Source of the DNA: Cylicocyclus nassatus
Lineage: Eukaryota > Nematoda > Chromadorea > Rhabditida > Strongylidae
Assembly (NCBI GenBank): GCA_958299035.1
Contig: CATQJL010000316.1
Span: 15,780,347 to 15,844,346, forward strand
DNA length: 64,000 bases
Reading direction: 5' to 3'
The notes under the pieces were generated by a model, which had not been told where the DNA came from, searched no databases, and saw only the letters and a program-made list of their open reading frames with translations. A program made the translations under genes and the position numbers. Positions 1-64,000 of the stretch are shown piece by piece; position 1 is the first letter of the stretch, and each line of letters begins with the position of its first letter.

Positions 1-978
1 CCCAAAATTTTTTTGAAAAATTTGCAAAGTTGTACGGCAAGGTTTTTAGCGGATTGAATTTATTACTCACATTTAACAAGGCGTAAAGCTTTTTAAACAG
101 TTCAAATATTTCTGACAAGGAAAGAATACTTGGTTGGAGTTTCTGTATCAAGTGTATACTGAATTATAGAGCAAAAGCTTGTAGAGTTCAAAAAGCTGGT
201 TTCAAATCTGCTTACGGTATCTGCAAAGCGCTTCTGCAAGGGGAGCTAACGGAGTTTTTGAAGCAAAAGTACAAGGGTTTCGCTGAGGTAAAAGCAACTC
301 TTGAGATCTTTGCGGCGTTCAAAAGAAGTAATCGTAAGCTTATAAGACTGAAGGTATTTATTAAAACACTTTAGCAATAATTATAGCCCCATTGAGCTTA
401 CAGACGCAGTCCTAAATGATTCTATTGCAGTAGCGCTGTAAAACATTGTTCAAAAATTTTCCTTAACACCTCGCGCAAAAGCGTTTGCACCAACGAAAGC
501 AGATTTTTAATCAGCGTTTCAAACCTCACAAAAGAGTATGCATTTCATATGGGAACGCCACTTCAACCAAGTATCCCTCTCTAGTGAGAAACATTGAAAA
601 CACCGTTACAACAATATACATGGCATAACTCATGAAAGAAACTTTATGGTAGATTATCTTGATTTGTTCATACTTTCGTCATCATCAACTTTTACATTCA
701 AAATTAACGGCTCCGATAGGATATTGTAAAAGTTTTGGGTTGTTATTTTTTTGAGGCTCAACATGGCTTCTAATGGCTCTTTCCAAAATGCCTAATCAAA
801 CAGAATAGTGATCGAATCGTTCTACATTGTAAATTTGAGCAGAAGTCAGCTTTATGAAATGATACCTGAAGGCCGGCAAAATACTCGTGCAGAAAGAAAA
901 GTTAGCAATTGAACGCTGTGTGCATATTTTTGGCACACTTTGTATAAACCTGCAAAGCCTATAAGAAAGTTCTTTCAG
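1..978. other. upstream sequence without supported exons
   Basis: I see no exon here that matches the 5' half of the receptor whose 3' exons start at 979. The sequence is AT-rich with stops in all frames. The missing TM1-TM4 exons could lie before the window, because the sister gene has introns up to 1.7 kb, or they may be lost. Confidence 0.5.
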
Positions 979-3385
979 CACCTTGTACTCATTGGTGCAG
1001 TGACTACTGTTCCAGCTACGACACTTTCACTTCTTATGTATATCGTAACTATTGCTAAAATGCGCCGCCTCCGTAGTATACGAGTTTTCGCCACAAAACA
1101 GAAGGTAGGATATTAATGCATGTACTAAGCATTACCCTAATGATCAATTTATAGACCACAAGCAATCTCCAAAGCGACTTGGAGACACGCTGCATGGCAT
1201 CTGCATTGCTCATGTTTTGTGGAACTATACCTCACCTAATAATATGTGCAATGCTTATAGCATATCAGAAATTTGAAGCAGTTACTACCATTTACGCCCA
1301 TCTATGGTGAATCTTTACCTGTTTCCTTATTCAGCATGTTGGCGAAGGTGTCGCGCAAGGTGAGCGGCAGGCAGTCTGTCCTTGTGGACGACGCTGCACA
1401 ACAAGCGGCATCCCAAGCTTCAATTATAAGTTCCATCATTTTGATATGTGTACATGTAATCAATTGGATCAGAACTTTTCATGCTGGCCTCTCCCCTATT
1501 TTGGCAAATTCCCCAATTGGTAGCCACAGAAAAATTTTCATGTGCTCAAAACTCATAGCAAGGGTTGAGAGGAGAGCGGAATAAGCAGTTTCAACCGCAA
1601 CCCGAAGGCTTCACCCGTAAACGGCAAGCTCTGCCCATTTCTCAGAATATCATCTACGCGGAATATTCTCAACTTGAACCATATCCAGCATTTCTCACCA
1701 ATTGAATAAAACCTGCCAAAAACAGAGCCGCCCCCCCCCACCCGCTGCTATAAATCCGTATTGCATGCACAGACGCATGCATACAACATGCAGCCAAGCG
1801 TAGGTGTGCACGGAAGCTTTAATGAAATCAGTGCTTTTAGTTCCGACGAGAACATGAGGGTAACGCTCATGTCAGCTTAGTCATGCTCTTCAAGAAAGCA
1901 TTACATTCTAGAAAATCAATTTCGGATATTCACTCTTTGATCATTTTGAAGGTGCGAACGTGTGCACCGTAATGCTCCAATTCAGTGTGCAATACTTCAT
2001 GTTGCACTCTAAATAGGTTGCTTCGCGAAGTGAGCGGAGGATTTTATCCTAGCCCTACTTACTATTCCCCGCTCAACCTCTTCCGCTCTCTATACATAAT
2101 TTAGATGTGAAAGCATTTCGGTGGAACAACATCAGTGTCCTTTTTGGCATAACATAGAACTTTAACTACTATGCCTGTTCAATAAGTGTTCAAGACTGAT
2201 TACAAACCGTCTCACTCATCAGCTTTTACTTTTGACGAAATCAAGATGTGATGAGAAGTGATAATTTTTCCTTGTTTTCCATGTTGTCAAGATGAAAACA
2301 TATGCAGAATTTCGTTTTGATTTTAACCATAACTACAGTTTTCGTCAAAAATAGAACCTACACGCTTTTCTACGGTTTTGTTTGTCGGAACTTGTAGAAC
2401 AAGCGGGAGGTGAGGAGAAAGAACTGGAAAAGGGAAGCGAAAAGACCATATCACAAAGCTAGAGTCCGAGCAAAACTGCAATAATCCAAAAACTAGCTTA
2501 GAGCGGCAAAGATAGGTTTTCTCAAAACTATTTTTTATCAACAAGTTTGTAGGAGGGGAATAAACTAAGAAGGATTACAGAAGGTGTAGGATTATCCACT
2601 AATGCGCAAGATGACATTTCCCAATGCTCCTCCTCGTTTTATGTGTCCGGCTTTTGAGTTGCATGATAAAGTGGCTGAAGGAACTCTTTCACAGGACAAT
2701 GTCAGAGCTTTCAACTTTGCCCAGACACTACCTTCAAGAGTGCCACTGCCTAAGCAAAGAATGCTTAGTCGAGGTGCCCTTTTTAGATGCGATGTATTCC
2801 AACCGTATTGAAGAGCATAAAACGTAATGAATAATGTGTCTTGCTTATCTGCGGAACTTTGTGGACAAGGAGTTATGAGCGTTTATTGGAGCAAAGAACT
2901 GATTGTTCATTGGATATAATGAGTTGCTAAAGTCTTCATAGCCTTTCAAGCAACCAAGTAAAATGTGCTTTTTTATCATGAAATTTTTATTGAAAAAATG
3001 CTCTGATAACTACCACTGCTCCACTAAAAGGCCAGATAAGATATTACGATTATTCCAGGCTTATCTAGGCATTTGGTTTTCTGCTCGAATAAAGCTCATA
3101 ACTTTTCGCTTGAAAGCGTCCCAGATAAAAAATTGCAGATGAAAAATTTGGATTTGAAATCCTCGTCTTATGCTCTTTGATATAATTTACATGCCACTTC
3201 CACTAAGTATGTTTTCCTTGTAAGTTAAACTACTCTTTACAATCTTACACATTTTCAGGATGCCCGCTGCCGACATAATGATTTCTGCTCCTTCATGGGC
3301 TTTGGTACTGACATCTACAAAACTGCATAGGCATTTCTGGGAAAAAGTGGCCACTTTGTTGGGAAGTATAAGCCCAACTGTGTAG
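979..3385 (+). CDS. serpentine chemoreceptor (srg/srv-like), 3' exons only
   Basis: Three exons encode the C-terminal half of a nematode seven-TM receptor. They are 979-1104 (TM5 and the start of the third intracellular loop, with YIVTIAKMRRLR), 1155-1306 (TM6, with RCMASALLMFCG) and 3259-3385 (TM7, WMPAADIMISAPSWAL, then a short basic tail and TAG). Every boundary is GT/AG and the phases agree: 0/0, then a split TG|G tryptophan codon. Exon lengths (126, 152 and 127 nt) equal those of the last three exons of the receptor at 9571-13797, and the proteins align without gaps, so this is a recent paralogue. No stop or frameshift is seen. TM1-TM4 exons are absent from 1-978, so the gene is either cut by the window edge or a 5'-truncated pseudogene. 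The 1.95-kb last intron shows no recognised feature. The receptor presumably binds small molecules at a sensory-neuron membrane; that is inferred from the family. Confidence 0.8.
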
Positions 3386-4858
3386 TAACTCAAATTTCGA
3401 GACAGACTATTGCGTAAGCGTGCCCTAGATAGTACTCCAATAAAAATTTCGCACCGAAATGATTCACATGAATATCACACATTAGAGATGTCTCACGATG
3501 TTTGCTCGCAACATTCTGATTGCCAAACATGTCTAGTGAGCAATCTTTGTTTCAGAAAACAAGAATTGCCTTACAACATGCCGTTCGCATGGGTAACCGA
3601 ATTTTCACATACAGTCAGTAAACTATGCGTACAGTATGTTCTACCTTCGAAAAAAAAGGGAAAGCCTTTTTATGGAGTGGAGATACATTCTACCTTCGAA
3701 GAAGAAAACCTCGACACTTCTATGGGGATGATAAAAAGAAAGCAAATAAAAAGGCGACACTAATACATAAAACACACATCAAACAGAAAAGATGATGTTT
3801 GTTTTGCCTACTTTAGCGCGTATTTGGCGCGATATCGCGAACTTGGAGTGGAATTAGTCACCATTCAGAATTTTTAGGAATCGTAGTCGAGCGGAGGTAT
3901 GTGGGTATAAGAACCTTACGAAGTTTTTATTCCATATGCAGATCGTATATATAGACGACCTAAAAAATCAGATGAGAATTGAGCCTAGCTTAGTTGTCAT
4001 CAGCATAAGTGAACTCAGCTGATAGAAGGGAAGTTTGCTACGGATTTCATTCAGAAGGTATTTATGAACTTCTCGAACGTATGTGACGTCCCTCAGGCGC
4101 ATATGCACATCAGGTTTGGTCCCACATTATCGAGTCTTCGGTGTGTAGACTTATATGGAATACAAGTTTGAATTCCTGCGCCAAATCATTTGACATTAAC
4201 AATTACTTGTTCTGGCTTGCTCAAGCCAGTGAGGATGTTTGGAAGCAGAGCCTGTCATAAAGCGCGGGTTTTCTGCTGCTTCTAATAAATTCTTAGAGAA
4301 ACTCTTAACTTGCCAGGGACTCCTTTTGTGACTGCCAAACAGTTCCATTGTCTATACCGGCTCCGCTGTACCTGTTTACAAATCTACTAAGTAACTGAGG
4401 TTAATCCTGCCTAGAGAACTTTTCGTTGTCTAACTCGCAATAGAGATTTGTGCCTTAGGAATCTTCAATATGCGCTCTGGAAGGGCATTTCCAGTATGAA
4501 TTAATAATGCGACACATTTCCGCATTTTCTAAGGCTAAATCTAGACGTGAGAACGACACTCCTTTTCTCTGGTAATCCATCTTGTATTGACATCAGGCCA
4601 AAACCCCGCTACGGAAAAAGCATCATGAAAGCTTTTTTGATCAGAGTTTCAAACGGCCTACAAAAGCACCGGTTCAACTTCAGGGTAAAGCAGACTCAAT
4701 ATCGACAGAATGACATTACATTGATAATGAGTTGAAAGGTGATTGGGTACTTATGACTCAATAATACAACGGTAAGGGTTTTTTACGTCTGTCTGTGTGT
4801 CTGTATGTACACATCCCTCATGGATTTGGTGGAGCGAGTCCCACGGTCGGTCTTGAGT

Positions 4859-4990
4859 GGGTAGGGAAACGAACTCCGCCAGTTTGAGCCCGTTCGCTGA
4901 CAACTGCTCCTTTTCCTACATTGTTTCACGTCGTTGCAGGACCAAGTCCGCGGAGGCGGTTCGAACTGGCGGAGTTAGTTTCCCTACCCG
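4859..4990. mobile_element. 132-bp MITE with 8-bp target duplication (hAT-like)
   Basis: The ends are inverted: GGGTAGGGAAACGAACTCCG on the left mirrors the right end around 4956-4989, with a few mismatches. The element is bracketed by the identical 8-mer TCTTGAGT at 4851-4858 and 4991-4998. An 8-bp duplication is typical of the hAT transposase superfamily. There is no coding capacity, so it must have been moved in trans. Confidence 0.75.
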
Positions 4991-5548
4991 TCTTGAGTTA
5001 TAACTTTATAGCACCCTACCAGCATGTAGGACCACCATGCAAAATTTCAAACGGATCCGATGCGGATCCTACAAAACTCGAGCGTCAAACGGATCCATAT
5101 GAGTCAAGCTTGCAAAATTTGGTCCGTATTTACATTTCTCGAAAGTTTGTTTTGTCATCAAGTAGGCAAAGCAAGAAGACACTCCAAAAAGACAAGAAAA
5201 TGTTAAGCGCCAAAAAAAAGATCAGTTGAGTGAATCGTCGATTTTCTAAGGTTTTACCTAAGCTGTCGCCAGGGCATATTTTGATACTTTCCCGCCACCA
5301 GTGAATAGCGGTTTAGGTTTTTTTGTTAAGGGCAACTATAATCCCATATTAACAGCTTTACGAGAATCCTCTTGCACAAAGTCAGCCTTTTGCTTGCTAT
5401 TGAAGTTTCAGTGCCATGTGGTAACTCTAAATCTAGCATCCTTCGTAGCAAAACCACAACGCAGTTGCGAACAGCATTAACCTCGGCTAAGTTGCATACC
5501 TCCCAAAACAGCGCCTTTGAACGAAAGATACCGTGCGTTGCGTTTGAT

Positions 5549-5592
5549 ACGTTGGTGTGCTTGATACCTTCGGGTATCAACCACACCAACGT
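5549..5592. other. 44-nt near-perfect hairpin with TTCG loop
   Basis: ACGTTGGTGTG-C-TTGATACC, then TTCG, then the complementary arm. It forms 19 paired positions with a single C/C mismatch at the symmetric position, closed by a UUCG tetraloop if transcribed. It is followed by CGTTTTTT. No host gene is recognisable. It is short for a microRNA precursor and could be the fossil centre of a foldback element. Confidence 0.7.
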
Positions 5593-6819
5593 CGTTTTTT
5601 CTCAATTTCTGCCATCTCGGACAAGCAACTTTTGTTGTTAAAGTTGCAGTGTCAAAGACAATTTCTCATGGGTCGCATTGCTAAGATACAAATTGTTATG
5701 CTCACTCTCCTACATTGATTATTCACGAAAAATACGTAGGCGAGATCTACCTAAGCGTACAGTGCATTAGATTACGGTAGCTACGTCATCTCTAAATGCG
5801 GAAACACCTTAAAGGACAAAGTGAGTAAAATGGCAGACGTATTCGGTATTGAAATGGCGATCACAAGCACAAACGAAGCTAGATAAAAGGTGAAGCGAGT
5901 GTAAGTAATTGGTACACAAGTGCAACATCAAATAAGATGAGTGTACTACTGTGGGCAGCAAGTTAAACCGAAAAATAGCTTTGCTTCAACTTTGATACTA
6001 GTCTCAGATATATTATGTGCTCTGACCTATACTGATTGGTTGCCGGTTTCGAATGACTGCAAGGCCCTTTTGCCCCGCGCATCCCCGTGGGGAGAGGAGA
6101 GATCTGCGACATATTTTTCTACTTTAGATATCTGTACTCCTTTTTTCTGTCTATGCTATAAAAGTTTTTATGCCCTGATATGGGTATAATGTGGCAGAAT
6201 ACAAGCTGAGTTTTGCACTGTATGTGTGATCTCCTAGAGGATCGCCACGGGATCATCTGCATTTTCAAAGTCATTTATTTTCCTTTGAACTTGATGACAA
6301 TGATGTAAAATTGTACCCAGATAAAACGCCACTATTGAACATATTTATAAGGAAATAGTGAAATCTCAAAAAAAAGGATATCTCAGATGAACCGCTGTTC
6401 GCAAGCTGAGGTCCATCAAAAAACCTACAAGATGCGCAATTCATTTGTTCTGTATAAAAACACTAGCAAAGCCATAGTAGACCCTTAGTAAACCTTTGCG
6501 ATGTTTTCATAGACTTTCTGGAAAAATAGACAACTTTGAAACAGGGGGTGTGACCCCGAGTGATACCTTGGGGCCCCTCCTTAGGGAATCGGGAATCATA
6601 ATCAATTTCAGCTTGTATGGCAATGTCTGTCATCCATCATACTCAAGTATCAGAGTATAAGAACCTTTGCACCTTTGTATACTTTCTTGAAAGGCATTCA
6701 AGAAAGTATACAAATATCTAGAGTAGAAAATAAAGAATATACATATCTAGAGTAGAAAATATAATAGAGTCTCGGGTCCTCTTCCCTCCCCAGCGGGGAT
6801 ATACGTGCATGCAAGCTTG

Positions 6820-7538
6820 AGGGCCGCATGCATTAACATCCCCGCCGGGGAGAGGATCGCAGCATAAAAAGAAAGCTTCATATCCTAAAGCTCTAAACTT
6901 TTGGATTTCACGCTGTCTACACATTTGCAAGTATTCCTACCATCCTTCACTATGAACATATTGAACAGGAGCGAGAAGCTGCACAAGCAGCATTTCTACC
7001 ATTTTGTATGATCACATGATGATCCCCCGGGGACGATCATTCATTCTTCAAAGTCATTTCTCTTTCTTTAAAGTCAATGAAAACATTCCAAAGCTGCACT
7101 GATCTAACCAACAGTGCTAAGCATATTGCTGAGGAAGACAAATGAGTTCTGAAATATCAAAATTTCCGATGAACCCCAAAACTGTGGTACAACGAAAATT
7201 TCATGACTCCAAAACATCATTTGTTCTTATCAGCAACATGCTTAGCACTGTTGGGCTAGATAAGCAATACAACTTTGGATGTTTTCATTAACTTTGAAAA
7301 AAGAAAAATGACTCTAAAAACAGACGGTCGTCCCTGAGGATTACTAGGGGATCATACAAAAAGCTGGAAAATGCGGCGTCTGCAGCTTCTCGCTTCTGTT
7401 CAATATGTTCATAGTGGAGGAGGTGGGAATACTTACTGATAGGTAAACAGCGTGAAATCCAGATATCTAGAGTTTCAGGATATCTTTCTTTCAAGCTGCG
7501 ATCCCCTCTCCGGCGTGGATGTTGATGCATGCGGCCCT
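6820..7538. mobile_element. 719-bp foldback element
   Basis: The outer boundary is AGGGCCGCATGCAT on the left and its complement ending at 7538. Arms of roughly 300 bp pair around a centre near 7179, including ATGAACATATTGAACAG and GTGCTAAGCAT blocks and their complements. Arm divergence is substantial, so the insertion is old. Terminal duplications could not be defined. Confidence 0.7.
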
Positions 7539-8487
7539 AAGAGAATAATCATCCAAAAGCTTAACTTTCATTGCAAGCATCGCTTGGTGGTGTTCCCATA
7601 CTTGTAGCTTTATGCTATTCACAGAGAATTGAGAACTACTTTTACTCATTTATGTTTATTTCACCTTTCGTAATCCTCCTTTTCCATGCCTTCAACAAAT
7701 TTCACGCTAAAATCTTTTGATCCCAGTTGTCCGCAGAATTGAAGAAAAAACTTGAAGGCACCGTCTATTCAAATTCTCGATTTCCATGTTTTCGCCGGTT
7801 TCAGGCCTTCTGAAGGTCTTCTTTTCGAATGAGGAGTCGAGAATCCATGAAACGTCAAAAACCCCCGTTTTGAAGAACCCGCTGCAGCAAGCGCAAGCGA
7901 GGGAAAGACTGCAAAGTGGAGGGGAGACCAGCTGGGTGGAGTGACCAGCTCTAGATTTGCACCTTTCAGAGCGGATTTCTCTCTTCAGAAGCAATCTTTC
8001 GCGGTGCAAGGGGGTTTTCTAGTGTGGGCCCCCAGACTAGTATGTCAACATAGACTCGTCAACCCCCACTTTGTGTAGACGGTGCCTTTAAGCAAGAAAA
8101 AGGGCGAAATTTGGATCGAAAGCGGATAACTTGGGTAGCGCCAGGGTAGCGTGGGGTGAGGCACGCCACACCTAGGGCGTCGTATGAAATAAATAGGAGG
8201 AGGTCGTAATCGAGTAATGCTAGTAATAGCGTTGTTATCAATAGCACGATTCAGCTCGTCAGATAATCTTATTACGCAATACAAGAGGTATTGATTTATC
8301 ATTTGTATACCTTCCGTAGCATAATAAAGAGGTCCCACCAAGCAAACGAGTTATTTTTCCATAATAAGCATGTCAAATGACCCTTCTGGACCGTCCAAGT
8401 AAATTCTGAAATTTTAGATACTGGGCTTGAGTAAATTGGTCATTCTCGAACATGATCAACTTTGTTTCCGAATGAATTAGGAACCTC

Positions 8488-9057
8488 TTTTTGCGCTTAA
8501 TACAAAGCACTACCCCTTCTTTGCATACCTCAGAGAATCCGCTTCAAAACACCGCCAAAATGTGAAATTAGAGGCGAACCGATTTCTCGCTTGTCTTATT
8601 TTTTTGCTTTTCTTTTACCAACTATTACTCAGAGCAAAAAAGACGAATTAGGCTCAAATAATTCCTGTAGGAATACAAACGGGTAAGGAATCATACAGAA
8701 TAATGTTCGCTCAAAATGCTTCTATGTCATAGTTGAAATAGGGTGTGTCGCATACCAAATAAGGTGTGGCAGCCACATTTCCATGGGGTTGTACCACACC
8801 CCATTAACTTGCCTTTAAAGGATTTCTTAGCGAATGAAATATACATAATTCGACTAAATTTCATAGATTTGATAGGATAGAGCCTGAATCGTCTTCTTTG
8901 CTCTGAGTAATAGCTGGTGAAAGCACAGCCATCAAACGGGAAAAATAGGAAAACGAGATTTTGCCTTGATTCTAAATCACAATTTTGCGGTCTTTTTTGG
9001 GCGCGATTTCTAAGGGCGTGTAAAGAAAGGAGTAGTGCTTTGTACTAAGCGCAAAAA
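8488..9057. mobile_element. 570-bp foldback element
   Basis: TTTTTGCGCTTAATACAAAG at the left end is mirrored at 9037-9057. A second pair, ACTATTACTCAGAGCAAA near 8623 and its complement near 8898, also matches. The interior carries a short 'GGTGTGTCGCATACC...CCACACCCC' dyad around 8740-8805. No open frame of note lies inside. Confidence 0.7.
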
Positions 9058-9105
9058 CAAGTAGTGATGTTTAAAAACACCATCTCGCTCAGATGGCCCA
9101 GTATC

Positions 9106-9285
9106 AGGGCCCGGCACGAGGTGGCTAGATGAAACTGCAAAAAACGAAGTCCCCTTGAATTTCGCGAATTTTTACGAAGTCCCCTTTGACCCTGGACCAA
9201 ATTCCCTAAAAATCCTCCAAAAAACGAAAGTCGACTAGAAAAAAAACTTCGCAAATTCTGCGTTTTTTCGGCCGCAAAAACGGCA
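9106..9285. repeat. dispersed repeat, copy 1
   Basis: The block starts at GGGCCCGGCACGAG and contains two 'TTTACGAAGTCC' motifs, 'CCCCTTTGACCC' and 'GCGTTTTTTCGGCC'. It recurs with the same order of motifs inside the insertion at 30915-31157. The identity of the parental element is unknown. Confidence 0.65.
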
Positions 9286-9570
9286 GAATTCGCTCAAACT
9301 TGTTCCATAGCAGTTTTTGGCATGCTAATTGAAAACATCTTACTCGTTTTGCTTGGTAGGCCTTTGTGTTGCTCCTATCTTCGGTATGCAATAGTTCAAG
9401 GGATCTTATGACGGTAATTAGGGAAGTGGGGGGAGGTTGTATCCAGCGATCTTGTGCCACACTCTTGCTTGACCCTACTTGGGAAGTGAAGAAGGGGCTG
9501 AAAATTACCTCGACTTGTGACATTGCTTCGGCATAAGGAAAAAAGATGACGCAGCTTTAACACCTTTCAG

Positions 9571-12500
9571 ATGGAGTTCCCGATATGGCAGGGTGTAATT
9601 ATTGCTGCTTCAACTACGTCCATGTTCGCTTACATTCTAATCGTAGTGCACATCTTCAGAGGAAGGAAACAAATTCCGTTTTACAACAAATCATTTTTTC
9701 GGCTCTGTCTTTCTAATGTAAGTTCTCATTCCGTTATCCAGTATACTAAAAATAAGGTGCTATTCGTCTAGTTTATCGTCCACTTCGCTTATTTCGTCGA
9801 GATTAACATATGCTTGCGTCCTCTCCATTATGGATTACTCAATCCACTATTCAAAAGATATCCCCAAACATTGACGACAATCATGAAAGTCGCACTGTGT
9901 ATTGTATCGTATCTGAGTTTAGTCGCAGGCTGTGGTGATGTTATGGTGGCCGCGAATCGGCTTACGTCAGCATTTCATCCTACTACCTATGAAAAGGTGC
10001 TTTTTTTGTACGCAGCAGAGCACTATCAATCCACTTGAACACTTTAACCTTTCTAGGCATTCTGTCTGGTGAGCTTAAAATTGATAAAACTTGACCCACA
10101 GACTAGATCAACCATCTTTTTAGCATCATGCCTTTTCTGTGACTGACACCCAATACAACAAAATGTACTCTATCTCTTTGTAATTCTCATTTCTTTACAA
10201 TCCTCTTCCTCCAAAAAGCACCGCAATGATCAGACAGAGATCAGACGCAGACGTTCGTATCTCTTAATGTCACTAATGCTAATGTTAATGCAATCGTCTC
10301 TCTTTGAATTCTTGTATTCAAGGCATATTAAGGCTTCCAAAATGTGCAAGGGAGTATGTTGATAAAATAGGTGGATCTGGATTGGCTATGCCCAAACAGG
10401 CTAAGCCGACCGTTAGGTGACCGCAAGAAACCAAAGAACTATTTTTCCGGTGCTCGCCTTGCCATAAATCGCATGACCGCCTGCCCCAGCGATTACCTGA
10501 GGGGGTGTATTGCAGACTTTGCCTGATAACACAGATAAGCTTCTTAACCTCCACGTTATAGCATTGCTTTTCGTACTCTCTCGGTAGCAAAGCCACGCTG
10601 TGACGCAAGACTCCATCTCTACAAATCTAGAAGCCAATGATATCTTCCTCTTTCTTTGCTGTAAATTCTTGTAAACTGCATAGGGTGAGAATTTATTGAT
10701 AATCTCATTTCAATTCTGCATGACAATTTCGTTTTTCTTGAATATTCATGCTAAAATATCACGATTTTGTTTAGTTCACCCATTTGCTAGCGAAATTTTG
10801 ACGATGATCACCATCGATTTAATAGTGGCCGCTATTAAACATTGCGCGGCGACAACAGAAATAGTCCCGCTAACGATCTCGAACCACGGTCACCGTGATC
10901 GTATCGTAATTATTTACATATTAGATGCCTGCTCATGCCGTATTGCTGGGGAGACCGCCCTTCTGAACCGCTAGCATTCGCAACCTAATTACTGCGCGCC
11001 TCTGACTGGTCGGTGCTGCCGCCGCTTAGGTAGGCGAGAGCTATGCTGTCGTTAAAGTCGTCTGAATTGGACTGCAAAGGCATTCTCATGATAAAAAGAA
11101 TCAATCGATTTTCCCATGAAGCTCGAAAATGTTTTATGTGGGCGGCTTAGGTAAATTCTTCAGCTTACACGTACAGACTTCATGGCGTTTTGAAAACTGG
11201 GAAGGGCGAAGAAATTACGAAATGGCCTAAAAAACATGCAACCTTTCCAACTTTTTGTATTCATAACTCAAACATCCTCATCCTCTACATCTATCATTAT
11301 TCGTGTGCTTCACTTGCCTTGAAATGCTCAGAAATACTTGAAAACTCTGCTAGATTATAAGAAAGGAGAAGTAATTAACGCCGCCCGGGCAGAGTAATTA
11401 TCGCTAGGACGCAGCGGTTCAGAAAGGCATACACCCGTTGGATGCTGCACACGCTGTAAGACTAACTTAGGTCCGCTCCAGGGGAGATACTGAGGGGAAA
11501 TTTACTACGCGCCAGAGACTCGATATAGTCCAAATTAACCTTTCAGCTTTAGCCTTGACACTAGCAGCGAAAATTTTTGTTTTTTCTATCATATAATAGA
11601 AGTATATTTTGAGAGCGTAGACCGAAACTTTTGGCAAGTAGGATAAAGGTCACGCATTTGATAAGACTATAACATCCATGTTTTCTATAGCGCTGCCTCT
11701 GCACAGGTTTGGGCCTGTTTGTTATGGAAATTATGGGCATTTCAATATATAACGCCATTCCTGATAGTGCTGACAACAGTGGTACTGCAACCACTAAAGC
11801 CGCTCACACATGTATCTAGCAAAAGTCATGTTATGTTTAACTTCGATGATGGTCCAATGAAGGTACACATTTTTTTTTACTTTCCAGTCCTTTTACTTTT
11901 AAAAGTTGAGATACCCTATTTTCAGGTGTATAAGCCGCACCCTTTTCACTCTAAAGGCGAACACGCCAAAAGACTGACTGTCATCATGGAGCGCGTTAAG
12001 TGAGAGCAGTATGCGATAAGGCGACCGCTTCGCGAGACATATGCGCGGCGGCACGCCTGGGTCTGCTCGCGTTTAGGGCAAAGAGGGTGCGGCTTATACA
12101 CCTGAAAATAGGGTAAATGTATTTCAATGCCTAACTCTTGCGTTGCAGAAATTGATGGTTTCTGTGCATGCTGAATTCACGCAAAAGTTTTCTCTGAAGC
12201 AATGCAAAATTCCCGAGAATTTCCAGAAGAAGACTAATTCTCTGCTATTCAGCACCTCACACTTATTGGTGCATTGGCTGCTGCTCTGACTATGATACTT
12301 TCACTTCTCATGTATATCATGACTATTGCTAAAATGCGACATTTTCGCAGAACACGAATCTTTAGCACAAATCTGAAGGTATACATGAGATCCATGCATT
12401 AGACGTGGATTCGTTTTATACTGTCCAATTCAGATCAGCAGCAGTTCTCATAGCGATTTGGAGAAACGCTGCATGGCATCTGCATTGCTCATGTTTTGTG

Positions 12501-13797
12501 GAGCTGTCCCTCATCTGATGATATGTATTATGATTATAGCGTATCACAGATCAGCAACTGTCACTTCGTTCTATGCCCATTTATGGTGAGTCCGTCCCAC
12601 TTACGCTTTCACTGAGCAATTATTGAGCGAAAAATTAGCCCTTCATCTCTGACAAAAGCTGTAGCGTCGTAAGTCTCAGTGGACAAAATCAGAATGTCAT
12701 ACTAATTGATAAAAAAATCTCGAGTCTTCTACTCCTACTGCATTGCTCCTAATTACCTCAATTCTAGCATATAAGCACTCCATGCAAATGAATCAGCCCT
12801 GAGTAAAATATGTCCGCCCTACGGATAAACCCTCCTGGAAATAGGACCCTTAGCAACGCGCATTCTGCTCGTTCAGAAACCCGAACTGTGCCGTTGCGTG
12901 ACAGCGCCGAGACAGCACCGTGCTAACACAGCGCTGTCCCGGCGACGGTACAACGATTCCGGGGTCTCAAGCGAATTTTGACCTGTACCCGTTACATCTA
13001 CCCAAGCAAGGAAGCCAGAACTTAGTCCTTCTTTGCCTAAATTGCGTCTCATCCTTCTACAGCTCCCTCCCACATTTTTCTTCCTTAACTCTTATTCTAG
13101 TTTTTCTTTCAAAGATAATCCCCCTAGGTTATTCAATGAGGTAACCTCCCTTTCCACTGCCTTTTCAGGGAAAAAAGCCGATGCTTTTTTGCGACACAAT
13201 TTATTTTTTATTTTAGACGTCTTTACTTGCTCTTGGAGTGCTAAAACTTTTCTATGACTTTCTGAATCAAGTGATCAATACTACAAAGATGTGATTTTCT
13301 CATGCCAAAATCAGGTTGACCGGCGAAACTTTATTGGAATGTTTCGAACATTCTCTTCGCCAGGTGCCTTCGGTCCATCATAAGACCAGTAGCCCACAAT
13401 TCGGACGCAACGTGAACAAGAGTTGCTATTTCGGTGCTGTCCTAGCGCACAGATCAGACAGCTCTAAATTGAGCCTAACTCCTTCAGAAAAAGGGAAACT
13501 CTTTATGGCATAAAACTACTCAAGGAGACGTAGAAGTTTGTTTAGCATTTCGAAACGCGTAAACAAGCAAACCATACAGCTTGTGTTGCACACACAATTG
13601 TCGTTATTTCTAACGGCAATTTTCAGTGATATTCAATTTCTTTTTTAATAAAACAATTCATATTTTATAGGATTCCAGCTGCGGACTTAATGATTTCCGC
13701 TCCTCCATGGGCTTTGATAGTGAAGTCGACAAAGCTGCGTAGGTACTTCCGGGAGAAAGTGGAGACGCTGCTAGGTACTATTACCATGACTGTGTAA
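9571..13797 (+). CDS. seven-TM serpentine chemoreceptor, srg/srv-like, complete
   Basis: Six exons (9571-9717, 9772-9996, 11707-11862, 12253-12378, 12434-12585, 13671-13797) join in phase to 933 nt, giving 310 residues and TAA. Exon 1 starts at the ATG before TM1 (about residues 8-30). Exon 2 carries TM2-TM3 and the signature NRLTSAFHP (111-119). Exon 3 opens with VWACLLWKLWAFQYITPF (TM4). Exon 4 is TM5 followed by TIAKMR, exon 5 is TM6, and exon 6 is TM7 with PAADLMISAPPWAL and a short cytoplasmic tail. The length, the tryptophan after the YEK, and the third-loop basic motif fit the nematode srg/srv superfamily; I cannot separate the two by eye. Intron 2 begins GTGCTT, a weak donor. Intron 3 contains a 200-bp MITE. 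The gene is a tandem paralogue of the one ending at 3385. It probably detects chemicals at sensory cilia, by family inference. Confidence 0.85.
10955..11431. repeat. imperfect inverted repeat in receptor intron 2
   Basis: TTCTGAACCGC and a TAATTACT block near 10955-11005 are mirrored by AGTAATTA and GCGGTTCAGAA near 11390-11431. The arms are about 45 bp and imperfect. It may be an old foldback. The block GCGCCTCTGACTGGTC next to it is similar to GCGCCTCTGATTGGTC near 41245. Confidence 0.4.
11914..12113. mobile_element. 200-bp TA-flanked MITE in receptor intron 3
   Basis: The terminal inverted repeats begin CCCTATTTTCAGGTGTATAA and extend about 32 bp through GCCGCACCCTTT, with one or two mismatches. 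The element is flanked by TA at 11912-11913 and 12114-12115. A TA duplication fits Tc1/mariner-type mobilisation. The intron keeps its splice sites. Confidence 0.8.
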
Positions 13798-14076
13798 TAC
13801 TTTAGCTTAAAAAATGATTTATGTAAGCTTATTTGTATCAACAGCTTTGAGACAGTTTCCACGATGTTCACGAAGTAATCAAATCTCTCAGTGTGTTTGC
13901 AATATAATTATTAAACAAGCGTGAAAGGCATTCTCCATCTCAGAAAGCAGCTATTAACAGGAACTAGAAAAACTAGAATTACCACGAGATGAAATGCTAA
14001 CGATCCGACCGCGAAGGTGCCAATGACGCCAGAGGCGCCGCTGTCGCTAAAGGCGCTAATGGTGTCGTGAGCACCA
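13798..14076. other. short intergenic spacer
   Basis: Nothing is recognised after the receptor stop. A small GC-rich hairpin, CGCTAATGGTG-TCGTGAG-CACCATTAGCG, at about 14054-14082 sits on the left edge of the giant palindrome and is missing from the right edge. Confidence 0.5.
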
Positions 14077-14408
14077 TTAGCGAAGGCGTTGTTTAGGGTT
14101 GTTGCACAAGCGATATAAGAGGCTAGTAAGCCCTTTACTCAAACGCTGAAGTCTATGGCAGTAAGCCCCGCTTCCGTTGCCTGCAGTGCAACAGCTGTAA
14201 ACAGCATTTTCGTAATGGCGCTTCCGGCGTTATCAGCGCCTTCGACGTTGCCAGCGCCTATGGCGTAGTTGGCGCTTCCGCCATCACCGACACTGTAAGC
14301 ACTCTCAGCACTTTCGGCAGCATCAAAGGAAGCTGCTATGTGTCCGTATCCTTGTCACTGTCCATTCGTGCCAGATTTCTTTGTGGTGCATATTTGTATT
14401 CAATTTCT
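14077..14408. repeat. block W, left outer arm
   Basis: This is a mirror of 33419-33750 with scattered substitutions, for example GTTTAGGG against the complement of CTCTAAAG. Read on the minus strand it has a long Met-less frame rich in Ala, Gly and Ser. The strand is dotted with GGCGCT/AGCGCC motifs. The coding status is unknown. Confidence 0.75.
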
Positions 14409-14414
14409 GTACAG

Positions 14415-16426
14415 AAAGAGCTAGAAGAATTTCAGATGTTGAGTGGCTAAGCTCTACAAAGAAACCCACCATCACAAAAGTGAAATTTGTTAGGGAGACG
14501 AGAAGTGCGATTAGAAGGCCGAGCAGGTGTGATTATCTATGATTTGCTGAGTGGCATGTTTCATAGCCTGAACAAATATAATTAATAAAATTTATGTGAA
14601 GAAAGAAGTCAAAGATGAACATGCAAATGCAATCAACTTTTGTCTCTATACATTACTAGCTTCTGTAAGACGTTCACCAGCAGCATTCTTCAATCTCCAA
14701 TCGTACAGATCGGGTTTTTCTCTTGCGACAGTATTTCAGTTTCCGGATGCTTACATTTTTATGAAACAAAAAGAAACAAAGCAAGGTACATTTGTGTGAC
14801 TTGAAGCATTTACCGCTACGCGGCTAAAGTTCGGCACACCTCTGTCTCGGATACATGTTCGCCTACGTCACGTAAAGCCTAAAATCCACGGCAAGTTTAT
14901 AGCAACTAGCAAGAGCACTCGCCTGACATCCTGTCCTTTAGCAAATTCATCTATTTTGACAGAAGCCGTGAATACTGCTTAACAAATATAAATTGGAGTG
15001 CTAATCAGGGTCGGGCACAATCGTATGCAGAAGAGCTGGACTTCGTTTCTGGGACGAAAAAACTAAGAGGATATCGCTTCGCGTTATTTGCTTGTCCTCG
15101 CCGGCTCCCAATCGAGTCAGTTTTGTTGACAAATATGACTGAAGGCGCAAAATGGTGAGTCTTGTCAAGAAAAACAGCGAGACAAATACTGAGCCTTTGA
15201 AAACTACAAAATGATGCATTAAATTGGTCATTAAGTGTTGAGAAGACTGAACACAATTGAAAGAAGCTGTTTCAACAGTTCTGATTCCCACGAAATAACA
15301 GGCAAAATGAATACGAGGAGTGAGAGTTTCACTAATAGGATTGACAAAAAAGCTGAGAGCGATGAAGTCCTGAATTTCCTAAAAATATATAGTACTAACC
15401 GGCGGTCCCGGTTTCACTCGGGACTCCACTTTAGCTAAGAAGAAGTTACTTATACTTACCTTTTGAGCTTCTTCTGTGCAAAAAGGGCTTTGGAACGAAT
15501 TGCCCGCATCTTCCCGACATTGAGATAAAAATGAGCTTTACCATTCCATAACATGATCATGGCAAAATGATTGGTTAGAGCATGTCAAACCTCATTTTCT
15601 CAGATGTAAGTAAACAAATCAACAAATCAATAGAAGGGTCCAGTAATTCGCCTCGAAAAGTGGCCCATGTACTGCGCCGGGGTCGAAAACATAAGCATGC
15701 AAAGTTTCAGCTCATTTGGTCCACTCAAGATTTGTATAAAAAACATACTTATTAACACACAAACACACTTTGAGTTATATATATATATATAAATGAATGA
15801 GCTCATTGAAAGCGAGAAGGCTAACCATTTTAAACAGAAGCTTATCTCTGAATCTCCACGCTATATACGAAGCTCCGCAGTTCACAACAAAAACTGGTTT
15901 GGCATTCAGTAGCCACTGCTAGTCAGTAGTTTGGCAGTATCTAAAGGGCCACCATGTACCTTCCCCTCCAGGGACGTCGAATACAATACGCCAAAGAACA
16001 TTATTTAATGAGATCTTACAATCTGAATAAATGCTTTGAAAAAATTTGGCATGAGAGCAGGAAGGAAGACAGTCTGTTTGACAAATTGGCTCTACGAGAT
16101 CATCAATATTGTCCCACGTAACTTCTGTCTATTCCGTGTTATTGTCTTATAGCTTCCACAAAGTCCTAGAAGGATACAGGTAACAAATGAGTCCTACTCC
16201 TGCTGAAATGGATGCCTTACAGTTGTCTCAAGAAGCAAATTTGTGTTTCTTTTCATTGGCAAAACTTGCCCGAGCAGCAGCAGCTATAGCTGCTGCGGTA
16301 TCAGGCTGTTTAATGACTGTTGCAATACTTGCGGCGTACGGCGGCTGAATGAATAGGTAACGAATTCAGCTTGCCGCGTACGTCATCTTCAACCATCAGA
16401 CCTATAATTTTGGCTACTTTCCGACA
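14415..16426. mobile_element. block X, copy 1 (2012 bp), putative insertion unit
   Basis: The body is bounded by GTACAG at 14409-14414 and again at 16427-16432. The 22884-24895 copy has the same length and the same flanking hexamer. It starts AAAGAGCTAGAAG and ends CTACTTTCCGACA; no terminal inverted repeat is evident. It contains an AT microsatellite (about 15776-15792) and a short CAGCAGCAGC-AGCTATAGCTGCTGC palindrome near 16270-16295. It differs from copy 2 at only a handful of sites. Confidence 0.55.
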
Positions 16427-18616
16427 GTACAGGTTTTTAAACGGTAAAAGTTTTGTTTCTTTCATCTCAGTCGATATTTCGCTAAATAGTGAATCATGAT
16501 GCAGAGATGGTGTAAGAAAAGTGTAAGTTATAGTGATGCATACCTTATTCGGTGATGTCTTTGCTCTTGCACTCTCTGAAGGAGTTTTCTTTTGGAGAAA
16601 AAGCAGTCCAAATCTGCCTTGATTCGCGGTTGAATCAAGGCAGATTTGGAATCAAGGTTTTAGGCACTCCAAGACAGTATATAGGCATAAGTCTACTGTC
16701 TAACGTATCTTTCTGGTCCTGCAGCTTAAGTTTGGAGCAAGGAGTGGCAGCAAACGGTAAATGATTGCAAATTGATGCGGCACTGCGAAATGACATGCGA
16801 CAAAAGCTTCGCGCGGTTCATTTTTGAAGTGGCTAAATCGCATTTTCAAGGGAGCTCCGTTTGCTGCAAGACACAAAGGACTACAAAAGCTGATGGGGAA
16901 ACGAGCATTTCCTACTTTGAAACTTATGTAAAAAAACTTATGTAAACCCTTCTTGTGTAGTTATAGCATGAAGATTTACTGCATGGTGTCAAAGCCATAG
17001 ATTTGGCTATTATTCGATCCGTAGAAATTATTAGGAAGCTGATCACAAATATTCTGTTCTTTTTACAAGAAAGCGCGATTCCTGAGGTTACAAATATATG
17101 GTCGACCGGATCGGATGAAAACCTCAAATCCGTCAAAGCTAAGCTAGTATATCATCTACTCAAAGCGCAACAAATGACTGTTTCAGGCACTCCGGGATCA
17201 TTATCGTGATCAGGATGCCAAATAAGCCCAGTGCACGTGTTCTGAGCAAATCTGACTCACTTACTGTAAAGACCTTGTTTATACAGAAAGGGGTTTTTGT
17301 GCAAGAACAGGGTTATAATTGTGGTCACATTGCCTGTTAATCCCCAAAGACCAAATTTCAGAGAAATCCATGACTTTGAAATTTTGAGGCTATTCACAAT
17401 TTGCTTTTACGCATAAGACCAGTGTAAAACACAACATTTTAAATAAGTTCTTCATAAATAAGACTCGGAATCAACAGAAAAAGTCGGTCCCCAACTTTCC
17501 TAGTTCTACACATGGCGTAGCACGATATTTTACCGAGCGCGACTTCGCGGTCCAAAACGTGTTAATTGGCCACCTCGGCAGGGGCGCAGGGGTTATATTT
17601 CTCAAGGATTTTAGCACTCCTTAAAGATCGATAGATATGGGAAACACAATCGCCAGTAATGGCAACTGGCGATTGTCATTCGTAACGATTGGCAGCCGCC
17701 AGTCAGGGATCGCCAGTTTTGACGACCACACACTGGATACACGTCGATTGGACAAGTTAAGACATCAGCAGTCGATAGCTATCTAAAGTGCAGTCGCCAT
17801 AGCTGGCGGCCACCAGCATTAGCGACTGGCGATCGCCAGTTTTCGACGACTACGCGTTTGTTACGCAACGATATGACGTGTGGCAACTTGTTCGCGATCA
17901 ATTGCTAGTAGCAGCGACGAGCGATCGCCAATATCGGCGACGAAATTGGCCGGTTTACCACTGATGATTTGATGCATACTCCTCGAGGAGTATAGCGCCT
18001 GCCTTCGACTGCCCATCCTTCTCTTGTCAGTTTCCTGAAAACATTTTTTTGTTTTCCCGCCTTCAAGATTACAGCAGTTATGTCGTATCCACGTCTACTT
18101 CAGTGGAAGATCATGAATAAAGGCAACTCCATGGCAAAGACGGACAACTATACTTGCAAAGCACGCGCGAATCCAGCAATCGAGCATATCATCGTTGGAG
18201 CGCAACGCCCTAGGGATAACCGCTTTTGACTGGACAAGCAAACCAACCTATTTTCAGCGGTGGTTGTTCTACCTTTAAGACATTGTTTTTTAATACGATC
18301 AAGAAGATTATTAAAAATGAAAAGGAATTAAGGAAGAGTTTGCTTTCCTCGTTATCCTCATAGCTGACTTACTATGGCGCTAATTGCCTACGAAATGATC
18401 ACGGCTGTTGCGACAAATAATAGAGAAGCAAGCAATTTGAAAACAGTCGAATTCATCAAATTTTTGTGGTGTGAAAGATCCCTAAGTGAGAGTGGCTCTC
18501 CGAAACTCTCACACTTTCCGGCCTTCCTAATTTGCGGAAAAATTTTCTTAGTTGAGCCTGGTGATAACGCACAGTGTGCATACAATACCGCTCGCATTTT
18601 TTGAAAAATAGACCCG

Positions 18617-18728
18617 AATGTATGGACATGTATGGACATGTACGGACATGTCCGTACATGTATGGACATGTCGCTACATGTATGGACATGTAGCGACATG
18701 TCCATACATGTCAATACATGTATGGACA
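18617..18728. repeat. ACATGTCC/GGACATGT palindromic satellite in Y
   Basis: A run of ATGTATGGACATGT units with CGG, CGC and AGC variants; every unit carries the self-complementary ACATGT. Copies lie at about 20574-20685, 27092-27203 and 29048-29159. A solo relative lies at 35741-35825. The tract stays open in several frames on both strands, which explains the long spurious MHVxTC-type translations. Confidence 0.9.
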
Positions 18729-19123
18729 TCACCGTCGCGTGGCCATATCTCGCTTCAGAGTGGACGAATTCTGAATCCAAAGCCACCATTCGATTCAGCT
18801 CGGCGTGGAGAATCTTCTGATTTCTTGGAAGTGGGGGTACAATGTCTTCAATATTCCGTTTCCAGTTTTTTCAATTTGTTCTGCGGAGGTCCTTTCGCGA
18901 ACCTACCCAACATAGAAGACTTTACTAGGTACTATTCGATAATACTGTTCTTGTAGATTACTGTGCGCTAAAAATAGGCTCAGACTTCTTTCCAAAGGAG
19001 ATAGAAGCGTTGGTGAATTTTGGAAAAATCACGCGTTTTTAAATTCTACTCGCCATAACTTCCTTCGGAATGAGTATATTTTAATTCCAAAAACAGCGCC
19101 TTGCTCAGCTCATCAGGCTTTTG

Positions 19124-19315
19124 CCAGAGTGCCGAAGCCATGCCAGCGCTACGCCAGCGCCGAGCCAGCGTTTCGATCGATACACGTGCATTTCGTTGGG
19201 GCGGGGCTAGCTGACCTTGTTCTCAGCAGGTAGATGTCCCCAATGAAATACGCGTGTATCTATCGAAACGCTGGCTCGGCGCTGGCGTAGCGCTGGCATG
19301 GCTTCGGCACTCTGG
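19124..19315. mobile_element. 192-bp GC-rich foldback inside Y1
   Basis: The ends are CCAGAGTGCCGAAGCCATGC and its complement, and the arms are rich in GCCAGCGC. It is present in Y1 and, inverted, in Y4 at 28461-28652. The homologous spot in Y2 and Y3 lacks it, where CTCATCAAGGCGAATC runs on directly. Related GC-rich dyads occur at 39745-39825 and 45665-45790, so this is a family. Confidence 0.8.
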
Positions 19316-19432
19316 TGGGAGCCTCAAGGCGAATCGTCTCATATACAGAATGCCCTTGATATTTCGATTTCAGTATTCTTGAATCTCTCTGAGGACGTCT
19401 TTTCGCGAAGGTGTAAAGCAGCGAGCATTGTC

Positions 19433-20046
19433 CCGAGTACATTCCAGCAAGGGTCTTTCGATAGCACTTTTTTTTGTAGATTATGATGTGCTAAATAGTA
19501 GCCGCAGGTTTATTTTCAAAGGATATAGTACGGCTGATGAATTGTGGAAAAATCTTGTCGTCCCAAATTTTACTCGCCATATCCGCAGGATACGAAGCTA
19601 TCTTGCTAAGCAGATGTGAGTTTCGAAATCAGCAGGTCGCATAACCTCTACGAGCAAGTTTTCCGATATGTTCGGGTTATTCCATTTTTTCTCGTTTTAC
19701 GCTCCGGAAAGAAAAAAAACTTTGCTTATAGAGGTTTTCGAACACGCCCTTTACGAAAACCGCGGTCTTTAAGGAGTACAGGTCTTTTTGGAGAGAAACG
19801 GTGAGGTGATTGTAACTGCATCACGAAAGTGCGTAAATTTGACCGCACTTCTCACATATCTGTCAGAAACCTTGCCTGCTTGCTTTTCTCAATCAAAGTT
19901 GCTAGGAATTGTGCTATCGAATGGTGTATTACTCAGGCTCCAGTCTGTGAAATTCGCCGACTTACGAGCCTACGAAAACACGTCCTCATGAATTTTTCCC
20001 AAAATGCAAAGATCGCATATTTCGTCGAAATTTCTCCGTGAGCGTC
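19433..20046 (+). repeat. loop L between Y1 and Y2 (orientation 1)
   Basis: This 614-bp stretch has no mirror within the first palindrome but is repeated inverted at 27731-28344. It includes the end of the second coding-like unit in Y and the sequence ATTTTACTCGCCATATCCG, a diverged echo of ATTCTACTCGCCATAACTTCC in the adjacent unit. Confidence 0.85.
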
Positions 20047-22881
20047 GACAATGCTCGCTGCTTTATACCTTCGCGAAAAGACGTCCTCAGAGAGACTCAA
20101 GAATACTGAAATCGAAATATCAAGGGCATTCTGTATATGAGAAGATTCGCCTTGATGAGCTGAGCAAGGCGCTGTCGGATTCAAAATATACTTATTCCGA
20201 AGGAAGTTATGGCGAGTAGAATTCAAAAACGATTTTTCCAAAATTCACCAACGCTTCTATCTCCTTTGGAAAGAAGTCTGAGCCTATTTTTAGCGCATAG
20301 TAATCTACAAGAACAGTATTATCGAATACTTTTCTTGTAGATTCATAGATTGTAGATGTAGAGTAAAGTCTTCTATGTTGGGTAGGCGTTGCTTCACATA
20401 TTCGCGAAAGGACCTCCGCAGAACAAATTGGAAAAACTGGAAACGGAATATTGAAGACATTGTACCCCCACTTCCAAGAAATCAGAAGATTCTCCACGCC
20501 GAGCTGAATCGAATGGTGGCTTTGGATTCAGAATTCGTCCACTCTGAAGCGAGATATGGCCACGCGACGGTGATGTCCATACATGTATTGACATGTATGG
20601 ACATGTCGCTACATGTCCATACATGTAGCGACATGTCCATACATGTACGGACATGTCCGTACATGTCCATACATGTCCATACATTCGGGTCTATTTTTCA
20701 AAAAATGCGAGCGGTATTGTTTGCACACTGTGCGTTATCACCAGGCTCAACTAAGAAAATTTTTCTGCAAATTAGGAAGGCCGGAAAGTGTGAGAGTTTC
20801 GGAGAGCCACTCTCACTTAGGGATCTTTCACACCACAAAAATTTGATGAATTCGACTGTTTTCAAATTGCTTGCTTCTCTATTATTTGTCGCAACAGCCG
20901 TGATCATTTCGTAGGCAATTAGCGCCATAGTAAGTCAGCTATGAGGATAACGAGGAAAGCAAACTCTTCCTTAATTCCTTTTCATTTTTAATAATCTTCT
21001 TGATCGTATTAAAAAACAATGTCTTAAAGGTAGAACAACCACCGCTGAAAATAGGTTGGTTTGCTTGTCCAGTCAAAGGCGGTTATCCCTAGGGCGTTGC
21101 GCTCCAACGATGATATGCTCGATTGCTGGATTCGCGCGTGCTTTGCAAGTATAGTTGTCCGTCTTTGCCATGGAGTTGCCTTTATTCATGATCTTCCACT
21201 GAAGTAGACGTGGATACGACATAACTGCTGTAACCTTGAAGGCGGGAAAACAAAAAAATGTTTTCAGGAAACTGACAAGAGAAGGATGGGCAGTCGAAGG
21301 CAGGCGCTATACTCCTCGAGGAGTATGCATCAAATCATCAGTGGTAAACCGGCCAATTTCGTCGCCGATATTGGCGATCGCTCGTCGCTGCTACTAGCAA
21401 TTGATCGCGAACAAGTTGCCACACGTCATATCGTTGCGTAACAAACGCGTAGTCGTCGAAAACTGGCGATCGCCAGTCGCTAATGCTGGTGGCCGCCAGC
21501 TATGGCGACTGCACTTTAGATAGCTATCGACTGCTGATGTCTTAACTTGTCCAATCGACGTGTATCCAGTGTGTGGTCGTCAAAACTGGCGATCCCTGAC
21601 TGGCGGCTGCCAATCGTTACGAATGACAATCGCCAGTTGCCATTACTGGCGATTGTGTTTCCCATATCCATCGATCTTTAAGGAGTGCTAAAATCCTTGA
21701 GAAATATAACCCCTGCGCCCCTGCCGAGGTGGCCAATTAACACGTTTTGGACCGCGAAGTCGCGCTCGGTAAAATATCGTGCTACGCCATGTGTAGAACT
21801 AGGAAAGTTGGGGACCGACTTTTTCTGTTGATTTCGAGTCTTATTTATGAAGAACTTATTTAAAATGTTGTGTTTTACACTGGTCTTATGCGTAAAAGCA
21901 AATTGTGAATAGCCTCAAAATTTCAAAGTCATGGATTTCTCTGAAATTTGGTCTTTGGGGATTAACAGGCAATGTGACCACAATTATAACCCTGTTCTTG
22001 CACAAAAACCCCTTTCTGTATAAACAAGGTCTTTACAGTAAGTGAGTCAGATTTGCTCAGAACACGTGCACTGGGCTTATTTGGCATCCTGATCACGATA
22101 ATGATCCCGGAGTGCCTGAAACAGTCATTTGTTGCGCTTTGAGTAGATGATATACTAGCTTAGCTTTGACGGATTTGAGGTTTTCATCCGATCCGGTCGA
22201 CCATATATTTGTAACCTCAGGAATCGCGCTTTCTTGTAAAAAGAACAGAATATTTGTGATCAGCTTCCTAATAATTTCTACGGATCGAATAATAGCCAAA
22301 TCTATGGCTTTGACACCATGCAGTAAATCTTCATGCTATAACTACACAAGAAAGGTTTACATAAGTTTTTTTACATAAGTTTCAAAGTAGGAAATGCTCG
22401 TTTCCCCATCAGCTTTTGTAGTCCTTTGTGTCTTGCAGCAAACGGAGCTCCCTTGAAAATGCGATTTAGCCACTTCAAAAATGAACCGCGCGAAGCTTTT
22501 GTCGCATGTCATTTCGCAGTGCCGCATCAATTTGCAATCATTTACCGTTTGCTGCCACTCCTTGCTCCAAACTTAAGCTGCAGGACCAGAAAGATACGTT
22601 AGACAGTAGACTTATGCCTATATACTGTCTTGGAGTGCCTAAAACCTTGATTCCAAATCTGCCTTGATTCAACCGCGAATCAAGGCAGATTTGGACTGCT
22701 TTTTCTCCAAAAGAAAACTCCTTCAGAGAGTGCAAGAGCAAAGACATCACCGAATAAGGTATGCATCACTATAACTTACACTTTTCTTACACCATCTCTG
22801 CATCATGATTCACTATTTATTTATTTAGAAATATCGACTGAGATGAAAGAAACAAAACTTTTACCGTTTAAAAACCTGTAC
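20047..22881 (-). repeat. block Y, copy 2 (inverted)
   Basis: This is the reverse complement of 16427-19432. It lacks the 192-bp foldback and has extra sequence near 20320-20395 (TTGTAGATTCATAGATTG and GCGTTGCTTCACATATTCG), where Y1 carries a short replacement. It ends in AAAAACCTGTAC immediately before X2. Confidence 0.85.
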
Positions 22882-22883
22882 AG

Positions 22884-24895
22884 AAAGAGCTAGAAGAATT
22901 TCAGATGTTGAGTGGCTAAGCTCTACAAAGAAACCCACCATCACAAAAGTGAAATTTGTTAGGGAGACGAGAAGTGCGATTAGAAGGCCGAGCAGGTGTG
23001 ATTATCTATGATTTGCTGAGTGGCATGTTTCATAGCCTGAACAAATATAATTAATAAAATTTATGTGAAGAAAGAAGTCAAAGATGAACATGCAAATGCA
23101 ATCAACTTTTGTCTCTATACATTACTAGCTTCTGTAAGACGTTCACCAGCAGCATTCTTCAATCTCCAATCGTACAGATCGGGTTTTTCTCTTGCGACAG
23201 TATTTCAGTTTCCGGATGCTTACATTTTTATGAAACAAAAAGAAACAAAGCAAGGTACATTTGTGTGACTTGAAGCATTTACCGCTACGCGGCTAAAGTT
23301 CGGCACACCTCTGTCTCGGATACATGTTCGCCTACGTCACGTAAAGCCTAAAATCCACGGCAAGTTTATAGCAACTAGCAAGAGCACTCGCCTGACATCC
23401 TGTCCTTTAGCAAATTCATCTATTTTGACAGAAGCCGTGAATACTGCTTAACAAATATAAATTGGAGTGCTAATCAGGGTCGGGCACAATCGTATGCAGA
23501 AGAGCTGGACTTCGTTTCTGGGACGAAAAAACTAAGAGGATATCGCTTCGCGTTATTTGCTTGTCCTCGCCGGCTCCCAATCGAGTCAGTTTTGTTGACA
23601 AATATGACTGAAGGCGCAAAATGGTGAGTCTTGTCAAGAAAAACAGCGAGACAAATACTGAGCCTTTGAAAACTACAAAATGATGCATTAAATTGGTCAT
23701 TAAGTGTTGAGAAGACTGAACACAATTGAAAGAAGCTGTTTCAACAGTTCTGATTCCCACGAAATAACAGGCAAAATGAATACGAGGAGTGAGAGTTTCA
23801 CTAATAGGATTGACAAAAAAGCTGAGAGCGATGAAGTCCTGAATTTTCCTAAAATATATAGTACTAACCGGCGGTCCCGGTTTCACTCGGGACTCCACTT
23901 TAGCTAAGAAGAAGTTACTTATACTTACCTTTTGAGCTTCTTCTGTGCAAAAAGGGCTTTGGAACGAATTGCCCGCATCTTCCCGACATTGAGATAAAAA
24001 TGAGCTTTGCCATTCCATAACATGATCATGGCAAAATGATTGGTTAGAGCATGTCAAACCTCATTTTCTCAGATGTAAGTAAACAAATCAACAAATCAAT
24101 AGAAGGGTCCAGTAATTCGCCTCGAAAAGTGGCCCATGTACTGCGCCGGGGTCGAAAACATAAGCATGCAAAGTTTCAGCTCATTTGGTCCACTCAAGAT
24201 TTGTATAAAAAACATACTTATTAACACACAAACACACTTTGAGTTATATATATATATATAAATGAATGAGCTCATTGAAAGCGAGAAGGCTAACCATTTT
24301 AAACAGAAGCTTATCTCTGAATCTCCACGCTATATACGAAGCTCCGCAGTTCACAACAAAAACTGGTTTGGCATTCAGTAGCCACTGCTAGTCAGTAGTT
24401 TGGCAGTATCTAAAGGGCCACCATGTACCTTCCCCTCCAGGGACGTCGAATACAATACGCCAAAGAACATTATTTAATGAGATCTTACAATCTGAATAAA
24501 TGCTTTGAAAAAATTTGGCATGAGAGCAGGAAGGAAGACAGTCTGTTTGACAAATTGGCTCTACGAGATCATCAATATTGTCCCACGTAACTTCTGTCTA
24601 TTCCGTGTTATTGTCTTATAGCTTCCACAAAGTCCTAGAAGGATACAGGTAACAAATGAGTCCTACTCCTGCTGAAATGGATGCCTTACAGTTGTCTCAA
24701 GAAGCAAATTTGTGTTTCTTTTCATTGGCAAAACTTGCCCGAGCAGCAGCAGCTATAGCTGCTGCGGTATCAGGCTGTTTAATGACTGTTGCAATACTTG
24801 CGGCGTACGGCGGCTGAATGAATAGGTAACGAATTCAGCTTGCCGCGTACGTCATCTTCAACCATCAGACCTATAATTTTGGCTACTTTCCGACA
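22884..24895. mobile_element. block X, copy 2, between inverted Y copies
   Basis: Same length and direction as copy 1. It is flanked by GTACAG at 22878-22883 and 24896-24901. Removing X2 and one hexamer would leave AAAAACCTGTACAGGTTTTT, a perfect palindrome joining Y2 to Y3. Differences from copy 1 include ATTTTCCTAAAATAT against ATTTCCTAAAAATAT, and one A/G change near 24009. Confidence 0.55.
23470..24057 (-). CDS. hypothetical frame in block X, 195 codons
   Basis: The frame is open from an ATG at 24057 to a stop at 23470. It contains a credible 90-bp intron (23849-23938, GTAAGT...TATATTTTAG) whose removal keeps phase, so a spliced product could contain KALFAQKKLKRKIQDF. Hydrophobic stretches such as SVFVSLFFLTRL suggest membrane segments. 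No family is recognised. Copy 1 is broken by compensating one-base indels, and the inverted copy near 30480-30900 is interrupted by an insertion. It could be a real gene carried by X or a chance frame. Confidence 0.25.
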   Translation of the reverse strand: MTCSNQSFCHDHVMEWQSSFLSQCREDAGNSFQSPFCTEEAQKVSISNFFLAKVESRVKPGPPVSTIYFRKIQDFIALSFFVNPISETLTPRIHFACYFVGIRTVETASFNCVQSSQHLMTNLMHHFVVFKGSVFVSLFFLTRLTILRLQSYLSTKLTRLGAGEDKQITRSDILLVFSSQKRSPALLHTIVPDPD

Positions 24896-27730
24896 GTACA
24901 GGTTTTTAAACGGTAAAAGTTTTGTTTCTTTCATCTCAGTCGATATTTCTAAATAAATAAATAGTGAATCATGATGCAGAGATGGTGTAAGAAAAGTGTA
25001 AGTTATAGTGATGCATACCTTATTCGGTGATGTCTTTGCTCTTGCACTCTCTGAAGGAGTTTTCTTTTGGAGAAAAAGCAGTCCAAATCTGCCTTGATTC
25101 GCGGTTGAATCAAGGCAGATTTGGAATCAAGGTTTTAGGCACTCCAAGACAGTATATAGGCATAAGTCTACTGTCTAACGTATCTTTCTGGTCCTGCAGC
25201 TTAAGTTTGGAGCAAGGAGTGGCAGCAAACGGTAAATGATTGCAAATTGATGCGGCACTGCGAAATGACATGCGACAAAAGCTTCGCGCGGTTCATTTTT
25301 GAAGTGGCTAAATCGCATTTTCAAGGGAGCTCCGTTTGCTGCAAGACACAAAGGACTACAAAAGCTGATGGGGAAACGAGCATTTCCTACTTTGAAACTT
25401 ATGTAAAAAAACTTATGTAAACCTTTCTTGTGTAGTTATAGCATGAAGATTTACTGCATGGTGTCAAAGCCATAGATTTGGCTATTATTCGATCCGTAGA
25501 AATTATTAGGAAGCTGATCACAAATATTCTGTTCTTTTTACAAGAAAGCGCGATTCCTGAGGTTACAAATATATGGTCGACCGGATCGGATGAAAACCTC
25601 AAATCCGTCAAAGCTAAGCTAGTATATCATCTACTCAAAGCGCAACAAATGACTGTTTCAGGCACTCCGGGATCATTATCGTGATCAGGATGCCAAATAA
25701 GCCCAGTGCACGTGTTCTGAGCAAATCTGACTCACTTACTGTAAAGACCTTGTTTATACAGAAAGGGGTTTTTGTGCAAGAACAGGGTTATAATTGTGGT
25801 CACATTGCCTGTTAATCCCCAAAGACCAAATTTCAGAGAAATCCATGACTTTGAAATTTTGAGGCTATTCACAATTTGCTTTTACGCATAAGACCAGTGT
25901 AAAACACAACATTTTAAATAAGTTCTTCATAAATAAGACTCGAAATCAACAGAAAAAGTCGGTCCCCAACTTTCCTAGTTCTACACATGGCGTAGCACGA
26001 TATTTTACCGAGCGCGACTTCGCGGTCCAAAACGTGTTAATTGGCCACCTCGGCAGGGGCGCAGGGGTTATATTTCTCAAGGATTTTAGCACTCCTTAAA
26101 GATCGATGGATATGGGAAACACAATCGCCAGTAATGGCAACTGGCGATTGTCATTCGTAACGATTGGCAGCCGCCAGTCAGGGATCGCCAGTTTTGACGA
26201 CCACACACTGGATACACGTCGATTGGACAAGTTAAGACATCAGCAGTCGATAGCTATCTAAAGTGCAGTCGCCATAGCTGGCGGCCACCAGCATTAGCGA
26301 CTGGCGATCGCCAGTTTTCGACGACTACGCGTTTGTTACGCAACGATATGACGTGTGGCAACTTGTTCGCGATCAATTGCTAGTAGCAGCGACGAGCGAT
26401 CGCCAATATCGGCGACGAAATTGGCCGGTTTACCACTGATGATTTGATGCATACTCCTCGAGGAGTATAGCGCCTGCCTTCGACTGCCCATCCTTCTCTT
26501 GTCAGTTTCCTGAAAACATTTTTTTGTTTTCCCGCCTTCAAGGTTACAGCAGTTATGTCGTATCCACGTCTACTTCAGTGGAAGATCATGAATAAAGGCA
26601 ACTCCATGGCAAAGACGGACAACTATACTTGCAAAGCACGCGCGAATCCAGCAATCGAGCATATCATCGTTGGAGCGCAACGCCCTAGGGATAACCGCCT
26701 TTGACTGGACAAGCAAACCAACCTATTTTCAGCGGTGGTTGTTCTACCTTTAAGACATTGTTTTTTAATACGATCAAGAAGATTATTAAAAATGAAAAGG
26801 AATTAAGGAAGAGTTTGCTTTCCTCGTTATCCTCATAGCTGACTTACTATGGCGCTAATTGCCTACGAAATGATCACGGCTGTTGCGACAAATAATAGAG
26901 AAGCAAGCAATTTGAAAACAGTCGAATTCATCAAATTTTTGTGGTGTGAAAGATCCCTAAGTGAGAGTGGCTCTCCGAAACTCTCACACTTTCCGGCCTT
27001 CCTAATTTGCAGAAAAATTTTCTTAGTTGAGCCTGGTGATAACGCACAGTGTGCAAACAATACCGCTCGCATTTTTTGAAAAATAGACCCGAATGTATGG
27101 ACATGTATGGACATGTACGGACATGTCCGTACATGTATGGACATGTCGCTACATGTATGGACATGTAGCGACATGTCCATACATGTCAATACATGTATGG
27201 ACATCACCGTCGCGTGGCCATATCTCGCTTCAGAGTGGACGAATTCTGAATCCAAAGCCACCATTCGATTCAGCTCGGCGTGGAGAATCTTCTGATTTCT
27301 TGGAAGTGGGGGTACAATGTCTTCAATATTCCGTTTCCAGTTTTTCCAATTTGTTCTGCGGAGGTCCTTTCGCGAATATGTGAAGCAACGCCTACCCAAC
27401 ATAGAAGACTTTACTCTACATCTACAATCTATGAATCTACAAGAAAAGTATTCGATAATACTGTTCTTGTAGATTACTATGCGCTAAAAATAGGCTCAGA
27501 CTTCTTTCCAAAGGAGATAGAAGCGTTGGTGAATTTTGGAAAAATCGTTTTTGAATTCTACTCGCCATAACTTCCTTCGGAATAAGTATATTTTGAATCC
27601 GACAGCGCCTTGCTCAGCTCATCAAGGCGAATCTTCTCATATACAGAATGCCCTTGATATTTCGATTTCAGTATTCTTGAGTCTCTCTGAGGACGTCTTT
27701 TCGCGAAGGTATAAAGCAGCGAGCATTGTC
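24896..27730 (+). repeat. block Y, copy 3
   Basis: Nearly identical to the reverse complement of Y2, sharing its variants, including AAATAAATAAATAG near 24950 where Y1 is shorter. It includes the ACATGT satellite at about 27092-27203 and a clean example of coding-like unit A (frame 27280-27570), discussed in findings. Confidence 0.85.
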
Positions 27731-28344
27731 GACGCTCACGGAGAAATTTCGACGAAATATGCGATCTTTGCATTTTGGGAAAAATTCATGAGGACGTGTT
27801 TTCGTAGGCTCGTAAGTCGGCGAATTTCACAGACTGGAGCCTGAGTAATACACCATTCGATAGCACAATTCCTAGCAACTTTGATTGAGAAAAGCAAGCA
27901 GGCAAGGTTTCTGACAGATATGTGAGAAGTGCGGTCAAATTTACGCACTTTCGTGATGCAGTTACAATCACCTCACCGTTTCTCTCCAAAAAGACCTGTA
28001 CTCCTTAAAGACCGCGGTTTTCGTAAAGGGCGTGTTCGAAAACCTCTATAAGCAAAGTTTTTTTTCTTTCCGGAGCGTAAAACGAGAAAAAATGGAATAA
28101 CCCGAACATATCGGAAAACTTGCTCGTAGAGGTTATGCGACCTGCTGATTTCGAAACTCACATCTGCTTAGCAAGATAGCTTCGTATCCTGCGGATATGG
28201 CGAGTAAAATTTGGGACGACAAGATTTTTCCACAATTCATCAGCCGTACTATATCCTTTGAAAATAAACCTGCGGCTACTATTTAGCACATCATAATCTA
28301 CAAAAAAAGTGCTATCGAAAGACCCTTGCTGGAATGTACTCGGG
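27731..28344 (-). repeat. loop L in orientation 2
   Basis: Reverse complement of 19433-20046. It is flanked by Y3 and Y4 in the same way that the first copy is flanked by Y1 and Y2, but with the partner arms swapped. Confidence 0.85.
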
Positions 28345-29829
28345 ACAATGCTCGCTGCTTTACACCTTCGCGAAAAGACGTCCTCAGAGAGATTCAAGAA
28401 TACTGAAATCGAAATATCAAGGGCATTCTGTATATGAGACGATTCGCCTTGAGGCTCCCACCAGAGTGCCGAAGCCATGCCAGCGCTACGCCAGCGCCGA
28501 GCCAGCGTTTCGATAGATACACGCGTATTTCATTGGGGACATCTACCTGCTGAGAACAAGGTCAGCTAGCCCCGCCCCAACGAAATGCACGTGTATCGAT
28601 CGAAACGCTGGCTCGGCGCTGGCGTAGCGCTGGCATGGCTTCGGCACTCTGGCAAAAGCCTGATGAGCTGAGCAAGGCGCTGTTTTTGGAATTAAAATAT
28701 ACTCATTCCGAAGGAAGTTATGGCGAGTAGAATTTAAAAACGCGTGATTTTTCCAAAATTCACCAACGCTTCTATCTCCTTTGGAAAGAAGTCTGAGCCT
28801 ATTTTTAGCGCACAGTAATCTACAAGAACAGTATTATCGAATAGTACCTAGTAAAGTCTTCTATGTTGGGTAGGTTCGCGAAAGGACCTCCGCAGAACAA
28901 ATTGAAAAAACTGGAAACGGAATATTGAAGACATTGTACCCCCACTTCCAAGAAATCAGAAGATTCTCCACGCCGAGCTGAATCGAATGGTGGCTTTGGA
29001 TTCAGAATTCGTCCACTCTGAAGCGAGATATGGCCACGCGACGGTGATGTCCATACATGTATTGACATGTATGGACATGTCGCTACATGTCCATACATGT
29101 AGCGACATGTCCATACATGTACGGACATGTCCGTACATGTCCATACATGTCCATACATTCGGGTCTATTTTTCAAAAAATGCGAGCGGTATTGTATGCAC
29201 ACTGTGCGTTATCACCAGGCTCAACTAAGAAAATTTTTCCGCAAATTAGGAAGGCCGGAAAGTGTGAGAGTTTCGGAGAGCCACTCTCACTTAGGGATCT
29301 TTCACACCACAAAAATTTGATGAATTCGACTGTTTTCAAATTGCTTGCTTCTCTATTATTTGTCGCAACAGCCGTGATCATTTCGTAGGCAATTAGCGCC
29401 ATAGTAAGTCAGCTATGAGGATAACGAGGAAAGCAAACTCTTCCTTAATTCCTTTTCATTTTTAATAATCTTCTTGATCGTATTAAAAAACAATGTCTTA
29501 AAGGTAGAACAACCACCGCTGAAAATAGGTTGGTTTGCTTGTCCAGTCAAAAGCGGTTATCCCTAGGGCGTTGCGCTCCAACGATGATATGCTCGATTGC
29601 TGGATTCGCGCGTGCTTTGCAAGTATAGTTGTCCGTCTTTGCCATGGAGTTGCCTTTATTCATGATCTTCCACTGAAGTAGACGTGGATACGACATAACT
29701 GCTGTAATCTTGAAGGCGGGAAAACAAAAAAATGTTTTCAGGAAACTGACAAGAGAAGGATGGGCAGTCGAAGGCAGGCGCTATACTCCTCGAGGAGTAT
29801 GCATCAAATCATCAGTGGTAAACCGGCCA
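28345..29829 (-). repeat. block Y, copy 4 (inverted, cut by gap)
   Basis: Reverse complement of Y1 down to about 17947, with Y1-type variants and the 192-bp foldback at 28461-28652. A run of seven A (28301 region) replaces the eight T of Y1, which leaves a 106-codon minus-strand frame (28158-28478) intact. It breaks off at CCGGCCA before the Ns. Confidence 0.85.
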
Positions 29830-30329
29830 NNNNNNNNNNNNNNNNNNNNNNNNNNNNNNNNNNNNNNNNNNNNNNNNNNNNNNNNNNNNNNNNNNNNNNN
29901 NNNNNNNNNNNNNNNNNNNNNNNNNNNNNNNNNNNNNNNNNNNNNNNNNNNNNNNNNNNNNNNNNNNNNNNNNNNNNNNNNNNNNNNNNNNNNNNNNNNN
30001 NNNNNNNNNNNNNNNNNNNNNNNNNNNNNNNNNNNNNNNNNNNNNNNNNNNNNNNNNNNNNNNNNNNNNNNNNNNNNNNNNNNNNNNNNNNNNNNNNNNN
30101 NNNNNNNNNNNNNNNNNNNNNNNNNNNNNNNNNNNNNNNNNNNNNNNNNNNNNNNNNNNNNNNNNNNNNNNNNNNNNNNNNNNNNNNNNNNNNNNNNNNN
30201 NNNNNNNNNNNNNNNNNNNNNNNNNNNNNNNNNNNNNNNNNNNNNNNNNNNNNNNNNNNNNNNNNNNNNNNNNNNNNNNNNNNNNNNNNNNNNNNNNNNN
30301 NNNNNNNNNNNNNNNNNNNNNNNNNNNNN
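29830..30329. other. assembly gap, exactly 500 N
   Basis: A round 500 N indicates a scaffold join of unknown size. If the arms are symmetric, the missing part should hold the rest of Y4 and the inner end of the inverted X (counterpart of 15634-16426). Confidence 0.98.
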
Positions 30330-30355
30330 AAGCAGTGGTATCAACGCAGAGTACT
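30330..30355 (+). other. SMART/ISPCR amplification adapter left in the assembly
   Basis: The 26 bases directly after the gap begin AAGCAGTGGTATCAACGCAG and end AGTACT. This is the SMART-type PCR adapter used in cDNA and low-input genomic amplification. It abuts repeat X without a break. It is not biological. Confidence 0.97.
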
Positions 30356-30914
30356 CTATTGATTTGTTGATTTGTTTATTACATCTGAGAAAATGAGGTT
30401 TGACATGCTCTAACCAGTCATTTTGCCATGATCATGTAGTTATGGAATGGTAAAGCTCATTTTTATCTCAGTGTCGGGAAGATGCGGGCAATTCGTTCCA
30501 AAGCCCTTTTTGCACAGAAGAAGCTCAAAAGCGTAAGTGTAAGTAACTTCTTCTTAGCTAAACTGGAGTCCCGAGTGAAACCGGAACCGCCGGCTAGTAC
30601 TATATATTTTAGGAAAATTCAGGACTTCATCGCTCTCAGCTTTTTTGTCAATCCTATTAGTGACTCTCACTCCTCGTATTCATTTTGCCTGTTATTTAGT
30701 GGGAATCAGAACTGTTGAAACAGCTTCTTTCAATTGTGTTCAGTCTTCTCAACACTTAATGACCAATTTAATGCATCATTTTGTAGTTTTCAAAGGCTCA
30801 GTATTTGTCTCGCTGTTTTTCATGACAAGACTCACCATTTTGCGCCTTCAGTCATATTTGTCAACAAAACTGACTCGATTGGGAGCCGGCGAGGACAAGC
30901 AAATGAACGCGAAG

Positions 30915-31157
30915 TTGGCAGACAGTAATTATTTTGAATCGTTATTTGATAAATTGGCAATGTCGTTTGAATATTCCCTCGAATATTACCACCAGGGCCC
31001 GGCATGAGTCCGGCTATGTTTTTTACGAAGTCCTTCCTGACTTTCGCCAAAATTTACGAAGTCCCCTTTGACCCCAGATCATATCGAAAAATTCTTATAG
31101 ACAAAACGTCAACTAAAAAAAACGTCGCAATTTTTTGCGTCTTTTCGGCCACTAAAA
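30915..31157. mobile_element. 243-bp insertion, dispersed repeat copy 2
   Basis: The uninterrupted X reads GCGAAGCGATATCC; here 243 bp separate GCGAAG from CGATATCC. The right two thirds repeat the 9106-9285 family (AGGGCCCGGCATGAG, TTTACGAAGTCCCC, CTTTTCGGCC). The first roughly 70 bp are unrelated to that copy. Confidence 0.7.
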
Positions 31158-31457
31158 CGATATCCTCTTAGTTTTTTCGTCCCAGAAACGAAGTCCAGCT
31201 CGTCTGCATACGATTGTGCCCGACCCTGATTAGCACTCCAGTTTTATATTTGTTAAGCAGTATTCACGGCTTCTGTCAAAATAGATGAATTTGCTAAAGG
31301 ACAGGATGTCAGGCGAGTGCTCTTGTTAGTTGCTATAAACTTGCCGTGGATTTTAGGCTTTACGTGACGTAGGCGAACATGTATCCGAGACAGAGGTGTG
31401 CCGAACTTTAGCCGCGCAGCGGTAAATGCTTTAAGTCACACAAATGTACCTTGCTTT

Positions 31458-32155
31458 TTTCTCGTTAATTGCTTGAGCGTAATCCAAGATTGGTACAGAA
31501 CTTTATCGCACAGAATAACAGACTAACGTTTCGGCGAACTCGCCTTCTTCAGAGTCTGAAAAAGTCGAAGACACATAAGTAAACTATCCGATCAAACACC
31601 TCATCGACTACAGAAAAGAGCCCAACCCTTTAAGAAAAAACAACAGCCTCAACCAAAACTAAGATTAAGCTAGTGCTCACCTTAGCAGATGAAAATTTGG
31701 TGGGTGCAGACCACTATGTCAAAAAGCTGTACTGCTTTACTTTTATAGTTAACTAGTGACCCGGTTCTGACCTGACCCCATTATTCAAAAGCCACAGAGG
31801 CTCTGATATGGCGACACAACTATAAAAGTAAAGCAGTACAGCTTTTTGACATAGTGGTCTGCACCCACCAAATTTTCATCTGCTAAGGTGAGCACTAGCT
31901 TGATCTTAGTTTTGGTTGAGGCTGTTGTTTTTTCTTAAAGGGTTGGGCTCTTTTCTGTAGTCGATGAGGTGTTTGATCGGATAGTTTACTTATGTGTCTT
32001 CGACTTTTTCAGACTCTGAAGAAGGCGAGTTCGCCGAAACGTTAGTCTGTTATTCTGTGCGATAAAGTTCTGTACCAATCTTGGATTACGCTCAAGCAAT
32101 TAACGAGAAGATTGCAACTATGCCAAGATTCATGGATAGTCGAACATGGATGCTT
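31458..32155. mobile_element. 698-bp foldback insertion with 14-bp target duplication
   Basis: Arms 31461-31750 and 31818-32107 are 290 bp each with one substitution noticed, around a 67-nt loop. A 48-nt unpaired tail follows the right arm. The insertion is bracketed by ATGTACCTTGCTTT at 31444-31457 and 32156-32169, which X1 has only once. Arm identity suggests a young insertion. Confidence 0.85.
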
Positions 32156-32412
32156 ATGTACCTTGCTTTGTTTCTTTTTGTTTCATAAAAATGTAATCCG
32201 GAAACTGAAATACTGTCGCAAGAAAAAAAACACGATCTGTACGATTGGAGATTGAAGAATGCTGCTGGTGAACGTCTTACAGAAGCTAGTGGTGTATAGA
32301 GACAAAAGTTGATTGCATTTGCATGTTCATCTTTGACTTCTTTCTTCACATGAATTTTATTGATTATATTTGTTCAGGCTATAGAAACATGCACTCAGCA
32401 AATTATAGATAA

Positions 32413-33293
32413 CTAGCTGGCTTACCCGGCTCCGCCGTATGTTCCGAATAGAAAATTCCATTTCTGAACCGATCGGGACCAAACTTGGCACACATACACT
32501 TCGGGCCCCGGCGGGTGTCATAGGCTACTTTTCGTATCGATCGATATCGATTTTATCGATTTTTTGCAAAATTTGAGCTAAGGGGCTGGGATTTGGCACA
32601 GGGGGGTAATCGAGCATGCTGATTACGAATACAATATTAGTTTTCGAAACCGTGCATTACCTTTATCGATTTTATCGATTTTTTGCAAAATTTGAGCTAG
32701 GGGGCTGGAATTTGCCAGGGGGTGTAATCGAGCATGCTGATCACCCCCACGGGAGTGATCAGCATGCTCGATTACCCCCCTGTGCCAAATCCCAGCCCCG
32801 TAGCTCAAACTTTGCAAAAAAATCGATAAAATCGATAAAAGTAATGCACGATTTTAAAAACTAATATTGTATTCGGAATCCCCATGCTCACTTACCCCCC
32901 TGTGCCAACTCCCAGCCCCGTAGCTCAAATTTTGCAAAAAATCGATAAAATCGATATCGATCGATACGAAAAGTAGCCTATGACACCCGCCGGGGCCCGA
33001 AGTGTATGTGTGCCAAGTTTGGTCCCGATCGGTTCAGAAATGGAATTTTCTATTCGGAACATACGTACAGACAGACATACATAACCTTTGATTCAACTGG
33101 CTTGGCACCATTAGGGCGGGGTTTTGTGGTCTAATTGAGGCCGCTCGCGCCCGCGACGCACCTGCGTCTCTCTCGCGAGAGTGCTCTCTGATCATTACGT
33201 AGCCTTAATTAGGTCACGAAGCTCACCTTTGCCGATGCCAATCCAGTTGAATCAAATGGTACATACAAACAGACATTCAGCTTTATATATAAG
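32413..33293. mobile_element. palindromic dispersed repeat with ATCGAT core, copy 1
   Basis: It runs from CTAGCTGGCTTACCCGGC to CAGCTTTATATATAAG and splits the X sequence ATAGATAATCACACC. The inverted halves share GGGACCAAACTTGGCACACA, TCGATCGATATCGATTTTAT and GGGGCTGGGATTTGGCAC. The tail carries ACAGACAGACATACAT. A shorter copy with the same ends is at 62150-62447. The superfamily was not identified. Confidence 0.8.
33084..33259. mobile_element. TTTGATTCAAC MITE nested in the palindromic repeat
   Basis: The ends are ACCTTTGATTCAACTGGC and its near complement. It is flanked by TA at 33082-33083 and 33260-33261. The homologous unoccupied site is readable at about 62413-62430 (ACATACATACAGACAG), which confirms the TA duplication. 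The interior has GCGACGCA..CTGCGTC and the paired CTAATTGAGG/CTTAATTAG blocks. Confidence 0.9.
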
Positions 33294-33418
33294 ATCACAC
33301 CTGCTCGGCCTTCTAATCGCACTTCTCGTCTCTCTAACAAATTTCACTGTTGTGATGGTGGGTTTCTTCGTAGAGCTTAGCCACTCAACGTCTAAAATTC
33401 TTTTAGCTCTTTCTGTAC

Positions 33419-33750
33419 AGAAATTGAATACAAATATACACTACAAAGAAATCTGGCACGAATGGACAGTGACAAGGATACGGACACATAGCAGCTTCCT
33501 TTGATGCTGCCGAAAGTGCTGAGAGTGCTTACAGTGTCGGTGATGGCGGAAGCGCCAACTACGCCATAGGCGCTGGCAACGTCGAAGGCGCTGATAACGC
33601 CGGAAGCGCCATTACGAAAGTGCTGTTTACAGCTGTTGCACTGCAGGCAACGGAAGCGGGGCTTACTGCCATAGACTTCAGCGTCTGGGTAAAGGGCTTA
33701 CTAACCTCTTATATCGCTTGTGCAACAACTCTAAAGAACGCCTTCGCTTA
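33419..33750. repeat. block W, inverted outer copy
   Basis: Mirror of 14077-14408. It ends at CCTTCGCTTA, where the ATCGATTTT minisatellite starts abruptly, so the right outer boundary has been replaced or invaded by the satellite. Confidence 0.75.
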
Positions 33751-34440
33751 CCGATTTTATCGATTTTTGCCAATTTTCGGGATTTCGCAACCTCCAGAAT
33801 ATCGATTCTGACGATTTTTGAGGTTTTGGAGTTTGCGAGATATCTAATTTATCGATTTTTGCCAATTTTCGGGTTTTTGCAACCTCCAGAATATCGATTT
33901 TATCGATTTTTGAGGTTTTGGAGTTTGCGAAATATCGAATTTATCAATTTTTGCCAATTCTCGGGATTTCGCGCCCCTCAGGATATCGATCTTTGCCAAT
34001 TTTCGGGTTTTTGCAACCTCCAGAATATCGATTTTATCGATTTTTGCCATTTTCGGGTTTTTGCAACCTCCAGAATATCGATTTTATCGATTTTTGAGGT
34101 TTTGGAGTTTGCGAAATATCGAATTTATCAATTTTTGCCAATTCTCGGGATTTCGCGCCCCTCAGGATATCGATCTTTGCCAATTTTCGGGTTTTTGCAA
34201 CCTCCACAATACCGATTTTATCGATTTTTGCCAATTTTCGGGATTTCGCAACCTCCAGAATATCGATTTTATCGATTTTTGAGGTTTTGGAGTTTGCGAA
34301 ATATCTAATTTATCGATTTTTGCCAATTTTCGGGATTTCGCGCCCTCCAGAATACCGATTTTATCGATTTTTGCCAATTTTCGGGTTTTTGCAACCTCAA
34401 GAATATCGATTCTAACTCTATAATATCGATTTTATCGCTT
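33751..34440. repeat. 51-bp-unit minisatellite with higher order
   Basis: The unit is built on ATCGATTTTATCGATTTTTG, CCAATTTTCGGG and GCAACCTCCAGAAT. Variant units with GAGGTTTTGGAGTTTGCGAA alternate, giving an approximately 181-bp higher-order period (compare 33983 with 34164). Because 51 is a multiple of 3, the array is open in frame for 196 codons as a periodic FYRFLPIFG peptide; I regard this as non-coding. The ATCGATTTTATCGATTTT core is shared with the repeat at 32413. Confidence 0.9.
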
Positions 34441-34449
34441 TTAAGCTGC

Positions 34450-34770
34450 AAACTGTAAGCCCCGCCCACTTTCGATGCTGCTATACACCCAATATATGAA
34501 TATTTCCTTCCAGCGACTCCATTTAGCCTTTATTTGGGCTTTCCTGCATGTAAATCAGCAGAATTGGAGAATTTTCGCATTTACACGCTTTATAGGGGTA
34601 AACTCTAAGCCCCTCCCACTTTTGATGCTGCTATACACCCAGTATATGAATATTTCCTTCCAGCGATTCCATTTAGCCTTTATTTGGGCTTTCCAGCATG
34701 TAATTCTGCAGAATTGAAGAATTACGAAATCCTACGCTTTATAGGTGTAAACTGTAAGCCACGCCCACTT
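34450..34770. repeat. 150-bp tandem repeat, about 2.1 copies
   Basis: AAACTGTAAGCC(C/A)CGCCCACTT or a close variant recurs at 34450, 34600 and 34749. GCTGCTATACACCCA and ATTTAGCCTTTATTTGGGCT recur at the same 149-150 bp spacing. Confidence 0.9.
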
Positions 34771-34782
34771 CTGACTCCTATC

Positions 34783-35041
34783 GTCGAGTCATTCGTAACT
34801 TAATATGCGTAGTGCACACTAAACACGTTAACTGACGAACAGCAAAACTAAAGCCTGCTCATTTTTAGTGATTTCTGCGTGTTTCCTTGTCTCTTTTGTT
34901 TTTGTTGGTTACATGTTAGTCACTTATTTCTACACTTGCTGGGCTAAAAAAATGTTTCACTGGAAAATTACCAGTACGAGTGCCGTCGTTAACAGGGCCT
35001 AGTGTGCAATCTCACACATTAAGTTACGAATGACTCGAGGT
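34783..35041. mobile_element. 259-bp TA-flanked MITE
   Basis: TCGAGTCATTCGTAACTTAA at the left end is mirrored exactly at about 35018-35038. TA flanks at 34781-34782 and 35042-35043. A second inner pair (CTAAACACGTTAAC / GTTAACAGGGCCTAG) supports the fold. It inserted at the end of the 150-bp tandem array. Confidence 0.75.
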
Positions 35042-36564
35042 TATATATCCAATACTTGTAAATTTCCTTCCGCTCACTTCATTTACACTTTGAACAAGTT
35101 ACAGACTTTTGAAAAATTCAACTTCAACCACGAAGAGCTGTCTTGTTGGGTCATCGATCAATTACCGGAGTGAGGGGTCGGCAAAAAAATTGCATCATGC
35201 ATCCATTCAACCTATAACAGCTCATAAATCGCTTCAAAGTGAGGATCGCGGCTAAAAAACTTGCACAGCTTCTCCTACGATGGTTTGCTTACCTTACACC
35301 AAAAATGATCCGAATATATTATTTTATCAACGATAAGTGATAAAATGATATTATCACTGGACAGCGGAGTTTTCAGAGTTTTTTTTCAAAGGAGTAAGCA
35401 AATGACGTTTCTAGAGCGTTCTGAGAGAACTTTCCAGGTTTTTCTAAATTGCTCATACATGCTTTTTCGAATTATGAAGATAAAATTTAATTTTTTATGA
35501 AAAATCATAACTCGATTCAGCTTGATCTGATTTAGCTCAAATTTGAATCCCAAGTAAGGCTTTTGAACAAGCATCTATTAGCAAAATCTTAGTTGCTTAG
35601 CTACGCTTAGTCGTAAGATCCACGATGAGCGCCATCGCCCCCCATGTGTCCCATGGCCCCCAAAGGGAGCAATGGCACACAACACTTATCCACTGTACGC
35701 CATTGCTCCCAATACATTGGAAGCGATAGCCCCCAAACACATACATGTATGGACATGTCCGTTCATGTCCATACATGTCCATACATTCGGGTCTATTTTT
35801 CAAAAAATGTGAGCGGTATTGTATCTATGTAAGACTACCTTGTAGACCATAGTGATTTAGTCATCTATTTATCCATGCAGTGCCTCGCATTTCCAGTTGA
35901 ACAGCAGTCACTGTACATTACAAGTTGTTTTCAAATCAAGTTCTTCGCAAATACACTAATTGATTGTCTTAACAGTAGATATGCTTTCTTTTCATTGATT
36001 TCGCGAAATGTGCTAATCAAATGGCATAAAGTATGGCATCAAGTACAACACAGCCTAGGAAACAAACAGCAGCGAATATCTATACTAAATAGAAGGAATA
36101 ACAATAAGTCGAACAGGCTGTCAAGGAAATGCCGCTGCTGTATGTACACGTCTCCATTGTTTCTTCTCTCACTTCGAGAAACACTTAATCAAATTCTCAT
36201 GGCACTGGCAAAAGATGCGACCACATGATTCTTCGAAATTATGAGCTAGAATAGACGAACTATAACAAAAAAACTTCAACTCAACAATGGCCATTACTTC
36301 TCTAGTACAAAAGATAACATACATACAAGTACAATCTATTTTTCCCTCCTGGTAAGAGTATTCGTAATATTCAAGAAAGCGAACGGCCAAACTTTCGCAT
36401 TTCGCTTCATCTCCTCTTCCACAATTCCAGTAGTAATCTTGGCAGCAACTAAATTATTCAAGTTCAACTGCTAGATACACGTCACGAAGTAATTTACTTT
36501 TGGAGCGTCTGGTTACTGAATCGGATATTGAAAATGACACATTTCGCTACCTGTAAATTTCTTA
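35042..36564. other. intergenic region
   Basis: No gene is supported. The stretch holds the solo Y fragment at 35741-35825 and a short dyad around CCATTGCTCCC/GGGAGCAATGG (35665-35710). The rest is AT-rich unique sequence. Confidence 0.5.
35741..35825. repeat. solo fragment of Y (ACATGT satellite edge)
   Basis: CATGTATGGACATGTCC, then TCCATACATTCGGGTCTA and TTTTTCAAAAAATG, matching the edge of the satellite in Y copies 2 and 4 with only a few changes. It shows that pieces of Y occur outside the palindrome. Confidence 0.8.
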
Positions 36565-37381
36565 CAAGGGAAGGATACTTAATCGCAGCGACGATTGGGT
36601 AAGCGGTGTATAACGCGTATACCATCCCCAGACGGTCATCTCTAAACCGCATTCTATATCTGCTATGACGTCGTTCTGGAGGAGTTATAAAGGATTTTTG
36701 GTGCAGTGGATAGTGGCTTGGACTGCGGAGCTAAACGTTGTGGGTTCGATTCCTCTGGGATGCCACCAGTTTTGCATTTTTGTAAATTTTAGCAGGCAAG
36801 CTGCAGAACCTGTCGACATCAAAAAATGTTCAAAAAATGTTAATTTTCGCAGAATGAAGCAATATATTTACATTTATTGGCACTGAACCACCGTCTAACC
36901 TAAAAACACTCGTTTTTAGCCTTTTTCATTGAATACTTTACCCATTTTTACATTGAAAAATTCCGAATTTATACTTAACATAGAGAGGAGCATTAAACTG
37001 TCAAAAATGGCGTCGTTATCGATTTTTTGATGCACAACATGTTAATCATCCATGTTCTATCCACAACTGGTCATCTCTTACTGAGTGTTTTTAGATTAGA
37101 CGGTGGTTCAGTGCCAATAAATGTAAAAATATTGCTTCATATTGTGAAAATCAATTTTTTTGATGTCGACAGGTTTTCAACTTGCCTGCTAAAACTTATA
37201 AAAATGCAAAACGGGTGGCATCTCTGAGAAATCGAACTCACGACGTCCAGCTCCGCAGTCCAAGCCACTATCCACTGCACCAAAAATCCTTCATAACTCC
37301 TCCAGAATGACGTCATAGCAGATATGGAATGTGTATACATCGCTTACCCAATCGTCACTGCGATCAAGTATCCTTCCCTTG
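36565..37381. mobile_element. 817-bp foldback with TTA duplication and tRNA-like arms
   Basis: The ends are CAAGGGAAGGATACTT and the complement, with TTA at 36562-36564 and 37382-37384. Arms of about 300-360 bp face each other around a loop at about 36925-37075. A 3-bp TTA duplication fits PIF/Harbinger-type mobilisation. Each arm contains a tRNA-like segment with Pol III promoter boxes. The two arms differ by many substitutions and an indel of about 36 bp. Confidence 0.8.
36693..36767 (+). pseudogene. tRNA-like segment, A box and B box present
   Basis: TGGTGCAGTGG (36699-36709) fits the A box and GGTTCGATTCC (36743-36753) is a perfect B box, at normal tRNA spacing. The alignment resembles tRNA-Arg, with loop CTGCGGA. 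The acceptor and anticodon stems do not pair properly, so this is not a functional tRNA. The opposing arm holds a decayed partner on the minus strand at about 37210-37287. Confidence 0.7.
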
Positions 37382-38028
37382 TTAAATCATACACATGAGA
37401 CAGAAAATCCGCATAATTATATTTCTATTTTCGGTAGTGAGCAAACTTACTGAACGAAAGTTATGCTTTTTTGTAGCCATTCTCAGGACTTTAAAAAAGC
37501 CGAGAATGCCGGCATCGACGAACAACAAAATCTGAAAAAAAGCTATCCACAATAAACCACGCATCCACTACACGCCATCGGCATAATACAATTTATATCA
37601 GTTTTTAAACAAATTAATTTAATGAAATTTTATGCTTTACGCTCTAGCTCACATTTTTTTCAAATATACATATGACGCTAGCACGTAAATAAACCATTAT
37701 CTGCACTTTTCAAAACGGATATAAAGTACAGTCAGTATAATGAGCAGTGGGGGACCGAGAAATTTCTTTAGAGTATGGAAGAGGGTGGTATCAGTTACGC
37801 CTATTAGAAGGGTAACAAGACTTTTGAAAAAAAAAGTGGCTGTAGCCAACCCTCCCTTCCCCTCTTCTCCAAAAAAATCTTCTACATAACTTATTTGAAT
37901 TTTCTAGCATTTAAGTTATTCTACATGTTAAAAGAAGTCAGTTGCACAAATTATTCATCTGGGAGTCATCGGAATTCGGCCGCACAATTCTGCAAGTACT
38001 TCTAAACTCATCAAAACCCGTAAACAAT

Positions 38029-38259
38029 TCATGTGCTTCTTTTGAAAAAGTTGCGCAGAGAATGTCTTTGTTGAAGTATGCACGGTTTTGCAGGCTTGAT
38101 GACATTCAGAGCTTCAAAATCAGCCTCTGCGTCGAGCTTTTGCGTTTTCAGGGCACCTGGATGGAGGACATTAGACGTTGTCTTTTGCGAAGATATGCCA
38201 CCAGAACACGCCGTACAACTATCATAAAGAACTCTTCTTAGCTTTCTTACCTTCTTACC
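38029..38259 (-). CDS. Met-less 76-residue frame, unrecognised
   Basis: Read right to left the frame is open from 38259 to TGA at 38029. It has a plausible globular composition, including KTQKLDAEADFEALNVIKP and HSLRNFFKRS. It has no ATG, so it would have to be an internal or terminal exon. A candidate acceptor (CCTCCATCCAG) lies inside it, and nearby upstream minus-strand frames (about 38340-38485) have a possible 53-bp intron. I could not join these in phase. It could be a small gene, or an unmodelled 3' exon of the bZIP gene upstream. Confidence 0.25.
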   Translation of the reverse strand, partial: GKKVRKLRRVLYDSCTACSGGISSQKTTSNVLHPGALKTQKLDAEADFEALNVIKPAKPCILQQRHSLRNFFKRST

Positions 38260-39603
38260 TCAAAAGTACACTGTAGCTGCGGAACGGCGAGAACCGTTGC
38301 GAGGCGAACGCCCGCCAATCCAGTTTTACTAGATAAAACTTATATCGACGGTCTTGACGCGAAATTTTGCCAGTCCAAACCATGCACTTTTTTCGGCTTT
38401 GTGATCGCCGCTTTTTACGTCTCTGTCTTCTTTTCCATTTCCTGTGAAATACCTCCATATTTCGCGAAGAATTTCTGCCTCCATTTCTAATTTGCCAAAG
38501 GTATGCTAAGAATTTTGGAAGGACAAACCAATTGGGTATAATATGATCTCAACTTTTATGGGTTTGTAGTATAACGACAATTCAACGACTTGTAAGATGC
38601 AATAGGAATTTTGACTTACATTATTTTTCAGATAGCAGTAGAACCGACAAATAGCAGAACTCAAGTTGCCCTTATTTTAATACTTTCTCCAGTATCGTAA
38701 ATTTGAGCGAAATCGGCAGACCGATTCGGAAACGAAAACAGGGAAAACAACAGCAAATCTTCATTGGGAAGACAATCAGTATACAACAAAAACAAACACA
38801 AATCTTATATTTTACTATAGAATTAAAAGTACTGTCATTTTACCAAAGGCATAACAACACTCGCAAAGCTGCTCAGAGATGGTGACATTTTCAAAACTAT
38901 TAAAAAATCAATTCTTCCTATTATAGTTACTAAAAACTAAATTTATCACATCATCTTTGTATTAAGAGCACTCTTCTTGAAGCAACGCATATAAAGTGCC
39001 CAAATGTATCACAGGGACAACAGCAATTGCACAATCATAATCATACATCAACACTCATAGAGATTGATTAGAACTGTGATATAGATATAATATCTTTCAA
39101 ACAATAATCTTGATATTATGCTTAGAGCACATAATTTCGCTAATATTAACACACGAAAAAAAAACATGAGAATGTGTTGAAAAAACAAAGAAAAGTGCCG
39201 TTCTTTCAATATCCAGCCGTTTAGAGAGATCACAAGGATGCCTTAAAGTTATGTAACGGCTGAACGACGTCCCTCTTCCGTAGGATGACACGAAAGTAAC
39301 GACTAATACACGCATTTTATCAAGCAGACCTGGGTCAGAGAGATGACCGAAGCACACAGTTGGGCCAAGCGATGGACACTATCACCAAACCGACTGTATG
39401 TTCAACCGCCTCTCATGGAAGAAAACAATTTGAAGGAGATAGAAGATGGTCGGACTTGCGATCGAAATGAACTGAAAAGAACAAGTTTTTTGGAATCAAT
39501 CACAAGGCTACCTTGTATTCGAAAATCTGATATATAAAGAATTGTTAGCTCAATTCAAAAATCTTCCAACAGCGGGAAACCGCGGCGGGAATCGAAGCGA
39601 ACG

Positions 39604-39690
39604 TCCCCAGATCTTGCACCTTCAGATTACTGGTTCCCTAGTTTGAAAAAAGAACTGCTATCCAGAATTGACAACAACCATCTTGCGTAA
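39604..39690 (+). pseudogene. mariner transposase relic
   Basis: The frame reads SPDLAPSDYWFPSLKKEL then RIDNN and a stop. SPDLAPSDY is the hallmark of the third catalytic-aspartate region of mariner-family transposases. Upstream sequence in frame does not continue the protein, so only a fragment remains. A relative may have supplied transposase for the TA-flanked MITEs; this is inference. Confidence 0.8.
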
Positions 39691-39921
39691 TCATGAGTTT
39701 GATTTCAAAAATTTTGAGGCCCATTCTTGCGTGGGGCTGCGCTCGAAAACGTCTGCGCTAGCGCCGTGCCGAAGGTGTACCAATCAATACGCGGCACGGC
39801 ACTGGAACGGCGCCGGCACAACGACTCTGAACTGCATAAGAAGCTTCTATACCTAGACTTGCCTCGATACCCTGAACTTCAATCTTCACCTGCAATAGCG
39901 ATAGTTTTCATGAAAATTTAC

Positions 39922-42900
39922 CTAATTATTCGCAGGAATGTCAGAGTGGGAAGGAGTAGTGCCCATCATGTCTTGAAGTTTCTTGACTTGCATCACTAGC
40001 TTCTGGTTTGACATTTCTAGCTGTCTAACGCGATCTAAAAAAATCACATAAAGTTGAAAAGAAAAAAGGCAGTTGTAATAATAACCATGGTTACAACAAC
40101 TATGAAGGAGTGCACAACCAAGGGTAGAGGAGCGAACACCTCAGTTAGGCACCGCCTCGGCGGACTACTGGCCCTGGCACGATGAATAACAGTAGGACGA
40201 AAGGACCAGCAGCCCGCGGAGGCGGTGCCTAATTGAGGTACTCGTTCCTCTAAACCACAACCAAAGATGATTGTAAATTGGGTAAATTAGATGCTAAAAA
40301 ATTAAAATAATCGACAAACTTACTTTTAAGATGTGTATTTTCGTTGAAATAAGCCTGACATCGAGATTCAAGCGTATCCATGTACTCTTTCCGTTTACGA
40401 CGTGACTCTTGGGCGGAAAGCTGAAATGACGCGCTACACTGTGTTTGAAATCAACAAAAGCAGACTAGTGCTTACTCTAATTAATGAAACAGATTGATTG
40501 CATAAAGGCATGAATGGACTGAAGCGAACACCAACAAGTCCCATTCAAATCATTCCAATCGAACTAGCTCATTCCATTACAAATGCTAGAACGCTCACCT
40601 TATTTTTGATCTTTCTTCTCACAATCTTCAGCGACTCTTCTTCCGCTTTTGACAATGGAAGACGAGTGGGTATCTAAGATTAAGGAAACTTGTACAGCGT
40701 ATGTTCTACTCAGAAGCTTTCAGAGAAAGCCCTGGAAGCATTGATTTAATATACCGGGTAACCTTCTTGAACAAGAGTTCTTTTCTCTTCGGGTGTGAGC
40801 TGCACGGGTCCCTGACTGCGCGGATCCTGCAAATGCAAGATTCTCTCAACGATCAAAAGTCCCTACTTATGAATGACCAGCTTTCTGACCAAAACTATCC
40901 ACTCAAAAGGGATGATGATTGCGAAAACTAGATCAATAAAAAAGCGAAAAGATCGAAAAAAAATATAGCTCAAGATGTGTACTCTCTAGCTAATCAAGTT
41001 TTGCCAGATTTAGAAGAAATGATAATATTCTTATATTGATTAAGGCCTATGGTACATGCGAAAGTCCCCAATTTGTCAAAATACCCACAAATTTTTTTCT
41101 GAAATTGTTTCGATGGTCAACTTAACCACTTTCTCGGTAAAACTATAGAGGATCATAACTTCTAAATCCAGTGAAAGTTGGGTTATGAATGGGCTAATAC
41201 CGTAGCCTATGCTAGGCGTAGCGTGGGATACTGTAACTCCAGGCGCCTCTGATTGGTCAGCATGCGCATAGGCGCAGGATACATCGTTCATGTTCATGGA
41301 TCTACATTTTTTCATGCATTTTTTGCATTTTTTCATGAATTCGTACCTGATCAGTGATAAGCCTCTGACGTACAGCCATTTCATGCATTTTGCTTCGTGA
41401 TTTTAGCTGCTGTTGTGCTACAGCCAAACCATTGATGGAGCCTTCAAGAAAAAAAATCAGAGATTTTTATTACTTTAACTCCACAGCCTTCACTCACTAG
41501 TATTACTCGAAAATGACATTCCAGTAGTCCCATCGTATACTAAATTTCCACTCATCACTCCATTAGCTGGGGAACTACGATCGGAAGTGGGTGGCGAGGG
41601 AGTACGATCATCCATGGCTACAAAAGATATTGCTAAAACATACGCTAGCTCAAAACGCACTTTCTGCTCCAAGAACAAATTTTTACACTCACTGTCGAAA
41701 AATGTGAGAGTCTCATGTGTAGCAACAGCGTTTAGCGTGGAAAGAGGAGAGTTTGGCTGGTGCAGGGTTGATACCAACATCTGATGACCATTTTGTTGGC
41801 CTTGCTAAAAGCAATTTTTCCGCAAATAATGAACACTTACATGAGGATTTGAAAAGTACCTGGTGTATGGCCATCTGTTGGGAAAAATGGCTCACTGGCG
41901 GTAGAGGGCTGTGCTGTTGCGTGATGGTCCCCGAAGGGAACATTTGCCCAAAAGGGCTCCTAGAATAACTAGTCAGTAATTATAATCGCACACAACTCTA
42001 GGGGATTTGTAGCAAAGCGAAAAAAAGATTCACTAGGGATTTGAAAATGGTTGTGCAGAATCGACATACTGCGTCGAGCACGCAAGAGGACTAAAATTGC
42101 GCAGATGAGTAAACATAGCAGACAGAATAAGCTTGTTCCTGACATGAAATTTTCATCGACTACTTTTTCGTTCGTTTCCAAATTTGGAAATATGCAAAGG
42201 CGCCGATCGCTAGAACTATGTTAAGCTCGCCCCGTATTTGAAAAATGTCGAAAAACAATTTCATAGTTTTTGCGGAATGCTTGTTTATTTCCTAAAGTAG
42301 ACGTAAGTATAAAGTATGAGTAAGTATAAGTAAAACAAACTAATTTTCTTAGTGGAATTTGTTTCTTTTGTAAATTCTTAGATATTTGTTTCTTTCGTGA
42401 ATTTTTTTGTAAATTTCACATAGTTCGGGTTATAGAGTAAAAAGTTTAACAATTTCACTCGAGCTCCATTTAATAAGTACATAGTGGTAGATTCCATAAA
42501 GAACAAAAGCAAACAAAGTCAATACTGGTTTTTCCTACGTAAAGCTAACATTTTGATGAACAATAGACTGAGCAGCACAGGTTCGATGTGCTACCGTACT
42601 TTGAACATAATGACGCTTTCGTTATTCTGCTACTAATTCGAAATTGATAGGAAACAAGAAGGATAATCGGCTTTTTTTAGGAAAATAGCGAAGCGCGAAT
42701 ATCGCCTGAAAAAAGGCTGTGAATAACTCGAATGGATAGTGTTTAGAGGGGCTAATGGACATGTATGGATTTATCGTTCGTCAGGGGAGCTAATGGATAC
42801 GAACTCGATGTTTGCTTAGAAGCAGCTGATTATCTAATTCACTCAATACTCGCGATATCCATCCTCATAATTTATAAAAATTGCGATAATATGAAAAGAA

Positions 42901-45900
42901 AGTGTTCTGAAATTAATAAGCATGTCGACTCAAGCATTAGATCACAAATCACAAAAAAAGAAGTTTGAGATTTTCGAAAAAAAAGCATTTGCTCGCTGAA
43001 TCGACAGCAGTTCGATACTGCATTAGCAGCCTACCTAGATAATACTCACTCTAAAAAGTACAGTTTACGGCTTTTTCGTGAAAAATTCGAGACAGAAAAT
43101 TTTGCCTCACCTTACTTGTTTCATAAATTAGAGGCGATATTGTCTACTCAAACAGAAAAAACAAATTTCTCTTTTTAAAGCGAAACATTTGCGATCTTAT
43201 GTTGAAGGCAGCTTTACAAATTTTATGAAGAAGAGTTAAAGTGGACTTTTGCCTTTGTGGAATGCACATCTGATTGAAACACTGTGTTGTATGAGCCGTT
43301 TTCTTCACCAAAGATAAAGTTGAAGAAAAAATGGTGCTGATAAGGTATGACTGACTATCTGACTCAGACTTCGAAAGTGTCTGTTTAGGCAGGCACATGC
43401 CGATAATAGGAATCTAGACCTAAAGCGATTTTTTTCTCCAAGAGGATTAGCAATTCTTGGGCATTTCTGCTCTAGTAATGGCTGTGTGCGGCCGAATATA
43501 CTACAGCAATTTAGTAAATCACAAAACTCAACGCTTTTCGAAAATACAATTCCGCTACGCGCCTCATACATTCATGAGCATTTTCAATTTGGGGTTAAGA
43601 AAAGACCCTAGTGAGCACTCTTTCAAAATTCTGCATCGTTCAAAATGAGAAGATGAGCAAACTAAGCCTTACATCTACACTCGCTGAAAAATAAGACCAT
43701 CTCTATATGAACATACATTTTCTCTCTAATTTGAATTTCAGCATCAAAACACTAAATTATCGCACTTGAATTAGAGCAGCCTTGCTACAGAGGTTGTATC
43801 CTAGCAACATCGAAAAACACTTGCCTAAGGCTATTATAATTCATGTCAGGAAATGGCCAAACTATGCGTTTTGACACTAATGTCTAAGCGACGCAGTTTG
43901 AATACAGTAGGTTTGAACTGGAAGCTATATTCGTTTCTAGAAAATTTCGGATTTGCTGCACGTTTCGGGAAAAAGAAAAAAACTTGAAAATGCTGTAGCA
44001 TCTGCTCTGGCCACCCTATGTAAAAGACGAGGAGAAAATTTGTGTCAAAGACTATCGCTCGACTGCTTGCAAAGAATAAGCAGCTCTAATTTTGAATCCC
44101 ACTGTGATGCAGTCAATTAACCTTGGAAGGCTTCGAGAAGTAGAATATGGCAATACAATCTCTGCCAAGCTTTATAAAGCTCCTAGGTCTCAACGCAAAA
44201 ATCGTAGCATTGTGCACCTATATCCGAAAAAAAAAAACAACAACAGCTACTGTAGTTACTCAAACGTTTCACGTGGAAATAGAGTAGTGAGAAGTGAGAT
44301 GTTGATAATAAAAATGCATTGTTAAACACATTTTTGTCACTCTCTCAAAGCTTGCTTAGTTTGTGGATGAGTTGACAGAACCTACGTATCGTAAAATTAG
44401 AATAGAAATCTCATAAATTTGCATCGGAAATTTAGGTGACGAAGTAACCTTTGATTCAACAGGCTTGGCGGCTGGAAGGCGGGGCTTTGTGACCTAATTA
44501 AGGCCGCTCGCCCCCGCGACGCAATCTGCGTCTCTCCCGCGCGCGTGCTCTCTACTCATTATCTAGCCTCAATTAGGTCACAAAACCCCGCCTTCCAGCC
44601 ATCAAGCCGGTTGAATCAAAGAGTATGTGAAAGTCATTTAGAATCTTTAAAAGCATTCTGAAACATTCGCAATTTGCGATAGAATAAAATGAAAAGGGTG
44701 AGGCATCCGTAAAAGTTTACATAAGGTATTTGGAGTCGTTACCAAAAATATGTCAAAGCTAATCACTTATTGGGCCTTCGATCATTAGTCTGTTTCTTTT
44801 TAAATCGAATATTTGATATGATAAAGCCATCATTTCCGGTATTATTATAACGCTATCGATCGACTGAGTTGGATACACAAATCACAATATGATATATCAA
44901 AGCAACAGCGTTTCCAGCTCAGAAAATATTTTAGGAATGTCCCGTCCTATTACTTTTGTATATAAGCCTGTATTCGAAAAAAGCGGATTTACACGAAGAA
45001 CTTGTAGAAAATATTAGAAGACTTTAACCTCATACTCTAGGCCGAATTTGGACTTGGTGACCGCACGGAAGTACTTTGAAAGTGCTATATGAGGGGTTGA
45101 TTGTCGATAATGGCTGACAAATTCGTAGCGCGGCGAAACTGCTAGAAAGATAAGCCTGTTCAAATACTGGAGGCATAAACTGCCCTATAGTTTCTTATCA
45201 GCGCAGAAACACTTTCGCAAGCATACTGGCAACTTTTAATCAAGGAAATTGCGACTCACCCGTTGCTACTGGTTGGACTGTTCAGGAATGGATGCATATT
45301 GCTGCTGAACGGGATGCAGAAGGACAGATCAACTCCAAGGTTGTCTTTCATATCGGGGCTCGATAGTGAAGATGATGGGCTTCCGGATGATGATCCGTGA
45401 TAGTCTGAAAAGATTCACTTGTATGTAGAAGTAATTTTGATTGTTTGATCTACAAGACGGAAGGAGAGAGTAATTGCAGAAGACCAATATTGTGGTGAAG
45501 TAGATTTGATAGATTATGCTTATTTTTAACTTAAAGTTAGGTTTGAAGTTCAACATAATTCGCAAAGTTCGATGAATATCGAATTGCATTATCTGGAAAG
45601 TGTACTGCCCATGACATCTCATCAATAAGTCATTATATTTCTTCAAATTTTCCTAAACTGCGTCCAGATCAATCCGTGCCAGCTCCGAGCCAGCGCCGTG
45701 CTAGCGCTGTACCGAATCTCAAGATTGGTATGGAACGCGAGCGTGGATTCCGGCACGACGCTAGCACGGCGCTGGCACGGCGTCGCGGCATCGCTCCTGC
45801 ACAAGGACAACTGCCAACGTCGCCTTAGTTTTTCAGAAAGGCAATGAAGGAGATTATCAGTTTCCATAGATGTTGCGAAATTACTGACAGTCTTAAAATG

Positions 45901-48900
45901 GCTTAAAAGGCGATTTATCACAGCTATAAACTCGATTATATTGTTGCGATCGATGGCGTACATAAGCAAAGCTTCACTCATAGAAATGTTATTCTCGCCA
46001 TATTTTTTGGCAAGATCTATATAAAAGCAAAGTATTATGAGATCAAAATAGGTGATCAAACACCTACTAAATAAGTCGAACCACTTATTGTTAGAAGCAA
46101 TCCTGTCAAACGCAAAATTTTGATATTTTCTGTGATATTTGTCAGATACGAAATTTTTATGTCATTTAATGCCGAAGTACCCTCTGTCTCAAAGACAGTG
46201 TCCCCCACTTGTGCGGCCTGATCACACGCGGCCGCCTCGCTTGGACCGTGCGTGCGTCTGCGAACGTACCCTATGGGAATTTCTTCTATTTTTGGCAGCA
46301 TCCAATCACTGCTCCTGCACGAAAAAAACTCCCAGAGAATACGTCGGCAGAAGCGGCCTAGTGTCTAAGCGAGGCGGCCGCGTGTGATCAGGCCGCACGA
46401 GCCTGCGACACTGTTGTTGAAACAGAGAGTAAATCAATCATGATAATGTAGTATGTTTACCTAATGACAATTATAGCTTTGATATTTTGAGCTAATGCTG
46501 CATCTATTCTCCCTTTCTCTTCCTCGTTCCTAAGAATCCTAAACCTTGCTGTGATTCTTCGAGTGACTCATATCAACAGACGCTTAATTAGCCTCCTATC
46601 AATTCAAAATCTGCTTCGAAATCAAATCATGCGACAAAGATGAACGATTTCGCTCAAACTTCAATCGATCACATTTCATCGATATAAAAACCTCATACCA
46701 AACCAATTAGCAAGCATACAATGCTATTCATGTACGACATCATGCCAATATCCGTTTTTTTCTAACTTTCATCCTACCAAAGCACACTTTACTGAAAACT
46801 AACAGCCCGAAAACGTTCACCGCTCCCATCAGAGGGAACCATCGCGCCTTTTGCATCGCTTTCTAGGGCTCCAATCATCGCATTTGCGATTTGCACAACG
46901 TGCTATCGAACTGGCGAATCTTAGATCCTGCATCCTCTTCGCTTATTAGAAGTGATGACCGCATAAGAGACATCCCGCTACGAGAAAAATCACTCATCCA
47001 AACATTTGTTATGCTTGGACTATTTTGTACGAGAATAAAGAGGAAGGCCAAGCGGTGAAAAGTGCAGCGAAGCGACCGATATGAAGCAGATCGAGGAAAG
47101 AACAGATAGTAAATCCTGCATTCCTTTGATCGTGCGCCAGCTAGTCAAGCATTGTACGAGACCGCTTTGGGATGCCCATTTTCGCTCGGGGTCTACCAAG
47201 GATTGAAGATCATTCAAAGGCTTTTAACAAGAGCCATGAAAATTATTTTGCTCTATATTCTGCTTCCCCTTCCCCTCCCCACCTCCTTAGATTACACGAC
47301 ACATAGCAATGGCAGACCCTCCCCCCCCCCCCCCCGCAACTAAATCCCGAGAATGGTTGGGAAATTTTTGCTTGTTACTTGCAGTGGTAAAAATGGAATT
47401 GACCTGTTACTCGCAAAGAACTGAAATAATTTTTGAAATCTTTTGAAGAATCTCGGCTTTGTAAAAAAATTTTTTATGGGGCGTCACCACCTCCTTCTTG
47501 TTAAATTTCGGGGCTACGGGTGCGCAAAAACATTAGGAAGCCCATGACTGTGCAGCCGAAAGTCAAAATTTACAGGAAGTAATGAAGAATCAAAAGAGGA
47601 AGAAATGAAGGGAGTAAGGAGAGATTTAGAAAAGCGAAAAATCAACAGAATATAGTAGTCCAAAGATGGATGAATGGTACCTTTAGTTGCAATAAAACTC
47701 GATTACTTCATAAAAGGACTATTTTCGACTATTGTGGTTACCTTGCGTTCCAATTTTCTGCGGCGAGACAGCAATATACCAAGCTGCAATCATGTTGGAA
47801 CTGCATTGGAACCTTTACAGTGTATTTACCATAATCTTACAAGAACATAGTGAAATAGTGAGTCAGAAGTGTGGGACAAAAATTTTTGAGCTCACAGCAA
47901 GCCCGGTACTAGAATTTCTAGAAGAAAAACGGGATATTGAGGATCCGCATACTATCAATATTCATTTTTTACTATTTCGTTGTTCGAATATTCATAATCC
48001 GACACCCCCACAAAGTGCTACGTAGTCCATAATCGTCAATCCGCAATCGGATCTTTGATAATCGCCCCAAAGAGCTATCGTACAAAGCGAAAACCGGTAC
48101 ACAATTACTGCATATCGCAGTGTGAAACCAAGAGTGATATTCGAGATTTCGATTGAAAACCAAAGCAGATGTACAATACAGAAAAGATAATCGATATGCC
48201 TGTAGGTGGCATAAATGGACGAACGATAAAGAGCGAACGGGAAAAGATGTGCCGAAGCTTGGAAAGCATTTTCATATGTGAGAATGCACATATAGTCGCC
48301 GAACAGAATTTATAATTCGTATTGAAAGAACCAACCTTCGCAATGTGAGATCGCCAATGCATCTTGAAAATGTTGTTCACATGCCATACCTAGCATACAA
48401 ATTTTGTTTCAGACACTTTGTGCACCAGCAAGAAGCTTTTGAGCGTGGGTGTAGCAGAAGTAAGTGGAGTCGGGACTTGCTTGCAACGCTATCAGTGCCC
48501 ATATACAACGCTCGTTATCTTCAGGCAAAAGTTTCTTTCTGCTGCAGACACCCAATGATCCGAGCAGATTATAGTTCTTGAATATATATGTACACAGATA
48601 TGGCTAAAAACAACGTCATTCGGACTTTGTCCTCAGTTTTTCTAACACTTCAGTAACAAAATTGATTACAGAAGGTGTGAATACGGGAGGGATTTCCCAT
48701 CTATGTGCAACTGATTAGGTCTTAACTAAGCTACTACCCAAGCTACAGCTCCTATAAATTCCTTTCCGAAAAGTTTAGCTACAAATCTCGTCCAGACCGT
48801 ACTCTTTCAAGCGAGCCAATGAGTGTACTTACTTGCAGAGGCTGTGGTATTGGAAATTACGGTCAGGACGAGAGTTCAGATTACATGAGCTGTAGCTTAG

Positions 48901-51900
48901 GCGGTGGCTTCCATGGAAAGCTCAGGTACTAGGATTTGCTTGGATACCGCATTTGAGCCTTTTATCTTGCAAGATTACGGTAGTATACTGTAATAGAAAG
49001 AAATTTGTGGCTGACCATTTCTCGAATGCAAATTATTTTCTAAACACTACATAGTATAAGTTAGCACAAAGTGGAATTGTAAAGATAAAATAATAACTTA
49101 TAACCAATTTTTTTCACCTTCAGGAATATAGTTACCTCTAGCTTTGCAGGATTACGGTAACCATCTTGACACAGAATAATTGCCATTTTTTGCACCACTA
49201 CGCCGGACTGCTGTTAACAAAATTATTGCAATGTCTTTCTTGCAAAATAAATGTGGGTATATCGTAATAAAAGTGCAGGGTTACAGTATGCGTACTGCTA
49301 GTAGGACATTTATTTTGCTGTAGGTGTACTGTAACCAACAAAAGAATTACGGTAAGTGTATTGTTAACAAAGCATTTACTCCTTTCATGCAGATTGCGGT
49401 AGCTGTACGGTGAACATGAACTTGCAAGATTACGATGGGGGTCCGTTCAACATAAGATAACCTTTTTTTGCAAAATTAGGAATGGTGTACTGTAAGCAGA
49501 AACTTGCAGGACGGGAGTGGGATAAGTAAGTCGTAAACTGGACGATTCTTGTCATGAACTGGAATCTAAAGCATGATGGCCTCAAAATCCACGATATTAG
49601 CCAGTTACGAATTTTCTAATAACATGAACAAGTAGTCAGCATCCTAACAAAATAACGTTCAGAAGCATCCCTGCAAAATTCGTCAGCGACCTTTCCCCCT
49701 TGAGGTTTTGACATTATATTGCCAGTACTTGCACAAATTTTGCGAGTACTTGCACAAATTTTCGAGAAAACTTCGCGGTAGGTAAGCAGACTGAAGGAAA
49801 CGAAATCACCTCGATATGTCATGGCGCTCATAAAAGCGGTGATCAGCAAACATGGACGAAAGGGGAACGACAAGCATCTAACCACCATGGGTACAGAATA
49901 AATAGACCCTGCAGTAAAGCCTTTAAAACCCATCTATTGCAGCTAGCCTTGAACAATGCTAGCGATGTGATTGTCTGTATGTTTTATTTACGAGTTACGT
50001 CTAACATAACAGGAGCATTTTAAGAGAGAAGAAAGCCGACTTTTCCGCATGCAATGATGGAAATACTATGAAACATAAAGCACGTCTTGAAGGCAAAATT
50101 TTTGCGCAAGTAGTTACTTACCGGTTGGTTCAGGTATAAATTTCCTATGTGTTCATGCCTCCTCCCTCCCACCCCCCCCCCCCACCCCTCTTAAAGGTGA
50201 TAAATATGCAGAGAACTTACACTTCGTTTCAACTGGTTTGGCGGCTGGAAGGCGACCGCCCGCATCCGCGACGCAATCTGCGTCTCTCTCGCGCGCGTGC
50301 TCTCTATCCATCCCCTCGCCTCAATTAGGCCTCGAAAGCCCCGTCTCCCGGCCGCCAATCCCTTTGCATCAAAGGGTATGCATATTCGTAAAATAAAAAC
50401 AATTTGCGTGGTTAACGACAAGCAGTTTTCAAAAAATTTAATCCACCCGGCCAGTGACAGTATACTATTTGCCACATTGTGAACTAGCCGGTTCATTACG
50501 CAGAAAAGGCGGCGTGTGCTGAACTGACAGTAATCGTAGAGCCTTTATCACTTGATTTCTGATCGATAAGGCGTTGGCTTGAGCCATACGCGCGCGAACG
50601 TGGCGAAGCTCGTGGCGACTGTGCCGCTGGGAATGGGAGTGTGCAATTGACACAGGATGTAAACTCATATCAAACCCCCACAAAGGTCCTGACACGATCA
50701 GTTCTGTGGTGCAGAAAGGGGCGTGATCTCAGGTCGATTGCGTTCTATACGCACTGTGGTTTTTGCCCGCCCCCCCCCTCCTCGCCCAATGCGAAAGTAG
50801 GACTAGCAAAGATCCAAAGCCGCTTCCGCTTGGTGGCGCATCTACAGCGGCAAGCCATCATCGTACAGCCTTCATTTCAGAATCTGTCACAAAATGATTT
50901 TGAAAGCGTATTTGCACCTGTTCCGGTGCAAACATACGCAAATGATAACACTCGAAGAATTCTCTCGGAGGTTAGCTAACTCGATGAATTCTCTGAAACC
51001 TCCAAAATATCTGTATCCAAGCCCAAGGCACCTCTATTCAAAGATAGATATTAGCATGAAACAAAGCAGACATGAAAGCATTTGGCAGGCGAATTACGAA
51101 CGTTACTAAGGACATTCAAATGTCTTTCTGAAGAGCTCCAGTTGCTAAGCTGCGCGAACCTCGTCGTTAAGTGCTACTAATACTTAGGAAGGAAAAAAAA
51201 GAGCGCCATTGTGGTCTTGATGGTTCTGGAACAACTTAAAGGTTAAGCAAAAAATCTCAAGATCGAGTTTTTGCCCGGACACTGCCTTTATGGGCAAAAT
51301 TCTAATCTGAGGTAGATTTCAATAGGTAGTGAATGGAACATGCCGGAAAAGTTGATACATAATTTTGATGAGATAGTTGAAGTTATAATTTCTAGAAAAA
51401 ACCCCAAAATCAAAATAAAATGAGAGTCAAGATAACAAAGCATTGGTGTTAATACAGCGCATTTAGTGAAGCCTTCACAATCGGACTTCACAGCGCAAAA
51501 AATGCTCAAATCATTGTTGTTACAATAAATGGTCGAGAATGTATAATTTAATAGTCATATGTCATGCGTCAGTACAACGCATTATCTTTTTTGGAATAAG
51601 AGCTAACGCATAGTGAAAGGGAGTGTATAACATGAAAATGAAAGAAGACTATACTAGCAACTCAGCTGAGAAACGCAGACGCAACTACGGACATATCAGC
51701 AGCGCGGCACCAACGCCTTTCGAGAAATGCGCACAAGTTTATTTACAAAGGTTGTGAGCTTTGAAATGTGGTTTGTTCCCGTTGTGGAAGGTGAGCTCCA
51801 AGTGATCAAAATTATCAAAAGTAAGCCTTCATAAAACGTGCAGGACGTGGCGCGTACGCAACGCCAGCAAATGCTTGCTCAGGATTAATTAATCTAATAC

Positions 51901-52771
51901 AAACAGTAATGTTTAATCACAGAAGCATTATTTAAATAGTGTACTTATTCTATCAGTTCTTACAGCTTCAGGACCAACCATCGACAGCTTCAGACATAAA
52001 AATTGATGAAAAATGCCAGTTTATCCCAAGTCAAAGTTAAAGTGCAAAGTTACAGTGGTCGTTACCAACTGTTTACCCTACTCTTTGAAGGAGGTATGTT
52101 AATGGTCAAAGTCAAACGCTATAAAACCTAAGCATTCGATAAAAGTGGAGGCAAAGCAGGATAAGCACAAACTTGTAGATCTGATGCTTGGAAACCTTTT
52201 TCACACTGGTACTTGGTTCATTCGCAAATGCTTGTAAAGAAAGGTCTTGCGACAACGGTAGCGGCGCGGTCGACAAGCGCGCAAACACTGTGATTGACGA
52301 CGTCTACAATCGTTTCCTTACTGCAAAAAGACTTTGTTTGTCTAAACGTTGGAGGCCAATGGATGCCATAAAAGTCCATAAGTATTTTGACTACATGTTA
52401 ATAGGAACTGAAGGATACGCATAAATGCGAGATATGCTGAGCGCGTCTTTTCCGCGCTCTAGCGCCAATCGACCGCAACCCACGCGCAGCGCCCGCTCCA
52501 TTTGCTCAAAGAACCTCGCAAAATCGACTGTATAATGCTTGCAAGTAAGCCTTGTGCTCAATGTTAGGATAAGAAGACTGAGAATGTTGAAGAATAAAGC
52601 GAAAACAGCTAAAAACTCACCACTGGTTTCCTCCTGTGGTTCAGTTTTGATCATTCTTTCACACATATTATAGTCGAGACTCGTCAAATGGAAATCATCT
52701 TCAAGTGAGACACCGCTAGGTGAGAACAGCATACAATCTTTGTTCAGCAACGGTGCCCAATCATCATCCAT
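39922..52771 (-). CDS. crh-2: CREB3-family bZIP transcription factor
   Basis: Ten exons (52621-52771, 45260-45404, 41860-41959, 41693-41804, 41498-41617, 41347-41441, 40755-40826, 40599-40673, 40324-40420, 39922-40034) join with every phase matching to 1080 nt, giving 359 residues. The N-terminus has MDDDWAPLL and an acidic MIKTEPQEE motif. A Ser/Pro/Gln-rich middle follows. LTPEEKRTLVQEGYP and IPTRLPLSKAEEESLK are the CREB3/CREB3L signature. The basic region is at 284-301 with N289 and R297 in the NxxxxxxxR spacing (KNKLSAQESRRKRK). The zipper has L307, Y314, L321, L328, L335 and L342. Family members bind CRE/UPR-type sites and are usually released from the ER by cleavage, but this model ends DIPANN with no membrane helix. 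The stop TAG lies at a donor-like AG|GTAAAT. Intron 1 is 7.2 kb. Confidence 0.92.
40121..40255. mobile_element. 135-bp MITE in the last bZIP intron, 8-bp duplication
   Basis: The inverted ends share TAGAGGA(G/A)CGA and CCTCA(G/A)TTAGGCACCGCC. The exact 8-mer CACAACCA occurs at 40113-40120 and 40256-40263. It is similar in size and design to the 4859 element but with different ends, so both are hAT-like. It lies wholly within the intron between exons 9 and 10. Confidence 0.8.
44447..44623. mobile_element. TTTGATTCAAC MITE, intron 2 of the bZIP gene
   Basis: A 177-bp copy with ends ACCTTTGATTCAACAGGCTT / GGTTGAATCAAAGAG and TA at 44445-44446 and 44624-44625. Internal pairs are GGCGGGGCTTTGTGACC and its complement. 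It is the best-preserved copy in the window. Confidence 0.9.
45665..45790. repeat. GC-rich inverted repeat in bZIP intron 1
   Basis: GAGCCAGCGCCGTGCTAGCG near 45686 pairs imperfectly with CGACGCTAGCACGGCGCTGG near 45750. It is related to the 192-bp foldback in Y1. It stands out in an AT-rich intron. Confidence 0.7.
46196..46413. mobile_element. 218-bp foldback with CAGTGTC ends
   Basis: CAGTGTC at both ends, followed by a nearly perfect TGCGGCCTGATCACACGCGG / CCGCCTCGCTT arm pair around a 90-bp centre. No clean target duplication was seen. It lies in bZIP intron 1. Confidence 0.7.
47321..47335. repeat. C15 homopolymer
   Basis: The longest of several C or G runs in the right half. Others are 50172-50183 (12), 54328-54339 (G12), 54613-54624 (12), 57206-57219 (14), 58980-58993 (G14) and 60373-60382 (10). 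Confidence 0.95.
48968..49470. repeat. degenerate tandem array of TTGCAGGATTACGGTA units
   Basis: Units such as TTGCAAGATTACGGTAGTAT, TTTGCAGGATTACGGTAACC, GTGCAGGGTTACAGTATG and CATGCAGATTGCGGTAG recur at 40-170 bp spacing, often followed by a GTACTGTAA-like half so that each unit is a weak dyad. It lies in bZIP intron 1. Confidence 0.6.
50220..50376. mobile_element. TTTGATTCAAC MITE, decayed copy
   Basis: A 157-bp copy with TA at 50218-50219 and 50377-50378 and the conserved GCGACGCAATCTGCGTCTCT centre. About 20 bp of the left GGGGC...CTAATTAAGG arm is deleted. It lies in bZIP intron 1. Confidence 0.8.
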
Positions 52772-53588
52772 AATTTATCGGGGTTAGAAAGTAGGCCAAC
52801 TCCTAAAACACATCGAAAACGTATCGCTTATCGACATTATTACAACGCAATAAATGCTTAAACGCGTATAGAACTGTCAAGAAAAGAGCTAAAATGAAAG
52901 CAAAAAGGCCAAATTTGAGAGGAATTATGGATCAAGATGTACAAGAACAGAAACGAAGGGAATCACACCTGCACTGGACATCTGAACCGATAACAATGAT
53001 ATCTCGGCACTGATAAGAGGCGCTAACATTGAACAAGTTCGGATTTGTACATGTAAAATCATGTATAAACATGTAGAACAAGCTTTGTTACTTGTAAAAC
53101 AGGAATTAGCCACAGAGCATTAGATCTACAGTTGCAGATAACCACAGTGAGCAGGATATCGCTGCAGGACCCCGCACAAGTCCAATTATGTCCTTTGAAC
53201 GGTCATCTGAGCAGTCTTTAGCTTTTCTATTTAGAAAATAGAAGATTTCTTGCACAAAAGTAAAAATTTTTTCACACGGAACTGAATATTCTTACGCATA
53301 GATGTGAGGAAGTAAGGTGCAAGGATGCATGCAGAAAATTTTGCAGAAATCATGAAAAAAAACGAATTCTATCCATTGTTCGGATGTCGCGTTATAAGAA
53401 TGTGTCTGTTAGCTTGTATAAAGTGTAATTACAGAGCCTCCAAATTCAGAAACGGAGTTTGACTGTACGAACCCTAGCAGATTTACATTTCTAAGGCTTT
53501 TATAGATTTGTAGATTTGCAGCCAAATAAATTTTGATGCAATTCGAGAAAACAGAAATAATTTTTTTTGCTATACACTGAATAAAGTA

Positions 53589-53760
53589 GTTTTTGATTCA
53601 ACTGGCTTGGCAGCTGTAAGGCGGGGCCTCGTAACTTAATTAAGCTAGGTAATGACAGAGAGCACGCGCGTGGGGGAGACGCAGACTGCGTCGCGGGCGC
53701 GAGCGGTCTTATTTAGGTTAAAGCCCGCCTTGCAGACGTCAAGCCAGTTGAATCAAAGGT
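53589..53760. mobile_element. TTTGATTCAAC MITE, upstream of the bZIP gene
   Basis: A 172-bp copy in opposite internal orientation. The ends are TTTTTGATTCAACTGGCTTG / CCAGTTGAATCAAAGGT, with TA at 53587-53588 and 53761-53762. It lies about 0.8 kb upstream of the start codon. Confidence 0.9.
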
Positions 53761-56700
53761 TAACTTGCAGAAATTAGCAAGTGTGGAGTCCTGGTAAGCG
53801 GAATTGTATTTTATTGAACTTTCGAAAAGCACCGAAAATCAATCGAAAATTTGCAAAATGCCCTAATATGAGCAATGCATTGATTTTGCACACCTTTTCT
53901 GCATAAATTTTAGCGAAATCAAGAATCAAAGGGTGAATAAATAATAATGTCTTAAGGCCCCCAATTGAGCGATTATGTCAATTCGTTTGATGCTAAAAAA
54001 CAACTACAGAGATAACAAAAGAATGTTGAACGGGTTTGTAGAGCTTGGAAAAATGATTGGTAGAATAACGATTGACAAATAAGCAGGAAAACGAATAGAT
54101 CTCACTTTCTAAGAAGATAAACGTTACGAATTTTAGGCAAGGAGGAAGGCAAAAAATGCAAAAACTTGCAGAAAATATGAGAAAGTGACAAATCTTATTG
54201 AATTGTATATTTTGGGCGAAGAACGAAGATTGAAACTAATGGAAGGAGAATTTGAAATGATCGAACATATCGAAGCAGGGTAACATGACTAACGTCTACA
54301 TAAAGCGAAGAAAATGTAAAGAGGGAAGGGGGGGGGGGGCAAAAGCGCCGAAATCGAACGGCCTTTTCAGAAGCAAATTTCGCCCAATTCACAGAATCTG
54401 GGAAGAAAATTCTTTGCGAGAAAAATAGCTTAGCTTATGAGAATACCATCATAGCATATGTTTCTAAGTGTCAAACCGCATCGATGACGAATCTGGCCCT
54501 TATCAGCCGCATACGGGCATAAACGCCCCGATGACGAAGAGGGTTCGGCATCGCTGCGGCGATAAGAGCCGTTACTCATTTAGTAACAGACAAGTACAAG
54601 CACTTGCCCCTACCCCCCCCCCCCTCCACGCCTTTTGACTTTTGCAAATCCTCAAAATGGGATGAAAAGCGAATGAATCGGAAGGCTACACACAATGATG
54701 AAAATGCTCTGTGGGATTTAGTGTTGTGAGCGAGAGAGTGTAATTGAAATAGGGCAACGAAGGGCGGAGACGGGGGGCGGGCGGGCCCCCCGTCGCTGGA
54801 CTCCCTGTGCTGTAGTGCGCCGTGCGTGCTCTCTTTGGCACGTTCAGGTGAGCAAATTCTGGCTGCAAAATGCTCTGATCGAGATGGTCCCGATAGATCA
54901 CGAGCATATAGTCAAAAAGGGATATCCCAGTTTATGAATGCAATGTCTTTGATTATTTTCCTGTGGTTGGAAAACGTTCTGAATTGGATTTCGAGTGGTC
55001 ATGTTAAAAAATCATTCATGAAATTACCTGTACCTGAACGCACAAAAAATTGCATAGGCCAAGAGCGATTGAATGGATGCAAAACAATCTTATGACAAAG
55101 ATAAACTGCAGATCTTCTGAGATAGTGATACTAACATAATCTTTATTTGAATCATAAGGATTTGTCAGACAATAATATTTTTTCAACTTTGGTGCACCAG
55201 AAAAAATGCTGTAAGAAAAGAATTCTCGAAATTAAAAGTATGCATCAGATTTTTTGTCATTGAAATATGGCATAGTAGCCCGACGGCTATCAACAAAAAA
55301 TTTGGTACAGCTCAACAGAGCCTAATCAAAAATCTATTGAAGAAATCCTCATTTTATGCGCTGTTCCGAATACCCGTGCTGTCCAAAATAGGCCAAAAAA
55401 ATTTGCAGTTGAGTGCCTAAAATCAGAAGTTTTAAGGCTCCTTATACTCGTGTTTTTTACACTGACAATAAAGTATATTGTTGAATACCTCAGCTGCGGG
55501 TTACTCCTCTTTTTCGTTATACCAAGATCATATAAAAAAGTCTTGAGCGATTTTCAATAGGTCATTTGAAAATATAGCTCAGATTTTGCAAACACAAGTA
55601 ACAAATAATAAGCAGAACTATAATAGTGGTATGAATAAAGATACTGCTTTTTTTAAAGCTTTTCTTTGGAGATGAAATAAAAATATTCATTTGCAAATTC
55701 ATCAAAATATTCCTTCTTTATTTTTTTAGACACAAGACTGACTATAGGTAGAAGAAACTGATTTGCCTAACGTCTCAATATGATTTTACCTGTCCAAAAA
55801 TAATTCGTATCGTCCAGTAGATCGCTTTAACCTTTTTTTAAATGAAAAAAAGCAATAAGGAAATAGTTTTGACATGATATCACGGATTTTGTCACTCTGT
55901 TTGAGAAAAGGAATGGTGAAAGAGAGAAACGGTAAAATTTTGAATAGAATGAGTGAACTGCTTTGTCGTGTATATAACCAAATGTAAGAAACGTATATGG
56001 ATGAAAGTCTTTTCATATATTCTGCGCTTGCAACCTTTCAATGTTCTCGTGCTTTTCACTGAGCGGTCCCATGGAAACGTCAACATTGAGATGCTAATAT
56101 GTTACTTAGCTATTCGAACAAAAAAAACATGGAATATGGAACAGGGAAAGTAATAGAAGCTGTTCACCTAAATTTGCTAGAAAATTTTCTGTGAACAAAG
56201 ACGTAGCATAAGACGATAACAATGCTGGTTTCCACCTCCATTTTATAGATCTGATTCTCATGCTTTTGACAGCTTCGGCATGTAAGAATGTCTTTCTTGG
56301 ATTTTTATAGCTAATTGATATGTTGCATTCAGGCAGAACATAAGCATCTAACAAATTCACACAAAAGATGCTGTTGAAAACTGAATTAGAAGTAAATTAA
56401 ATATCATCAGATTCAAATTTTATGAATTTCTAAATTTCTGAGAAAGAAAAGGAGAAAGAAATTTGAGCCAATAACTATAATATAAATCCGCTTTCAATAT
56501 TGGCACAGTACTGAACAGACAAAAGCGAGAGATATAACGAATGAAAAACTACTGGCAAATCCAATATTCATTTATGAAATCTAAAAAGAAAGATTTTCAT
56601 TTTTGTACGGATTATTTGGCTATTGTCAAGGTTATAATAATTACATTGATTTTCAGACACTGGCAGAGGATGTCCGACATCAAGTATTTCAAAATGTAAT

Positions 56701-57796
56701 AAACTTACTATTTATCAAGTTCTATTCTTAACCGAAGTATCCAAAATATTGAATTTAGAGAAAAAAAATGAAGAATCAGACAGTTTACACACAAAAATAC
56801 CTGTACTAGTGCAATCGAATTTTTGCAGAAAAAATAGATGAGTGCATTTTTTAGGCTATATTTTTTTCTGTTAGCCGGGCGCGTGCGGATGCAACTACGT
56901 GCATGCGCGCGCGTTGCGCCTTTATTGATTGACCTGTGCGGCGCGTGTCGATGCGCAATTCCGGCTCTAATTGTCATTAATAAAGTGGGTTTAGGAGAGA
57001 ATTTCAATGCTCTATTGATCCCATCAATCTAGTATTGATCGATTACTGTAAGTCGTGATTGGACGGTTACTGTAACCTCAGTAGTGATCGGAAGTCATTT
57101 CGATTTTATCAGTGCTATTATTCTTCTTATGCTGCCTATACTAGTATTTCAACAACAAAAGTGAATAACTTTGCTCGTTCTTTTCCCCCACCCCCTCTCT
57201 CCCCTCCCCCCCCCCCCCCTCCCGATTTTTTTCTCAACATGCGCGAACACGAGCGCGATGCTTGAGTGGCACATGCGATGAACCTATCGCGCCATGCGAC
57301 GGCTTAGCACCGACACTCGCCAGTGGTCAATACGCCGGCTACCGTCTCCAAAGTCACCCTGACAAACTTGAAACGCAAGAGTCGAAGCCCGAAAAATTAG
57401 GGCTTTCAAACTTGCCAAAATTTCTAATCGTTGGAAATCTAATCATCAATTAACAAATAGAATAAGTTTGGGGTCGACCAAACCGAAGCAATTTCGCCCA
57501 CTTGGAAAGGCAAAATAATCTAATCTTCAATGTCATCAAATGCGCTCGATTACCTTTCAACATACATATCTCAACGTTCACATCTATTCAGCACGCTAGG
57601 ATAGCATTCAGACAAAGAAAATCTGAGAAAAGAAAATAGTGAAGCTCCTAAGGATATAATAAGAAATTAGGTACCAGTCTCGAATTTTTCTATTTCCTAG
57701 TGACTGCCTCACCTCACAAGTATATTAGGTTGATGAAAATAATGGCCTTTTCCCGAGCCTTTTTTAGGAAATATTTTTCCCATCGAAATTTCTTTT

Positions 57797-57845
57797 CCAA
57801 AACAGGTACAGCATACTGTTGGAAAGCATGCTGTACCTGTTTTGG
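57797..57845. other. perfect 18-bp hairpin
   Basis: CCAAAACAGGTACAGCAT at 57797-57814 is fully complementary to 57828-57845, with a 13-nt loop. It is too short for a typical microRNA precursor. No transcription signal is seen. Confidence 0.8.
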
Positions 57846-60800
57846 AGCTAGCAGCTTTCATGCTTCATCTAACGATGGTTGAAACAGTTTTGATTCTCAT
57901 CCGTTAAAAAGTTACAGAGCTGCAAATAACCGCATCCAAAATTAGGATTTTAATGCATTCACTTTTCAGGCTAAAATTCGAGCGCGAATGGAGGCACTTC
58001 TCCCAAATTAAGCTAGTGTATGTATAGGAAATTTTCTACATTATGCACACTTAACCTTTGAAATTATCTAGACTGAGATATCGATTCCTCATGGGTAGCC
58101 GTTGCGATCATTCTGTTACCCAATTTCATTTGAAGAAGCAAACGCCAAGCTTTGCTCATTTCTATAAGCCTAAGGGTGAGGCATCCTGCTAAAAATTTTT
58201 GTAAAAAATTTCAATAGTTCGGTACTCAGGGCATCACCAGATTCTGTAAGTCGGGGCTTGGGGCCTACTGAGAATTGTTCAAGAAAGCGACAATTTTAGA
58301 TTCTAACTTTTTTATTTTCTCAAATCTTCTTTAAACAAACCCTTTTCACCCTCTTCCTCACTGACCTGCGGCTACTAGATAGTCAACTTACTATACACAT
58401 TAACAAACATTGAAGGAAGTTAAAATCTGTCAAGATCAAGGTTCTGAAAAAAACTTTTGTTTTGTCAAGCAATATTTTTCTGTCCGATTGTGATATGAGT
58501 TTAGAAGAATCTGCGCTGTATTGCAAAAGGTTTGCTCAATTTCTATAAGTTGTAATTTATACTGCAACTGTTATCAGATCACACATTAGTTTTCTTGAAC
58601 TCTAATTTTTATAACCATCACTTAGGTTTTTGCCTATTGCCGGATGAGACCCGGATTTCCGTGTTGGAATAGTATTCTTGCTCTACCTCTTTTAGGAATT
58701 CTTGTTGGTTGCTGCTAACCATGCGTAAAAGCATATGCAAGCTATGCAACAAAAGTAGATGCAAAGTATGTCGAAAATTCTAGAATCGGGGAGATCATCA
58801 ACACTGGGCAAACAAAGCAACAAGAGAAGAATCAACTCTAATTTCCGAAAATGAAGTGATTCTACTTCCGGAGTTTTAAAATGCTGTGGATAAGCCATTT
58901 AGTGAAAAAATCCAAATTTTTCATGGCCTAGAAAAGGTTTGCTAAACAGTGATGGTTTTAGAAGTTCTTTTCGGGGGGTGGGGGGGGGGGGGGAAGAGAA
59001 AAGGTACTCAAACAATGAGGCTCGGACACGGTTGCCGAGCACTACTGTGAAAAACGTTTTTGAATGTTTCTCGATTTTTTATATGCTTGTAGTCATTAAG
59101 CCTTGGAAAAACGGCAGCTGTGGCAACTGAGAACACAAAAAAGTCTTTGATAGATTTTTTAGGGGTACGTTTTTATAAATAAAGTAATTTGATATATTTA
59201 GCAGGAAGCAAGTTCATAAAAGATAAAATTATAAGTGATCTGGTCGATAAATTCAAGATGAGATAAAGTGCTAGCATTTCTTCGATTTTCGAGGCTGGGA
59301 TTCTTCTCACACGCGCATGAAAACGTAATGAAATGAATTGCAATTTTAAATCTATGAACAGATTGAACAATTTTCACGATCAATAATCTCGCGAACACTT
59401 TGGAACAGCTGGTTCACTAGATTTATCCGATTTTTATTCTCCAAATCTAACTGCCGAATTAGACTGTGCAAAGTACGGCTAAACTGCCTGTGACCGCACT
59501 CATAAAACTCGAGACTATCGCTTTCGAGTAGCTAAACCGATTCGTTCTGGCTTTTGCTGAACAAAAGTTCAGTATGCATAAAAAGAGTACAACGTAACAA
59601 TATGGATTTGGACAAAGGAAAATTTGTATAGAGGAGGTGGGGGTGGCGAAGCGGCGGGGGTGATGAATTGGAAAATGCAAATTTTGCGGGAGCATCGAGC
59701 TAAACTTGGCCGGAAACAGTTTTCATGAGGTAAAAAGTAAATTAAGTGGCATATTTTCAAAGTTAGCTTTTCATAAAAATTCTGCGAGTCCATAAAAGTC
59801 GAATACAAATTTTAAGTGTCAGCGAACATCTCGTCCAAAAGCGCTCAACCACCTAAATAAGTAATTTTTTCTTTAAAGCTACTGACTTTTACAGTTGCAG
59901 ACAAATAAGTTTTTCTTATTCTGGATGAACTATGGGTCTAAATAATTCGAAAATGTAAGCGCATCTTCAGACGAATTATGCACTAGAAAAAGTGAACAAC
60001 CTTATAAATTTTTAGGTACATAAACTCCACACCACAAATGCTCATCTAGTCGGTTACCTCACTCAAATTCGCCATAAGTAACACTAAAATTCGACCCTTA
60101 GCTGAAGTTAGATCATTAATATTGAAAACAAAATGTTTTAGTGACTATGATGTTGAACAGAACCTCAATCTTGTCTGAATTTGTTAATAAAATCAAATTT
60201 GAAACAAAAATGCAGTACCGACATGGTACTTTCCAGCTTTTCAGAGAATATTTTTATAAGCTGCAAAATTACCATGAAAATCTTTGTCTAGCAAGTAACA
60301 AAACAACATAAAGGCAGTGGATCAGCAAAAATGGACGCTTTCCGGATTTTGGTGAGTTAGGTGGTAGACCCTCCCCCCCCCCAAGTACATTGTAGCCTAA
60401 ACCTCACCTGCCAGATCATGCGTTAAATCCTGAAAACTGCGCTCTAAAACTGTACACTCACTGAGGGAGGGGCTAATGCACTTTTTAAGCTCATTTTTCA
60501 GGACTCAGCGCATAAATTGGGAGGTGGGGTTTGGGCTATAGCGTACTTTGGGGTCTACTACCTATCAACACTAAAATCCGAGAAGGGTCCATTTTGCCGT
60601 TTCACTGCGTTTAAGTTAGTTGGACTTCTAAGAATTAGGAGGAAGTGTTGTTGTAGGTGGATATCTTAGCAGGTGATCCCCTCACAAATGAGTAAAACTC
60701 GCTGCGAAATCTAGAAATTTGCTTATGAAGACTGTAGGAAGCGTTGGAATGAGTTGATGGCAACGTCAGATGCTATCTGTTGTATTTCCAAATCATAATT

Positions 60801-61266
60801 TTCTTGAATGCTGCCAATATCAGATTTGAAAAAGTTTTGTAAATATTCAAAGATAGTAGGTTCTTAGAAGCAAAACTTTAGTCATTGAGTAGCAGCTTCT
60901 ATGGAAACGTCATTTATTCTAGAAGGATACAAGAGAATACAAAGAGCAGATAGTCACATGAATGACGAATAAAAGAGAATATATTGCTATATCAATCGGT
61001 TTACATAGCTGCTCGAATTCCAGCCCTTTCCAGTACATTGCATCAAAATGCAAATAAAAATTTCGAACACAATTTCGAAGAGCAGAGGCAGATCAGATGA
61101 ATATCTCAAAAGAGTTAAATTTCGAGATGGAGAATTTCACGGCAAATGCTAGAAGTAAACAAGGCCAAAGGTTTTGATGAATGCCGGGTGAAAGACACAA
61201 GTCAACGAGGTCGGTAACGGCTGGAAGACGAATATCTCAAGCGCAATCTCGTGACCGTGTACATAC

Positions 61267-61601
61267 CAACATGACCCGCAAAATTCTCGAACAAGATGTT
61301 TGGAGTCGAACCCGTTCCAAGATCTAAAGCCACTGTCATGGCAATTCGTCCTCGAAAGTATTCGAAAATGCAGTCTTTTTTGTTTACTTCTAGGTGGCCG
61401 AGCTTATCACTTTGAAGTCCAAGAGCAAAGGTTAGCATACTGCGCCTTTTCTTCAACTGTGCATGTTCACTCTTTGTCTTTGAATCTTCCGAAGCTTACC
61501 AGGTAAATGTTTACATTTCAAAAGAACACTTAACTTACCATACAGAAAACGACTTAGGGTTGAAATTGACGTTGGATGTTCACTATCGTCAGTCGCAGTT
61601 T
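61267..61601 (-). CDS. possible two-exon fragment of an unrecognised gene
   Basis: Minus-strand exons 61539-61601 and 61267-61485 have GT/AG borders and matching phase. They encode TATDDSEHPTSISTLSRF, then SKTKSEHAQLKKRRS and AMTVALDLGTGSTPNILF. The composition is protein-like and the intron (53 nt) is of nematode size. Upstream, 61957 and above plus 61602-61640 could encode TLSDIPHELITQI, faintly like the start of an F-box, before a TAG. The two sets are not obviously the same transcript. No family is assigned. Confidence 0.25.
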
Positions 61602-62149
61602 CTAATAATAATGAGGGTCAATTTGAGTGATCAACTCATGCTGAAACCAAAAAAATGGTTTAACATGGTCGAGAGGCTCAATAAAAAATAATGCGAATGA
61701 AATGAGCCACACTGTATGTGATTGTTTTTGTTTTGACAATAGCAGGGCACAACACGAATGGCACATGGACAAGATGGGTATCGTTTACGTGGGAAAATGC
61801 AGGGAAGATATCGTAAACAATAAATAACTGCTCTATATATACTATGGACCCCTAGATGCCATAGCAATTTGAGAAGTCATGGAAGGAACACAATTTCCGT
61901 AGTCCGACACATCCGTAGAATTTCACGAATGAACTGACGAAGAATGGCTTGCTTACGGGAATGTCGGATAGGGTTAAATTAGGCTTGAGTGAGCGGGTCC
62001 ATAAATCGGATATTGGGAACCAGGCAAACTTTTGCAGATGAGGTGCGTGGCGAACTTTCACCAAATTCGCTGGTACAGCGCCAAATTTGTGTCAGCAGAG
62101 TTGGCACCGAATTTCATGCTTACATAAATTCAGGAGTTTTATGCATAAA

Positions 62150-62447
62150 CTAGATGGCAAACCCGGCTCCGCCCGGGACCAAACTTTGCACACATACACT
62201 TCGGGGCAGGGAGCGTGTCATAGGCTACTTTTCGTTATCGATCAATATCGATTTTATCGATTTTTTGCAAAATTTGAGCTAGGGGGCTGGGATTTTGCAC
62301 AGGGGTGGACTATGACACGCTCCCTGCCCCGAAGTATATGTGTGCCAAGTTTGGTCCAAATCGGTTCAGAAATAAAAATTTCTATTCAGCACATACGTAC
62401 AGACAGACAGACATACATACAGACAGACATTCAGCTTTATATATAAG
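62150..62447. mobile_element. palindromic dispersed repeat with ATCGAT core, copy 2
   Basis: It has the same termini as 32413-33293 (CTAGATGGCAAACCCGGC ... CAGCTTTATATATAAG), with the centre reduced to about 40 bp. The tail is ACGTACAGACAGACAGACAT. It preserves the empty target of the MITE nested in copy 1. Confidence 0.85.
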
Positions 62448-62689
62448 ATCTATTCTTTAGCTGCAGCGTCCGTTCCAAGATCCATGATCTCTGGTATTAC
62501 GGAGTTTCTAAGTGTCTTGTATGAAGCTTGCGTTGGTTTGGTTGTTCGATACTGCCTTGGAATGAGAAGAGGGGCCTGCGCAAACAACAGCCCATCTTTT
62601 GGACCATTCCACGCTTATCTGAGGATTATCGCTGGAATGTTCTGATATAACAAGAGGTCAAGAATCTTGCATCGCTTCGATACTGTATA

Positions 62690-62875
62690 GTTGCATGCAG
62701 CAAGATCCCCTGTTGCATGCGACAAGACTTCTAGCTTTATGCGAAGGAATTAGTTGAATACCATAACTTCTTGTTGCATGCAGCTACTGTCTGTTGCACA
62801 CGACGCGACTTCCTGTTGCATACTACAGGACCTTTTGTTGCATGTGAACGGATTTCGAATTGCATATGACGGTAT
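62690..62875. repeat. degenerate TTGCATGC repeat
   Basis: Seven TTGCAT(G/A) or TTGCACA units in about 190 bp, several within the frame CTGTTGCATGCGAC..GACTTC. Spacing is irregular (25-50 bp), so this is an old, decayed tandem repeat. Confidence 0.6.
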
Positions 62876-63979
62876 TGGTCGGACCAGTGGTCCACGCTTG
62901 CCATAAGGTTTTCAAGGGATTTCTAGGGATCCACATATTTTGCACTTCATAGTCGGAGGCAGGACCATGAAAAGGGCCATCTTATAAAAATATGGAAGCT
63001 GCACAACTAGGTTCAAATTCATGCCTTCAAGTCCTAACTAGAACACAAGCAATCCTAGACTTTTCCTTTTTCCTACAATTTGCTGCCCTGTGCATTACGA
63101 AAACCGCGGGATTCTTCGCATTTTGCTGTTTTCTCTCTGATCATTGTTTTTTTCTATTTTGTACACTAGTTGGTGATTGTTTTGAAGCCTAATTTACAGC
63201 CATCAACCTTTTACGGAAATGAAGGAAACTTTAATTACAGATTTTTCAGGTATATGTCAGCTCAGAACGATAATTTTGCAAATGCATAGGACTATTTGAC
63301 AACAGTGAGTTAGATATAAAGTTTAATTGGCGGTCAACATCAACCTACTATAGCAAAAAAGACAAAAGATTCTGTGAATCTACGCAGTCTACTACGGCAA
63401 AAAGTGCTTTCAAATTCCACATTGAGTGAGACTACGAGAAAGTGCGAATGAAAATTCAAGTCAGTCGAGATAATCACTATTGCAAAAACAAAAAATGTCT
63501 TCTGTATGTAGAGATTCCCAAGAGCGTCAGAGTTCCGATAAAAGAAGGGGTGGATGGACTTCAATCGAAAATGCTTTGTTCAAACGCAGGTATTCTGCCA
63601 ACTGCGATTTGTTGTGCAGTATAGGCAGTATCTGCATCAAAGTACGTAAAGATTTCGAGATTATCGCTGTTGACCCTAAACATTTCACTTTTTGTTGTCA
63701 TTTATCCTCTCTCGAAAGATTGCGTACATGACATATAGCAGCAAAGTATATCTCAATAAAGGTGGTTCGATACAACCAATAATGTCATATGGTATTCGAA
63801 AAAATTGTCATCGAGTTTATGACATTGGAAAATGGATGGAAAATCGAACTGCACGGGGGATAACCAATGTGGAAATTGCGATTTTTCACTACTTCCTCTT
63901 ACGACCGGATTTTTTACTGTATTTTATTATAGCGCTATACATACAAAGAGGCAAAAAGTTCAAAAAAGCAGCAGGTATA
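62876..63979. other. terminal region, no supported gene
   Basis: A possible + strand exon at 63520-63588 (acceptor TGTATGTAG, donor GCAG|GTATTC) is open in a frame containing KRRGGWTSIENALFKR. With no partner exons or homology I do not call it a gene. The rest is AT-rich. Confidence 0.4.
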
Positions 63980-64000
63980 CCCTTTGATTCAACTGGATTG
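63980..64000. mobile_element. TTTGATTCAAC MITE, cut by window end
   Basis: CCCTTTGATTCAACTGGATT directly after a TA (63978-63979) is the exact left terminus of the MITE family; the remainder lies outside the window. Confidence 0.8.

Follow-up and report, generated by a model that had tools for sequence, protein, structure and literature searches.

A transposon-centred, fold-back-type inverted duplication in the Cylicocyclus nassatus assembly, with a second palindrome of doubtful standing

Palindromes of sex chromosomes and ampliconic regions combine near-identical inverted arms with a short spacer and undergo arm-to-arm gene conversion. The locus that we describe here has the near-identical arms and the short spacer in common with them, but it is much smaller, its divergence is not uniform, and the frames scanned in its arms revealed no gene. 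Other systems also bear comparison. In fold-back inverted duplications with a disomic spacer, as described in human (PMC3907307) and in yeast (PMC10622511), inverted copies likewise surround a kb-scale single-copy spacer, with short inverted microhomology and nearby inverted repeats that act as the hinge; unlike these, the present locus is interstitial, kb-scale and possibly generated in vitro, and comes without a demonstrated terminal deletion or dicentric. Foldback-type transposons, such as Tm1 of root-knot nematodes (PMC3169594), share with the element at the centre of our locus the long inverted ends with internal tandem repeats and the dispersed copies. The target duplications of Tm1 are mostly of 9 bp, and some of its copies encode a putative transposase, whereas the present element carries TA outside ends of the form CAATACCGCTC. 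Lastly, foldback artefact reads (PMC12870357) also contain an inverted copy of one molecule, one such read having ~2 kb between its segments, but they are reported mainly for nanopore libraries and are rare in three PacBio sets. Overall, we class the locus as an inverted duplication of the fold-back type with a long-inverted-repeat transposon at its centre, the second palindrome being doubtful.

The window, that is, the whole stretch of 64,000 nucleotides that was analysed, is located on a 93-Mb contig (C316). The original prediction described two palindromes within it, Y1-L-Y2' and Y3-L'-Y4', with opposed loops and a mirror arrangement around a spacer, X2; self-BLAST and alignments of the window reproduced this layout, coordinates included. 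On the plus strand, the outer left arm X1 (14079-16427), of which 14407-16427 recurs as X2 and 14079-14406 is partnered only beyond a gap, is followed by Y1, whose outer part (16427-18581) was placed outside the transposon by alignments and genome searches and whose inner limit lies at 19432. The loop L (19433-20046, plus strand, 614 bp) is present once per palindrome and falls within the transposon's left terminal repeat, of which it is the inner part, and the inverted right arm Y2' (20047-22881, minus strand) closes the first palindrome. Y2' and X2 (22876-24896, plus strand; 2,021 bp, 99.8% identity to X1) overlap at a fold-back join with a 6-bp inverted microhomology, CTGTAC (22876-22881). 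Beyond X2 come Y3 (24896-27730, plus strand), the reversed loop L' (27731-28343, minus strand), which at 613 bp is L minus one T, and Y4' (28344-29829, minus strand), which is cut short at the contig end by a 500-N scaffold gap (29830-30329), the stretch being composed of two contigs. The second contig opens with 25 bases of residual adapter (30330-30354, plus strand) and continues into the right outer arm X'' (30355-33748, minus strand), an inverted copy of 14079-15634. From its matches elsewhere in the genome, the core of the first palindrome (18582-20720, plus strand) was recognized as a truncated member of a dispersed family of long-inverted-repeat transposons.

The mirror around X2 is close to perfect, since 24896-29829 is the reverse complement of 17947-22881 with 0 substitutions over 4934 bases and a T8/T7 homopolymer indel as the sole difference. 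The predicted equalities of Y1 with Y4 and of Y2 with Y3 were also borne out, with 0 mismatches in 1486 aligned bases (the length of Y4') and in 2835 bases, respectively. Between Y1 and Y2 there are 24 mismatches over 2788 aligned positions as well as indels, and X1 (14407-16427) and X2 differ at 4 of 2021 bases. When 14077-29829 was subjected to a single mononucleotide shuffle (n = 1), the longest inverted match was only 18 bases, indicating that the inverted structure is not due to chance. A single-copy spacer lies between the inverted copies in each case, namely X2 in the mirror and L in the first palindrome; X2 is single inside the mirror, yet the locus contains X a further two times, as X1 and X''. 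Genome searches placed the equivalent of 14407-15531 (covered by the query 22000-24000) at this locus only, among the matches listed (40 of 182 candidates scored) and with the exception of a ~150-bp dispersed repeat at about 23854-24000; within X, the segments 14079-14406 and 15532-16427 (equivalent to 24001-24896) fall outside these searches. For the outer arm of Y (queries 22000-22881 and 17000-18580), no other locus appeared among the matches listed (40 of 5746 scored for the latter query).

The core element is dispersed in different flanks. Dozens of places on the large contigs resemble segments 18580-19115 and 19324-20044, mostly with identities of 83-94%, a count that is a lower bound from the matches listed (40 of 5746 candidates scored). 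One copy, L047, measures 4.1 kb and has the long inverted ends of a foldback-type transposon, with terminal inverted repeats of 1325 bp that are 99.5% alike and ends of the form TA-CAATACCGCTC. Allowing up to one mismatch, the genome contains the terminal motif 529 + 525 times, versus 0 for the reversed control. TA precedes CAATACC at both ends of L047 and of a further copy, L014 (CACTACC at one L014 end); this TA may be a target-site duplication, as in Tc1/mariner-like elements, or could be part of the element. The copy in the window shows AA in place of TA at its right end. Its left terminal repeat runs to 20046 and is interrupted near 19113-19323 by an insertion of 211 bp; of its right terminal repeat, only the outer ~0.67 kb follows. 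Comparison with a single other copy reveals no microhomology, and 2 extra bases, at the centre join (20046/20047).

Divergence was mapped between arm 1 (14407-19432) and arm 2 (22876-27730). The X segment differs at 4 of 2021 bases, Y outside the element at 9 of 2154 plus a 6-bp indel, the first 289 bases of the element at none (0/289), and the remainder of the element at 15 of 344, with five indels. There is thus a sharp step from 13/4464 (0.29%) to 15/344 (4.4%; Fisher p = 8e-11), and with this step, and 2.9% divergence to X'', the arms are not uniformly near-identical as those of ampliconic palindromes are. The simplest reading of these sequences is that outside about 18870 one arm was copied from the other after the ends of the element had diverged, and that the element was the starting place of this copying. 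Its inverted ends would then have served as a hinge in the middle of an older palindrome that is probably real: a strand inside one terminal repeat would pair with the other and, primed by this fold-back, copy the left flank back in reverse. A step is expected under such a mechanism, because the outside would have been copied once both element ends had diverged; in vivo gene conversion, in vivo fold-back synthesis and PCR self-priming predict it alike.

PCR self-priming could be extended to the first palindrome itself, from L to X2, if strands primed in PCR between the terminal repeats had taken the other haplotype's left flank as template, in which case the true locus would be X1-Y1-element plus the diverged right arm X'' only. 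We consider this very improbable. The arm differences outside the element (0.29%), far below those between X1 and X'' (2.9%) and between the element ends (4.4%), do resemble those of an allelic copy, but the 9 mismatches in 2154 bases and the 6-bp indel between Y1 and Y2 outside the element would require at least two templates, and the same pattern would follow from in vivo gene conversion.

The right outer arm bears on the age of the structure. X'' differs from 14079-15634 at 45 of 1573 bases (2.9%; 14/455, 14/256, 6/307 and 11/555 in four alignment pieces that overlap by a few bases) and carries three insertions (30915-31154, 31463-32155 and 32413-33293; 240, 693 and 881 bp), at which X1 has empty sites. 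These mismatches and insertions argue that X'' is not an in vitro copy, and a palindrome older than the mirror, with X1-Y1 as its left arm and X'' as its right, is probably real. X'' gives way to a ~92/184-bp tandem array (33749-34420), a right flank that is different from the left one. We also considered the whole locus as a transposon with 455-bp terminal repeats (14079-14533/33294-33748), and rejected this since the searched portions of the arms match this locus only, among the matches listed and with the exception of the ~150-bp repeat; the 455-bp matching ends are merely the outermost shared stretch of the palindrome.

Reverse-complementing Y1-L-Y2'-X2' gives the block X2-Y3-L'-Y4'. A single fold-back join at 22876-22881 is therefore enough to create the mirror, and it reverses the loop automatically. 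The two loop orientations are thus explained by one join and do not constitute independent evidence. They had been attributed to recombination between palindrome arms, followed by placement of both versions in tandem, either biologically or by the assembler; the suspicion of a false copy made by the assembler is well founded, as the gap and adapter adjoin the copy and its 4.93 kb are free of substitutions, but arm recombination is needless where one fold-back join suffices. In its explicit form, with tandem X-Y-L-Y' units joined at CTGTAC and one inner palindrome flipped by arm recombination, in vivo or after two haplotypes had been set in tandem by the assembler, we regard this proposal as decidedly improbable. 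The order X1, Y1, L, Y2', X2, Y3, L', Y4', gap, X'' is naturally read as a pair of units with the right arm after them, and the ~2.3 kb by which Y' and X fall short could sit in the gap. However, Y3 carries the Y2 variants from 16481, 54 bases into Y, and X2 is X1-like up to the Y boundary, so that the crossover would be confined to 54 bases unless X and X'' are near-identical in the unseen 15635-16427; two events are also required where one does.

X2 provides a further check: if it is the original neighbour of Y2, it should diverge from X1 as much as outer Y1 diverges from outer Y2, and more than the two copies of the duplicated block diverge from each other. Both expectations hold (4/2021 versus 9/2154, p = 0.27; 4/2021 versus 0/4934, p = 0.007), but the test is modest, because three of the four X1/X2 differences fall within 4 bases (15378, 15380 and 15381) and the independent events are possibly only two. 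At these three positions X2 agrees with X'', and at the fourth, 15540, it is X1 that agrees with X''.

To the reading that the older, transposon-centred palindrome is accompanied by a false duplication, derived from a PCR-amplified library or from the assembly walk, we assign an even chance. X2-Y3-L'-Y4' would then be attached to the first palindrome by one fold-back join at CTGTAC and would correspond to no second locus, the library molecule or assembly walk having stopped less than one read length beyond the join. This is favoured by the absence of substitutions in the mirror, by the adjoining adapter residue and by the contig end. The latter lies 6,948 bases past the join, and PMC11809032 gives ~10 kb as the average length of ultra-low-input HiFi reads. 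Low published chimera rates count against it: chimeric alignments amount to at most 0.81% in the low-input PCR libraries of the same source, and foldback reads are all but absent from the single HiFi genomic set of PMC12870357, which also states that palindromes are poorly amplified. It would also demand that X2' and X'' be two versions of the right arm, ~2.9% apart, and the 6-bp microhomology with a kb-scale spacer is the pattern of in vivo fold-back (PMC3907307, PMC10622511).

A real second palindrome, which we place on the unlikely side, would have arisen in vivo, and very recently, as a fold-back inverted duplication present on at least one chromosome and perhaps maintained by gene conversion, in which a break or stalled fork used the 6-bp microhomology across the 2-kb spacer. 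Its junction is as in the human cases of PMC3907307, where the normal-copy spacer is mostly a few kb and the inverted microhomology 2-8 bp; the X side of the break coincides with a 14-bp perfect palindrome, TTTCTGTACAGAAA (14404-14417), and the rarity of HiFi foldback reads in the few PacBio sets of PMC12870357 points in the same direction. The contrast between 0/4934 substitutions in the mirror and 4/2021 in X (p = 0.007) is less easily accommodated, as is the end of the copy at a contig end 6.9 kb on. Moreover, such a duplication should return to the left flank, and the scaffold instead enters X'' and a different flank on the right, so that an extra, unseen join would be needed. Our odds for the second palindrome derive chiefly from the sequence of the window itself.

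The original prediction was silent on both the gap and the adapter. The 25 bases that open the post-gap contig, a library PCR adapter, occur as exact copies 1,257 times in forward and 1,165 times in reverse orientation (2,422 in total) in the assembly of 514,686,895 bases and 369 contigs, while their reversed-letter control has 0 occurrences across the whole assembly. From this difference, the data very probably derive from an amplified library with incompletely removed adapters. PMC10682056 cites a C. nassatus study among the users of an ultra-low-input protocol on single arthropods and nematodes, and names coverage dropouts in long-range PCR as a cause of gaps in nematode assemblies.

The comparison of other adapter sites with control tiles used the 30 adapter loci at the head of the listing, which lie on contig C1 and form 25 distinct sites. 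A 500-N gap lies at most 1.5 kb away in 12 of the 25, and 13 have no such gap. At least 300 bp of the element family of the window, or of a relative, was found at 7/25 adapter sites versus 0/25 control tiles (p = 0.0096), where one of the seven (L043) is only ~70% alike, the 3-kb adapter sites lie partly within a few kb of each other and so are not independent, and the controls are few, being tiles from four C1 stretches and from the window outside 14079-34414, with the palindrome omitted. This result speaks for a false second copy, and it also fits the notion that the first palindrome was itself partly made in vitro. Inverted repeats of at least 300 bp and at least 97% identity straddle 3/25 adapter sites and 0/25 control tiles, a difference that is not significant (p = 0.23).

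When adapter sites were read to about ±5 kb, larger inverted repeats were seen at L050 (3.48 kb, 96.9%), L053 (2.35 kb, 99.2%), L054 (1.65 kb, 99.0%) and L055 (1.25 kb, 99.0%, and 0.98 kb, 90.7%). We discarded the resulting figure of 4/8 adapter sites versus 0/8 controls with inverted repeats of at least ~1 kb as a rate, which leaves the odds given above unchanged, since L050, L053 and L054 had been preselected for repeats and it is therefore biased; among sites picked without prior knowledge of repeats, 1/5 was positive (L055). L052 has only a 404-bp inverted pair (89%) across its gap, and L048, L049 and L051, read to about ±5 kb, show no inverted pair of at least 300 bp at 85%. Control stretches hold inverted pairs of 334-499 bp in 3/4 from C1 and in none of four from the window. 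Within about ±5 kb of 7 gap regions, a span too short for a mirror of the present size, no inverted pair of at least 300 bp and 97% has both arms in one contig, the exception at lower identity being one pair of 89.5% at L052; this counts against a false second copy.

Relatives of the element lie inside L053 and L054. The 3.4-kb arm of L050 is single-locus among the matches listed (40 of 4873 scored), except for a 0.9-kb dispersed insertion and short matches in its first 158 bases, and a gap flanked by adapters on both sides lies between its arms. With arms 3% apart, L050 is improbable as a PCR copy, and an amplified library may tend to break at real palindromes. It would be a bolder step, and one that we consider unlikely, to see in long-inverted-repeat transposons recurrent hinges that copy unique flanks outward and seed single-locus palindromes whose arms are rewritten outward from the hinge, with two in vivo rounds at the present locus and some gaps marking others. 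If the hinge reading were true in vivo, fold-back duplication could be studied in an animal genome at many natural sites provided by one element family. Because adapter remnants in this PCR-amplified, low-input-type assembly are often found together with hairpin-forming transposons, its palindromes are not trustworthy as assembled.

The earlier description of the palindromes as gene-free is roughly right, in that 6 open frames inside the palindrome or overlapping it, each scanned singly against Pfam, gave no match at E 0.01. No Rfam family reached its gathering score in the window. A set of 406 open frames of at least 50 aa was assembled, from which low-complexity frames, frames of the tandem array (33749-34420) and frames with their centre in 20047-31000 had been removed, and all but the 106 shortest (300/406) were scanned against Pfam. 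Tentative matches were seen to the nematode chemoreceptor families Srg and Srv (weak, E 0.0014 and 0.0061) and to Pyr_excise and PRIMA1. The sole match seen above the Pfam cut-off among the 300 frames is a bZIP exon, which lies outside the palindrome.

The 25-base residual library PCR adapter is still present in the assembly in 2,422 exact copies. Among the first 25 distinct sites listed, all on contig C1, 13 showed no gap within 1.5 kb of the adapter. Another large palindrome, mostly single-locus, lies at C1:1400100-1410099, with arms of 3.4 kb that are 97% alike and between which a gap and adapters are located. At a second site (C1:2490000-2499999), the adapter lies inside a gapless contig, where a relative of the window's long-inverted-repeat transposon encloses it with its inverted arms. 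In the window itself, a leftover copy of the adapter forms the opening bases of a contig (30330-30354).

Two of the insertions in the right palindrome arm are associated with near-palindromic elements. The first (31463-32155) overlaps such an element at 31451-32117 and has a direct repeat of at least approximately 14 bases on its two sides. The second (32413-33293) contains one at 32436-33065, and parts of this insertion match the window at 62174-62305. A tandem array with a unit of 92 bp (184 bp) occupies 33752-34411, starting within a few bases of the end of this arm.

On the minus strand, a bZIP exon was identified at 40253-40450 (PF00170, E = 2.8e-8). The same strand carries, upstream of this exon, an open frame at 52394-52774 that has, as judged by eye, the look of a first coding exon, and the two could possibly belong to a single gene with long introns.
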